A DNA stretch of 64,000 bases, from positions 1 to 64,000 of the forward strand of contig JAPYMA010003027.1 in the NCBI GenBank assembly GCA_035041965.1. The letters run 5' to 3'. This DNA is from Anisakis pegreffii. Lineage: Eukaryota > Nematoda > Chromadorea > Rhabditida > Anisakidae. Shown here one piece after another: positions 1 through 64,000 of the stretch. Under the pieces are notes generated by a model that saw nothing but the letters and a program-made list of their open reading frames with translations, did no database searches and had not been told where the DNA came from. The translations under genes and the position numbers were made by a program. The stretch's first letter is position 1, and the number at the start of each line of letters is the position of its first letter.

Positions 1-1185
1 ATCTCTCCATCTCGCATTTATTTCGTTTTTCCATCGTGTCTCGCAGAGCCCTAATATATCGCATTTTATTTGTTTTTTCTCCTCCATCAGGTGGTTCAAA
101 CCCGTCCACCCTGACAATGACCTGCAGTTGTAGGTACATATGGCCAGGGTTATTCTTCGCATTGTTTTAGCCACAGATGACGCCACCCCGCTGGCTAGGC
201 GGGCAGGCCTATTGCCCGTTACCCAGAGCGATCGGCAAACCGACCGCTTACACTCCTAACAATTTAGAATCAACAGTGTAGTGCATTCACTTTAATTTGA
301 ATAAACTCTCTTAAAAGAGGAGGTGTATTTTAGCGCTGCAGGATATTGAGTTGCTGGATTTTGCGCTGCAGGACATTGAGCTGCTGGATTTTGCGTTGTA
401 AGACCTTGTTGAAGACATCTGATTCCGTTTTTGTTAATGGAATTGGGACGAAGGCATTCTAAACTTGTTTTTAGAGTGTCAATGTGATGGGTGATTGCCA
501 TCTACGCTTCTTTTCAGGTTGCAGTTTTGATTTGAGACTTTCATTTGAGATTTGAGACTTTGTTCTTATTATTGTATATCTTTATTGTTATTACTGTTAT
601 TATGAATGAAACATTTGCTGCGATCCTACAGACATCCACATGCAAAATTTACAACAAAAAAGCTGCTCAAGCAGCAGCTAAATGTTAATCTTATTTATTA
701 GAAAAATAGTACGGTAGCAGAAGAGGGACAGACGTAGAGAATGACCGCCTACCCTCGAGGAACTGCTGTTCGGTGCTGTAGACTGGACCGGACCGCCCTT
801 AGCGCTAGTTTTGCTGCTGCTGGCTCACAGTTGAAGATTGAGCTAATGGCTTACAGTTGAGTAGTGTGAAATGGCGCCGCGCATAATGAAGGCGCTGTGA
901 TTAGAGGAGATGGACGGATGACCTTTGACCTGTGAGCCTGATCGATGACGTCATTGTTGTAGCTCCCCTCCCGGACCCCGGACCCCCGAACTTCGCACCC
1001 CAACCCGCCTCGTTCATGTGGGGTTTATTTCAGCTTCTGACATATTGTGATGTGTTTGTATAGATATAATAAAATGTATAGATTGAAAATATGTATTGAA
1101 AATTCTGTGTATATTTCGGAAAAAATTCATGTTATTCCGATAAAAATCAAGAAATTTGTTGGAATTTCAGTTTAAATCAGGCTAA
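1..1185. other. upstream region with short repeats, no gene recognised
   Basis: No coding exon was recognised. A direct repeat of about 30 bp, roughly 2.3 copies (about 333-400), contains the word GCTGCAGGA and gives a short open frame on the minus strand that looks incidental. Positions 152-209 match 7975-8031 in inverted orientation, so this part belongs to a dispersed repeat. The last 200 bases are AT-rich and lead to the carboxypeptidase start, so its promoter should lie here, but no specific element can be named. Confidence 0.5.
152..209 (+). repeat. dispersed repeat, copy 1 (inverted partner at 7975-8031)
   Basis: The stretch from ATTCTTCGCATT to GGGCAGGCC matches the reverse complement of 7975-8031 with scattered substitutions. 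The shared core reads GACGCCAC..GGTGGCT-like on both sides. No terminal inverted repeats or target duplications were found. The following words around 220-250, GATCGGCAA and ACCGACCG, recur in the pair at 11154-11389, so these may be parts of one repeat family. Confidence 0.6.
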
Positions 1186-4100
1186 ATGCTAGCGAGATGG
1201 CGTTTGGTTGGAGGCGCAGTGGTGATTTTGGTTTGGAGCGTTGCGGAATTGGTTTGCGGAACGGCGGGGCCGGTAAATGATTTCTTGAAAGACGACGAAA
1301 TCGATGCGCTGCCGGGTGCGGAACGTCTGAAAATCAATTTCCGCCATTTCTCAGGATTTTTCAAAGTATCCGAGACGCATTTCTTACACTACTGGTGAGT
1401 TCGGTTCTGCAAAAAAAAGTTATCTCCGACCCGTCGTTACCTAACCTCATATATCCTCACCTAGCCACCTGACCTTCGACCTTTCAACTTTAGCTTTTGA
1501 TCAGTGACCTGTGACCTTTGGCCTTCTTGAAGAGGGGGGGGGTGGTTACTCCTCTGGAAGAGCATTGGTATCGGATTGGATTTCAGGCTTTTGATTTCGC
1601 AATTCTGCGATTTCAGGTTTGTCGAATCGCAAGGAGATCCCCAGAAAGACCCTGTGATATTTTGGTTTAACGGCGGGCCAGGCTGTTCATCGTTGGATGG
1701 TCTGCTGCATGAGATGGGTCCATACCTGGTGAATGCAGACGGGAAAACACTTCGGGCGAATGAACACGCTTGGAATAAGGTATGATTATGATCAGGGCGT
1801 AGCACGTCATCCCAGGATTCCGGAATCGCGACTGACTTTTGAATTTTGACGTTAATCCCGATTCTGATCCCGGGATTGGGAAAATGCCCGGTCGAAATTT
1901 TCGGCAAACCCGGTAGAGGTTTTCATTTAAATGGTTTTTGCAGATGGCATCGGTGGTTTATATTGAGTCACCGGCTGGTGTCGGATTTTCATACGCGACA
2001 GACGGTAATATAACAACCAGTGATGATCAGGTAAATAAATGGTTGCCGAATGTCGGAATTTCAGCAGATATATAGATGCAAATGACGCTTTTTCTACTTT
2101 TTTCGAAGTTGTGTGGAACTGTGCAGCACCCGAATGTGTAGGTAGTGGATAGTGCGAGTGATAAGCTGATAAGCAGAAAAGTAGTACATTGAATTGAAAT
2201 CGTTCCTGTCACTCTCGAATTGTGAACTGATCAAATCATACTTCTTATCTTTCGCTTATCAGTGCCAACCGTTTGTGATTACTTTCAAAACTTTTGAAAG
2301 GAAATATAAACGGTTCCGAAATGCGAGTAAATGTAACACGTCCACTGAAACAACGTAGGTCAGAAAATGATGTATGACACCCAGAATTCACACCGATTCG
2401 TGTTCTGTCGTTCTTCTGTGTTGAATCACAACAACGTGATCGTTGCAGGAACTTGGCGATAATTTTATGAATACTTTTACGCATTGTTTGTTAAGCAATC
2501 ACAGACTTGTGACGGAATACGGCAATATTCAACTATATCGATAACGCAGTCACATGAATGAAGAACCAGTTTTTTTAGCCAAACAGATTCTGATTCGTTC
2601 ACATCTCAATATTTCTGGTATTTTTGGTATTCTTTTGTAGACTTCTCTGGAGAATTATGAAGCAGTGAAAGCATTTTTCACGAAGTACCCATCGTTCAGA
2701 AACCACTCGACCTATATTATGGGTGAGAGTTACGGAGGCGTCTATGTGCCCACGTTGATAGCTCGAATTATCGATGGAATGAAAGAGTTCCAGATCAACT
2801 TGAAGGTTCCATTTTTTTGTTTTGTTGTCATTGTTTTTGTTGTTTTTGCTGTTGTTATTGTAATTTTTCGAGTGGTTACTGTATTGCTACTGTAACCACT
2901 ATTGCTACTGTCAGTTTTGTTAAACCTGTTATTATCCGGACTATGATTCTTTTGGTGGTTACTGTATTTTATGGTGGTCACTATATTATTACTGTACATA
3001 TGATCGATTACTATCATTGTAGGGAATGGCTGTGGGCAATGGCGAAGTGAACAAGGGTTTGAGAATTGATACGTCAGTACGGTACGCTTATGGCCATGGA
3101 ATAGTCGACGAGAGAACATGGATCAAACTGCAGAATCAGTGCTGTCACGGCTGTATTGAAACCTGTGATTTGTCTCAAATGACCGGGCACTGTGCTGAAC
3201 TGGTACTGTTTTTGCTACTGTATTATAGTACATGATTTTGTAAATCTATTGTACAAGATACTGTATGAGCTAGTACAATCAACAATACCAGTATTGTAAG
3301 CGAAAACAGTATCGGTACAAAATTATGATAAGAAATACCGATCAGCGCCAAATTGAAGATACGGTAGTAGAACTGTATGAGTTACGGTATTACGCTAAGT
3401 GAGAGTACAGTATGAGTTACTGTGCGAAATACCGTAACTGTACAGTATACGAGAGCGCTTCTGTGGGATTGATATGACGGTTTGTGGTGATTTCAAAGTA
3501 GTTTCAAGTCTTTTCAGATTGACGGTATCTTTCGAGTATTTTGGGATGGTGGTCTTAATCCATACGATCTGTATCGTGACTGTTATGTAAGCCCGCTGAT
3601 TGTCGGCAGCAGGTCGTCAACGCTACAAAGAGGGCTCCTGCCACCAAAAGTCATGGTATCCGACAATGTCGAAACACATAAAGCGATGTTGCTGGCAGAT
3701 GCTGGTGCTACCAATTACACTCGTCTACACAATATGACGAGCAAGAAGGTCAGTGACACAGTACAAAATTACTGAATGAAATGCTGTAACAATACAATGT
3801 AAGATACTGCAAGATGCACCGTAACAGCATAAATATAGGCATAAAAGCTGTAAGAATACAGTAGAATACCATAAAAATACAGTAACATTGTTTCAGTTCG
3901 GTCCTCCGATTGGTGATAGACCGTGTTTGAATGATTCAGATGTGTTGGTTTACATGAACAACGAAAAAGTTCGTGAGGCGTTGCACATACCGTCTAATCT
4001 TGGTAAATGGGAGATCTGCAGTGTTCCGGTTAGTGAAAATATTGAACAAATGCAATAATAATATTCAAGATGTAATATAGTAATATTTAGTTATACACTT

Positions 4101-6181
4101 TAAAGATAATGAAAAATAAGCCAGCCAGCCAAATTTTCAATTAGTTCAAAAAGGCGAATTCGCAACTTTCGTGCCACTACCCAAAAATCATTTGAATGGA
4201 ATGTTGCAACTGTCTTCTTGTTTAGAAAAAATTGTGAAAGGGAGCCCTTGAGAGCACATCATCTAAATTTCAAATGGCAGTGATTCGGTCGAGATTTTTG
4301 GTCAGAGATTGTGAAATGTAGCCCTTGAGCAGGAATTGATTGGTTCTATCGTGAAATTCACGGCAATGATATTCTAGTTCCGGTTTGAGATAGATTTTGG
4401 GATACGTAAGACACTGAGGCAAGTTCGTATGCATTCGTGTGCAGCTGGGTTTAATTAGTAACAATCAACAACAATGAGGAAAAACACAAAGCAATAATTC
4501 GCAAGCACTTCAACAACAAATAAAAACAAAAGAATAACTTCACTCAATTCAAGTCAGCCAAACAACAACTCAAACCAAACACTGATAAATTCAACACCTA
4601 ATACTACACTATTACGATTTTACAATATTCAAATGAAATGCACCAACCAGTTGCGGTCGTATTGTGAATCTGCGAACGGTTGATGACGATTTGTTGAGTG
4701 CACTCACGCGTAATGTTGTACGTTATATCTGATGATTTGTCGTTATAGAGTCGTAAATCGTTGGATAGTATAGTAGGATTTAATAGTTCCGAGGAATCTG
4801 TTAGAAGATATTAATGTCTCGTCTTCGTTAGAGGTATCTGAAATTATATTGAAAATAACTACTGAACAGATGAATTCCAAATGACTCAAATAGAGTGATA
4901 CAATAGCACGCCAATTCCAATCTCAAGTCCGAGGTGATCTTTGCTTTCTGAATATTCAAAAAATATTCAACCCAAATTGTTATCATCTTCAGTTGACATC
5001 CAAATTTACGTGTCACCTCAAACATGGGTAATTGAACCAAGTTAGATTGATTATTCAAGAACGCAACTTAACAATGTCACTGACATTCGTAACCATCGCA
5101 TACGCGAGCCTGACTATTAGAATACTAGATTCTAGTTGATGATAAGCTCGAGTGAAGAAGTCACATCCAATATGATGAATCGAAATTATGATTAATAGTG
5201 AAGACAACAATCAAGGACGATCAATTCACAACAAGTAGCTTCTGGAGGAATTATGAGGACGAATTATGAGGAAACAACTGTTGACAACAATTTTTGACGA
5301 ATAACTACCGCATGCGATACATATTTAGTCATGACTGATAACTAATGACGCATTAAGGAGACAATTTGAGAGAATGGCGTTTTGCCAAATGCAGTAAGAT
5401 GACTGTTCAAATATGTCACATAATGCCAGATGCAGCGCTGCTTCGCGATTTCCGCGATAGCTTCCCAGATCTTGGGCAGGTGAGTTTCACCGAGGATTCG
5501 GGTAAAAAATGTTGACCAAGACTTGAGCCTTAACACGAGAGCCTTTATTCGTCTTACGGTGTGGAACGTGGTACAAGTTATTTAAAAGCTTGAGGTTCCC
5601 AACCTCTCCCACCTAAAGGATTCTGTGATAAGACCCTCTCACGCGAAGAAACTTCGAAAATTTTTTTATCAGAAACAATACGAAAAGACCCCCAAAATTC
5701 AAAGTTTTCGATTTCAGGTCACGCTAGCTTATCAGAAACAATACGATGACATGACGAAGTTCATCCAGAAAATCATCAAGGCCAATGTGGCAGTGATGCT
5801 GTATTATGGGGATACGGATGTGTCTTGCAATTTCTTGATGGGTCAAAAATTTGCGGCTAACCTGAAATTGAAGGTACCACTGAAATAATTTTCAAAAATT
5901 CAAGAAGCCTCTGATTAGAATGATCTATAAACATTGACCTCGGGTGACGTTTGACAACAGTATGACCTTTAACCTCTGATAAAACTGAACATTTGGAAAA
6001 TTTTTAGCGAAAACTGGACAGAACGCCGTATAAGTTCGAGCATCAGATCGCCGGCTTCAAGACTCTGTACGAGGGTCTAACATTCTTGACAGTTCGAGGT
6101 GCTGGACATTTCGCACCCAAATGTCATGCACCCCAAATGTACTATGTGATACAGCAATTCATTCTGAATCAGTCGATCTGA
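1186..6181 (+). CDS. serine carboxypeptidase, cathepsin A / S10 family
   Basis: This is a lysosomal or secreted alpha/beta-hydrolase exopeptidase that removes C-terminal residues at acid pH. Nine exons join in phase: 1186-1394, 1617-1779, 1944-2030, 2641-2805, 3023-3202, 3518-3748, 3897-4028, 5718-5873 and 6008-6181, giving 1,497 nt and 498 aa, normal for S10. All junctions are GT-AG. Residues about 8-25 form a hydrophobic signal peptide. [10 protein letters not shown] (oxyanion region) spans exon 2. GESYGG supplies the catalytic Ser183. YYGDTD in exon 8 carries the catalytic Asp (421 or 423) and GAGHFAP carries His475. Cysteine-rich [10 protein letters not shown] in exon 5 fits the cap region. 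Intron 7 is 1.7 kb and carries a dispersed repeat; introns 4 to 6 are rich in TACTGTA-like words. The gene looks intact. Family assignment is secure; the exact paralogue is not. Confidence 0.95.
3203..3517. repeat. intron 5 cluster of TACTGTA/TACAGTA words
   Basis: This intron of the carboxypeptidase gene contains many copies of near-palindromic words such as TACTGTA, TACAGTA, TACGGTA and ATACCGTAA. The same words occur in intron 4 (about 2870-3000) and intron 6 (3749-3896). They are not a strict tandem array because spacing varies. Exons in between lack them. They may be remnants of an intron-associated dispersed repeat. Confidence 0.55.
5495..5571 (+). repeat. 77-bp dispersed repeat, copy in carboxypeptidase intron 7
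   Basis: The 77 bases starting GATTCGGGTAA and ending near ACGTGG match 6804-6880 with about ten differences and the same length. One copy lies inside intron 7 and the other about 0.6 kb past the stop codon. Neither flank shows an obvious target duplication. It may be a fragment of a longer transposon or LTR. Confidence 0.7.
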
Positions 6182-7534
6182 AACATGACAAATTTGAAAT
6201 TGTATTTGATCTGATCTGATGTGTAATTTGTTTTTGTGGTTGTTCACTGGTTGATCGGAAAAATGGCAAAAAATTGTTCCATTTTTCCTCTTTTTCTGGT
6301 ATTTCTATCTCCACTTCTCTTATTTTCCTGTACTCTATTACTATTTTTCATTTTCATTTTGCCATTTCTTCAACTCTCTGTTTTGAGGATGTCAATGTGT
6401 TCTTTTTAAACCGTATTCGCGCTGGTCGGTGGAGTCACCTTCTTTGGAGCTATTTATGTGAGAGAAGAAGACTGGTAGATTGAATTGTTGTTATATGTTA
6501 TTATTGTTTTTGTTATATTATTATTCATTATTGTTATCAGTATCTTTGTAATTTGATTAAGATGAATCGTATTAACGGGCTACTCTATTCATATTAACCC
6601 CGTGGATGGTATTGCTTCGCTGTCTTGTTGTGTCTACTCAGTGATGTTTTATGCGTTGTTTCAGAATCTGTCTAATAATGCCTCGTCATCATGTTTTCCT
6701 GGTTTTTTCATTGTTTTCGTCCCGGTCTGTAGCATATTCTTTGTATTTTCATCTACTTTTTTATCTGTGTTACCTCCTGTTTTTGCCTGATAATATAATA
6801 TAAGATTCGGGTAAGAAACGTTGACCAAGGCTTGAGCCTTAAGACGACAGCCTTTATTCGTCTTGCGATGTGGGACGTGGTGATGTTTTTTAGTTCGGCA
6901 TGATGATGTAATTGTGCAAATTTTAATGAGAAAATGGTGTAATTGCACAAATTTTAATGAGACAATGAAAAATTTTTCGTAAAAGTCACATTAATGATGA
7001 ATAAAGTTACAATTAGAGGAATTTGAATGAGAGCGAATGGGTCGCTCAGCTGAAGTGAATCAAAACGACTTACGATTAATTCTGTGAATACAGCTGATAA
7101 AATTGAACTTTCAATGAGACTTCAAGACTTCAATAGATATTTTATGAAATGATTACGTATATAAGTGAATCTATCATCAATGTCTATGATCAACAACATC
7201 CACATCTGCTCATGATCCATACAAACAAATGCGCATGACATGATCCATTTGCTATGTTACGTTATGCAAATGTTATTTTCAGTTTTGGAAATTTTCGTAT
7301 GAGTAACCATTTGATCCCACATCCCTATAATCTTCATTCATATTCTGTTGTAAAAGTTTTTTATGGAATGTTCATTTCCGATTCATGTGTTGCACTCTGT
7401 GCTGCTTGCAAGTTCTTTACAGTCCTATTTGATTCAGATAATACGGCTGACTTGTCTTGATCCTCGTTTCTATTTATGCTCGAGATGTCAGGCTAATATC
7501 CAGAGATGAGCAGTAGCACGTTTTTCCACTATTC
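6182..7534. other. no gene recognised
   Basis: This is AT-rich sequence between the carboxypeptidase stop and the MITE at 7543. Short open frames are present but lack exon context or family signature. It contains the 77-bp repeat at 6804-6880. Confidence 0.5.
6804..6880 (+). repeat. 77-bp dispersed repeat, copy downstream of carboxypeptidase
   Basis: This is the second copy of the repeat at 5495-5571, again containing CCTTTATTCGTCTT. About 20 bases further on, a short phrase (GTGCAAATTTTAATGAGA-like) appears twice in a row at about 6912-6962. Confidence 0.7.
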
Positions 7535-7542
7535 CGCTACAT

Positions 7543-7759
7543 CATGGTTTCTCAACCTGGGGTCCACGCACCCCCTGGGGGTCAGAGACGGCATGCCAGA
7601 GGGTTCGAGAGATGGTGGGGTGGGAGGAGTGCGAGAGTGGGTGCGATGAGAGGGGGTGAATGAGGAGTGCTGGAAGGTGTGCGAGGCGAGATAAGGGGTA
7701 CGAAGACACCTTAAAATTTTCTAGGAGGTCCACGGAGCAAAAAAGGTTGAGAACCACTG
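7543..7759. mobile_element. hAT-type MITE, 217 bp
   Basis: The element ends in imperfect inverted repeats. The left end reads CATGGTTTCTCAACCTGGGG and the right end, reversed, reads CAGTGGTTCTCAACC, the terminal sequence widely seen in Charlie-like hAT elements. It is flanked by an exact 8-bp target duplication, CGCTACAT, at 7535-7542 and 7760-7767. The interior is G-rich on the plus strand and has no coding capacity, so mobilisation would need a transposase in trans. Confidence 0.88.
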
Positions 7760-7767
7760 CGCTACAT

Positions 7768-9597
7768 TTCTTAGGCTGATATCGAGGTCTACCTTATTTT
7801 TTAAAACCGTTGTCAATAATTATCATAATATTTCTGTATTTTTTGCCGATGGCTATGGGCGATCGGCAAAATGTTTGTTGTAGTTAGGATTGTTTACTGG
7901 ATTGGTAATCGGCTGCGTTTAATCATGTACGGCGAATAATTGATTGCTCAGTTGGTGAGTAGTTTTGCTCGGTTGGCCTGTCCACGTAGCCACCGGAGTG
8001 GCGTCAACTGAGGCTAAATCAATGCGAAGAGAAACTTATTGTTGCCAGTAACGTCACAAACGTTTGATAGCCTGAACAACCTAATAATGTTGTTGTATTT
8101 CGAAATACTCTATGCAAGAAATATGTTTGTATCATAAATCATTCCTATTTCTATCGATATCGAAGAGTCTTCTATCCACAACAATCAACAACCAGATTGC
8201 ATGTGAAGGGTCCTGGTGGGGTAATAAACTGTCATGTCACAAAACTATTAAAATAATGAACGAGTGGAAGATTTTCAAAGATATTGACATGTGCGAGACA
8301 AGCTCATGAAGTATTGGTCAGCCAATTGTTGAGGAATCAGTTGCGGTTCCAATTGAATGTTTTCTTTTCCATACGTTCTAAACTTTAGAAGCAGTCGGCT
8401 GGTTCAAGCTACCGGCGAAAATTTGCGCAAAGAAAAATTAAGTGGTCTGGGACGAATTAATTGATTTCTCATACATTGCAATTTCGTGCATTTTCATGCA
8501 TTACGTGAAAGAAGGCATCGCGACTGAAATCGAATGCGATCATTTTCAAACAGAGACGTCTGCATGCTTGCAAATATACGAATCAGAATTGCTTTCAAGG
8601 AAAAATTATTGATTACCGTCTATTAATTTTGAGAATTCCCAACGAGGTTTGGATGTTTACTCAACAGAGCGTGATGGCTTCGGTACATTCTTCAAATTAA
8701 TATGAGATACAAATTGTATGCTCTGCAAATCATGATATTGAATCATCGAATACCGATTCAATAATTTTAGAATACAATTCGATTGCTGAAAACACGTCCA
8801 TATATGGCAGACATTGCCATGCACACAATTGGTGGATTAATACATGCAAAACAATGATAGGAATTATGATCCATTTCTAATAGTGCAAATCGAAACGAAA
8901 GCGTTGGCACCGAATTGACATCAGTTGACATAAATTAGTTTATTCGACAGCACCCATAAAATAACAATTTGCAGACTGCTGGCGATTCTGAACCATCGCA
9001 GGAAAGTGTTCAGTATCATTATCGACACCAGTTTAATATCAGCAAAACCTCACTTGGAAGCAGAGTTGAAACAATAAAAAAGAGACTGATCCATCAATGA
9101 AAGTCGATAATGACTTTTGGGATTCATGACAGATCTACCTGCCTTTCATTCAAACGCTATCTAACATAACGTCAACGATTCGGTCTTGTAGTTTTTTATC
9201 GTTTGGTGTGTTTCATATTTTATTTTTTTCCAAAGATGGGCAGCAACGCGCCACATAGCAGCATTTTATGGCGATAGCTTCCGAATTATTTTTTTGCGAA
9301 CGACAGCGCTTCAACGGATTATTTCCGCTATGTTTTGCTATCCATTCGTCTTCAAGTGAATGTACATTCCTCGCATCACCAAGGTATGTAAATATAAATT
9401 CACGCTATAACATTGCACTAAATTCGAATGTGTCATACTCTTTCGAACGGTTAGAAGTTGAGTATTCAATCATACCTCAACTGTTTGATATGAGTGCACC
9501 ACTAGCATTCCGTCTGAGTTTAATAAGCTACGTGGCTTCGAATAAGTTGAGTTGCAGTGCTATGATGCTTTCTTCTCTTTTGTTCTCGCTGTGAGAG
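7768..9597. other. no gene recognised
   Basis: This AT-rich stretch has no convincing exon on either strand. It contains the inverted dispersed repeat at 7975-8031. The 108-aa open frame at 9268-9594 matches no family I recognise. Confidence 0.5.
7975..8031 (-). repeat. dispersed repeat, copy 2 (inverted relative to 152-209)
   Basis: The reverse complement of this stretch matches 152-209 over its length, including a GACGCCAC core and a TTCGCATTG end. See the partner entry. Confidence 0.6.
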
Positions 9598-9605
9598 GAC
9601 GTGAT

Positions 9606-10657
9606 TAGGGTTTGTAAAATCCCGACGATTTTTCAATCCCGGGATCGGGATTTAATCCCGGGATCGAGTTTTGATCCCGGGATAATCCCGGGATTGAACA
9701 ATTATTGAAATATCGATGCGGGACATGTTTAAACACCTTTTTTCGAACCATTATTTCAAAATTCAAATGATATAATTCATGTTTCAGAAATTTCAGAAAT
9801 TTTTCATGTTTCAGAAAAAAAATTTCAGAAAAAAATTTTCCGTTTCAGAAATTTCGATCTTTTACGGAAGAAATGCACCGCATGAATTATATCATTTGAA
9901 TTTTGAAATAATTAAAAGTTTATCCATAAAGGTTAAAAAAACATCCGCAATGTATTTTCACCGAACCATCAAGCACTTACATATTTGATAACTGCGATCA
10001 AAAATCATGCAAATGTACTTGATATTCAAGCTTAAGATCCTTTTGAATGGAACAACTTTGCTCACTTCGGCAATGAACTCTCACTATGAGTGAACTCAGT
10101 GAAAATTTATGTACCTTTTCATCGGATGAAAACGTTTCCAAATAGCGAAGTAAAAAGACTTGCAGTCTTTGGAACATGAAGTTGAATTAACAGACGGAAT
10201 ATTGAAGCCGAACAAATCTTGTGGGATGGAAGAACTCAAAATTTCATTGAACTTTGTTGTTCTTGGTTTTTATTAGAAAATGTGATTATTTCTGCTAGTG
10301 TACTTAGAAAGCATCCAGATGAGCGTGATATAAACCAATGAAGAGCAGAATAATCAGTTGAATATTCAATGAAATGTTACGTAAAATTTCATCGAGCTGT
10401 CGTTGATCATGTCATTCGTCCAAATTGCATCTATTTCCTTAGCTGTTCATCAATGATAGAGGGCAAACAGCAAAAATGACTGCATATGAATGAGATGGGA
10501 ATGATTAAGGCTTGCTTCAAGATGAACATACTATCAAAATTCACGCAAATTGACCTGTTTTATCAAATCCCGAAATCCCGGGATTTTTCAAAACTGAAAT
10601 CCCGGGATCGGGATCAGAACTGTAATCTCGTGATCCCAGGATCCCGTGCAAACCCTA
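9606..10657. mobile_element. non-autonomous hAT element, copy 1 (1,052 bp)
   Basis: The termini are inverted repeats TAGGGTTTGTAAAATCCCG and, at the right, GATCCCGTGCAAACCCTA. The exact 8-bp duplication GACGTGAT flanks it (9598-9605 and 10658-10665). Subterminal regions at both ends carry several copies of the palindrome ATCCCGGGAT, plausible transposase-binding sites. No transposase reading frame is present. Related copies lie at 42999-44116 and 59771-60987. The exact duplication implies a fairly recent insertion. Confidence 0.93.
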
Positions 10658-10665
10658 GACGTGAT

Positions 10666-11850
10666 TGATGTTTATCTGTTATCGTTTCTTCTGGATCTAA
10701 CAGCAAAAATCAATTTGATGGTAGTTGATTTATGAAATTGAATATGGTTTGGAAATTGTTGGAGAACTTATCATTATCTGCAAACACGAAGCGTACTGAA
10801 TTTGGAATAAGGCGACTTTTGTAAGGATAAGAAAATGAAGAGAACCTTGAGGAACACCACTGCTAATGTATTCTGACGAACTGGATGAACCAGTAATTTG
10901 GAGTGATTGAAAACGGTCCCTAGGAAAGTCACGGATTCAATTGGTCAAACAACCTCGTGTGCCAATATGCTTGTAATTTTAAGTTTTTTTGGGTATGGAC
11001 ACCGAATCAAACGCTTTTTTAGAATCGAAATATGTAATGTTGACGTAGCCTGACGGGCCTCTTCCTCAAATTCTGTCGACTGTGCTTCTGAGAGCAATGA
11101 GCTTGCACTGAACGTGCAAATTCATACGACGACTGTATCTGAACTCATGCACCGGGCCACAGGCTGCTGGTGAGTGGGAAAATTGCAATTGATCAACTTC
11201 CCAACCCAGTCGTCCAGTCGCTACACGACCGCTCACCGCCAATGACTGACGAACTATTATACTAACCTCGAAGGTTTGGGCCTACTCTCACGCCTCGGCC
11301 CGAAGGGTGCTGGTGCATAGGAAAATTGCAATGGGTCATTTTTCCAGAGCAATCGGCAACCGACCGTTCACTGCGACTGATCGACAACTAAAATCCCTCT
11401 GCTAATATGTACTGAATTCGTTTATGCGTAAGAATTATCTTTTCGGAAACTGTGTACGGAAAGGTTTTAAATTCTGAATTCTTCATACTACATTACAGTG
11501 TAAGATTCATTTTAAGTAGCATATTGTCAGTGATTAAGTGATAATAAATGCCCCAAAGTGCATCTTTCCCCAGAATCTCAACAGAAAACCATCACTAAGG
11601 AATTTTTACTTCATAAAGGACATAATCTTAAAACATATTATCGAATCATACAGCCAATGAAAGAAAATGAAAGGAATGTAAACGAAACGTTTGAGCAACA
11701 GTGATAAACAAAGAAATCTGTTTTAAATACAAATTGAAATAAATCCATCGGAGAATGAACCAAAATTCTCTCATCGATAGAGAATACTTATTGTTACAAA
11801 TTTTAATCGCAGCAATTCCAGAAGCTATCTACTCCACTTTCAGCTTCACT
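10666..11850. other. no gene recognised; contains a degenerate direct repeat pair
   Basis: This is the stretch between the hAT copy and the cathepsin stop codon. Only the repeat pair at 11154-11389 stands out. Minus-strand 3' UTR of the cathepsin gene is expected near 11700-11850, but no clear polyadenylation site was chosen. Confidence 0.5.
11154..11389 (+). repeat. two degenerate direct copies of a ~100-bp repeat
   Basis: The stretches 11154-11254 and 11297-11389 align along their length. Both start with GGCC, share GCTGGTG and GGAAAATTGCAAT, and end in CGACCG-like then GAC(G)AAC words. The words CGATCGGCAA and ACCGACCG also occur at about 228-246. It looks like an old dispersed repeat family of unknown class. 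Confidence 0.55.
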
Positions 11851-14800
11851 TCACGCAATAACACCCATCGGTTGATCTTCAATACCGCAAGCGTTTATAC
11901 CACGCGCAAAATACATGTAACCTTGCTGGATACCATATGACTGAAATGAGTCTTTTCAGAAACTGTATCTCAACTTAAAATTTCAACCAACAATAAGTTG
12001 ATAAACCAACCTGTCCCCAACTATTCTTGATAATCCAATACTTCTCGTTTGTTTCGTTCCAAGTGCCGTAACCCATAATGTTTAGAGCATGCAGACCAAT
12101 GATCTTATTTTCACATTCCCATTGATCAGGTGTGTACACCCCACCTTTGTATTGTTTGATATCAGCCGTGGCATTGATCACTGAAATTTTAAGCAAGTTA
12201 GTCAATCAACGACCAAATTATATATCTCCATCATGAACTTTAAATCATTCTAATTGTAACTTGACAGTAAACGACCATCTCAATGATACTCACAGCAAAT
12301 ATTCAAACAAATGAAAAACCATTTGAAGAAACTTCTTTGAAATGTTATTAACAAAAATCGAGAGAAAGCGAGTTCTACGGCTTCTTGATCAGTATCACTT
12401 TGAAGGTTGATCGATACGAGTGATCAGTGTAGTGATAATCGGGCTATTAAATTTCAATTCACTCTCAACTTCTTCGAAAAGAGGAAAGTGATGCCCAAAA
12501 GGATCTCGATACCGACCAACATTAACAGGTCCGAAATGAAGTAACCAGTCAATAATCGACGTTTCATCCGGATGTACGAACACAGCTGATTTAATGGTGG
12601 TTGTTGCGCCGTGAAGGTAGCATGTATCTTGTCGATGTGCTACGTAAGGATAGTCATACTCGGTCATTAAACCGTTATCATAGATATACCTGTTAAAGCG
12701 AGGTGTATTACATAAAGGCTGAATGGGTCAGTACTGGATGAAATAATCTTGTTAATGCAGTATATAGAAAGCAACTGGTTTATCCCAAGTGAAGGTACAA
12801 CACAGGTCACACCGTGTTCTATAAGATATTCACGATGAAATGACGTTATAAACATATACACGATTGTAAATCAAGAATCAAAGCAAATCAAAATCATCAA
12901 AAAATAAACCAACAATCGAATAATCTATCAAAGAAACGAACTGTAATGCCGTATCGACATGTCCCCCATTACACGCATTGTCCACCAAATCACAATCCAG
13001 CAATTGTTGTTCTGATAAACTTCTCAGTTCTCGATTATTAATCGCATATGAAGTCTCGACTGTCGCTACTGTAGCAAAAGCCCAACACGAACCACATTTC
13101 ACTAAAAATTAAATCAAAAGCCTAAAAATCAAAAGCTTACTAAATTATCTACGGGTCCAAACGGGTTGAGGAAGTTAGAATGGTTTTAATATCAGCCATT
13201 TCAGAAAGCAAATGATCAAGTTGAAATATCCACTTGATCATGGCTTCTCTCTTAAGTGGAGATTCTTCCGCTCATTTCCGTTCAATTTTATTTGCCAGTA
13301 CAATCCATATTTTCGATAAATCAGATATCTCGAAACCTTTCCTGAACACGACTTACGTTGTGATTTAACGGGTGTAACAACGCCATATTTACGCCAATCG
13401 AACTCATCAGGTACTTCTTCTTTTTGGAACGGTGCACTTGCATTGCGATATTGGAACATCGACTTAGATTGTGAGTCGTTGTTGAGACGGCGGATATCGT
13501 TTAAGACTTCTTTTTGCATCAAAAGCTGAAATAACCACACAATCCTGAACCGTGGAGGTGCAGTGGCCATTGACTAGTCATCAGTGAGATCACCTCTAGA
13601 AGCAAGATTAACAGGATCTAATCCAGATCTTACTCTCAGAATCTGGTGTTTTTTTAAACTTCTACAGGTCAAAAAGTTTTCAACACGCATAATCTTGTGA
13701 AGTTGTACGCCGTTTTTTTGCCGATTCTACGCCGTTTCGCAGAGTGTCCTCAGATGAGTATAATTTCCATATGCAAACAAAATCGATCGAAACCAGCCTC
13801 CTTGAATTCGTCGTCACTCCAATCCGAGAAGATCGTATCACCGAAACGAGCGCTCAACTGCGCATTTCTCTCATTGAGACGATCCGCTGCATTTGTATTT
13901 TTAAGATATATCTCGAATCGATTCAACACCTCAACGCCACCACCATAATCGCGTTCATATCTAGCACAAACAGACAAACCATCAGCATGACCAGTGATAA
14001 ATCAGAGCTGATCAGTTGCAAAGATCGACTGAGCATAAGTGATATGATGAGATTTCAACTGATATTGTGCTATAAGACGATACACCTTAGAGCACACTAA
14101 CTTGGAAGTGCCCTACCAATCACATTCACTCTATCCTCGATCATGCCACTTCCCCAATAAATTCACTCCGAACAAATTGTTTTAGGTAACGTCTAATGAA
14201 GAATGTGGCAAAATTCAGTGAATATAATCAATTCAGAGTGCACAGAATTTCGAACATAAATAATGGTAATAACCAATCATAATTAGTGAAGAACCAATGT
14301 TGAATATCGCACTTTTTCATGAAACGTTTGAAGCGATCCAAATAGATCGCCAATTCAGGTGCGCCATCTTCTTCCGGTTCTTGCTGCAAGGTAATCACAC
14401 TGAGATGAGTTCTGTGCACATGAACGACTATTCTCAAATTGTTTCTTCATAATACCTACACTTTGAGAAATTAACAACTCTTGTTGATTATCAGCACACA
14501 ACGATATGTGGCTGCTAATGAGATCCGAGTTGTTTCAAAATGATATAGTAATCAATTTTAACTCGTAACTAATATCTATCTAAACCTCCGTCCACATCCA
14601 AGAGAAGGCATTTCGAACTGCTGAATGCGCATGAGGATGAGATCGAACTGATGAAGCAGTGTAAATGAAGTAGGCAGTATAAATAAGCGATATGCCGAGC
14701 AGTAATCCGATAATGACAGCTGAACATCTCCACAATCGGTTATATCTGAAGAAGGCGATTTGGTTGCTGATTTTTGAGAATGTTCATGAAGAATTTCAGG

Positions 14801-15111
14801 GAGAAACTTCATAGATTACCACTCATAATCATGTCGAATGACAGCATGACTAATCACTCATTGATGGCTAAATGTTAGCGGGTTGTCTAATTGCTATGAC
14901 GGTAGATCAGGTGTTTTGCGAGTAAAAGGTAGATGCTTTTTATCACGTTCAGAGATCCGCTTTTCGCTTTTGCTGCCATCGAACAAATAAATGAATTTCA
15001 GTTTGAAACTTCCGCCTGAATCTGATTCGGTTGCTATGTAATTAGAGAGATGCACCTTTTTCGCTTTGGATCAAAGTAGAAGAAGTCCTCCTCTTCATCG
15101 TTCATATCCAT
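11851..15111 (-). CDS. papain-family cysteine protease (cathepsin F/L-like) with N-terminal membrane anchor
   Basis: This is a C1A endopeptidase preproenzyme. Proposed exons, 5' to 3' on the minus strand, are 15111-15056, 14745-14586, 14383-14313, 13960-13798, 13525-13357, 13101-12938, 12718-12517, 12180-12011 and 11940-11851 (about 414 aa). An acidic N-terminus (MDMNDEEEDFFYF) is followed by basic KRKRYNR and a hydrophobic segment at residues about 27-48, so it should be a type II membrane or signal-anchored protein. The I29 propeptide follows, with ARFGDTIFSDWSDDEF matching the GNFD region. The mature part has PVKSQ (oxyanion Gln), KCGSCWAF (Cys212), GLHALNIMGYG (His359) and KNSWG (Asn381). 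Two junctions are uncertain: the end of exon 4 needs a GC donor (a GT donor at 13793 shifts frame), and exon 7 may start at 12689 instead of 12718. Family assignment is secure. Confidence 0.92.
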
Positions 15112-17752
15112 TTGATCGGTGAATAATGACGTTGTGGAAAGAGACATATTCTGCGATAAGATACCTACAGATTGCATTCTTTTGAGTCTTTATGCTAACA
15201 ATAAGAAGTTCGCAGACCATAAACTAAGTATCGGCATGAGTAGATTACGAACTTTTAAACATGTTGTTAGCCATATGCAAGTTAACAAGGTTGTAATATG
15301 GAATAAAAAACCAGAAAATTTACTACTAATAATATTCGAGATGCGATAATAAAAATAATTCACATACTAGTTCAAATAGCATTTGATTCAAACAGCAACT
15401 GAATCATTTTTACTATCATCATTTTGAGCATTATTTGAATCAGTAAACTGAATCAAAATGGAAGAAAAGTCGTAATCATTATGAATTGATATCAGCATAT
15501 TATATTAGAGACTGTCGAGAAGAGTGACGAACCAACAATCTGATTCAACCAATCATTCATAAACTGTTGGTAAGCGAATCTTAAGAATGCGGGACGAGGT
15601 GTGTCTTCCTGCTTTCATGCTCTTTATTAGTGTCTTGAAAAGCATCATTACGCATATTATCATCATATCATTCGTTTTTATCAATGCATTGTAACATTTA
15701 CGATCGATATGGAACTATGCAGTAGTATATGTAAACTCGAGAAAGAAATATATCTTATCACGGGACGTATGAATTACATTTGAAAAAGCATACGGTCGGA
15801 TGTAAATTTTACAACATAACATACTAATCATTGTCTGCCTATGCGTTTCACGTGAATTAAATTGATTATGGACTCACCACCATAATTTGAGACCGTATGA
15901 GAATCTCTCTGTTCATATTATACCTTTGATGCAAACGTGACTCTCAAAGTTTTTAATACTTCCTCTTGTGGAAAAATCATTTGTTGAATGAACTCCAATG
16001 AGGGTTCAAACCGGAATCAAGCTCATTATGCAATGATCTCGTTCTATATTCTCATCAAATTCAGTCTTTTTTGTCGTTTTCATTCTTCACTCCTCTCCGC
16101 CTCATAGCATATGGAAAAGCGACAAAAAGTATATTTGCAACATAACAATGACATGAATTTTTATTCGGCCATACCATATGCATGAACTATGAACTGAATT
16201 TCAGTTTTCAAAAAAGCGGATTTGTCCTTTCAAAATAAATTTATAGCAAATCTTCAGAGGGTTCACATCAATTGATAACATGTCTTAATAACGTTATTTT
16301 GCAAATTTCTTCTGTGTTCGTTTCAAATTAATTGTAAACATGTTTGTATGAACAGTTCTGGAGGAAAAGTCATTCGATTTTGTGCCAGTCAAATACAAGT
16401 GGATCTGGGCGAGAAGAAATCTCTAGGACCATGTGGATAAAGCGACTCCATTTAATGACATGACTGTGATTTTGCACCTCCTTCTTCTGGTTAACATTAT
16501 GCTCGTTTTTAATCGGAAACCCCAGGACTTGCACTGACTGCTCGATATAAAGATTTACAAGGTGGCAAAACAGCAGTAGTTTGGTTAAACTGCATTAAAA
16601 ACGACTCTTCATTATATTACTTTATCAAGGACCGTACTCAAACGACCTTTACCCGATGGCGTAGCTACGACTTTCTTCGAGGAGGGGGGCAATCAGCTTA
16701 TCAGCTTCATGATAATTCATGCATGTCCACCACATAGATGATGCCTAATAGCTTCAACTTCCTTATAGCTTAACAGTGTCACATCTGGTCATTGTGTTCA
16801 GATGATTTGCATTCTCAATTATTATCAGCTTCGCGACAATCCGTTGTTTAGATTGGCGGGATCACGACTCCTAGTTATATACTTTTTTGCGACCATAGTT
16901 TTCAGTTCTTTGCATCGATCCCCAAATGAAAATCCCACACCAACCAATATGATCATTACCTAGTGACCTGTCTTCGTCCTCCATGAGAACGCACGTCTAC
17001 TGAGTTCCATGTTTCTCTATGCTGCGCAAACCTTCTCCAGCGATGAACATGATCATATTAATATTAAATGCTTTTAAAGAGTTCAGAGCACCTTTACCCT
17101 CATACCTCTCTTAATTCTTAGCAAAGATAACCTCAGCTCATCGATATTTCTCGACTTCACATTTCATCTCATTTCTTTTATGCTTACTGCACTCCTCGAA
17201 TTCAGCTGAAATTCCTATCGATCAACCCAAACCCTTTCCTTGTCGTGTTGCAAATCAATAACTTTCGAAGGAAGTTCCATGTTATGAAAAATAAAGTGTA
17301 GTTCTTTCAAAAAAGGTATTCCAGAGACCAGAACATTTTATTTCTCAATATCAACATGTGAATCTGAATCAAATGTTCGAAACTGAAAAATCCTCTAAGA
17401 ACATAAAAGACCGTAAGCGATACAATGGAACAGAATGAAATCAAAACACGTAATGAACAATAGTTCCAATTATTGGTACAACACATGACTTAATCAATAC
17501 AAAAATACACCAGTAGAAATAAATGACCATAGTAAATTACACCGATGGAGATGAAAAATACGAACGTTGTGATAATGCAGTCTATTCGATGCGAAGTGAT
17601 TTCAGAAGAGAATATTCAAAAACAAACAAAAAAGATGATCTCATCTGGGCTTGGGGTTCACGTTACTATCAGCTGTCAACCTCACATGATGATTGCAATC
17701 AAAAGCTGATGTAATATCCGCATCACGTTGAGCCAATAATAATACCAATATA
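15112..17752. other. no gene recognised
   Basis: This 2.6-kb AT-rich interval lies between the 5' end of the cathepsin gene and the 3' end of FIS1, both on the minus strand. It should contain the cathepsin promoter. The largest open frames (for example 15119-15349 and 17523-17714, plus) have no exon signals or family signature. Confidence 0.5.
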
Positions 17753-19208
17753 TCATTTACTTTTGGCAGCTGATATAGCCGCCACGACCAGTCCTCCGAC
17801 AACCATCAAACCTCCGCCGATTATTGCCATTCCCAGAATCCCATCTGAAATTTTATAATGATGAAAATAACATCGATGATAACAACAATAAGAACAGCAA
17901 GCTCTTCAATATAGATATAAATTGCGCACCATTTCGCATTCTTTTTTGAATAAGTTCCTTCAGCTCGATTGCTTGACGATTATGCGATTCGGCACTCAGC
18001 AATATGTCGATATAAGCCAGTGCACGATCATATTGCTTAAATTTCATTTCATGAATCCAACCAACTCACAATCATTCCAAATTTCAACAAATCCATCAAA
18101 TACACCGAACAACGACTTATTTCACAAGTGAATCGAGAAAGGCCATGCGCAAACACGATTAGCTTAGTGCTTTGCATTCAATTTTATTCGAATCATAAAC
18201 GAAAATGAAATAATTAAGACCTTAAGACGAGTATGTGCAATGGCCAGATAGTAGATGTAATCTCGTTTTGAAACGTCCTCTGTATCGCGTCTCATCAAAT
18301 CTGTTCATAATTATTATTACGATAGCTATCATTATCACCATTACCACAACAAACACTAAAAATATACATTAAACCAGTGGTTCTCAACCGTTTTTCCTTC
18401 CCACAACGCTAAGAAATTTTCAGGATTCCTACAACAATATTCAAAATATCCTCGCACCCCTCCCAACATCCATTATTTATCTCTTTCCACTGCAGTGAGT
18501 GTCTATAGTGTTGATGAATGCATACCATTAGAGTACATTCTGGCCTTTTCCAAAATATATACGTTAAAATCCATCCTCGCCTACTTAATGTACAATAATG
18601 AGATCTTACTCCGCACCCCTTGGATGCCATCTCCCACCACTTGGGAGCGTAAGCAACCTCAGCTGAAGTATTAGAATTGCATTAGATGAACAATCAACTG
18701 TACAAAACGGATTCTAAACGCAACCAGCTCTCCAACAATCAATAATGACAGTTCAATCCTAACCCTCAAGAAGCTGAATACCCCTCTTGACGTCTTCTTT
18801 ATTCGATTTGATCAATGCGTGAGCATATGAGAAGACTACCATAGCACTTGGACTACCACGAGTCGTTTGGTCAATATAGACCTTAGCGAACCTCTGAAAA
18901 CATGCTTATAATAGCAGTACTGATAATAATCGCATTATTGATAATAATCATTATAACATGAATAAAAATCATGAATTATTCATAACACCTAATCGAATCA
19001 TATCACCAACACCAAAAAATTGCTAAAAGAAAAACAATCATTAGTATCATTATTTCAAGAAGAGCATTTCCTTCTCATACTCGAATCACATATGAACACA
19101 GTTCCATAAACGTTCATCTCGTGATAAGTTTGATATAATTTAATTACATCAACAAACCATAAGATCGGCCTGATCAATCACTTCATCAACAATAGTACCG
19201 ATATCCAT
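17753..19208 (-). CDS. fis-1: mitochondrial fission 1 protein, FIS1
   Basis: FIS1 is a tail-anchored outer mitochondrial and peroxisomal membrane adaptor in organelle fission. Five exons join in phase: 19208-19158, 18893-18764, 18300-18221, 18035-17930 and 17844-17753, giving 459 nt and 152 aa, the usual FIS1 length. The TPR-like core shows FSYAHALIKSNKEDVKRG, then RRDTEDVSKRDYIYYLA, then RLKQYDRALAYIDILL, all aligning with FIS1 helices. The C-terminus is DGILGMAIIGGG, a hydrophobic stretch (about residues 125-147) and the short basic tail AAKSK, typical of tail anchors. All introns are GT-AG. A hAT-like terminus lies inside the intron between exons 2 and 3. Nothing suggests the gene is broken. 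Nematodes can have two FIS1 paralogues, so the exact symbol is tentative. Confidence 0.93.
18375..18660. mobile_element. possible hAT-type MITE remnant in FIS1 intron
   Basis: CAGTGGTTCTCAACCG at 18375 is a hAT-like left terminus similar to the one at 7543-7759. A matching right terminus and a target duplication were not found, so the right limit is a guess and the copy may be truncated. Confidence 0.4.
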
Positions 19209-19957
19209 GGTTTGTTGGCTATTTCCTCTACCACTTGTCGATGCGCGATCAAACCTGGCTTAAGAACTAAAATGTTACGAATTAATAAAGCGATGGATTA
19301 TACAGCAAAAAGTTTCTGAAGACGTTCATCACAATACTCGATATATTACGGATCAGATTTAACTCTAAATGTGAAAACATCCTCAGCATCCACATAAACA
19401 AACACACAAAATGACTCATAACGTAAGGTACTCGAAGGTAAAGAGGACTGAGATCAATCTATGGCACATACTTTAAACATCGGGCTGCTTCGAGATGGTT
19501 TTAAAAAAATCTTTTGGAATAGTATGACTAATGGATCTGGTAACATAAGCAAAACTGCACTTTTGAAGTGATCAAAACCGTTGGGTGACGGATACTTAGC
19601 TCCCTGACAAGTAGCACCCTTCCAACGTCGTTTTCAGCTATTCAACGCCCCAAACTTCGTTTCGGTTCGATTTTGAGCAATGCGAACGCATGTTTACCAT
19701 TGTGTGAGCGTATCATGGAAACGCGTAGTACGCGGCACATTTGGGCCTACCAGAGACACTATGGGTAGCGTTCTTCAACACCACATCCCTTAGTTTTTAT
19801 CAGCTACTAATATGAGCTATAATTATTAATAAACGAACGGAAATTCGGCTGTCGCCGTTCGGTAGTTGCGGGAATGCGGATGCCCGATTATGAATGACTT
19901 TTACGCTATCATCCTTCAATTGCGGAGCTATCGATGTCCCTGAATGCGTATACGTGA
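19209..19957. other. FIS1 upstream region, no gene recognised
   Basis: This interval lies upstream of FIS1 (minus) and of a possible plus-strand exon at 19958. It may hold a divergent promoter, but no motif is strong enough to name. Confidence 0.4.
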
Positions 19958-20142
19958 TGTCATCGTTGCCTCAGCAAGATGACTCCAGCACACGAAAGCG
20001 AAAGAGGAAAATGCCTCGGTATCCCCAGATGAAATTCTTCGACGCTGATTATGAAAGGCCAAAAGTGAGAACAGGATGATATGCGGATACCGCTGGAATT
20101 CGATGTTAACATCGAAGCAACGCAACAGTCTGAAAATGTGAG
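19958..20142 (+). other. possible 5' exon(s) of an unrecognised gene
   Basis: A frame from ATG 19958 encodes MSSLPQQDD followed by a basic RKRKRKMPRYP stretch and an aromatic-acidic tail (FFDADYERPK) before a stop. A second frame immediately after (MRIPLEFDVNIEA at about 20088) runs into a good donor, AAT|GTGAGT. The two frames differ and no usable intron separates them, so a frameshift, a sequence error or two chance frames are all possible. No family was recognised. Confidence 0.25.
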
Positions 20143-20447
20143 TTCTCCATATCGATTTTTATCGGCAGCAAGTCCTATCGCATTCTGTATGAAGGATTTC
20201 GTCGTGAATTTGAGGTCCTTCGGCTACCGTACATAAAATTCGTCGCCGTTAGTGCGAGGATTGTCAAAGTAAAAGCGGCATTTCGGTGGTTTGTGTGTAA
20301 TCGCGAACATACACAACGGGTTATTTCACTGAGCAAGTGATAAGTAGATTCCTTATGTTGATGTACGCGATCGATTACTTTCGATTCTCTTGGTATATTT
20401 TCTCGCAGGATGCGTACAGATCAACAGTATACGAATACAGTATGAAC

Positions 20448-20742
20448 TGGTGTTGGGTCGGTGACCACCGAAAATCGGTCAATAATCACCGACGGTTTTG
20501 CGTTGGTCCCCGACCGTCGGTGAATACCCAGTTGCGGTAATTACCGACCCGTCGGTGACTACCGACCGCAACCGACAAGGCTTGCTCGGTCGGTGACCGT
20601 GGCAAACCGCCCCGCAGTTGCAACCGAACCGCAACCGACCGATGCTGAAAATTAGGCGGTCGGTGAATACCGAGTTGCGGTAATCACCGACATGGCTCTC
20701 GGTCGGTGACCATCGACAAAAATATTTCGGTTCCCAACACTA
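20448..20742. mobile_element. hAT-type MITE, 295 bp, built of CGGTCGGTGA-like words
   Basis: The terminal inverted repeat is TGGTGTTGGG at the left and CCCAACACTA at the right. The flanks GTATGAAC (20440-20447) and GTATAAAC (20743-20750) match at 7 of 8 bases, an old 8-bp target duplication. The interior is unusually GC-rich for this window and consists of many direct and inverted copies of CGGTCGGTGA, TTGCGGTAA and ACCGACCG. It has no coding capacity. Confidence 0.85.
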
Positions 20743-20750
20743 GTATAAAC

Positions 20751-21976
20751 AGGATGTGAAATACACGCACAATCAACAGCTACAGAAGCATAAACAAGTG
20801 TGAGCAAATAGACACACAAATATCCACGCAAATACAGAAATATCAAGCATAGAAATGGTTTCTGTGCGCATTTGAACAGGATTGTCAACGTTGTTTTTTT
20901 TGTTGTTTTCTTTGCTTGTTCGCTTTCTTTTCGCCCTGAGCTTCACTGGTGAGGGGGAGTGATCCTCATCCCCTTCTCGTTCATTCCAGTGTTCAGTTGA
21001 ATACCGTTTCGGCTCTGTTCGCCGGTCCACCAGATGGTGATGAACTGTCCATCCGGCTAGTTCATCACCATCTGGTGGACCATGCCCAGCCTCGAGGGGT
21101 TCGTCCGCCGTCTCTTCAGAGGTGGTAGGCGGTCTCCTGGTGGGCGATGAACTACCCGAGAGTGTGAATAAGGCTGATGAGCAGGCCGAAGTGGGAGACT
21201 TTAGTGCGGCTCCGAAAGAGAATTTTTGGGTGTGCTTCTCTTCTCATTAGTACCGCGTCATGTTGTATCAACTGTTACAGTATTGATTGCGTCGATATTG
21301 TCATTTCACATGTTTTTTCTTGCCACCATTCAATCTATCGTAAAATGATCCACAATTCCCAATATTCCTAACATGAGTTATTGTCAACCTCGTTGGAATC
21401 GGCTGCATCTTTACCTGTTGGGGACTCGAAGAGGTGGTTATTTGTTGTCGTCATTTTTTGATAAGTGGATTCCATTTGAATGAGGTTTGACGTTTTTGAT
21501 GAATTCCGAAATTTTGCCGAATTTTCGACGGTTTTTCCGAACAAACAACAGCGCGGTTGCGAATGTTGAAGAGCGATTCGAAAGTAGCGATGAACGATGA
21601 CAATTAGCAGACTGATTTTGGTGAGTAGCGTTTCAGCCGAAACTATTGCTGCTTTTGTGATTAACCGTACCTTTAGCAAAAGATCTTCGCTACTTCTTTG
21701 TCAGCGGTGCTATTAGCAGGTTATTTTCAGCGCAACAAAAAAAATTTTTTGTATATTATTAATTACCGAAGCTACTTTTTTCAGTAGTGCGGTAATCACT
21801 ACACGTCAACAGCAAGCACAAACTTCGAAGAAATATTTATTCATAACAGAAGGTGATTAAACAGCCGATAATATAAAACTAATCTATAGTAATTTATCAG
21901 AGAGATGAGTTGCAAAGAGTGTTTAGAGAAGCTGATAAGAAGGTGATTGATTAGATCGCTATCGGAGGGTTGCGGA
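20751..21976. other. 3' flank of the VWA gene, no gene recognised
   Basis: Apart from the hairpin at 21024-21081, nothing was identified. A 103-aa minus-strand frame (21368-21679) and an 85-aa frame (20773-21030) have no family signature. The 3' UTR of the minus-strand VWA gene should fall just below 21977. Confidence 0.45.
21024..21081. repeat. perfect 23-bp inverted repeat with 12-nt loop
   Basis: The left arm 21024-21046 begins GGTCCACCAGATGG and the right arm 21059-21081 is its exact reverse complement. The 12-nt loop is GTCCATCCGGCT. Pairing stops abruptly on the outside. It could form a stable RNA hairpin or a DNA cruciform, or be a foldback remnant. It lies in the 3' flank of the VWA gene. 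Confidence 0.85.
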
Positions 21977-24900
21977 TCAGTTGTTACCGCTCTTTTGATG
22001 TTCGTTCTGGAGTTCTTGATTTGCTCTTGGTTTCGCAGTTGCTGTTGTTGTTGGTTTCGGTGTTGATCGAGTTGGCTGCGGCGTGCATATCGCTTTGTTC
22101 ACCTGAGAGGATAACTGGTGATTACAATTAATAAAATCTATTTTTTAAATTGTTAATCCACGCATGATTGCGATGACATCTTTGGAGAACAAGAATGTTT
22201 GCCTCAGGCTCATTATTATAACATTCCTATTTATTGAATGTCTATTAATGAGATGACCGGGTTTGTAAACTCCATATTGCAAATTTTGTAGAATGCTCGC
22301 GGTTTTGATTCAGAACAAACCCGCAATAATAACGCAGTTTTACCACTCTGGCTGATTCTTGATGATTTCCTACCTCGTGAACGGCAGATTCATCGAATTG
22401 AGACACATGCAGCACTTCAGTACTGAGTTTCTCGAACAACTGCGCATTTGCAGATCCAGGAGCAACAATGATGAATCGATCACCATTCTTTGCGAGATCA
22501 CTTGCCAGCGGAACCGCTGCTTCGACATCCTTCACTGTTCTAAATCAAAATTGTTCGTTCGGTGTTACAGCTCGGAGAACAAATCAACCGCAATTGATCC
22601 AAAAAATTCCTCGAATACCTACCCGAATTTGATCGAGCAAGAGAATTATCGTGAAAATGAAACCTTTACGTTGGAATCCTTCGCTAAACAATAAAAAACC
22701 CACGTATTGTAAAGGAATATGAGAGACGCGACTTTCTTGTTTCTCCGACGATTGTGATCGATTTCCTGCTTAACAAATTCCATCCCCCTGTAAAGTGTGG
22801 CTGTTAAACGATATGATATGGAATTACAAACAAAAAGAAACTGAATATAATTAGTGACAAGAAATACGATTCCAGTAATGTTTAGTAACAGTCGGTCATC
22901 GAGGTGTGGTTGAATGAACAGCAGGAACGGAATGAATCGGACGAAAGACTTTATTTTTTCTCCTAACCGGTCCTCGAGAGTTAATGTTCGAGAACACTTC
23001 AGTATCAGTTTGTTCAGGTCAGCATAATCATATTTCTGTTCCAATCAAACTGTCCTATACCTGTTGAATTCCAATGAATGGAACTGAGCAGTTCCAGGAA
23101 AGACGCGAAGAAGAGGACGGAAAATAACGACTGAATAAAACAGTTCGTATGAAGTGTGGAACAGAAACACTACGTGATTAGTAACACTATGCAGTAAAAA
23201 GAAAAGTGTTAAAATGCATTTGAAGGGAAGACGTTCTGCGTGACTGAAATTCATAGTTATTCATCGATGAAACGATTTGAGAAATTTGTGAGGTTTAAAA
23301 GCGAAACATTATTCATACTGTTTGATATCCGTTCGATAACCCGGTCGTTCTGAACTGTACATCCACACCATTTCATCGAATACCTTAGCATTCGCATATT
23401 GGAATGGATGCGCACCCCAACTTGCCATTCCTCCTTGAAACGTACCGACCGCCACTTCAGTCTCCCACGGGTTAATATTCCACGATGGCGCAAGTTTTTT
23501 TCTAACGAATTCCACTTCCTACAGCACACATGTAATATTTATTTTCTTCATCCATTACCAGTTGATCATCTTGTAAATATGACAAAACGGTAACTGATGT
23601 GAGTACATTCTCACATTGAGGTACGTTTGTGTGGGAACTGCGCCGGAGAGATCCATACCAATCAACACATCATAATCACATCCCAAGCCAGGTTTCGGTC
23701 TGAAATTCAACAACAAATTACATTAGAGAATGCTGAAACCGGGAGTTTTTCGAGTAAAATAATTGTGTGGCTGATTTTTAGAAACACTACCATTCTCACA
23801 TATTTGAGAAAAGCGGGTAAAATTAAGACTTTCATAACGATAATAATTGTAATTAGTAAGTTTATTATTGTTCCTCAGGCAATAGGAGCGGGACGGAACC
23901 GTCAAAAATTCCAAACGGCTCTGGTTCCTGAGCTGGTCAGCATTTGAAACAGATAATTCAAAGTAATTGCTTACTTTGGCGTTGTCGCTGTACTATACCC
24001 AGGACAAGTATTGTCGAGAATCTGAAAATCCGTAATTTGGTTCTCGAACCTATCAAGATCATCGTTCATTTTATAGCGACTGAGATATGAAGATTTCAGT
24101 CCTCGTCCCCACTGGTATTACAACAGTCGCTTACAGGACTGTTCCGTCTCAGGACTTCAGAGCTTAGACAATGCAGAATTGCAAAGTTTACCTCATCAGC
24201 TAGAGCATCATCGTATCGAGTTGCAATAATCGGCTGCACGCCAAGAATTGTTTTGAAATTATTCGAATTGAATTGTGAGCCAATTCCAACAATGTTCACA
24301 CGTTGAGTCAAATTCGAATACAGTGATTTCACTTGTTTCAAGTCATCCGTTTCACTGCAAATATGTATCTCATCTTCAGTTTCGAAAGTAACTCAGCAGA
24401 ATTTCGTGGCGCGGTTTCAGTAATTTCAGTCTATCGAACCGCCATTTAAGAATTGGATTGATAATAATCTTCGATTGCGAGGGATTTAACGAAATAATAC
24501 GAGCAATAAAACATTCAATTTCAGTTGTTGATCTACTCTCTAGATTTTTGACTGACCTAATCAATCATGGAGCCCTATATTCATCGATTCCCTGGAGTAC
24601 GGGATTCTTGGAAACGTCAAAAAAGTGCAGACAGAGACAATTAATGGGCTGTTTGTTGATCAAATATTTATCTTAAACACATGGAAACGATGATGGTTAC
24701 TTTGCACTAAGTGCGTTCTAATGGGTTTAGTGCATTCACATGCACTGAACACATTTGAATGAATCTACCTGGTCGCTGTAAATAATGTGTAAGACGCTAC
24801 ATGTCCGAATCTTTGCCTGTTACTGATCAAGTAGTTTATTGCTTTGAATCCCCTGAAATATCGTTCAATGATGTGGATGATGATTTGCATTCCTTAGAAG

Positions 24901-27900
24901 AAGGAATCCTATCACTAAATTATACAAGAATGTTGATTTTGTGATGAATTTTCATCCTCCAGCGGCAAGAAAAATAATCTGGAATGTGTATGAGCATCAA
25001 AACAAACTCAGTAACACTCGGTGGTCCAAGAGATCCTATGTTGCTCATATTCTTCAAATCCCTTCTAAAGTCTGCGTCGTGGTGGTACCAGAATCCTCCG
25101 AACCACGGTGCTCCATCTTTACCGTACGCACCAATTGAAGCATCTGTCCATGATGGCATAACGTAAAATCTGCTGGCCAATTTGTTCGTCAGGAATGCGA
25201 CTTCCTGGAAGAGTCGTTGGCATGGCTTATGAAAAGCAATCTGCGCATGCCAGATATAATACACTACATTCCGTACGAAATTATTTTAATTTATCCCTGT
25301 TAATACTAAACAAATGATATTTTATTGCTAATATGCACTCCATGAGATGGCCTTTGCGGAATATCATGTGAGTTCCAGATAGGCAGTCCCGCTAATTTCA
25401 TGTCATGTCCTACTAGAATAACGTTGCAATATCGCAAAATAAACCTCTGCATATTGCTGATTTGTAACAGCCGTTGATCGATCCAAATAGAATGCAACGT
25501 CAGTGTCACAAGGAAGACCACCCGGATGAGGGCTGAAAATGGTTCAGTAATGTGGATTCTGTTTGGAAATTTCAAGTCAAGCATGAATTTATTTCCATAT
25601 GATCTCTTCAAACTTGGAGGAAACCAGGATGCAGATCGACAAGCTATTTCTAAATGACACTGGGAACTCAACCATTCGACCTCATAGTCGACCAGACGAA
25701 ACATGGAAGATGTTATCAATCAAAAGTCAACGTCATACGTTGGTTCAGTCGTTGTTGTTGGTTTCGGTGTTGATCGAGTTGGCTGCGGCGTGCATATCGC
25801 TTTGTTCATCTGAGAGGATAACTGGTGATTAGAATTAATGAAATCTATATTTTAAATTGTTAATTCACGCATGATTGCGATGACATCTTTGTAGAACAAG
25901 AATGTTTGCCTCAGGCTCATTATTATAACATTCCTATTTATTGAATGTCTATTAATGAGATGACCGGGTTTGTAAACTCCATATTGCAAATTTTGTAGAA
26001 TGCTCGCGGTTTTGATTCAGAACAAACCCGCAATAATAACGCAGTTTTACCACTCTGGCTGATTCTTGATGATTTCCTACCTCGTGAACGGCAGATTCAT
26101 CGAATTGAGACACATGCAGCACTTCAGTACTGAGTTTCTCGAACAACTGCGCATTTGCAGATCCAGGAGCAACAATGATGAATCGATCACCATTCTTTGC
26201 GAGATCACTTGCCAGCGGAACCGCTGCTTCGACATCCTTCACTGTTCTAAATCAAAATTGTTCGTTCGGTGTTACAGCTCGGAGAACAAACCAACCACAG
26301 TTGATCCAAAAAGTTCCTCGAATACCTACCCGAATTTGATCGAGCAAGAGAATCTTCGTGAAAATGAAAGCTTTACGTTGGAATCCTTCATTAAACAGAA
26401 TAAAAAACCTACGCATTGTAAAGGAATATGAGAGATGCGACTTTCTTGTTTTTCCGACGATTGGAATCGATTTCCTGCTTAACATATTCCATCCCCCTGC
26501 AAAGTGTGGCTGTTAAACGATATGATATTGAATTACAAACAAAAAGAAACTGAATATAATTAGTGACAAGAAATACGATTCCAGTAATGTTTGGTAACAG
26601 TCGGTCATGGTGGTGTGGTTGAATAACCAGCAGGAACGGAATGAATCGGACGAAGGACTAGTTTTTTCTCCTAACCGGTCATGGAGCGTTAATGTTTGAG
26701 AACATTTCAGTATCAGTTTGTTCAGGTCAGCATAATCATATTTCTGTTCCAATCAAACTGTCCTATACCTGTTGAATTCCAATGAATGGAACTGAGCAGT
26801 TCCAGGAAAGACGCGAAGAAGAGAACGGAATAGAACGACTGAATAGAACAGTTCGCAAGAAGTGTGGAACAGAAACATTACTTGATTAGTAACACTATGA
26901 TGGAAAATGAAAAGTGTTAAAATGCATTTGAAGGGAAGACGTTCTGCGTGACTGAAATTCATAGTTATTCAACCATGAAACGATGTGAGAAATTTGTGAG
27001 GTTTAAAAGCGAAACGTTATTCATACTGTTTGATATCCGTTCGAAAACCTGGTCGTTTTGAACTGTATAACCCCAGCATTTCATCGAATATCTTTGCATT
27101 CTCATATTGGAATGCATACGCACCCCAACTGGCCATTCCTCCTTGAAACGCACCGACCGCCACTTCAGTCTCCCACGGGTTAATATTCCACGATGGAGCA
27201 AGTTTTTTTCTAATGAATTCCACTTCCTACAGCACACATGTAATATTTACATTCTTCATTCATTAACAGTTGATCATCTTGTAAATATGACAAAACGGTA
27301 ACTGATCTAAATACATTCTCACATTGATATACGTTTGTGTGGGAACTGCGCTGGAGAGATCCATACCAATCAACACATCATAATCACATCCCAAGCCAGG
27401 TTTCGGTCTGAAATTCAACAACAAATTACATTAGAGAATGCTGAAACGGGGAGTTTTTCGAGTGGAATAATTGTGTGACTGATTTTTAGAAACACTACCA
27501 TTCTCATATATTTGAGAAAAGCCGGTAAATTTAAGACTTTCATAACGATAATAATTGTAATTAGTAAGTTTATTATTGTTCCTCAGGCAACAGGAGCGGG
27601 ACGGAACCGTCAAAAATTCCAAACAGCTCTGGTTCCTGAGCTGGTCAGCATTTGAAACAGATAATTCAAAGTAATTGCTTACTTTGGCGTTGTCGCTGTA
27701 CTATACCCAGGACAAATTTTGTCGAAAATCTGAAAATCCGTAATTTGGTTCTGGAACCTGTCAAGATCATCGTTCATTTTATAGCGACTGAGATATGAAG
27801 ATTTCAGTCCTCCTCCCCACTGGTATTACAACAGTCGCTTACAGGACTGTTCCGTCTCAGGACTTCAGAGCTTAGACAATGCAGAATTGCAATGTTTACC

Positions 27901-30900
27901 TCATCAGCTAGAGCATCATCGTATCGAGTTGCAATAATCGGCTGCACGCCAAGAATTGTTTTGAAATTATTCGAATTGAATTGTGAGCCAATTCCAACAA
28001 TGTTCACACTTTGAGTCAAATTGGAATACAATGATTTCACTTGTTTCAAGTCATCCGTTTCACTGCAAATATGTATCTCATCTTCAGTTTCGAAAGTAAC
28101 TCAGCAGAATTTCGTGGCGCGGTTTCAGTAATTTCAGTCTATCGAACCGCCATTTAAGAATTGGATTGATAATAATCTTCGATTGCGAGGGATTTAACGA
28201 AATAATACGAGCAATAAAACATTCAATTTCAGTTGTTGATCTACTCTCTAGATTTTTGACTGACCTAATCAATCATGGAGCCCTATATTCATCGATTCCC
28301 TGGAGTACGGGATTCTTGGAAACGTCAAAAAAGTGCAGACAGAGACAATTAATGGGCTGTTTGTTGATCAAATATTTATCTTAAACACATGGAAACGATG
28401 ATGGTTACTTTGCACTAAGTGCGTTCTAATGGGTTTAGTGCATTCACATGCACTGAACACATTTGAATGAATCTACCTGGTCGCTGTAAATAATGTGTAA
28501 GACGCTACATGTCCGAATCTTTGCCTGTTACTGATCAAGTAGTTTATTGCTTTGAATCCCCTGAAATATCGTTCAATGATGTGGATGATGATTTGCATTC
28601 CTTAGAAGAAGGAATCCTATCACTAAATTATACAAGAATGTTGATTTTGTGATGAATTTTCATCCTCCAGCGGCAAGAAAAATAATCTGGAATGTGTATG
28701 AGCATCAAAACAAACTCAGTAACACTCGGTGGTCCAAGAGATCCTATGTTGCTCATATTCTTCAAATCCCTTCTAAAGTCTGCGTCGTGGTGGTACCAGA
28801 ATCCTCCGAACCACGGTGCTCCATCTTTACCGTACGCACCAATTGAAGCATCTGTCCATGATGGCATAACGTAAAATCTGCTGGCCAATTTGTTCGTCAG
28901 GAATGCGACTTCCTGGAAGAGTCGTTGGCATGGCTTATGAAAAGCAATCTGCGCATGCCAGATATAATACACTACATTCCGTACGAAATTATTTTAATTT
29001 ATCCCTGTTAATACTAAACAAATGATATTTTATTGCTAATATGCACTCCATGAGATGGCCTTTGCGGAATATCATGTGAGTTCCAGATAGGCAGTCCCGC
29101 TAATTTCATGTCATGTCCTACTAGAATAACGTTGCAATATCGCAAAATAAACCTCTGCATATTGCTGATTTGTAACAGCCGTTGATCGATCCAAATAGAA
29201 TGCAACGTCAGTGTCACAAGGAAGACCACCCGGATGAGGGCTGAAAATGGTTCAGTAATGTGGATTCTGTTTGGAAATTTCAAGTCAAGCATGAATTTAT
29301 TTCCATATGATCTCTTCAAACTTGGAGGAAACCAGGATGCAGATCGACAAGCTATTTCTAAATGACACTGGGAACTCAACCATTCGACCTCATAGTCGAC
29401 CAGACGAAACATGGAAGATGTTATCAATCAAAAGTCAACGTCATACGTTGGTTCAGTCGTTGTTGTTGGTTTCGGTGTTGATCGAGTTGGCTGCGGCGTG
29501 CATATCGCTTTGTTCATCTGAGAGGATAACTGGTGATTAGAATTAATGAAATCTATATTTTAAATTGTTAATTCACGCATGATTGCGATGACATCTTTGT
29601 AGAACAAGAATGTTTGCCTCAGGCTCATTATTATAACATTCCTATTTATTGAATGTCTATTAATGAGATGACCGGGTTTGTAAACTCCATATTGCAAATT
29701 TTGTAGAATGCTCGCGGTTTTGATTCAGAACAAACCCGCAATAATAACGCAGTTTTACCACTCTGGCTGATTCTTGATGATTTCCTACCTCGTGAACGGC
29801 AGATTCATCGAATTGAGACACATGCAGCACTTCAGTACTGAGTTTCTCGAACAACTGCGCATTTGCAGATCCAGGAGCAACAATGATGAATCGATCACCA
29901 TTCTTTGCGAGATCACTTGCCAGCGGAACCGCTGCTTCGACATCCTTCACTGTTCTAAATCAAAATTGTTCGTTCGGTGTTACAGCTCGGAGAACAAACC
30001 AACCACAGTTGATCCAAAAAGTTCCTCGAATACCTACCCGAATTTGATCGAGCAAGAGAATCTTCGTGAAAATGAAAGCTTTACGTTGGAATCCTTCATT
30101 AAACAGAATAAAAAACCTACGCATTGTAAAGGAATATGAGAGATGCGACTTTCTTGTTTTTCCGACGATTGGAATCGATTTCCTGCTTAACATATTCCAT
30201 CCCCCTGCAAAGTGTGGCTGTTAAACGATATGATATTGAATTACAAACAAAAAGAAACCGAATATAATTAGTGACAAGAAATACGATTCCAGTAATGTTT
30301 GGTAACAGTCGGTCATGGTGGTGTGGTTGAATAACCAGCAGGAACGGAATGAATCGGACGAAGGACTAGTTTTTTCTCCTAACCGGTCATGGAGCGTTAA
30401 TGTTTGAGAACATTTCAGTATCAGTTTGTTCAGGTCAGCATAATCATATTTCTGTTCCAATCAAACTGTCCTATACCTGTTGAATTCCAATGAATGGAAC
30501 TGAGCAGTTCCAGGAAAGACGCGAAGAAGAGAACGGAATAGAACGACTGAATAGAACAGTTCGCAAGAAGTGTGGAACAGAAACATTACTTGATTAGTAA
30601 CACTATGATGGAAAATGAAAAGTGTTAAAATGCATTTGAAGGGAAGACGTTCTGCGTGACTGAAATTCATAGTTATTCAACCATGAAACGATGTGAGAAA
30701 TTTGTGAGGTTTAAAAGCGAAACGTTATTCATACTGTTTGATATCCGTTCGAAAACCTGGTCGTTTTGAACTGTATAACCCCAGCATTTCATCGAATATC
30801 TTTGCATTCTCATATTGGAATGCATACGCACCCCAACTGGCCATTCCTCCTTGAAACGCACCGACCGCCACTTCAGTCTCCCACGGGTTAATATTCCACG

Positions 30901-33900
30901 ATGGAGCAAGTTTTTTTCTAATGAATTCCACTTCCTACAGCACACATGTAATATTTACATTCTTCATTCATTAACAGTTGATCATCTTGTAAATATGACA
31001 AAACGGTAACTGATCTAAATACATTCTCACATTGATATACGTTTGTGTGGGAACTGCGCTGGAGAGATCCATACCAATCAACACATCATAATCACATCCC
31101 AAGCCAGGTTTCGGTCTGAAATTCAACAACAAATTACATTAGAGAATGCTGAAACGGGGAGTTTTTCGAGTGGAATAATTGTGTGACTGATTTTTAGAAA
31201 CACTACCATTCTCATATATTTGAGAAAAGCCGGTAAATTTAAGACTTTCATAACGATAATAATTGTAATTAGTAAGTTTATTATTGTTCCTCAGGCAACA
31301 GGAGCGGGACGGAACCGTCAAAAATTCCAAACAGCTCTGGTTCCTGAGCTGGTCAGCATTTGAAACAGATAATTCAAAGTAATTGCTTACTTTGGCGTTG
31401 TCGCTGTACTATACCCAGGACAAATTTTGTCGAAAATCTGAAAATCCGTAATTTGGTTCTGGAACCTGTCAAGATCATCGTTCATTTTATAGCGACTGAG
31501 ATATGAAGATTTCAGTCCTCCTCCCCACTGGTATTACAACAGTCGCTTACAGGACTGTTCCGTCTCAGGACTTCAGAGCTTAGACAATGCAGAATTGCAA
31601 TGTTTACCTCATCAGCTAGAGCATCATCGTATCGAGTTGCAATAATCGGCTGCACGCCAAGAATTGTTTTGAAATTATTCGAATTGAATTGTGAGCCAAT
31701 TCCAACAATGTTCACACTTTGAGTCAAATTGGAATACAATGATTTCACTTGTTTCAAGTCATCCGTTTCACTGCAAATATGTATCTCATCTTCAGTTTCG
31801 AAAGTAACTCAGCAGAATTTCGTGGCGCGGTTTCAGTAATTTCAGTCTATCGAACCGCCATTTAAGAATTGGATTGATAATAATCTTCGATTGCGAGGGA
31901 TTTAACGAAATAATACGAGCAATAAAACATTCAATTTCAGTTGTTGATCTACTCTCTAGATTTTTGACTGACCTAATCAATCATGGAGCCCTATATTCAT
32001 CGATTCCCTGGAGTACGGGATTCTTGGAAACGTCAAAAAAGTGCAGACAGAGACAATTAATGGGCTGTTTGTTGATCAAATATTTATCTTAAACACATGG
32101 AAACGATGATGGTTACTTTGCACTAAGTGCGTTCTAATGGGTTTAGTGCATTCACATGCACTGAACACATTTGAATGAATCTACCTGGTCGCTGTAAATA
32201 ATGTGTAAGACGCTACATGTCCGAATCTTTGCCTGTTACTGATCAAGTAGTTTATTGCTTTGAATCCCCTGAAATATCGTTCAATGATGTGGATGATGAT
32301 TTGCATTCCTTAGAAGAAGGAATCCTATCACTAAATTATACAAGAATGTTGATTTTGTGATGAATTTTCATCCTCCAGCGGCAAGAAAAATAATCTGGAA
32401 TGTGTATGAGCATCAAAACAAACTCAGTAACACTCGGTGGTCCAAGAGATCCTATGTTGCTCATATTCTTCAAATCCCTTCTAAAGTCTGCGTCGTGGTG
32501 GTACCAGAATCCTCCGAACCACGGTGCTCCATCTTTACCGTACGCACCAATTGAAGCATCTGTCCATGATGGCATAACGTAAAATCTGCTGGCCAATTTG
32601 TTCGTCAGGAATGCGACTTCCTGGAAGAGTCGTTGGCATGGCTTATGAAAAGCAATCTGCGCATGCCAGATATAATACACTACATTCCGTACGAAATTAT
32701 TTTAATTTATCCCTGTTAATACTAAACAAATGATATTTTATTGCTAATATGCACTCCATGAGATGGCCTTTGCGGAATATCATGTGAGTTCCAGATAGGC
32801 AGTCCCGCTAATTTCATGTCATGTCCTACTAGAATAACGTTGCAATATCGCAAAATAAACCTCTGCATATTGCTGATTTGTAACAGCCGTTGATCGATCC
32901 AAATAGAATGCAACGTCAGTGTCACAAGGAAGACCACCCGGATGAGGGCTGAAAATGGTTCAGTAATGTGGATTCTGTTTGGAAATTTCAAGTCAAGCAT
33001 GAATTTATTTCCATATGATCTCTTCAAACTTGGAGGAAACCAGGATGCAGATCGACAAGCTATTTCTAAATGACACTGGGAACTCAACCATTCGACCTCA
33101 TAGTCGACCAGACGAAACATGGAAGATGTTATCAATCAAAAGTCAACGTCATACGTTGGTTCAGTCGTTGTTGTTGGTTTCGGTGTTGATCGAGTTGGCT
33201 GCGGCGTGCATATCGCTTTGTTCATCTGAGAGGATAACTGGTGATTAGAATTAATGAAATCTATATTTTAAATTGTTAATTCACGCATGATTGCGATGAC
33301 ATCTTTGTAGAACAAGAATGTTTGCCTCAGGCTCATTATTATAACATTCCTATTTATTGAATGTCTATTAATGAGATGACCGGGTTTGTAAACTCCATAT
33401 TGCAAATTTTGTAGAATGCTCGCGGTTTTGATTCAGAACAAACCCGCAATAATAACGCAGTTTTACCACTCTGGCTGATTCTTGATGATTTCCTACCTCG
33501 TGAACGGCAGATTCATCGAATTGAGACACATGCAGCACTTCAGTACTGAGTTTCTCGAACAACTGCGCATTTGCAGATCCAGGAGCAACAATGATGAATC
33601 GATCACCATTCTTTGCGAGATCACTTGCCAGCGGAACCGCTGCTTCGACATCCTTCACTGTTCTAAATCAAAATTGTTCGTTCGGTGTTACAGCTCGGAG
33701 AACAAACCAACCACAGTTGATCCAAAAAGTTCCTCGAATACCTACCCGAATTTGATCGAGCAAGAGATTCTTCGTGAAAATGAAAGCTTTACGTTGGAAT
33801 CCTTCATTAAACAGAATAAAAAACCTACGCATTGTAAAGGAATATGAGAGATGCGACTTTCTTGTTTTTCCGACGATTGGAATCGATTTCCTGCTTAACA

Positions 33901-36900
33901 TATTCCATCCCCCTGCAAGGTGTGGCTGTTAAACGATATGATATTGAATTACAAACGAAAAGAAACTGAATATAATTAGTGACAAGAAATACGATTCCAG
34001 TAATGTTTGGTAACAGTCGGTCATGGTGGTGTGGTTGAATAACCAGCAGGAACGGAATGAATCGGACGAAGGACTAGTTTTTTCTCCTAACCGGTCATGG
34101 AGCGTTAATGTTTGAGAACATTTCAGTATCAGTTTGTTCAGGTCAGCATAATCATATTTCTGTTCCAATCAAACTGTCCTATACCTGTTGAATTCCAATG
34201 AATGGAACTGAGCAGTTCCAGGAAAGACGCGAAGAAGAGAACGGAATAGAACGACTGAATAGAACAGTTCGCAAGAAGTGTGGAACAGAAACATTACTTG
34301 ATTAGTAACACTATGATGGAAAATGAAAAGTGTTAAAATGCATTTGAAGGGAAGACGTTCTGCGTGACTGAAATTCATAGTTATTCAACCATGAAACGAT
34401 GTGAGAAATTTGTGAGGTTTAAAAGCGAAACGTTATTCATACTGTTTGATATCCGTTCGAAAACCTGGTCGTTTTGAACTGTATAACCCCAGCATTTCAT
34501 CGAATATCTTTGCATTCTCATATTGGAATGCATACGCACCCCAACTGGCCATTCCTCCTTGAAACGCACCGACCGCCACTTCAGTCTCCCACGGGTTAAT
34601 ATTCCACGATGGAGCAAGTTTTTTTCTAATGAATTCCACTTCCTACAGCACACATGTAATATTTACATTCTTCATTCATTAACAGTTGATCATCTTGTAA
34701 ATATGACAAAACGGTAACTGATCTAAATACATTCTCACATTGATATACGTTTGTGTGGGAACTGCGCTGGAGAGATCCATACCAATCAACACATCATAAT
34801 CACATCCCAAGCCAGGTTTCGGTCTGAAATTCAACAACAAATTACATTAGAGAATGCTGAAACGGGGAGTTTTTCGAGTGGAATAATTGTGTGACTGATT
34901 TTTAGAAACACTACCATTCTCATATATTTGAGAAAAGCCGGTAAATTTAAGACTTTCATAACGATAATAATTGTAATTAGTAAGTTTATTATTGTTCCTC
35001 AGGCAACAGGAGCGGGACGGAACCGTCAAAAATTCCAAACAGCTCTGGTTCCTGAGCTGGTCAGCATTTGAAACAGATAATTCAAAGTAATTGCTTACTT
35101 TGGCGTTGTCGCTGTACTATACCCAGGACAAATTTTGTCGAAAATCTGAAAATCCGTAATTTGGTTCTGGAACCTGTCAAGATCATCGTTCATTTTATAG
35201 CGACTGAGATATGAAGATTTCAGTCCTCCTCCCCACTGGTATTACAACAGTCGCTTACAGGACTGTTCCGTCTCAGGACTTCAGAGCTTAGACAATGCAG
35301 AATTGCAATGTTTACCTCATCAGCTAGAGCATCATCGTATCGAGTTGCAATAATCGGCTGCACGCCAAGAATTGTTTTGAAATTATTCGAATTGAATTGT
35401 GAGCCAATTCCAACAATGTTCACACTTTGAGTCAAATTGGAATACAATGATTTCACTTGTTTCAAGTCATCCGTTTCACTGCAAATATGTATCTCATCTT
35501 CAGTTTCGAAAGTAACTCAGCAGAATTTCGTGGCGCGGTTTCAGTAATTTCAGTCTATCGAACCGCCATTTAAGAATTGGATTGATAATAATCTTCGATT
35601 GCGAGGGATTTAACGAAATAATACGAGCAATAAAACATTCAATTTCAGTTGTTGATCTACTCTCTAGATTTTTGACTGACCTAATCAATCATGGAGCCCT
35701 ATATTCATCGATTCCCTGGAGTACGGGATTCTTGGAAACGTCAAAAAAGTGCAGACAGAGACAATTAATGGGCTGTTTGTTGATCAAATATTTATCTTAA
35801 ACACATGGAAACGATGATGGTTACTTTGCACTAAGTGCGTTCTAATGGGTTTAGTGCATTCACATGCACTGAACACATTTGAATGAATCTACCTGGTCGC
35901 TGTAAATAATGTGTAAGACGCTACATGTCCGAATCTTTGCCTGTTACTGATCAAGTAGTTTATTGCTTTGAATCCCCTGAAATATCGTTCAATGATGTGG
36001 ATGATGATTTGCATTCCTTAGAAGAAGGAATCCTATCACTAAATTATACAAGAATGTTGATTTTGTGATGAATTTTCATCCTCCAGCGGCAAGAAAAATA
36101 ATCTGGAATGTGTATGAGCATCAAAACAAACTCAGTAACACTCGGTGGTCCAAGAGATCCTATGTTGCTCATATTCTTCAAATCCCTTCTAAAGTCTGCG
36201 TCGTGGTGGTACCAGAATCCTCCGAACCACGGTGCTCCATCTTTACCGTACGCACCAATTGAAGCATCTGTCCATGATGGCATAACGTAAAATCTGCTGG
36301 CCAATTTGTTCGTCAGGAATGCGACTTCCTGGAAGAGTCGTTGGCATGGCTTATGAAAAGCAATCTGCGCATGCCAGATATAATACACTACATTCCGTAC
36401 GAAATTATTTTAATTTATCCCTGTTAATACTAAACAAATGATATTTTATTGCTAATATGCACTCCATGAGATGGCCTTTGCGGAATATCATGTGAGTTCC
36501 AGATAGGCAGTCCCGCTAATTTCATGTCATGTCCTACTAGAATAACGTTGCAATATCGCAAAATAAACCTCTGCATATTGCTGATTTGTAACAGCCGTTG
36601 ATCGATCCAAATAGAATGCAACGTCAGTGTCACAAGGAAGACCACCCGGATGAGGGCTGAAAATGNNNNNNNNNNNNNNNNNNNNNNNNNNNNNNNNNNN
36701 NNNNNNNNNNNNNNNNNNNNNNNNNNNNNNNNNNNNNNNNNNNNNNNNNNNNNNNNNNNNNNNNNGTAACAGTCGGTCATGGTGGTGTGGTTGAATAACC
36801 AGCAGGAACGGAATGAATCGGACGAAGGACTAGTTTTTTCTCCTAACCGGTCATGGAGCGTTAATGTTTGAGAACATTTCAGTATCAGTTTGTTCAGGTC

Positions 36901-39800
36901 AGCATAATCATATTTCTGTTCCAATCAAACTGTCCTATACCTGTTGAATTCCAATGAATGGAACTGAGCAGTTCCAGGAAAGACGCGAAGAAGAGAACGG
37001 AATAGAACGACTGAATAGAACAGTTCGCAAGAAGTGTGGAACAGAAACATTACTTGATTAGTAACACTATGATGGAAAATGAAAAGTGTTAAAATGCATT
37101 TGAAGGGAAGACGTTCTGCGTGACTGAAATTCATAGTTATTCAACCATGAAACGATGTGAGAAATTTGTGAGGTTTAAAAGCGAAACGTTATTCATACTG
37201 TTTGATATCCGTTCGAAAACCTGGTCGTTTTGAACTGTATAACCCCAGCATTTCATCGAATATCTTTGCATTCTCATATTGGAATGCATACGCACCCCAA
37301 CTGGCCATTCCTCCTTGAAACGCACCGACCGCCACTTCAGTCTCCCACGGGTTAATATTCCACGATGGAGCAAGTTTTTTTCTAATGAATTCCACTTCCT
37401 ACAGCACACATGTAATATTTACATTCTTCATTCATTAACAGTTGATCATCTTGTAAATATGACAAAACGGTAACTGATCTAAATACATTCTCACATTGAT
37501 ATACGTTTGTGTGGGAACTGCGCTGGAGAGATCCATACCAATCAACACATCATAATCACATCCCAAGCCAGGTTTCGGTCTGAAATTCAACAACAAATTA
37601 CATTAGAGAATGCTGAAACGGGGAGTTTTTCGAGTGGAATAATTGTGTGACTGATTTTTAGAAACACTACCATTCTCATATATTTGAGAAAAGCCGGTAA
37701 ATTTAAGACTTTCATAACGATAATAATTGTAATTAGTAAGTTTATTATTGTTCCTCAGGCAACAGGAGCGGGACGGAACCGTCAAAAATTCCAAACAGCT
37801 CTGGTTCCTGAGCTGGTCAGCATTTGAAACAGATAATTCAAAGTAATTGCTTACTTTGGCGTTGTCGCTGTACTATACCCAGGACAAATTTTGTCGAAAA
37901 TCTGAAAATCCGTAATTTGGTTCTGGAACCTGTCAAGATCATCGTTCATTTTATAGCGACTGAGATATGAAGATTTCAGTCCTCCTCCCCACTGGTATTA
38001 CAACAGTCGCTTACAGGACTGTTCCGTCTCAGGACTTCAGAGCTTAGACAATGCAGAATTGCAATGTTTACCTCATCAGCTAGAGCATCATCGTATCGAG
38101 TTGCAATAATCGGCTGCACGCCAAGAATTGTTTTGAAATTATTCGAATTGAATTGTGAGCCAATTCCAACAATGTTCACACTTTGAGTCAAATTGGAATA
38201 CAATGATTTCACTTGTTTCAAGTCATCCGTTTCACTGCAAATATGTATCTCATCTTCAGTTTCGAAAGTAACTCAGCAGAATTTCGTGGCGCGGTTTCAG
38301 TAATTTCAGTCTATCGAACCGCCATTTAAGAATTGGATTGATAATAATCTTCGATTGCGAGGGATTTAACGAAATAATACGAGCAATAAAACATTCAATT
38401 TCAGTTGTTGATCTACTCTCTAGATTTTTGACTGACCTAATCAATCATGGAGCCCTATATTCATCGATTCCCTGGAGTACGGGATTCTTGGAAACGTCAA
38501 AAAAGTGCAGACAGAGACAATTAATGGGCTGTTTGTTGATCAAATATTTATCTTAAACACATGGAAACGATGATGGTTACTTTGCACTAAGTGCGTTCTA
38601 ATGGGTTTAGTGCATTCACATGCACTGAACACATTTGAATGAATCTACCTGGTCGCTGTAAATAATGTGTAAGACGCTACATGTCCGAATCTTTGCCTGT
38701 TACTGATCAAGTAGTTTATTGCTTTGAATCCCCTGAAATATCGTTCAATGATGTGGATGATGATTTGCATTCCTTAGAAGAAGGAATCCTATCACTAAAT
38801 TATACAAGAATGTTGATTTTGTGATGAATTTTCATCCTCCAGCGGCAAGAAAAATAATCTGGAATGTGTATGAGCATCAAAACAAACTCAGTAACACTCG
38901 GTGGTCCAAGAGATCCTATGTTGCTCATATTCTTCAAATCCCTTCTAAAGTCTGCGTCGTGGTGGTACCAGAATCCTCCGAACCACGGTGCTCCATCTTT
39001 ACCGTACGCACCAATTGAAGCATCTGTCCATGATGGCATAACGTAAAATCTGCTGGCCAATTTGTTCGTCAGGAATGCGACTTCCTGGAAGAGTCGTTGG
39101 CATGGCTTATGAAAAGCAATCTGCGCATGCCAGATATAATACACTACATTCCGTACGAAATTATTTTAATTTATCCCTGTTAATACTAAACAAATGATAT
39201 TTTATTGCTAATATGCACTCCATGAGATGGCCTTCGCGGAATATCATGTGAGTTCCAGATAGGCAGTCCCGCTAATTTCATGTCATGTCCTACTAGAATA
39301 ACGTTGCAATATCGCAAAATAAACCTCTGCATATTGCTGATTTGTAACAGCCGTTGATCGATCCAAATAGAATGCAACGTCAGTGTCACAAGGAAGACCA
39401 CCCGGATGAGGGCTGAAAATGGTTTAGTAATGTGGATTCCGTTTGCAAACATGAATTTGTTTCCATATGATCTCATCAAACTTGGAAGGGACCAGGATGC
39501 TGATGGACGAGCTATTTTGACAGTATGAAATCGACCGTCTAATCTGATGGTCTAATACACGAACTATAGAGGAAAGCAATATTCATAAGTAACTGTTAAG
39601 TCCTACGTTGGATGAGATTTAGTTGTTGTTGATGATGTTGCTGTTGATGTTGTTGTTGTTGTTGGTGGTGGTGATGATGTTGTTGTTGTTGGTGGTGATG
39701 ATGTTGTTGTTGGTGGTGGTGGTGATGTTGTTGTTGTTGATGATGATGATGGTTTCGGTGTTGGTTGCGGAGTCATTGTCGGGCACGGTGGGCAAGTTGT
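21977..39800 (-). CDS. multi-VWA-domain protein gene built from tandem exon blocks (5' end not found)
   Basis: Each 3.7-kb block encodes two von Willebrand factor A domains, usually extracellular adhesion modules. VWA-a starts with PCDTDVAFYLDRSTAVT and continues with FQEVAFLTNKLASRFYVMP. VWA-b starts with GCDYDVLIGMDLS and continues with EVEFIRKKLAPSWNI and later DLAKNGDRFIIVAPGSANA. Exons of VWA-b in the lowest block are 23699-23615, 23518-23319, 22683-22619, 22534-22374. A linker exon (for example 25821-25739, CTPQPTRSTPKP) starts in phase 0 and ends with two spare bases, and the VWA-a exon of the next block (25532) begins with the one base needed. The same holds for 39800-39607, a Ser/Thr/Pro-rich linker. 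The last linker (22114-21977) lacks the donor and ends in TGA. Hence one gene rather than separate copies is favoured. Exons between about 24000 and 24700 are only partly resolved. Both MIDAS loops read DxSxA instead of DxSxS. Confidence 0.75.
22045..25738 (-). repeat. VWA exon block A (C-terminal, partly divergent)
   Basis: This block aligns with block B at an offset of 3,707-3,708. Its parts 22190-22560 and about 24350-25738 are essentially identical to block B, while about 22565-24330 differs at many positions. The VWA-b exon at 23319-23518 differs from block B at about a dozen residues. It alone keeps a TTTAG acceptor before the exon 22683-22619. Confidence 0.9.
25739..29446 (-). repeat. 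VWA exon block B (3,708 bp)
   Basis: This full block repeats with period 3,708. By eye it differs from block C at one base (position 26539 versus 30247 region, T versus C within AGAAACTGAAT). It encodes linker exon 25821-25739 and one VWA-b/VWA-a pair. The acceptor before the third VWA-b exon reads TTTAA rather than TTTAG. Confidence 0.93.
29447..33154 (-). repeat. VWA exon block C (3,708 bp)
   Basis: This block is nearly identical to block B along its whole length. Linker exon is 29529-29447 and the VWA-a first exon starts at 29240 in block B and 32948 here. Confidence 0.93.
33155..36665 (-). repeat. VWA exon block D, runs into assembly gap
   Basis: This block matches C with a few substitutions (about 33769, 33918 and 33957). 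It stops at the N run just above the start of its VWA-a first exon (36656). Confidence 0.93.
36666..36765. other. assembly gap of exactly 100 N
   Basis: The sequence before the gap corresponds to block position 29248 and the sequence after it to about 30302. At least the linker exon and the last two VWA-b exons of a block are therefore missing. The round length suggests a placeholder, so any number of further blocks could be hidden. Confidence 0.97.
36766..39480 (-). repeat. VWA exon block E (partial, top of array)
   Basis: This is the part of a block from VWA-b upwards to the VWA-a first exon (39412 downwards). Identity with the other blocks fades after about 39420. It is the N-terminal-most block visible. 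Confidence 0.9.
39607..39800 (-). CDS. Ser/Thr/Pro-rich linker exon of the VWA gene
   Basis: This 194-nt exon starts in phase 0 after AATTAAG and ends CCAAC before GTAGGA. It encodes TTCPPCPTMTPQPTPKP followed by runs of Ser, Thr and Pro, made from imperfect TTG/GGT/GAT triplet repeats as read on the plus strand. It aligns with the shorter linker exon of the other blocks through PQPT..PKP. Such linkers are commonly O-glycosylated in extracellular proteins. The triplet runs make its length prone to change. Confidence 0.65.
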
Positions 39801-41280
39801 CTTAATTAATGGAATTTTAATAACGAGCTCTTTTCTTTAGTGCCTATCACATTCAATCACATGTAATTGTGCAATAAACATTCTCAATGGTTTCTCGTCT
39901 ATTATGAACATAAAATAATTTCATTATATCCCGGACGATGTTCAGCGAAGCGAACAGACTAACACTTAAACTGGCAACAGACTTATAACCCTAGGATCAG
40001 GTGATGACTGACTTACAGTCATTAGTTTGCTAATGAAATTTATTTGAATATCCATTCTGACTAAATTATGAACTGGATCGTGGAACAGTGAAAGTGAAAT
40101 GAAGTTTTGAGCGAAAAGTTGACTTATGCAAATGTATTGTAATTCGAATTTTATTATGATTGGGAATTAAATGTTGGCTTATCAGCTGAACTGCAAGATG
40201 ACCGATTCGAATTCATGCTCACCGCGTGTTCTTTCACTCTGAGATCACTTCAACTTTATACTTCTAAAGGTGCTCAAGTGAGGGCTTGCAAAAGTATACT
40301 GAGTCATATCCCGACCTCTTCACTTCATTTAAACAATAATCAATGATATATGGGAGCTGAATGCAATACATGACGAAAAAATGACTGACACTTTTCCCCG
40401 GTATTTTATTCAAGATCAAGAGACATTGGAAGTATCAGTTCAAGACTAATTCAAGACTAACCGATGTTTTGAATGTTGTTGTTGTGGTATCGGTTACTGA
40501 AATGTTCTTTATCAGAATCCCTTTATTGTGTAACTTGTTTGGAATGGAAACTGATTTCAACTTCAATAGGTTTCACTAATGCACACTTAGCAATCGAATT
40601 GTCGAAAGTACAATTTACTTACAATTAGAATACATCACTGAAATTCCACTGTTTGTTGTCTGATCTATAATATATGTTCAACGCGAATCGTTTCATACGA
40701 TTAATAATCCTTTCGAACGATTACATGCGAATCTTTCGCAGGATTCATATGTGAAAAATAGTTCTCATATAAGAGAGAATACAGAATCATTATCGAATGA
40801 AATGAAGTCGCAATCACCCTTTCCAATCTGCTTGTGAATGTGCACTTTCAATCACCATAAAAAACATCCACCTATCCTTATCAATATAATCACTTTAATT
40901 CGCCACAGAAAAAAAAACTTATCTTCATACGTTTAGATTTCAACAGAATACGTATGAAACTCACTGTTTTCCAATGGGATACACATTGGCGATAACATAG
41001 CACTAGGTTCTCGATTGTCTGAAACGAGTAATTCGGTGTCATATATTGGTAATTTGGTGAGCTCGACTGTTCAAAACCACCTTTTGAAGTGGATGGGTGA
41101 AAAGAGAGAGCTTGAAACAGATTTTTAGAATCTCCTAATGATCAAAGCGAAGAATCTGCTGAAATCAAAACAATGGCCTATAATATGCCGAAAGACAAAT
41201 TTTATTGTTGGAGAATTGGAATTTCATTGTGTAGAAGAATCAGCCTTCGTGACGAATCCTAATAAAATTTCAACGCTCAC

Positions 41281-41420
41281 CGATCGTTTTTTCAACGGTT
41301 GCACCAAACATGCTATTGATTTTCGCCTTCAATTCATGCAGTTTCGGAGCATTGTTGGCTGTGTATGACATACCGGACACTACCGCGACACCACCGCGTT
41401 GATCATCTGCTATACCCAAA
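41281..41420 (-). CDS. candidate internal exon, family not recognised
   Basis: The stretch is bounded by a TTGCAG acceptor and an ATCG|GTGAGC donor. It encodes 46 residues beginning LGIADDQRGGVAVVSG and ending FGATVEKTI, with one spare base at each end. The composition looks like real coding sequence. It could be an upstream exon of the VWA gene or part of another minus-strand gene starting near 44471. I cannot name the family. Confidence 0.45.
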
Positions 41421-42998
41421 CTGCAATTCGAAATACTCTCCGTTCAAAATTCTTTTCCCCGTGATATGATCCTCATCATAGAATTCAGTTTGTGTTGATT
41501 ATTTCCTACACAGAATTCAATTCAGTTTGTGTTGATTATTCCCTGCACGAAAATTGTGCTCTTGAATTTCGCTTAGCAAGCCCAAGAGTATTTTTACGGT
41601 GTCACGAAACCATTCCAAATGCTGCGTGTGCAATGATGGAAAGAACTTCATTCCATTGGGTGAATCAAATTTTGAATGCATTATCCATGTTCATGTTGTT
41701 TTGATACACTCAAAGTATCGCACTATAACTTACATTGTTATTGAGGCGCCCTTGCAGCAATGAATCTCTCTCTTTTGACGTTTATGCTGAGGACTATCAG
41801 CACCATTCGCCGCTCCGTTCAGCGCATACTCCAACTAGCAATTCAATGTTTCGTTATCGGATAATTTCTCAGTTATTGTATCAATTTCCAATTTCCTCAA
41901 TCGATGATGCGAATTTTCGAACCAATAATTCACCACAAAATGAGAAAGAAACATCGACGACACTTCTCCAATAACAAAAGGCAATGAAGAAGCATCTTCA
42001 TCGCTCACTTTGCAATATTTCCAACTTTTTGATATATGAATAAGGTTGATAATCACTTCATCAGTTGATAAACATGGAACACCTAATAGAAGAGGAAAAA
42101 TGCTGAGCTTAAGGATCTCAATTTTTAATAAGAACTTTTTTGAAGATGCACTGCTCTTCGATCTTCTGAACTATCACTGATATCTTACTTAGGTGCAAAA
42201 AATGATTATAAAATCATTATCTTCTTCGGCACTGACTATTATTACCGATAATCATCAACTTTTATTGCTTCTAGAAAAACCTTGACCGTTATCAGCAAGA
42301 AGATAACGATCGAATTTCGTGCGTGAACGTTAAACGTCACCGAGTAAGTTAAAACGATTATTTTGCAAATTTTCCTACTTTACGATTTGAAATTTTTTCC
42401 GATATCTAACAAAGCAAACAATGAAGGAATCGTCAATGAAGTGCAGATCGTTTGGAACGTAGAAATATCATTCGTAATCGATTGAAAAGAGGAATCGAAG
42501 AACCGTGAGTGATACCTATTCTATCAACAAAAAAAAAACGTTGCCCTTTGACAAGAAGCTCAATAAGGTGTTCAGGTATCGAAGAGGATTTTCTGACAAA
42601 CCTGTGATTGAATTTTGCGAGCGGCAGACGCATAATCTTGTTGGACTTCAGAATACGAAAATTGCGAGAGGCGAATGGTGAAATAGTACGAAACTGCATG
42701 GTTCAATTTTCCTACAAGCGAAAATCAGTTCATAGATGCCAAGTAAATAACTTTTCAGATTAATATAGTCAAAAAAGAAATCACGAAGCTAGAGAAGTCT
42801 TGGCAAAGTATTGCTTGATTTCATGATCATTTTCTGGTTGTTGGACTGTTATTCTGTGCGAACATTCTCTGAATCGAAGACCAGTTTCGTGGCAAAAATT
42901 TTAATTTAATGCAGAAGCCATGTCCATAGCCATACAGCCGTTCTTAAGCACTTTGTTTGCTCCGAATGGGAGAATAATTACAAAGAATGATTTATGAC

Positions 42999-44116
42999 TA
43001 GGGTTTGCAAAATCCCGACGTTTTTTCAATCCCGGGATCGATTTTTGATCCCGGGATAATCCGGGGATCGAACAATTTTTGTAATATCGATGCGGGACAT
43101 GTTCAAACACATTTTTTCGAACCAATATGTTCATTAATAATCATAAAGGAGTTAATTCAACGAATTATTGAATAAATCCAAGAAACCAAATTATTCAAAT
43201 TCAAATTGATATTTCAGATAATGATAATAATGATCATGCCACAAAGGCATACTGCGTTCTCAGGCATCTTGTCATCTCGGGTCTAAGCTAATAACAATAC
43301 ACTTGCATGTGAATATGAAATTCTTGATTCCCAAACACTTATTTGCAATGCTTCAAGTCCATTTTCTATCAGTATTAACGTCAGCTGAATTCTGCCGTTT
43401 CAAAAATTTCGATCTTTACGAAAGGAATGCATCGTATGAATTATATCATTTGAATTTTGAAATAACTAAAAGTTCACAGATTTATCGAAAAAGTGAAAAA
43501 AAAACACCCGCAATGAATTTTCATCGAACCATCAAGCACTTAGGTATTTGATAATTTCGATCAGAAATCAAGGAAATAAACCTTTTGAATGGAACAATTT
43601 TGCTCACTTCGACAATGAATTCTCACTATGAGTGAATTCAGTGAGAATTTATGTACATTTCGATCGGATGAAAATGTTTCCAAGTAAAAAGACTTGCAGT
43701 CTTTGGAACATGCAGTTGAATTAACAGATGGAATATTGAAGCCGAACAAATCTTGTGGGAGGAAACGACTCAAAATTTCATTGAACTTTGTTGCTCTTGG
43801 TTTTTATTAGAAAATGTGATGATCTCTGTTAGTCTATTACATAAAATCACTTGAATGTTCAATAAAATGTTACGTAAAAGTTCATCGAGCTGTCGTTGGT
43901 CATGTCATTCATCCAACTAGCGTCTATTTCCTTAGCTATTCATCAATGATAGAGGGCAAGCAGCAAAAATGACTGCATATGTATGAGATGGGAATGATTA
44001 AGGCTTGCTTCAAGATGAGCATACTATCAAAATTCATGCAAATTGACCTGCTTTATCAACTACCGAAATCCCGGGATTTTTCAGAACTTAAATCCCGAGA
44101 TCCCTTGCAAACCCTA
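42999..44116. mobile_element. non-autonomous hAT element, copy 2 (1,118 bp)
   Basis: Ends read TAGGGTTTGCAAAATCCCG and CTTGCAAACCCTA. Flanks TTTATGAC (42991-42998) and TTAATGAC (44117-44124) match at 7 of 8 bases. It shares the ATCCCGGGAT subterminal palindromes and interior with the copies at 9606 and 59771. No transposase is encoded. Confidence 0.92.
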
Positions 44117-44371
44117 TTAATGACTCTTTGCTAACAGAGATATCCAAACATTACGGACAACGATTTCGTTTGGTCCATTAGTTTAGATCACTTCGGAAAT
44201 AGCTTCAAAATTTCGGACACTTGAGTCGAATATCATCAGGGCTTTTTGAATGTGCCAAGGAAAATCTGCTAACCATACAGAAGGAATAATAGGGCAAACT
44301 GTGAATGAACTGGAAATGGCAATCTTTTCAGACATTTCACAGAACAACACGTGGCCCAGTTTTAAACTTAC

Positions 44372-44471
44372 TTATTTCTTGACGGTTTTGAAATTGTACG
44401 ATAAGACCGGCGAGAATGCCAGCAATGGCAACAACACCAGCGATCAAGTTCAATAACCCGAAAAGCTTCAT
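44372..44471 (-). CDS. candidate first coding exon with signal/membrane anchor
   Basis: From ATG at 44471 the frame encodes MKLFGLLNLIAGVV followed by further hydrophobic residues and QFQNRQEI, then ATAA|GTAAGT, a strong donor. The hydrophobic run of about 22 residues would act as a signal peptide or membrane anchor. An alternative is an internal exon joined to sequence near 44560-44600. It might belong with the exon at 41281-41420. Confidence 0.4.
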
Positions 44472-45211
44472 CCCAAATCTAAAAGTCACATTCCTCACCA
44501 ATCAAATGTACATGCACAAATAATACGCTATTCTCGACGCGTTCTTAATATCGTCTATTACCGAATGGATTTGTTTTCTGAAAATATCCAATGATGCCAC
44601 CGAATTTCATCATTGCGGGAAATATCACTGCAAAATGAACAGTGGACAAATCGATTCGTGAAAGTTGAAGGCGTGGCTGAATTAGTTCTCATCGTTGTGA
44701 TATCAAGTCAGTCAGAATCGTACGTGATGGTACTTACTGGGTTGACTGAGCGCTTGAAAAAGACTGATTATAAGGTTCATTCTTGTCAGCAATTCGGAGA
44801 TGAGTGAAAACCAGATTCATCGAGTGACGAAAGAAGAAAAATCGGTATTCGTATTATGCTTATAAGTCCAACAAAATGAATTCATGTTGAGCCAAGAAAG
44901 TATACAAGACAGTCAAATGGAAACGTTGGAAATTCGTTGGGAGATTTTTCTTATGCTTTTATGGCGTAATCGAAATGATCAAAATTGAAAATTTGGAAAG
45001 TGATGAGACCGATGTCGAGTATTGAATCGAAACCGAGGTTTTCGTAGATTCTGAGCGCCCTTTAATCAACCAAAGCAAACAATCCAAGATCTGAACATCA
45101 AATGACCGAGAGCAGTGGACGTCTGATCAGTCAAAGCATTGTTAGTCTGTGAAGCACATTTACCATTTGTGAAAGCTCTCCGCAAAGCTGACTTAAAAGC
45201 TTCTCGCTAAT
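44472..45211. other. no gene recognised
   Basis: A minus-strand candidate exon around 44560-44610 (hydrophobic, before a GTAATA donor) was seen but could not be joined in phase with confidence. The rest shows nothing. Confidence 0.4.
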
Positions 45212-47155
45212 AGATCAACAAAAATCAATTGCCGTTCGATAGTGATCAAAAAAGTGTGTATTGATAACGTCTCCCATTCGACTGTTTATATAGGATTAGC
45301 TAAATGCTTCCTGAGAATTCTATATCATGTGAGCTGATTGCTTATCATGTGAGGCGATTACATCATGCTTTTATAGATGCTCAAAAACTTTAAAGACGTC
45401 AGGGTTTTGGAGACGCATTGATCATCTTCTTGTTCGATTCTGTTTATTGCACTGTTTATTAGCTTTGTTATCAGTAATTATATTCTTTTTAGCAGTGAAT
45501 GAAAAATCTTGTCAGTCCGAAAGAGCAAAGTATAGTGTATGAGATACGACAAGCATACGAATATTGTTTCCTATTTCTTACCGATCGCCTAATCAAAACT
45601 TCTTCAGTGAGTGTTGGATGAGAAGAATTCCTGAATGATTGAAATTGATGCATTGGTTGAAAAGTTTTGGAAAAATATACCTGAAAAATACTGTTCTAAA
45701 ATGCAACAAATTTCGAAAGACTCGGAAATGAATAACCATCTTTTAATTATTTTGAAATGTTGCGAAAATTTTGAAATTTTGCAAAGTTTCGAATGCGAAA
45801 TGGTTCAATTTTCGTTATTCTGCTCGAAATTTCAATAAAAAAAAGCCAAAGGTACATGATTTTTGGATTCCCCCTGCATTTCAAGAGTGCAAACTGAGCG
45901 CGGAATGCAAAATGAAGATTCTTTACGTTACCATTATTGTTTTGTGTATGCCTTACTGTATCCTAAATTTAAAATACCACATTAAACGGTTTCTTACATT
46001 AAGAATTACCAACCAAACGATTTCATATCAAACAAAAAATTTTTCAAGACCATTAGTTGCTAGGTTTCTTGTTTGAAATCAATTTTTATTGCTTTATTTA
46101 TTGCTCATTAAAACAAGTACAAAATCAACAAGAAAGATACCCGAATAAAAGAGAATTGCACTAAAAGGAACAACTGATCTCATCGAATCGAAAGCCATCA
46201 AAAAATGATGGGATTTATCTCATACCATATCCACGGTGTCTAATGCAGTCATCTATTAACAAAACAACTACTTAAGAATGAAAGCCGCATCAAACCCATC
46301 AGTTCTGCCAACTGACATCCATTCAGCTGTTTGGTCCGCCGTCTTAGATGTCATACAAGTCTTTGATTTTCTTCATATAAGATAAATTTTCTTTTTACGA
46401 CGCCATGTCCTGTAATTCACTTGTGCGTTAATGTGAGGCCCAACCAATGGTGAGGATTTGCTTCGAGTCTGAGCTGGAGTCTTAGCCTCACAATTAGCCT
46501 GTGCGACTCATTCTTTGACTGTTTATGAATGAGCATCGAAAGATATGAGAATAGCGTCTTAAAAAGTATCCGACGGCACATCGAACGGTTCCTTGAACTT
46601 TTTCGACTGTAGATAAGCGATTTTCCGAAATTTTCTGGCTTATACAAGGCCTAAATCATAAGTGTCGAAATCTATGCGTTTGTTTTGCGTCTTCACCATT
46701 CTGTCGCAAAATATGCTCTGGGGTTTTGCATCGATAATGATCGAATCCTATACCAAGGAAAAGCAGATTCAACTCGAAATCTGGATTCTCTTCATGAATC
46801 CTGGAACTTTAAATCGACAGCTTACAAGAAGACACAGATCCTTGGAAGTGAGTATAGCACTGATCTATTAAACAATCTTCAAGGCTGAGCTAGCACCTTA
46901 AACACTTCCAGCGAGCATTCGCGTATCTATCTGATAACCATAATAAAGCTTGTTTTGACTTAAACTACTGGCGATGCATTTTCCAACCAATGATTTCCTT
47001 CTGTAGCGCCCATAATCTGGATCCTGTCTGTCATACGGATGGTTCAGTTGATTTAAACTAAGCGAGTGATGTGTTGGAATTGCGTCAGAACGACGTCACG
47101 AGTGTTCTGCAATCAAAACTTATCGAATCAACATTCGAAAATGTTTAAGACAGAA
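45212..47155. repeat. segmental repeat, copy 1 (flank of the Pao element)
   Basis: This stretch matches 51809-53455 at high identity, starting at the shared word AGATCAACAAAAATC. The second copy lacks about 305 bp (46472-46776 here). A small plus-strand frame (45635-45838, 67 aa) is open in both copies but has no recognisable family. At 47155 the repeat passes directly into the RNase H end of the BEL/Pao element, as it does at 53455. Confidence 0.85.
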
Positions 47156-47904
47156 CTGAGGGGCCACAGGGAATGATCGTTGGTGAGCCACGAAGGGCCG
47201 TGCCACCAGATTGAAGAATTCTGCAGGTCTCGGGGTGAAGTTCTGCGTATGGCAAGATCGGCTGGGTTGTCTGTTGTTGGTATGTAACGGTATTCGATAT
47301 CGGAAGTTGTATGTAATTCATTGAGTCGGTTTTGTATGAATCGTGGCAATTTTTCTGAAGTTGGAGAACATATCCATGCGAGAACACATCGACTATCAGA
47401 CCAGAGAACACATCGAATGTTGTGTAAGTGGAGTTGGGATAGAACGAAGTTTGAGATTCGAACTCCGATGACTGCTGCAAGTAGCTCTAGTCGCGGGATG
47501 GTTAGTCCTTTGATAGGACAAAGTCGAGATTTTGCGTATTATAGTGTGATGGTATGACTGCTTTTAAGATATACTGCTGCCGCGTAAGCTTGTATGGATG
47601 AGTCGACGAAGGTGTGAAATTCTGATGGTGGTTGGGGAGTCTGACGAAGAAGGGTGAATTTGGTGTCTTCCCAGGATTATGTTAGAGTTTTCCATTTTTT
47701 CTGCTGCTCATGTGTAAGTTTGGTATCCCATGAAGATGTCTGTCGAGTGACATTTTGAAGGAAGACTTCGAGCGGTAGTATGGTTGGTGAGAGATATCCA
47801 ACGAGGTCAAAATGTTTAGCGATGAATCTAAGGAGGGTACGTCTGTTTATGGGAGTAGTGGGAAGTGTTTTCGTTTGTATGACCAAGTTGTCAGTTGTCG
47901 TATT
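47128..47904 (-). pseudogene. BEL/Pao RT C-terminal part and RNase H
   Basis: The same frame continues with the Pao-typical KHFDLVGYLSP segment, a TAA at 47679-47677, the RNase H-like HTFVDSSIQAYAAAVYL and a final IPTTDNPADLAIRR..WWHGPSWL region. The RNase H Asp in FVDSS is present. Similarity ends near 47156, where the adjacent segmental repeat starts. Confidence 0.82.
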
Positions 47905-48630
47905 CTATGGAATGCCCAAAACCTTTATTGTGCCGTTGGGATAGCGATCTTCGGGTGCGATAAGTGTATTAACCTGGGGGTCGTTACATTTGAAGTCGCG
48001 AAGATTCATGTGTGCTTCTGCGAATAATCGTTTGGATTCTTTGTATGCCTCTTCGGCTTCTGCGGGTGAGTTACACGTGAGTAAGACATTGTCAACGTAA
48101 ATGTTTTTTAATAGTTGTGGGGCCCATTTTGAGTTGCTTAATGAGAGGTAGTGTCTTATGGTGGCAGCCAGGAGAAATGGTGAGCTGATGGCACCAAATA
48201 AGACTCGTTGAAAACGGTAGGCGATAATGGGGTTTGTAGGGCCGATTGGGAGATTCGGGTTGTTGACCCATAGAAATGGTGTGACATCTCGGTCTTCGTC
48301 GTTGAGTTGTATTTGTAGGAAGGCTTTTTCCACAGCTGCGACAATTGCGATTGGGATGCTGCGTAGGCGGAGTAGTTGACCGACAAGGTCTGGAAGGAAA
48401 ACTGGTCCTCGAAGAAGATTGCCATTTAATGATTGAGAGCGAGGAATGCTTGAGCTTGCGTCGTATACAATGCGTAGTTTCTTTTTCTCCTCGTTCCATA
48501 CGGGTTGGTGTGGGATGTAATGAATGAGGGGGTCTGAGGGAGTGATATGTGCACGTTCGATAATGCCTGTTTCGAGTTGTTGCAAAATGGTTTCTTAGTA
48601 TAGTTGACGGAGTTGTGGATTTGTGGCGAG
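47905..48630 (-). pseudogene. BEL/Pao reverse transcriptase, broken
   Basis: The region shows RIVYDASS, LLRGPVFLPDLVG, EKAFLQIQL, FGAISSPFLLAATI and YVDNVLLTC, the RT core of Pao-type elements. In the first catalytic motif the aspartate position before VEKAF reads Ala (AAVEKAF), so activity is unlikely. The YVDN motif has Asn at the second Asp position, which may be normal in some Pao lineages. Stops interrupt the frame at 48597-48595 and 47907-47905, all in one continuous reading frame. Confidence 0.88.
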
Positions 48631-49831
48631 TTATCGTAATAGAGAATTCAGTCGTCCGGCGCACAAGCCAAAGTTTGTCACTAAGTAAGGTTGTGATGAT
48701 TTCCATGGCCATGAGACGCTATTGCGGCCGGATGGAAGGCGTTGAATGGATGAGTTGAAGGCCTGTAGGGCTCGTTCATCGTCCTCAATTGTTTCGTCGG
48801 GATTGCCGATGCCGATTGCTTCCAAAGACCATAGATCTTCGACTTTAAAATGAACAGAACCGACTAGGACGAGAGCAGTTTTTATGGTAGGTAGAGGGCG
48901 ATATTGCGGTTGGACATGACCGTATCCGCCAATGAGAGGACCGATATGTGAATCGTATAATGTGAATCCTGAGTCGAGTCGTTTGACATGAGGAAATGGT
49001 TGGGTGATACGTGGTAAAGTATGAGCTTCGAAAATGTGTCTAGATCCATCAGTGAGGACGATGCCCAGTGTTACTGTAATAATTGTGAATGTGTTTCCGA
49101 CAGAGTCGCCAACTCCGTGGATTGTTAATGGGGTACGTTGGCCGTGGTCAAGGCCAAGTTTAGAAGCGAAGTATTCAGTTATGAATGATGTTTGGCTCCT
49201 TTGATCTAAAAATGTTTTGGCTGGACGAGTTGTTTGGGGTAAAGTTATATTGTATACGAGAGTTGTTTGACAGAGAAGAAGTGGAATTCTGAGATCTGAG
49301 GAGTCGTTGTTGGTAATCGTTTGAGTTGTCGCAGAGATATGATGTGGGTCAGGAAGTTGGTCAGATGAAGATAGGTCGGCAACGATGTTGGTTGGCGTTG
49401 ATAGGTCATGTTGTGGTGACGACGAAGGGGTTGTAGTTTGTTTAGATGTGGGTGTTTGTTGAGAAGGTAAGAGGCAAAGGAGTGTGTGATTTGCTGCGTT
49501 GCAGTACATACATTTTCTGGCAGTGCAGGTTTGATAGTTATGATTAGCTCGAAGGCAGAGGAAGCAAAGTTTTAATTCTGTCGCGCGTCGTTTTCGATCA
49601 AGTGGTGATTTGTATGTTGTGCAGTCTCTATTCCAGCGCATACCGTTGCAAAAAACACATGGAGTTCGTGGAATGGATTTGTGAGAAGTGGGTCGTTGAG
49701 GGGGTTTTGGAATTTTAGGCGACGGTTGAACGAGGTTGTGTTGAGTATGGGATGACCGAGGTATAATGTTGCGTTGAGTGTGTGCTGTGAATGCTGATGA
49801 TTGTCGAGTTGGAGTGTATTGATGAGTGGGT
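48631..49831 (-). pseudogene. BEL/Pao zinc knuckles and aspartic protease region (DUF1758)
   Basis: Cysteine clusters PCVFCNG and LCFLCLRANHNYQTC, then CMYCNAANHTLLC, are nucleic-acid-binding zinc knuckles. The following part, with FLDQRSQTSFITEYFA, is the DUF1758 retropepsin. The canonical D-S/T-G is here FLDQRSQ, the usual variant place for this family. The frame stops at 48633-48631 (TAA) although similarity continues. Confidence 0.85.
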
Positions 49832-50890
49832 TCATTTTTTCCCTATGAATGAGGGTTTGGGACGTGGGTGTATACCTTCTGGATGTAGGGGAGAGTTAGT
49901 GGTGGGTTCGACGTTGGCTAACATGAGGGTTATGTTCAAAAGAATGGTGAGGAAGGCACTGGGAGGATATGGCTGATATTTGAGTTTTTCAGGATGCATG
50001 AGTGTCTTCGTAGTCATATTGAGGTGGTCTTCGAGTTCGTAGATTACATGCTCGCTGTTTGTGTCGATGCCTGCAATTTGCATTTGATGTATGATTCGGC
50101 TTGCTTGGTTGTTGTAGCGCATGAGATCAGTTGAGTTATGTTCTGGATTGCGTAACTGGCGTAGTTCGTCATGCAGTCGACGGCCGAGGGTATTTTTGTT
50201 ACCGAATTGCAGCTGAAGTGTTTTAATGACTGGTTCATAGTTGTCCTCATGTAGATTGTGACCACGGATGGCATCAAGAGCTTTTCCCCGGAGGCAATTA
50301 AGCAAGTATGATAACTTTTGGACGTTGGATAGGTGGGGTTGCCGATCCACGGTAGTTTCGAAAAGAGCCCAAAAGTCATACCAACGAGATTGGTCGCCAC
50401 TAAATATGGGTAACTCCATTTTTGGTAGAGGTAATAAGCTAAGAGTGTGGTTGGGGTTGGGGTTGGGATTGCGAGCTGGGGATGCTAGGCGGTTGGGTGA
50501 AGGAGATTGTAATTGCTGGAGGGCGGTATTGAGGTCGCGTTCCAAAAATTCGAGTTTTTGAATGCGGTTGGCAGTCTGGTCAAGGGTGGAGTAAAGGCCG
50601 TTGGGGCCGTTAACCATTTTGTGGAAGGAATCGTGTTCGGCTTCTATGAGTATCGGAGAGTCTTTTGCGGAAAGTTGATTGATGATGCTTGACCATTGGT
50701 TGAACATTTGCTGAAGCATGCCCTGCTTGAGTTGAAGAAGGCGGCGAGTTGTGTCGGCGGTGCGGGCAGTCTAACGAATAGTAGTGATTTGTTCGTGGGG
50801 ATCGACTTCCGGGTCGATACAAAATTCCAGTACTTTGTCGCATTGCTGAATGAGGGGTTGGCACGCTGTAATAGCTGCGAGTCAGGTGAT
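49832..50890 (-). pseudogene. BEL/Pao gag (DUF1759-like), broken
   Basis: The gag polyprotein would form the particle core. The segment PIFSGDQSRWYDFWALFE and the following helices match the DUF1759 gag region. The open part runs 50719-49832. Similar sequence extends upstream in the same frame to about 50890 but is cut by an in-frame TAG at 50773-50771. The frame ends in an A-run at 49837-49832, and the zinc-knuckle/pol region continues in the +1 frame. Confidence 0.85.
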
Positions 50891-51060
50891 CGATAGATGA
50901 GTTGAACGGAGTGGGGCGGCTTTCTGCATGGTTGGGTGGACTTATGACGCACCATTCGAAGGCACGATAGCCTTCCTTTCTTTGACCTCTTTATTGGATT
51001 TGTGGAACGAGGAAAAGGGGAAGAGACCCTGGAATTACAACACAATGACAATACAGCAAT

Positions 51061-51201
51061 AATGAAATCGACTATCGATCACAGTGATAAAGCAATGAGT
51101 GACGGGTGATAGGGCTGAACGGCGAGTGCCGATGAACGACGTTGAATTATCGAGGGACGGGACGAGTGAGGTGGTCGGAGTGCGGGTTAACAACCTGAAG
51201 T
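51061..51201. other. leader of the BEL/Pao element
   Basis: This non-coding stretch lies between the hairpin array and the gag region (element read on the minus strand). It is GC-richer than the window average. A primer-binding site was looked for but none was named. Confidence 0.4.
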
Positions 51202-51510
51202 GAACGTGAAATTAGCGCTGGGATTGTTTGGCGCTAATCAGCGTCAAACTACGATCTGACGCTGGTTAGCGTCCGGCTACGGTGCGGTGCTGGTTAGCAC
51301 CCGGCTATAGTTTGACGCTATTAGCGTCCAGGAGCAATTTGGTGCTAATTAGCACCCAGGAACCACTTTGGTGCTTATTAGCACCCTGGAATCTTTTGGC
51401 GCCGATTGGCACCGGGTTATGATTTGGTAATAATTAGCACCCGGGAACGAAATTGGTGCTAATTAGCACCCGGCAACAATTTGGCGCCGGTTGGTGCCCT
51501 GGAACGCTGT
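51202..51510. repeat. 28-bp tandem array of short palindromes (10 units)
   Basis: Ten palindromic cores of 15-16 bp begin at 51230, 51258, 51286, 51314, 51341, 51370, 51398, 51426, 51455 and 51483, that is every 27-29 bp. Two stem types alternate: GACGCT..AGCGTC and GGTGCT..AGCACC, with tetranucleotide centres AATT, GGTT or TATT. A degenerate unit precedes at 51202. Spacers contain CCAGGA, CCGGCT or CCGGGAACGA. The array sits in the leader upstream of gag on the minus strand. Confidence 0.92.
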
Positions 51511-51808
51511 AGACCTTGGGGATGGGACCCAGGGAAGAAGACCAACTGGATCGGATTGAATCGAATGACTAGTCGCCTTTTGTCGTTTCTTTTATACTGT
51601 TTAATTTTTGAGTGTTCCACCCCTTTCCCAAGATGATTGTTTTGTCTTCGTTGATCTCGGCTGTTATCGGCTTTTGGATCAGCGAATATTTTTGTCTTGA
51701 AAACCTTTCATGTTTATCTTATTTTTCCGGTTAAAAAATCGATTTCATTTTTCTTCGATTATTTTGATTTCAATTAAGAATATTACCTTAATTCGCTCTC
51801 ATCGCGAC
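51511..51808. other. no feature recognised
   Basis: This sequence lies between the hairpin array and the second copy of the segmental repeat. It may be the outer leader or a 5' LTR remnant of the BEL/Pao element, but no LTR partner was found. Confidence 0.4.
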
Positions 51809-53678
51809 AGATCAACAAAAATCAATTGCCGTTCGATAGTGATCAAAAAAGTGTGTATTGATAACGTCTCCCATTCGACTGTTTATATAGGATTAGCTAA
51901 ATGCTTCCTGAGAATTCTATATCATGTGAGCTGATTGCTTATCATGTGAGGCGATTACATCATGCTTTTATAGATGCTCAAAAACTTTAAAGACGTCAGG
52001 GTTTTGGAGACGCATTGATCATCTTCTTGTTCGATTCTGTTTATTGCACTGTTTATTAGCTTTGTTATCAGTAATTATATTCTTTTTAGCAGTGAATGAA
52101 AAATCTTGTCAGTCCGAAAGAGCAAAGTATAGTGTATGAGATACGATAAGCATAAGAATATTGTTTCCTATTTCTTACCGATCGCCTAATCAAAACTTCT
52201 TCAGTGAGTGTTGGATGAGAAGAATTCCTGAATGATTGAAATTGATGCATTGGTTGAAAAGTTTTGGAAAAATATACCTGAAAAATACTGTTCTAAAATG
52301 CAACAAATTTCGAAAGACTCGGAAATGCAAAACCTTCTTTTAATTATTTTGAAATGTTGCGAAAATTTTGAAATTTTGCAAAGTTTCGAATGCGAAATGG
52401 TTCAATTTTCGTTATTCTGCTCAAAATTTCAATAAAAAACAAAGGTACATGATTTTTGGATTTCCCCTGCATTTCAAGAGTGCAAACTGAGCGCGGAATG
52501 CAAAATGAAGATTCTTTACGTTACCATTATTGTTTTGTGTATGCCTTACTGTATCCTAAATTTAAAATACCACATTAAACGGTTTCTTACATTAAGAATA
52601 ACCAACCAAACGATTTCATATCAAACAAAAAACTTTGCAAGACCATTAGTTGCTAGGTTTCTTGTTTGAAATCAATTTTTGTTGCTTTATTTATTGCTCA
52701 TTAAAACAAATACAAAATCAACAAGAAAGATACCCGAATAAAAGAGAATTGCACTAAAAGGAACAACTGATCTCATCGAATCGAAAGCCATCAAAAAATG
52801 ATGGGATTTATCTCATACCATATCCACGGTGTCTAATTCAGTCATCTATTAACAAAACAACTACTTAAGAATGAAAGCCGCATCAAACCCATCAGTTCTG
52901 CCAGCTGACATCCATTCAGCTGTTAGGTCCGCCGTCTTATCGTTAGATGTCATACAAGTCTTTGATTTTCTTCATATAAGATAAATTTTCTTTTTACGAC
53001 GCCATGTCCTGTAATTCGCTTGTGCGTTAATGTGAGGCCCAACCAATGGTGAGGATTTGCTTCGAGTCTGAGCAGAATCTGGATTCTCTTCATGAATCCT
53101 GGAACTTTAAATCGACAGCTTACAAGAAGGCACAGATCCTTGGAAGTGAGTATAGCACTGATCTATTAAACAATCTTCAAGGCTGAGCTAGCACCTTAAA
53201 CACTTCCAGCGAGCATTCGCGTATCTATCTGATAACCATAATAAAGCTTGTTTTGACTTAAACTACTGGCGATGCATTTTCCAACCAATGATTTCCTTCT
53301 GTTGCGCCCATAATCTGGATCCTGTCTGTCATACGGATGGTTCAGTTGATTTAAACTAAGCGAGTGATGTATTGGAATTGCGTCAGATGACGTCACCAGT
53401 GTTCTGCAATCAAAACTTATCGAATCAACATTTGAAAATGTTTAAGACAGAACTGAGGGGCCACAGGGAATGATCGTTGGTGAGCCACGAAGGGCCGTGC
53501 CACCAGATTGAAGAATTCTACAGGTCTCGGGGTGAAGTTCTGCGTATGGCAAGATCGGCTGGGTTGTCTGTTGTTGGTATGTAACGGTATTCGATATCGG
53601 AAGTTGTATGCAATTCATTGAGTCGCTTTTGTATGAATCGTGGCAGTTTTTCTGAAGTTGGAGAACATATCCATGCGA
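51809..53678. repeat. segmental repeat, copy 2, including a Pao RNase H fragment
   Basis: The stretch copies 45212-47381 with an internal deletion of about 305 bp. From 53456 to 53678 it repeats the RNase H end of the Pao element before running into a 10-N gap. A tandem duplication of a unit of about 6.6 kb (45212-51808) would explain both copies. Confidence 0.88.
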
Positions 53679-53688
53679 NNNNNNNNNN
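53679..53688. other. assembly gap of 10 N
   Basis: The gap joins the Pao RNase H fragment to a second occurrence of sequence already present at 52830-53455. The junction may be an assembly artefact. Confidence 0.97.
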
Positions 53689-54314
53689 TGTCTAATTCAG
53701 TCATCTATTAACAAAACAACTACTTAAGAATGAAAGCCGCATCAAACCCATCAGTTCTGCCAGCTGACATCCATTCAGCTGTTAGGTCCGCCGTCTTATC
53801 GTTAGATGTCATACAAGTCTTTGATTTTCTTCATATAAGATAAATTTTCTTTTTACGACGCCATGTCCTGTAATTCGCTTGTGCGTTAATGTGAGGCCCA
53901 ACCAATGGTGAGGATTTGCTTCGAGTCTGAGCAGAATCTGGATTCTCTTCATGAATCCTGGAACTTTAAATCGACAGCTTACAAGAAGGCACAGATCCTT
54001 GGAAGTGAGTATAGCACTGATCTATTAAACAATCTTCAAGGCTGAGCTAGCACCTTAAACACTTCCAGCGAGCATTCGCGTATCTATCTGATAACCATAA
54101 TAAAGCTTGTTTTGACTTAAACTACTGGCGATGCATTTTCCAACCAATGATTTCCTTCTGTTGCGCCCATAATCTGGATCCTGTCTGTCATACGGATGGT
54201 TCAGTTGATTTAAACTAAGCGAGTGATGTATTGGAATTGCGTCAGATGACGTCACCAGTGTTCTGCAATCAAAACTTATCGAATCAACATTTGAAAATGT
54301 TTAAGACAGAACTG
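53689..54314. repeat. segmental repeat, copy 3 (partial)
   Basis: This stretch equals 52830-53455 at an offset of 859 with no difference noticed. It ends exactly where copies 1 and 2 pass into Pao sequence and is followed instead by the first PAN-like gene. Confidence 0.9.
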
Positions 54315-54346
54315 GCTATTCCGTTGGAAATTTCGATATCAGCAGA

Positions 54347-54662
54347 ATGAATGTTACTGCATCCACGATCATCATGCTGCAATACGTGCTATACCCAGAT
54401 CAATATTTGGATGGTTACACTTACGGCATCACTGAAATTTCAAACCATACGAATATCATTGGTGAATGTGCGAACCATTGCGCGGCGAAGTTCTGCCCAG
54501 GATTTTCAATTTTCGTTGGGAAATGCGTAATTTACTATCATATCGCATCAATGAACACGTTAAAATCAGCACTGAGCTATGTCCGTGTCGCGAATATAGC
54601 GAATAAGCAACAATGCGAATGGCATCGTATGCAAGAACAGTATTATAACGAAATACCGCCAG
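54347..54662 (+). CDS. PAN/apple-like cysteine-rich protein, first exon (family member 1)
   Basis: The exon encodes about 105 residues from MNVTASTIIMLQYVL and ends at CCGCCAG|GTTACA with one spare base. The pattern ECANHCAAKFCPGFSIF..KC, then QC near the end, fits the PAN/apple fold, which mediates protein or carbohydrate binding in extracellular proteins. The N-terminus is moderately hydrophobic and could be a signal peptide. Its upstream sequence is the segmental repeat ending only 32 bp before ATG, unlike members 2 and 3. Downstream exons were not identified. The open frame continues to 54757 if the donor is not used. Confidence 0.6.
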
Positions 54663-54757
54663 GTTACATTCTTTTTCTGTGTTCGCCTCTATCGTCTAGC
54701 TTCCAAGTAATGTGCTCAGCCAAAATGTCAATTCATACGTTAATCATGTCTCTGTAG

Positions 54758-55510
54758 CAATTAGTGATGCCTCAATTCGTGTTCTATTCTAGTTCGCAAA
54801 TGACGAAGGAACAGTTTGGAATAGAATAAAGGCTTTTTGAGCCCAAAGGAATAGAATAGAACAGTTTTCAACAGATTTTAGCTGTTCAATCCAAAATTCC
54901 TGATAATATGCTCAGCGTGTTGATGATTTCAAAATGGGATGAGAAAGTACAATGGCAGTTGATTACTTTTCATTTTCTAGTTTAGTTGTCATCGTTTGCT
55001 TATTTTTTCATTTTAGAAGTTTGTTTGGTTTGTTGGTTCGTGTTTAGTGTTGAAAGAATACCTTATTGCTGACTGATCAGATGAAAAGAAGATGTTGTTG
55101 TTTTGACTGTTTAATGGCGTTATGAAGTTTTCTCGATTAAACAGCGCAAATGAAGGAACACTTGAAAGTAGGGAATAGCAACAGCAATAATTTTTGCTAA
55201 ATAGTGTTTTAGTGAAAATCAGCATTGCTTTTTCCGGTTAACGTCACACCGTTAGCGAAAAGCTGCAGCTACTTTTTCGTCAGCGAATGTATTGTAATAG
55301 CGAATTATTTTTTGTTTAAGAAATATTTTTTCGACCGACTAGCGATTAGCATCTCTACTTTTTTTAGTAATATTAGTTTTGGCGTAGTGCATTGAGTAAT
55401 GGGAACAGTGATACATTATTGCTGTCGGTGATGACAAATTTGGTTGCATGGATGAATTTAGTGAATTTGGCTGTCGGTGATGAATTAACGTAGTAAAATT
55501 TGGCTGCATG
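54758..55510. other. no gene recognised
   Basis: This is AT-rich sequence after family member 1. A duplicated phrase around GGAATAGAATA (54817-54865) is present. No exon was assigned. Confidence 0.4.
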
Positions 55511-56160
55511 GATGCATTAGTTGCTAGGTTTTATTTCGAGTGGATATGAAACTCACGTAGTTGAAGATAGTCAATCTTGTCTGGTAATGCCATAAATCAC
55601 GTCCCACCCAATTCATGCACTGCTTTTCAACTAAACGCTTTTTATTGTGACGTTGCCTTCTAACAAAAATGATCATTCTACAATCTTTATTACCAAGAAC
55701 AATCTCAGTTTGGTACTAGTGTTTCATGTTTTCGTTTCACTCGGCTGGTTCTGTTACAGTTCCGATATCTCGGTACCAAATTGTTTAGCTTCTTGGGTAC
55801 AGCGTTGAGCAAAGTTGCCTATGCTGTTGGAATCTCGCTCATTCGACGACTTCCTGAAACTTTTAATGATCTTACTCAAGGATTTTCTCTAGCATCACCG
55901 AAACATCCTCCTCTTGTTCACCGGACTGAATGGTCAAGCTGAATGCATGGACGGTCTACCAAAACTTTGGGCCAGTTGTATCAGGCAATTTAATACATCA
56001 GAATTTTCACTCACCTCCGTCATCTTGCACCAAAATTGGAATATCACGTTATGCGGCGTGACATTCCTCGATGAGATGCTAGAAGAGTGTCGAACACAAT
56101 AAGAAGTCGATTAGGTTTCAGAGAAAGGCATTCAGTTGTGAGTTTGGACAGTCGACAGCA
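55511..56160 (+). repeat. upstream block of family member 2, duplicated at 61802-62611
   Basis: The block begins with GATGCATTAGTTGCTAGG and is similar to 61802 onwards. From about 55975 to the start codon the two copies are practically identical. A more diverged third copy precedes the dead member at 61337. It probably contains the promoter and 5' UTR of these genes. Confidence 0.75.
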
Positions 56161-56482
56161 ATGAACATCGCCTCGACAATAGTTACATTTCATTACTTAC
56201 TGCATCAACATCAACTTATAATCGGTAGACATTTTGCGGCAATCACCCCTATGAACAGTTGCTCTCTTCTCGAGGAATGTGCAAAGCAGTGTGCTCTGTA
56301 CTCTTGCCCTGGATTCTCAGTCTTTTGGAACGGCACTTGCCACCTGTTCGGACATATCGACCATATGCAAAATGACCGGTCAGTGTTAAGTTATATAGTC
56401 GGGTCGAATATTGATAATCCTGGGCAATGCAAAAGGTATCATGTTAAGTACAAACAAAACAACAACAACGGAATATCAACAG
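56161..56482 (+). CDS. PAN/apple-like cysteine-rich protein, first exon (family member 2)
   Basis: The 322-nt exon starts MNIASTIVTFHYLL and ends ATCAACAG|GTAAAC with one spare base, the same phase as members 1 and 3. The core ECAKQCALYSCPGFSVFW..TC and a later QC match the PAN/apple cysteine pattern of member 1. It differs from member 3 at only a few residues. A following 30-nt exon candidate (56716-56745) has lost its GT donor. Thr-rich exons further down may belong to this gene. Confidence 0.62.
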
Positions 56483-56715
56483 GTAAACATTTGAAACCAA
56501 TCCAGAGGATACATCACTTAATGCGAGGTGGTCCTGTCCAGTAGATCAATTGTTTTAATCGAATGCAGTGTTCCAAAACCGAGGATTTTTCCAACTATAA
56601 TCAGTTGTACGAGACCTTTGAATGCTTCCAATAGTGCATACTCAACCTGCCATCTGCTATTATACAACTGAACGATAGTTTCGAAAATTTTCATATCTGT
56701 TCGAATGATTCGCAG

Positions 56716-56745
56716 GTCAAGACTTTCCGAAGAAAACAGCAGCAG
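56716..56745 (+). other. candidate 30-nt second exon with defective donor
   Basis: After a CGCAG acceptor the stretch aligns with 63162-63191 (VKTFR/GQDFPR-like frame). In member 3 it is followed by GTAAGG, but here by ATAAGG. If this exon is real, member 2 must skip it or read on. Confidence 0.35.
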
Positions 56746-58514
56746 ATAAGGTGCTGCCAAAAACGAATTCTAACGCTGAAGGTAACGGGAATAACCCGGA
56801 ACGAGATGGAAAATCGATAGATAACATGGGTTTCAAGTCAAAATCAACGAATCATTTGATTAGCTTAATTATACGATTTTCTGAATGATACAATGGTTTG
56901 TTCTCGCTCCAGACGGATGTTTACGAAGCTATGAAGCATGCCATAAAGTCACTGAAAATTGCTCTTATTTCTCATTTCACAGTGTTATTGCAACCGAGTC
57001 CCTGTTCCAATGAAGTTCCTTATTGTTGGTTCCTTATGGACTCTACTAACAAAATGTTTGGTTCTGATCCCAAGCATTCACAAAGTTTTAATGTGCAGAC
57101 GCCGCCGATTGCAATTTGATGAAAACTGCAAAACCTATAGGTTTCGTAGTTTTCTTTGGACTGCACTTATCGTTAGTGTTTTTTGAAGGATTGGTTAGAA
57201 TTTCGGTTTTAGAACTGGAAATATGTGCATTATTGAATATGATCTTGAAATTCATAACGAATGAAGCTCAGAAACTGACGGCATGAAAGACTGTTTGAGT
57301 TAATGATGATGAGAGATCATCACAGTACAGTGTTCGCAGATGACGGGCGAGGTTAATAGTGTCTGCTCCTGTTGACTGCACAATTACTAGCTCGACTCAC
57401 TTTTTTCATGAATGTCAGACGTATGAAGGAATGCGCAAACTACTGAGTGCGCAAATTCTCAAAGTCGATTAAGTCTCCTAAAGTTAATGTTGAACTGAGT
57501 TCGATCACAAGCTCAATTCGAAGCCCATCCTATACGACGATCACTTCAGAAGATGTAACTGTTTCCGATGTTCACGTTACAGTCGAAGCGAAAGTCTCTA
57601 CGCTGCATTCACTCACCTTGTTCATTTTGGTTTTTATCTCTGAAACACTGGTTTTGAACTTGACACTCTCATTTTTCAGTATTCACGGGTATCGACCACC
57701 GAGATGACACAATCAAGAGTATCTCATCGAACAAATTTGAATCTGTAAGGATCAGATCATTTATTCGTACAATTTCATTTTCATTCGAATACTAGAAAGC
57801 AGATTGTTACCTTAAAACATGATGCTTATTGTTAGGAATTTGCACATTAAGATACTGTCAGTTTTCACTGAAAGATCATTTAATAAACTGTGTTAACCGA
57901 TTTGAGCAAGAATACCTCTAACCAATATTGTTATTCTAACTGTATTGCTTGCGCATTCCTCACAGTGCTGCCCAAATCGATGGTCAAATTATTTGATCAT
58001 TAAATCGATCAAAGAAGTCACACGGATCAAGTGAAAATTTTTTAGTTGTTCCTTGAGTCTCATAAAGTTTTTGGGAAGCTTGAATTCTATTTTGAGTACC
58101 TGTCAGCTTAGCTGCACCTCCCTCAACTCCCTGATCGGCTCAATAGTTCACCAATAATCATTCAGCAATGATTCCAATTTAGCACCAAGGTAACCCTAAC
58201 TTGAGCGCATAATATTGAACTATTCAGCCGTCATTCACCAACATCACGTTCTCTAAAGTCTTCCTGTTGCTATGCAACCAGGATAGCCTTTGAAACAGGC
58301 TCTGATACCAACATAAAAATAATTCTTCGAACAGAAAGTACCTTTGCATGAAAAATCCGTCCATTCTGCCTCAGTCTCAGAGCGTGTTTCTTATCTAAAA
58401 AGTATTTCTGTGATTGTTTGCACGATCTTTTGGTTGTTCTTCGCGCACACCAACAATAATAGAAGTGCATCTTTCCTACTGAAGGAACGTGCCATTTTCC
58501 ATGCACTTTTGCAG
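56746..58514. other. introns or intergenic sequence of the PAN-like family; exons unresolved
   Basis: An acceptor followed by ACGGATG at about 56915 has counterparts at 63445 and 63817. The plus frame 57447-57707 (86 aa, Thr/Ser/Val-rich) could be coding but has no flanking splice evidence. Confidence 0.35.
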
Positions 58515-58572
58515 ACGAAGCCTCCATCACCATCAACAAAGCAACCCACTACGCAACAATCCACTACAATAG
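58515..58572 (+). CDS. candidate Thr/Pro-rich exon
   Basis: After TTTTGCAG the frame reads TKPPSPSTKQPTTQQSTTI and meets ATAG|GTCAGT. The composition suits an O-glycosylated stalk. It may be a downstream exon of family member 2, but the phase could not be tied to the first exon. Confidence 0.4.
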
Positions 58573-59035
58573 GTCAGTTCATTCCATCAATACATTTCAA
58601 AACAATTTCAAAGAGCAACCGTAAAACAATATGAATGCTTTACTACTTCCCATCGTTTCCATTGACCGTAATTTTCGGCGGCCAAAACAAAGGCATTTAA
58701 CTTTTTACGAGTACTTTCGGCAACACGTGGAATATGGCAAACCATGAAAGGGTAAAAACGAATTTGCGAAATTTCCCTCAAAAATTCATCGGCATAATTA
58801 AAAGCGTAAACTGTATTCTGCTTACTTTGTGAACGTTAAAACGTATGGTCGAGACAGGTATCATCACGACTACTGATCCGCATCCGAACATCTTTACTTG
58901 TGTAGAAGGAAGAGGATCAACGAATGGAATCGTGATGAGCGAGATGAACATTTACGATGGTGATGAACTGTATTGAGTTGTTGACTGAATAAAGTATGTA
59001 TCGTGCGAGTGTCTGCAATTATACTTTTGCAACGA
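58573..59035. other. no gene recognised
   Basis: Nothing was identified between the two Thr-rich stretches. Confidence 0.4.
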
Positions 59036-59244
59036 ACCATTTTTGTTCACAAACAACAGCTACTTCTCAAAGAACAACTATTTCTAAAAGAATAACTACT
59101 TCTCAAAGAATAACTATTTCACAAAGAATAACTACTTCTCAAAAAATGACTATTTCTCAAAGAATAACTATTGCGCAAAGAACAGCCACTGAATGTTTCT
59201 CTTCACCTTCACAAGGACTGTTTCAATTGCTTTATTGCATGTGA
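59036..59244 (+). CDS. candidate mucin-like exon with 18-bp repeats
   Basis: Seven to eight consecutive 18-bp units (about 59060-59190) encode hexapeptides of the type TTSQRI and TISQRI. The frame is open from upstream to a stop at 59242 and is preceded by a possible AACAACAG acceptor. Thr/Ser-rich repeats are typical of mucin-like surface proteins, but the regular Gln-Arg makes this one unusual. Assignment to family member 2 is inferred from position only. Confidence 0.45.
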
Positions 59245-59762
59245 GCAGGGCACTTTAAGGTGATCATGCCCAATAAGCAACGATGTATGGCGAGTCCACA
59301 ACAAGCTTACAGTTAGCGAGCAGCTTAAGAATCTTCATATGCATTTTAAGGTCCTTTCAATGACTACACTAAGCAAATCAAATGCCTTTAAAATTGTGAA
59401 TCTGTAAAAAATGTCAAACGCACTGAAATCAACTTGGTCAGAAGTTGTTCAAGTGAACATTAGCAAACACTTTATGAGAACAAAGAGAGATTCCGTTGGA
59501 TCAAATAGATCTACAGTTCCTCGTTGCGGAAGCGATCAAATGCTTAGAGTATAATGAGCTCTTCGAATTTACAGAAGATTCAATTTGTTTATGACTGCTC
59601 TTCATCGCAGAATAAAACCCATATTCCTCATTCGTGGAATTTCACTTTCAAAATACATGTGCCTAGTAATTGCAGGCGCATACCTGCAAATCGCAAAAGA
59701 TTTCTTATCGAACCAACAAATTGTTCAGCTGCTTAAGAACAACGTTTAGTTGAGGTGCCCAT
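59245..59762. other. no gene recognised
   Basis: This is AT-rich sequence up to hAT copy 3. A 60-aa frame at 59554-59736 has no family signature. Confidence 0.4.
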
Positions 59763-59770
59763 GTCTTTGC

Positions 59771-60987
59771 TAGGGTTTGCAAAGTCCCGACGATTTCTTA
59801 CCTCCGAGATCGGGATTTAATCCCGGGATCGATTTTTGATCCCGGGATCGAACAATTATTGAAATATCGATGCGGGACATGTTTAAACACATTTTTTCGA
59901 ACCAGTATGTTCATTATTAATCAGAAAGAAGCTAAATCAACAAATTATTGAACAAATCCAAGGAACTAAGCATTCAAATTCAAATTAATATTGCAAATAA
60001 CAATGCCAATGATCATGCCGAAAGGGCATACTGCGATTCTATGCTAAGGCATCTTGTCATCTCGGGTCTAAGCTAATAACAGTACACTTGTATGTGAATA
60101 TGAAATTCTTGATTCTCGAACACTTATTTGCAATGCCTCAAGTCCATTTTCTCTCAATATTAACGTCAGCTGAATTCTGCCATTTTGGAAATTTCGATTT
60201 TTTAAGGAAGAAATGCACCGCATGAGTTATATCATTTGAATTTTGAAATAAAGTTCGAAGTTCACCAAAAAGGGTGAAAAAAATATCAGCAATGGATTTT
60301 CATCGAACCATCGAGCATTTGCATATTTGATAATTTCGCTCAAAAATCATGCAAACGTTCTTGATATTCAAGCTTAAGATCCTTTTGAATGGAGCAATGT
60401 CCCTCACTTCGACAGTGTATTCTCACTATGAGTGAACTTAGTGAGAATTTATGTACATTTCGATCGGATGAAAACGTTTCCAAATAGCGAAGTAAAAAGA
60501 CTTGCAGTCTTTGGAACATGCAGTTGAATTAACAGATGGAATATTGAAGCCGAAAAAATTGCGTTAGAGGAAATGACTCAAAATTTCGTTGGATTTTGTT
60601 GCTCTTGGTTTTTATTAGAAAATGTGATTATCTCTGTTAGTCTACATAAAAATGCATCCAGATGAGCGTGATATGAATCAATGGAGAGCAGAATAATCAG
60701 TTGAATACTTAATGAAATGTTACGTAAAAGTTCATCGAGCTGTCGTTGATCATGTCATTCGTCCGAGTTGTGTCTATTTTTCTTAGCTGAACATCAATGA
60801 TAGAGGGCAAACAGCAAAGACAACTAAATATAAATTAGATGGGAATGATTAAGGCATTCTTCAAGATGGGTATACTATCAAAATTCACACAAATTGACCT
60901 GTTCTATCGAGTCCCGAAATCCCGGGATTTTTCACAACTTAAATGCCGGGATCAGAACTGTAATCCCTGGATCCCATGTAAACCCTA
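59771..60987. mobile_element. non-autonomous hAT element, copy 3 (1,217 bp)
   Basis: Ends read TAGGGTTTGCAAAGTCCCG and CATGTAAACCCTA. The exact 8-bp duplication GTCTTTGC flanks it (59763-59770 and 60988-60995). It has the same interior and ATCCCGGGAT subterminal palindromes as copies 1 and 2, and no transposase. Confidence 0.93.
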
Positions 60988-60999
60988 GTCTTTGCTATT

Positions 61000-61384
61000 T
61001 CGTTTGAATCCAAACTTGCTACGTTTGAAACTTTTAAGGATTTTTGCTTGAAGAGTTTCTCTAGCAACAGTGAAAAATCCTCTCCTTGTTCATCGTGCTT
61101 AACGGATGAACAATTCGGCAAAATGCAACATTCCCTGTGTGTGAACCAATTGTATCAGGCAATCTAATGTATCAGAATTTTCACTCACTTCTGCTACTTT
61201 GCACCGAAATTTGAATATCACGTTATGCGACGTGACATTTCCCGATGAGATGCTAGAAGAGTGTCAAACATAATGAGAAGTCGATTAGGTATCACGGAAA
61301 GGTGTTCAGCTGTGAGTTTGGACAGTCGACAGCAATGAATATCACCTCAACAGTAGCCACACTGCAGTACTCACTACATTAATC
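61000..61384 (+). pseudogene. dead copy of the PAN-like family (upstream block plus broken exon start)
   Basis: From about 61150 the sequence follows the upstream block of members 2 and 3, including GTGAGTTTGGACAGTCGACA just before ATG 61337. The frame starts like the others (MNITSTVATLQYSLH) and hits TAA after 15 codons. The rest of the exon is not recognisable. Confidence 0.7.
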
Positions 61385-61801
61385 TTCATTTATCAACGCT
61401 CAATATTCCGATAATCTCGAGATTTTTGCAAGCAACGTTTTTGCATGATGAACGGTTAGTTTTGGTTTAAGGGGTTGAAAAAGTTCATGCGTTAGTGCTA
61501 TCGAAGACAACACATCAATATGCCGCATTCATTTAGATATTTATGCATTACCTTAAATTCTGTTTTATGCTAATGGAAGCTCTTTTCTTTATTCGTTACC
61601 AGATTATAAGGATTCAACATCTATTGATCATACGTAGTTCATACAGTATGATCTATTCATATAATTCAGCAAATTCTACTTATTTTCTAAATTTTAGGAT
61701 TGAGCTTAATTTATTTCTTTATTCCTAACAATTCTCTTTCGCGACTCCTAATCGCAACAGTAGATGAGAAATTTCGATTTTTTTGGATGCGTAGGCTTTA
61801 T
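61385..61801. other. no gene recognised
   Basis: This AT-rich interval lies between the dead copy and the upstream block of member 3. The 61-aa frame 61543-61728 is hydrophobic but unsupported. Confidence 0.4.
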
Positions 61802-62611
61802 GGATGCATTAGTTGCTAGGTTTTATTTTGAATGGGGATTAAAGGCACTGAAGACAGGTGAACTTGTCAGGTAATGCCATAAATCATGTTCTGCCTAATT
61901 CATGCACTGCATTTCGAATGCACGCTTTCTACTGCGACGTTGCCTTCTAACAAAAACGATCACCTCACAGTAGTTATTACCACTAGCGGTTATCAGTTTG
62001 GCAATAGTGTTTCAGGTGTTCGTTTCACTCGGCTGGTTCCGTTGCAGTTCTGATAATTCGGTACCGAATTTCAGACCTCTTATTGCTAGCAAACCGACAA
62101 ATTGTTTAGCTTCTTGGGAGTAGCGCTGGGTAAAGGTGCTCATGCCGTTGGAATGTCGCTTATTTCCAGACTTCCTGAAACTTTTAAGGGTTTTACTTAA
62201 GGATTTTCTCTAGCATCATCGAAACATCTTCGTCTTGTTCACCGGATTGAATGCTGAAGCTGACTGCATGGAAGGTCTGACACAACCTTGGATTTATGTG
62301 AGCCAGTTGTATCAGTTAATTTAATATATCAGAAGCACGAGTGAGACATCTTCTCTGTGTTCACCGTGTTGAACGGATGAATACTTCGGCAAAGAATTAC
62401 AATTTGCGTGGTTTTATGTGAGACAGTTGTATCAGGCAATTTAATACATCAGAATTTTCACTCACCTCCGTCATCTTGCACCAAAATTGGAATATCACGT
62501 TATGCGGCGTGACATTCCTCGATGAGATGCTAGAAGAGTGTCGAACACAATAAGAAGTCGATTAGGTTTCAGAGAAAGGCATTCAGTTGTGAGTTTGGAC
62601 AGTCGACAGCA
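61802..62611 (+). repeat. upstream block of family member 3
   Basis: The block parallels 55511-56160. Around 62140-62400 it contains a repeated sub-block (two phrases ending TTTATGTGAG(C/A)CAGTTGTATCA), so it is longer than the copy before member 2. The last ~190 bp before ATG are identical or nearly so to 55975-56160. Confidence 0.75.
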
Positions 62612-62933
62612 ATGAACATCGCCTCGACAATAGTTACATTTCATTACTTACTGCATCAACATCAACTTATAATCGGTAGACATTTTGCGGCAATCACCCC
62701 TATGAACAGTTGCTCTCTTCTCGAGGAATGTGCAAAGCAGTGTGCTCTGTACTCTTGCCCTGGATTCTCAGTCTTTTGGAACGGCACTTGCTATCTGTTC
62801 GAATATATCGACCATATGCAAAATGACCGGTCAGTGTTAAGTTATATAGTCGGGTCGAATATTGATAATCCTGGGCAATGCAAAAGGTATCATGTTAAGT
62901 ACAAACAAAACAACAACAACGGAATATCAACAG
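62612..62933 (+). CDS. PAN/apple-like cysteine-rich protein, first exon (family member 3)
   Basis: The exon is the same length and phase as member 2 (322 nt, ending ATCAACAG|GTAAAC) and differs mainly at TCYLFEYID versus TCHLFGHID. A 30-nt second exon, 63162-63191, between TTTGCAG and GTAAGG, keeps phase 1 at both ends and adds GQDFPRKTPP. Later acceptors precede ACG at about 63445 and 63817. The gene runs off the window. Confidence 0.62.
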
Positions 62934-63191
62934 GTAAACATTTGAAACCAATCCAGAGGATACATCACTTAATGCGAGGTGGTCTTGTCCAGTAGATCAA
63001 TTGTTTTAATCGAATGCAGTGTTCCAAAACCGAGGATTTATCTAACTATAATCAGTTGTACGAGACCTTTGAATGCTTTTAGTAGTATATGCTCAACCTG
63101 CCGTTTACGATAGTTAGAAGAGAGTTTCAAAAATTTTCTTGTCTGCTCGGGTGATTTGCAGGCCAAGACTTTCCGAGAAAAACGCCACCAG

Positions 63192-64000
63192 GTAAGGTGC
63201 TGTCACCGACCCATTCCAAAGCTGAGGGTGATGGAACTAAGACGGAGCGAATTCCAATGAAATCCACTCCACCACATAAGATGTTGCCAACAGCGAATTC
63301 CAACGATATAAGTAACGGAACAAAGATGGAACAAGGTGGAAAATTGACAATTATCGTGAATTCACTATCAAAAACATCAAAGGATCTGATTAGTTTAATT
63401 ATTTGATCTTCTCAATGATCTCATGGTTTCTTCTCGTTTCAGACGATTATTTATTAACTGGTACGAAGCCATAAAGTCGCTGAGAATTGCCTATAACCTG
63501 GCCATTTTGAGGGATTCTCTTGGTTGTCATTTCGCAATGTTATCGCAACGAAATCTCTATTCCAATGAGTTTCCTTATTGTTGGTTCCTTGTGGATTCTA
63601 TTCACAGAATTTTTTGCTTTGATTTTCAGCATCCACAAAGTTTCGGTGTGCAGACGGCGTTGATTGTCCTTTGAAGAAAACTGCACAACCTGTAAGGGAA
63701 GAATGTTTTCATCAAAAGTTTTGATTACATTTCAATGTTAGAAATTTAATTGAAAATTGCTAAGTGTTGTTGTTTGTTCGTTGATCAAATATTGACTGAT
63801 CTATGCTGTTTTCAGACGGAATCATTGACCCAAGCCAAAGCAATACAAAGCATTCAGTACACTTTACAAGGTTGTTTCTGGATTTTCATATTACCTAGAA
63901 GTTTGATAATCCATTGGCCATTAAACTGTTGATGAAGATTTGCGGGCAGATGCATTTTCATTGAAGTGAGGCTATCGGAAAGATCGTCTCAGCATGCGAG
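63192..64000 (+). other. downstream part of member 3, exons unresolved
   Basis: An acceptor TTTTCAG at about 63816 opens a frame TESLTQAKAIQSIQYTLQG. The 83-aa frame at 63423-63674 parallels 56898-57119. These may be coding but no complete model could be built before the window ends. Confidence 0.35.

What the first reader, a model, noticed from the sequence alone, without database searches (positions are those of the whole stretch)
21977..39800. One gene growing by tandem duplication of a two-VWA exon block
A 3,708-bp block recurs almost unchanged, each carrying VWA-a, linker, VWA-b and a Pro/Thr linker exon. The linker exon leaves two spare bases and the VWA-a exon of the neighbouring block supplies one, in every block where both ends are visible. 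Only the lowest block has a stop in place of the donor. No start codon with signal peptide was seen per block. This predicts a protein with at least ten VWA domains whose number could vary between individuals.
Basis: partly seen in the sequence, partly recalled or inferred. Interest (0 to 1): 0.78.

Follow-up and report, generated by a model that had tools for sequence, protein, structure and literature searches.

The report
Worm gene lengthened by copied blocks
A roundworm gene for a probably membrane-anchored, adhesion-type protein has lengthened by repeating a ten-exon block in the same reading frame, but the number of repeats shown was probably set by the genome assembly and needs long reads.

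Summary
Frame and splice sites run through the three visible block borders; only the lowest block has a stop. Relatives in Ascaris, Parascaris and Toxocara support the exon joins; the two full ones have one V1-V2 block plus an extra VWA, so block growth looks lineage-specific. The border linker exon looks like a fusion, at a Thr-codon repeat, of the terminal exon with the exon before the first VWA; mosaic identity shows exchange between blocks. Cautions: both gap ends lie at repeat branch points (3 and 43 bp away), so copy number is the assembler's (sure minimum two blocks); amino acids changed between blocks as fast as introns. New member of a known kind (LPA, nebulin).

The parts
44372..44478 (-). 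exon N1: start codon at 44,471; signal-anchor/signal-peptide-like segment MKLFGLLNLIAGVVAIAGILAGLIVQ
   Evidence: hydropathy 2.54; aligns with P0001/P0002 start
42602..42711 (-). exon N2 (SEA-like region, first part)
   Evidence: N2/N3 boundary coincides with a gene-model break in P0007 and P0005 (my reading)
41734..41834 (-). exon N3; RQKR|E furin-like site before CC
41281..41420 (-). exon N4 (SEA-like region, second part)
40462..40496 (-). exon N5 (Thr-rich)
39607..39800 (-). exon N6: CPPCPT + Thr/Pro linker, ends in phase 2
   Evidence: CPPCPT shared with P0001/P0002/P0003
37199..39412 (-). block B5 (V1a 39,412 to V2b 37,199; 7 of 10 exons), rest lost in the gap
36666..36765 (.). 100-N scaffold gap inside the array
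33155..36656 (-). block B4, ten exons V1a-e, V2a-d, linker
32949..33154 (-). block-border intron B4 to B3
29447..32948 (-). block B3, ten exons
29241..29446 (-). block-border intron B3 to B2
25739..29240 (-). block B2, ten exons
25533..25738 (-). block-border intron B2 to B1; 146 of 189 aligned bases as in the intron before the first block (22 gap columns)
21977..25532 (-). block B1, ten exons, last exon 22,114-21,977 ends in the only stop
21836..21841 (-). AATAAA poly(A)-signal-like site after the stop

Best explanation
It is one minus-strand gene (44,478 to about 21,840) for a single-pass or secreted adhesion-type protein: N-terminal anchor-like segment, SEA-like region, CPPCPT and a mucin-like Thr/Pro linker, then a string of VWA pairs. 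SHOWN in the sequence: symmetric phase-2 modules (V1 579 nt, V2 618 nt, block 1,197 nt), so any whole-module gain or loss keeps the frame; open frame and AG/GT sites through the three visible borders; one stop, and a start with an anchor-like segment found only upstream. INFERRED: the block first duplicated by recombination between the Thr-codon (ACA) repeats of the terminal exon and of exon N6, making the fused internal linker exon and its border intron; unequal crossing-over and gene conversion then multiplied and homogenised the blocks. INFERRED function: a longer arm of VWA modules, probably not metal-dependent because the MIDAS motif is incomplete, presented at or shed from a surface; copy number would set reach and the number of binding sites. 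The real copy number is unknown (at least two).
For: Model and open frame. Pfam VWA over cut-off; orthologue P0001 three VWA stretches, E 9.9e-17; mostly VWA structures as best fold matches, from a low-confidence model. Relatives with the same N-terminus and one V1-V2 block. V1 groups with ascarid V1 and V2 with ascarid V2, B1 and B2 together in both (support 100/100 for V1, 93/84 for V2; B3-B5 not in the tree). Unspliced-intron-like errors in ascarid gene models fall at our exon boundaries V1a/V1b (P0006), V1b/V1c (P0003, P0005) and N2/N3 (P0005, P0007), my reading. Border exon as a fusion, and border intron 146 of 189 aligned bases like the N6-V1a intron (score 86.5, best of 300 shuffles -6.5). 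Mosaic identity, 1,427 bp and 399 bp identical around about 5% divergence.
Against: No transcript data from this species. Between B1 and B2, amino-acid-changing sites differ as much as introns (22.5 of 453 sites against 61 of 1,224; Fisher p = 1.0 on 22 of 453), so no purifying selection between blocks is detectable; absence of stops among 31 coding changes is expected by chance in 23% of trials. Copy number is compromised by the gap. The ascarid VWA-A was not found in this genome, so the architecture is not simply the ascarid one lengthened. The domain tree carries the tool's warning that the long V1 and V2 branches meet, and its root is only a midpoint.
Confidence: 0.8

Rival explanations
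1. The gene is multi-block, but the number shown is an assembly product: true copies may be only two or three, or many more; near-identical B2-B5 are partly the assembler walking a repeat loop, with allelic variants taken as copies. (Compatible with the best explanation, which leaves the number open.)
For: A 100-N gap in the array. The lower piece ends 3 bp short of the point where the two contexts before V1a diverge, and the upper piece starts 43 bp above the first site that tells B2-B4 apart. B2-B4 differ at only four sites, all within 200 bp. A second gap (10 N) in the window is followed by 626 bases that also occur exactly before it.
Against: Two clearly different block types (B1 and the rest), a border intron 23% diverged from the entry intron, and mosaic tracts need at least two real blocks. 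Four blocks lie in gapless sequence. B5 has one site of its own against B2, B3 and B4.
Confidence: 0.35
2. One gene, but with nested products: the border intron, if retained, gives a stop after five codons (YDVDF*) and holds an AATAAA, so transcripts could end at any block and make a ladder of protein lengths.
For: Read-through of the linker exon ends in a stop in 3 of 3 internal blocks, and the border intron contains AAATAAAT. My reading of the alignment: the entry intron has AACAAA there.
Against: The donor and acceptor at the border are both canonical. AATAAA is frequent by chance in A+T-rich DNA; another lies in an intron of B1 at 22,235.
Confidence: 0.15
3. The extra blocks are a decaying or non-coding tandem duplication inside or beside a functional one-block gene.
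For: Amino-acid-changing differences between B1 and B2 are as frequent as intron differences; relatives with a single block exist.
Against: Visible splice sites and frame are intact in all blocks; no exon indel against 3 intron gap columns in the diverged stretch, a small sample; the fused border exon keeps a canonical donor and phase. The first and last exons of the gene lie on opposite sides of the array, so transcription must cross it.
Confidence: 0.1

Closest known systems
Ascarid VWFA domain-containing proteins (P0002 = A0A914ZNF2 Parascaris univalens; P0003 = A0A9J2Q8Y0 Ascaris lumbricoides; P0001; Toxocara canis P0005, P0006)
   Same: N-terminal hydrophobic segment, SEA-like region with CC, CPPCPT linker, V1 (57-59% identical) and V2 (49-51%) domains, measured against P0001 and P0002; P0003, P0005 and P0006 carry only part of this
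   Different: P0001 and P0002 have one V1-V2 block and a further VWA-A before it; here VWA-A is not found and the V1-V2 block is repeated
Human LPA kringle IV-2 array
   Same: Multi-exon coding unit in tandem inside one gene; variants seen in several copies of an allele are ascribed to duplication or gene conversion (PMC4378929, passages seen)
   Different: Unit of 2 exons and 5.5 kb, one kringle; copy number of 1 to more than 40 is reported in people; here 10 exons, 3.7 kb, two VWAs, copy number unknown
Human nebulin triplicate region
   Same: [quoted passage not shown] copy-number change of the region reported (PMC12402328); only starts of abstracts seen
   Different: Muscle filament protein; by my own knowledge no VWA and no Thr/Pro linker exon
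Mussel byssus proximal thread matrix protein 1 (PTMP1, PDB 4cn8)
   Same: Top Foldseek match of the orthologue model over 431 alignment columns, E 1.3e-9; a tandem VWA protein by my own knowledge
   Different: Matrix protein of a mollusc, 15% identity, model confidence low (pLDDT 48.4)

Membership tests
VWA domain (Pfam PF00092) | profile match over the curated cut-off | tested here: met
   32.2 and 33.4 bits for whole blocks, cut-off 23.8; single domains alone fall below it: V1 21.8, V2 14.5
VWA domain with metal site (MIDAS DxSxS..T..D, motif recalled) | complete MIDAS residues | tested here: not met
   DRSTA, DLSSA/DLSGA; the TDG position reads FTATS or FLYNA/FLYNT (by eye)
Orthologue of the ascarid VWFA protein | same N-terminus, linker and orthologous V1 and V2 | tested here: met
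Orthologue of the ascarid VWFA protein | VWA-A before V1 | tested here: not met
   none of the 26 matches of P0001 in the own genome (E <= 0.001) lies in its residues 148-434
Intragenic multi-exon coding array (LPA KIV-2 kind) | tandem units of whole codons with matching phases and no start of their own | tested here: met
   1,197 nt, phase 2 at borders, anchor-like start found only upstream; transcription starts not tested
Intragenic multi-exon coding array (LPA KIV-2 kind) | homogenisation between units | tested here: met
   mosaic of identical and 5% diverged stretches
Intragenic multi-exon coding array (LPA KIV-2 kind) | copy number differs between individuals | not testable with these tools
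   one assembly only
Intragenic multi-exon coding array (LPA KIV-2 kind) | transcripts run across unit borders | not testable with these tools
   no RNA data held
SEA domain (N-terminal region) | profile match or fold match | tested here: inconclusive
   no Pfam SEA match at E <= 1; predicted order strand-helix-strand-strand-helix-strand at low confidence fits the SEA topology as I recall it

The most novel reading that the evidence does not exclude
A nematode surface or shed adhesion protein whose length is a rapidly changing, individually variable trait: the gene is built of symmetric phase-2 VWA modules with Thr-codon repeats at both ends, so recombination there tends to yield longer or shorter in-frame proteins, and amino acids of the repeated VWAs drift at the neutral rate or are diversified while exchange between blocks spreads variants.
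Probability: 0.3. Interest if true: 0.62.

Novelty: new member of a known kind. Interest (0 to 1): 0.42.

Why it matters
It shows, in one locus, how a protein can lengthen step by step: a five-exon module with matching phases, an old V1/V2 duplication (identical intron phases 0,2,2,0,2), and a younger block duplication joined inside a simple Thr-codon repeat. If copy number varies between worms it would be a natural length-polymorphism series in a surface-type protein, comparable with LPA in people. It is also a warning that such arrays can be counted wrongly in draft assemblies.

Tried and rejected
Rejected: separate genes per block (no anchor-like segment in the block tested); a second locus elsewhere (42 of the 43 matches of the block protein lie in this array, the other is an orphan piece of the V2b exon on C1715, 119 bp and 87% identical as DNA; such searches score best candidates only); simple assembly duplication of one block (two block types and a diverged border intron). 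My first hand joining of exons had wrong V1d and V1e starts and scored 27.2 bits; the corrected join scores 32.2. A search with the long 1,840-residue model found no relative at E <= 0.001. No PDB sequence matched a block at E <= 1. The fold model of the orthologue has low confidence (pLDDT 48.4, pTM 0.29), so its fold matches are weak support. The species was not identified; its relatives point to a nematode near the ascarids. The own-genome DNA search did not list the window's own blocks, so it is no copy count. Papers: the searches that could have shown this gene or array were made; I saw listings only (17 of 18, 10 of 28, 1 of 1 and 6 of 23 papers) and no title or abstract start that describes it; two searches were aimed at LPA and nebulin. 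One Ascaris paper (PMC9768952, one passage seen) mentions a VWFA domain-containing protein high in the seminal vesicle, not shown to be this gene.

Full report
WHAT IS THERE. The window lies on contig C1699 of a 122.7-Mb, 1,740-contig genome. On the minus strand a block recurs at 3,707-3,708 bp spacing. I name the copies from low to high coordinates B1 (22,044-25,750), B2 (25,751-29,458), B3 (29,459-33,166), B4 (33,167-36,665) and B5 (36,766-39,517, cut). B2 and B3 differ at 1 site, B2 and B4 at 3, B3 and B4 at 4, and B5 differs from each of these three at 1 site over 2,656 bp.

GENE MODEL. Reading the minus strand I placed ten exons per block: V1a-V1e (88, 197, 84, 163, 47 nt) and V2a-V2d plus linker (85, 200, 84, 166, 83 nt), in all 1,197 nt or 399 codons. 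All 47 block exons (10 in each of B1-B4, 7 in B5) start after AG, and 46 are followed by GT; the exception is the end of the terminal exon of B1, which is the stop (21,979-21,977). Translation is open from B4 through B1. Intron phases are 0,2,2,0,2 in V1 and again in V2, so V1 and V2 look like an older duplication of a five-exon module, and each module and the whole block can be added or lost without frame change. Six exons upstream (N1-N6, 44,478-39,607) join in phase to V1a of B5 and give a start (44,471), a hydrophobic segment (19-residue hydropathy 2.54, against at most 1.14 in the B2-type block), an RQKR site (RVKR in Toxocara P0006, no such site in P0001-P0005 and P0007) and a Thr/Pro linker. 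A poly(A)-signal-like AATAAA lies at 21,841, about 135 bp after the stop; another lies in an intron of B1 at 22,235. I did not test where transcription starts.

INDEPENDENT SUPPORT FOR THE MODEL. I chose splice sites with the frame in mind, so frame agreement within a block is partly built in. The relatives are independent. Searches with the one-block model and then with an alignment found Ascaris, Parascaris and Toxocara proteins (4 and 6 hits, among them one unrelated low scorer, P0004, and a fragmentary model, P0007). P0001-P0003 align with the model through the exon joins. Where the ascarid gene models go wrong they do so at our boundaries: P0006 at V1a/V1b, P0003 and P0005 at V1b/V1c, P0005 and P0007 at N2/N3 (my reading). 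The corrected model also scores higher with Pfam VWA (32.2 bits) than my first join (27.2).

DOMAINS. Whole blocks pass the Pfam VWA cut-off with two stretches each; V1 and V2 alone do not (21.8 and 14.5 bits). The orthologue P0001 has three VWA stretches. A model of P0001, of low confidence, finds mostly VWA structures among its best PDB matches, led by mussel PTMP1 (50 of the 83 matches at E <= 0.001 were listed, a few of them TFIIH or helicase entries). The metal-site motif, as I recall it, is incomplete in the domains aligned. The N-terminal region is predicted as strand-helix-strand-strand-helix-strand, which fits a SEA domain as I recall it, but no Pfam SEA match was found.

HOW IT GREW. 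In a tree of 11 domain sequences, with B1 and B2 standing for this species, V1 groups with ascarid V1 and V2 with ascarid V2, and the B1 and B2 rows join each other (support 100/100 for V1, 93/84 for V2; the tool warned that long branches meet). So blocks probably multiplied after the split from ascarids. The two full-length ascarid proteins (P0001, P0002) have an extra VWA-A, which was not found in this genome. The internal linker exon matches the terminal exon up to the Thr-codon stretch ACCAACAACAAC and then runs into CCAAC and a border intron that is like the intron after N6 (146 of 189 aligned bases, 22 gap columns; score 86.5 against -6.5 for the best of 300 shuffles). The simplest reading is recombination between two Thr-codon repeats. 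Later exchange is visible: B1 is identical to B2 for 1,427 bp, then about 5% diverged (24,353-22,551: introns 61 of 1,224, exons 31 of 578), then identical for 399 bp between two differences, then slightly different. At 5% divergence a 399-bp identical run has a chance near 1e-9 (my arithmetic).

RESULTS AGAINST. Between B1 and B2, amino-acid-changing sites (22.5 of 453) differ as much as introns; dN 0.051 and dS 0.071 in the diverged stretch. So constraint on the extra copies is not shown; relaxed or diversifying change is possible. No stop among 31 changes occurs in 23% of random trials.

COPY NUMBER. The lower piece stops 9 bp above V1a, 3 bp short of where the border context and the N6 context part; the upper piece starts 43 bp above the first site that separates B2-B4. 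Both ends thus lie close to branch points of an assembly graph. A 10-N gap at 53,679-53,688 is followed by 626 bases that also occur exactly before it. I conclude that the assembler probably set the copy number. The facts that do not depend on it, two block types, a border intron distinct from the entry intron and a distinct terminal exon, need at least two blocks. Four are in gapless sequence; five are drawn, and B5 has one site of its own.

PLACE AMONG KNOWN THINGS. Intragenic arrays of multi-exon coding blocks are known: LPA kringle IV-2 (two exons, 5.5 kb, 1 to more than 40 copies; PMC4378929, passages) and the nebulin triplicate region (eight exons, three times; PMC9109913, start of abstract). 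This is a new member of that kind in a nematode VWA protein. The listings showed no paper describing it.

Noticed in passing
47131-51078: BEL/Pao-type retrotransposon on the minus strand (reverse transcriptase, Pao peptidase A17, DUF1759), which may explain the strong GC skew at 48-52 kb.
   Followed up: partly
45212-47381 and 51809-54314: About 98% identical direct copies about 6.6 kb apart around the retrotransposon; beside the 10-N gap at 53,679-53,688, 626 bp are repeated exactly, perhaps an assembly overlap.
   Followed up: partly
55502-57136 and 61794-63691: A second direct duplication, about 6.45 kb apart, 78-95% identical over its pieces, holding a Cys-rich secreted-looking ORF (56,083-56,541 and 62,534-62,992) with no Pfam match at E <= 0.01 for the one copy tested.
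   Followed up: no
12398-13573: Exons of a papain-like cysteine protease on the minus strand (Peptidase_C1 in the ORF at 12,398-12,727; the ORF at 13,241-13,573 looks like its start by eye but had no Pfam match).
   Followed up: no
42998-44102, 9834-10609, 59770-60953: An interspersed repeat of about 0.8-1.2 kb (83-92% identical over its pieces) with one copy inside the N1-N2 intron of the VWA gene.
   Followed up: no
30440-30590: The V2b-V2c intron of block B3 carries an old interspersed repeat, 68-84% identical to pieces on about 30 other contigs; the other blocks share this intron sequence.
   Followed up: no
L030:4184-4302: Orphan 119-bp piece of the V2b exon and its donor on contig C1715, 87% identical; no other exon matched within the 8.5 kb fetched.
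   Followed up: yes
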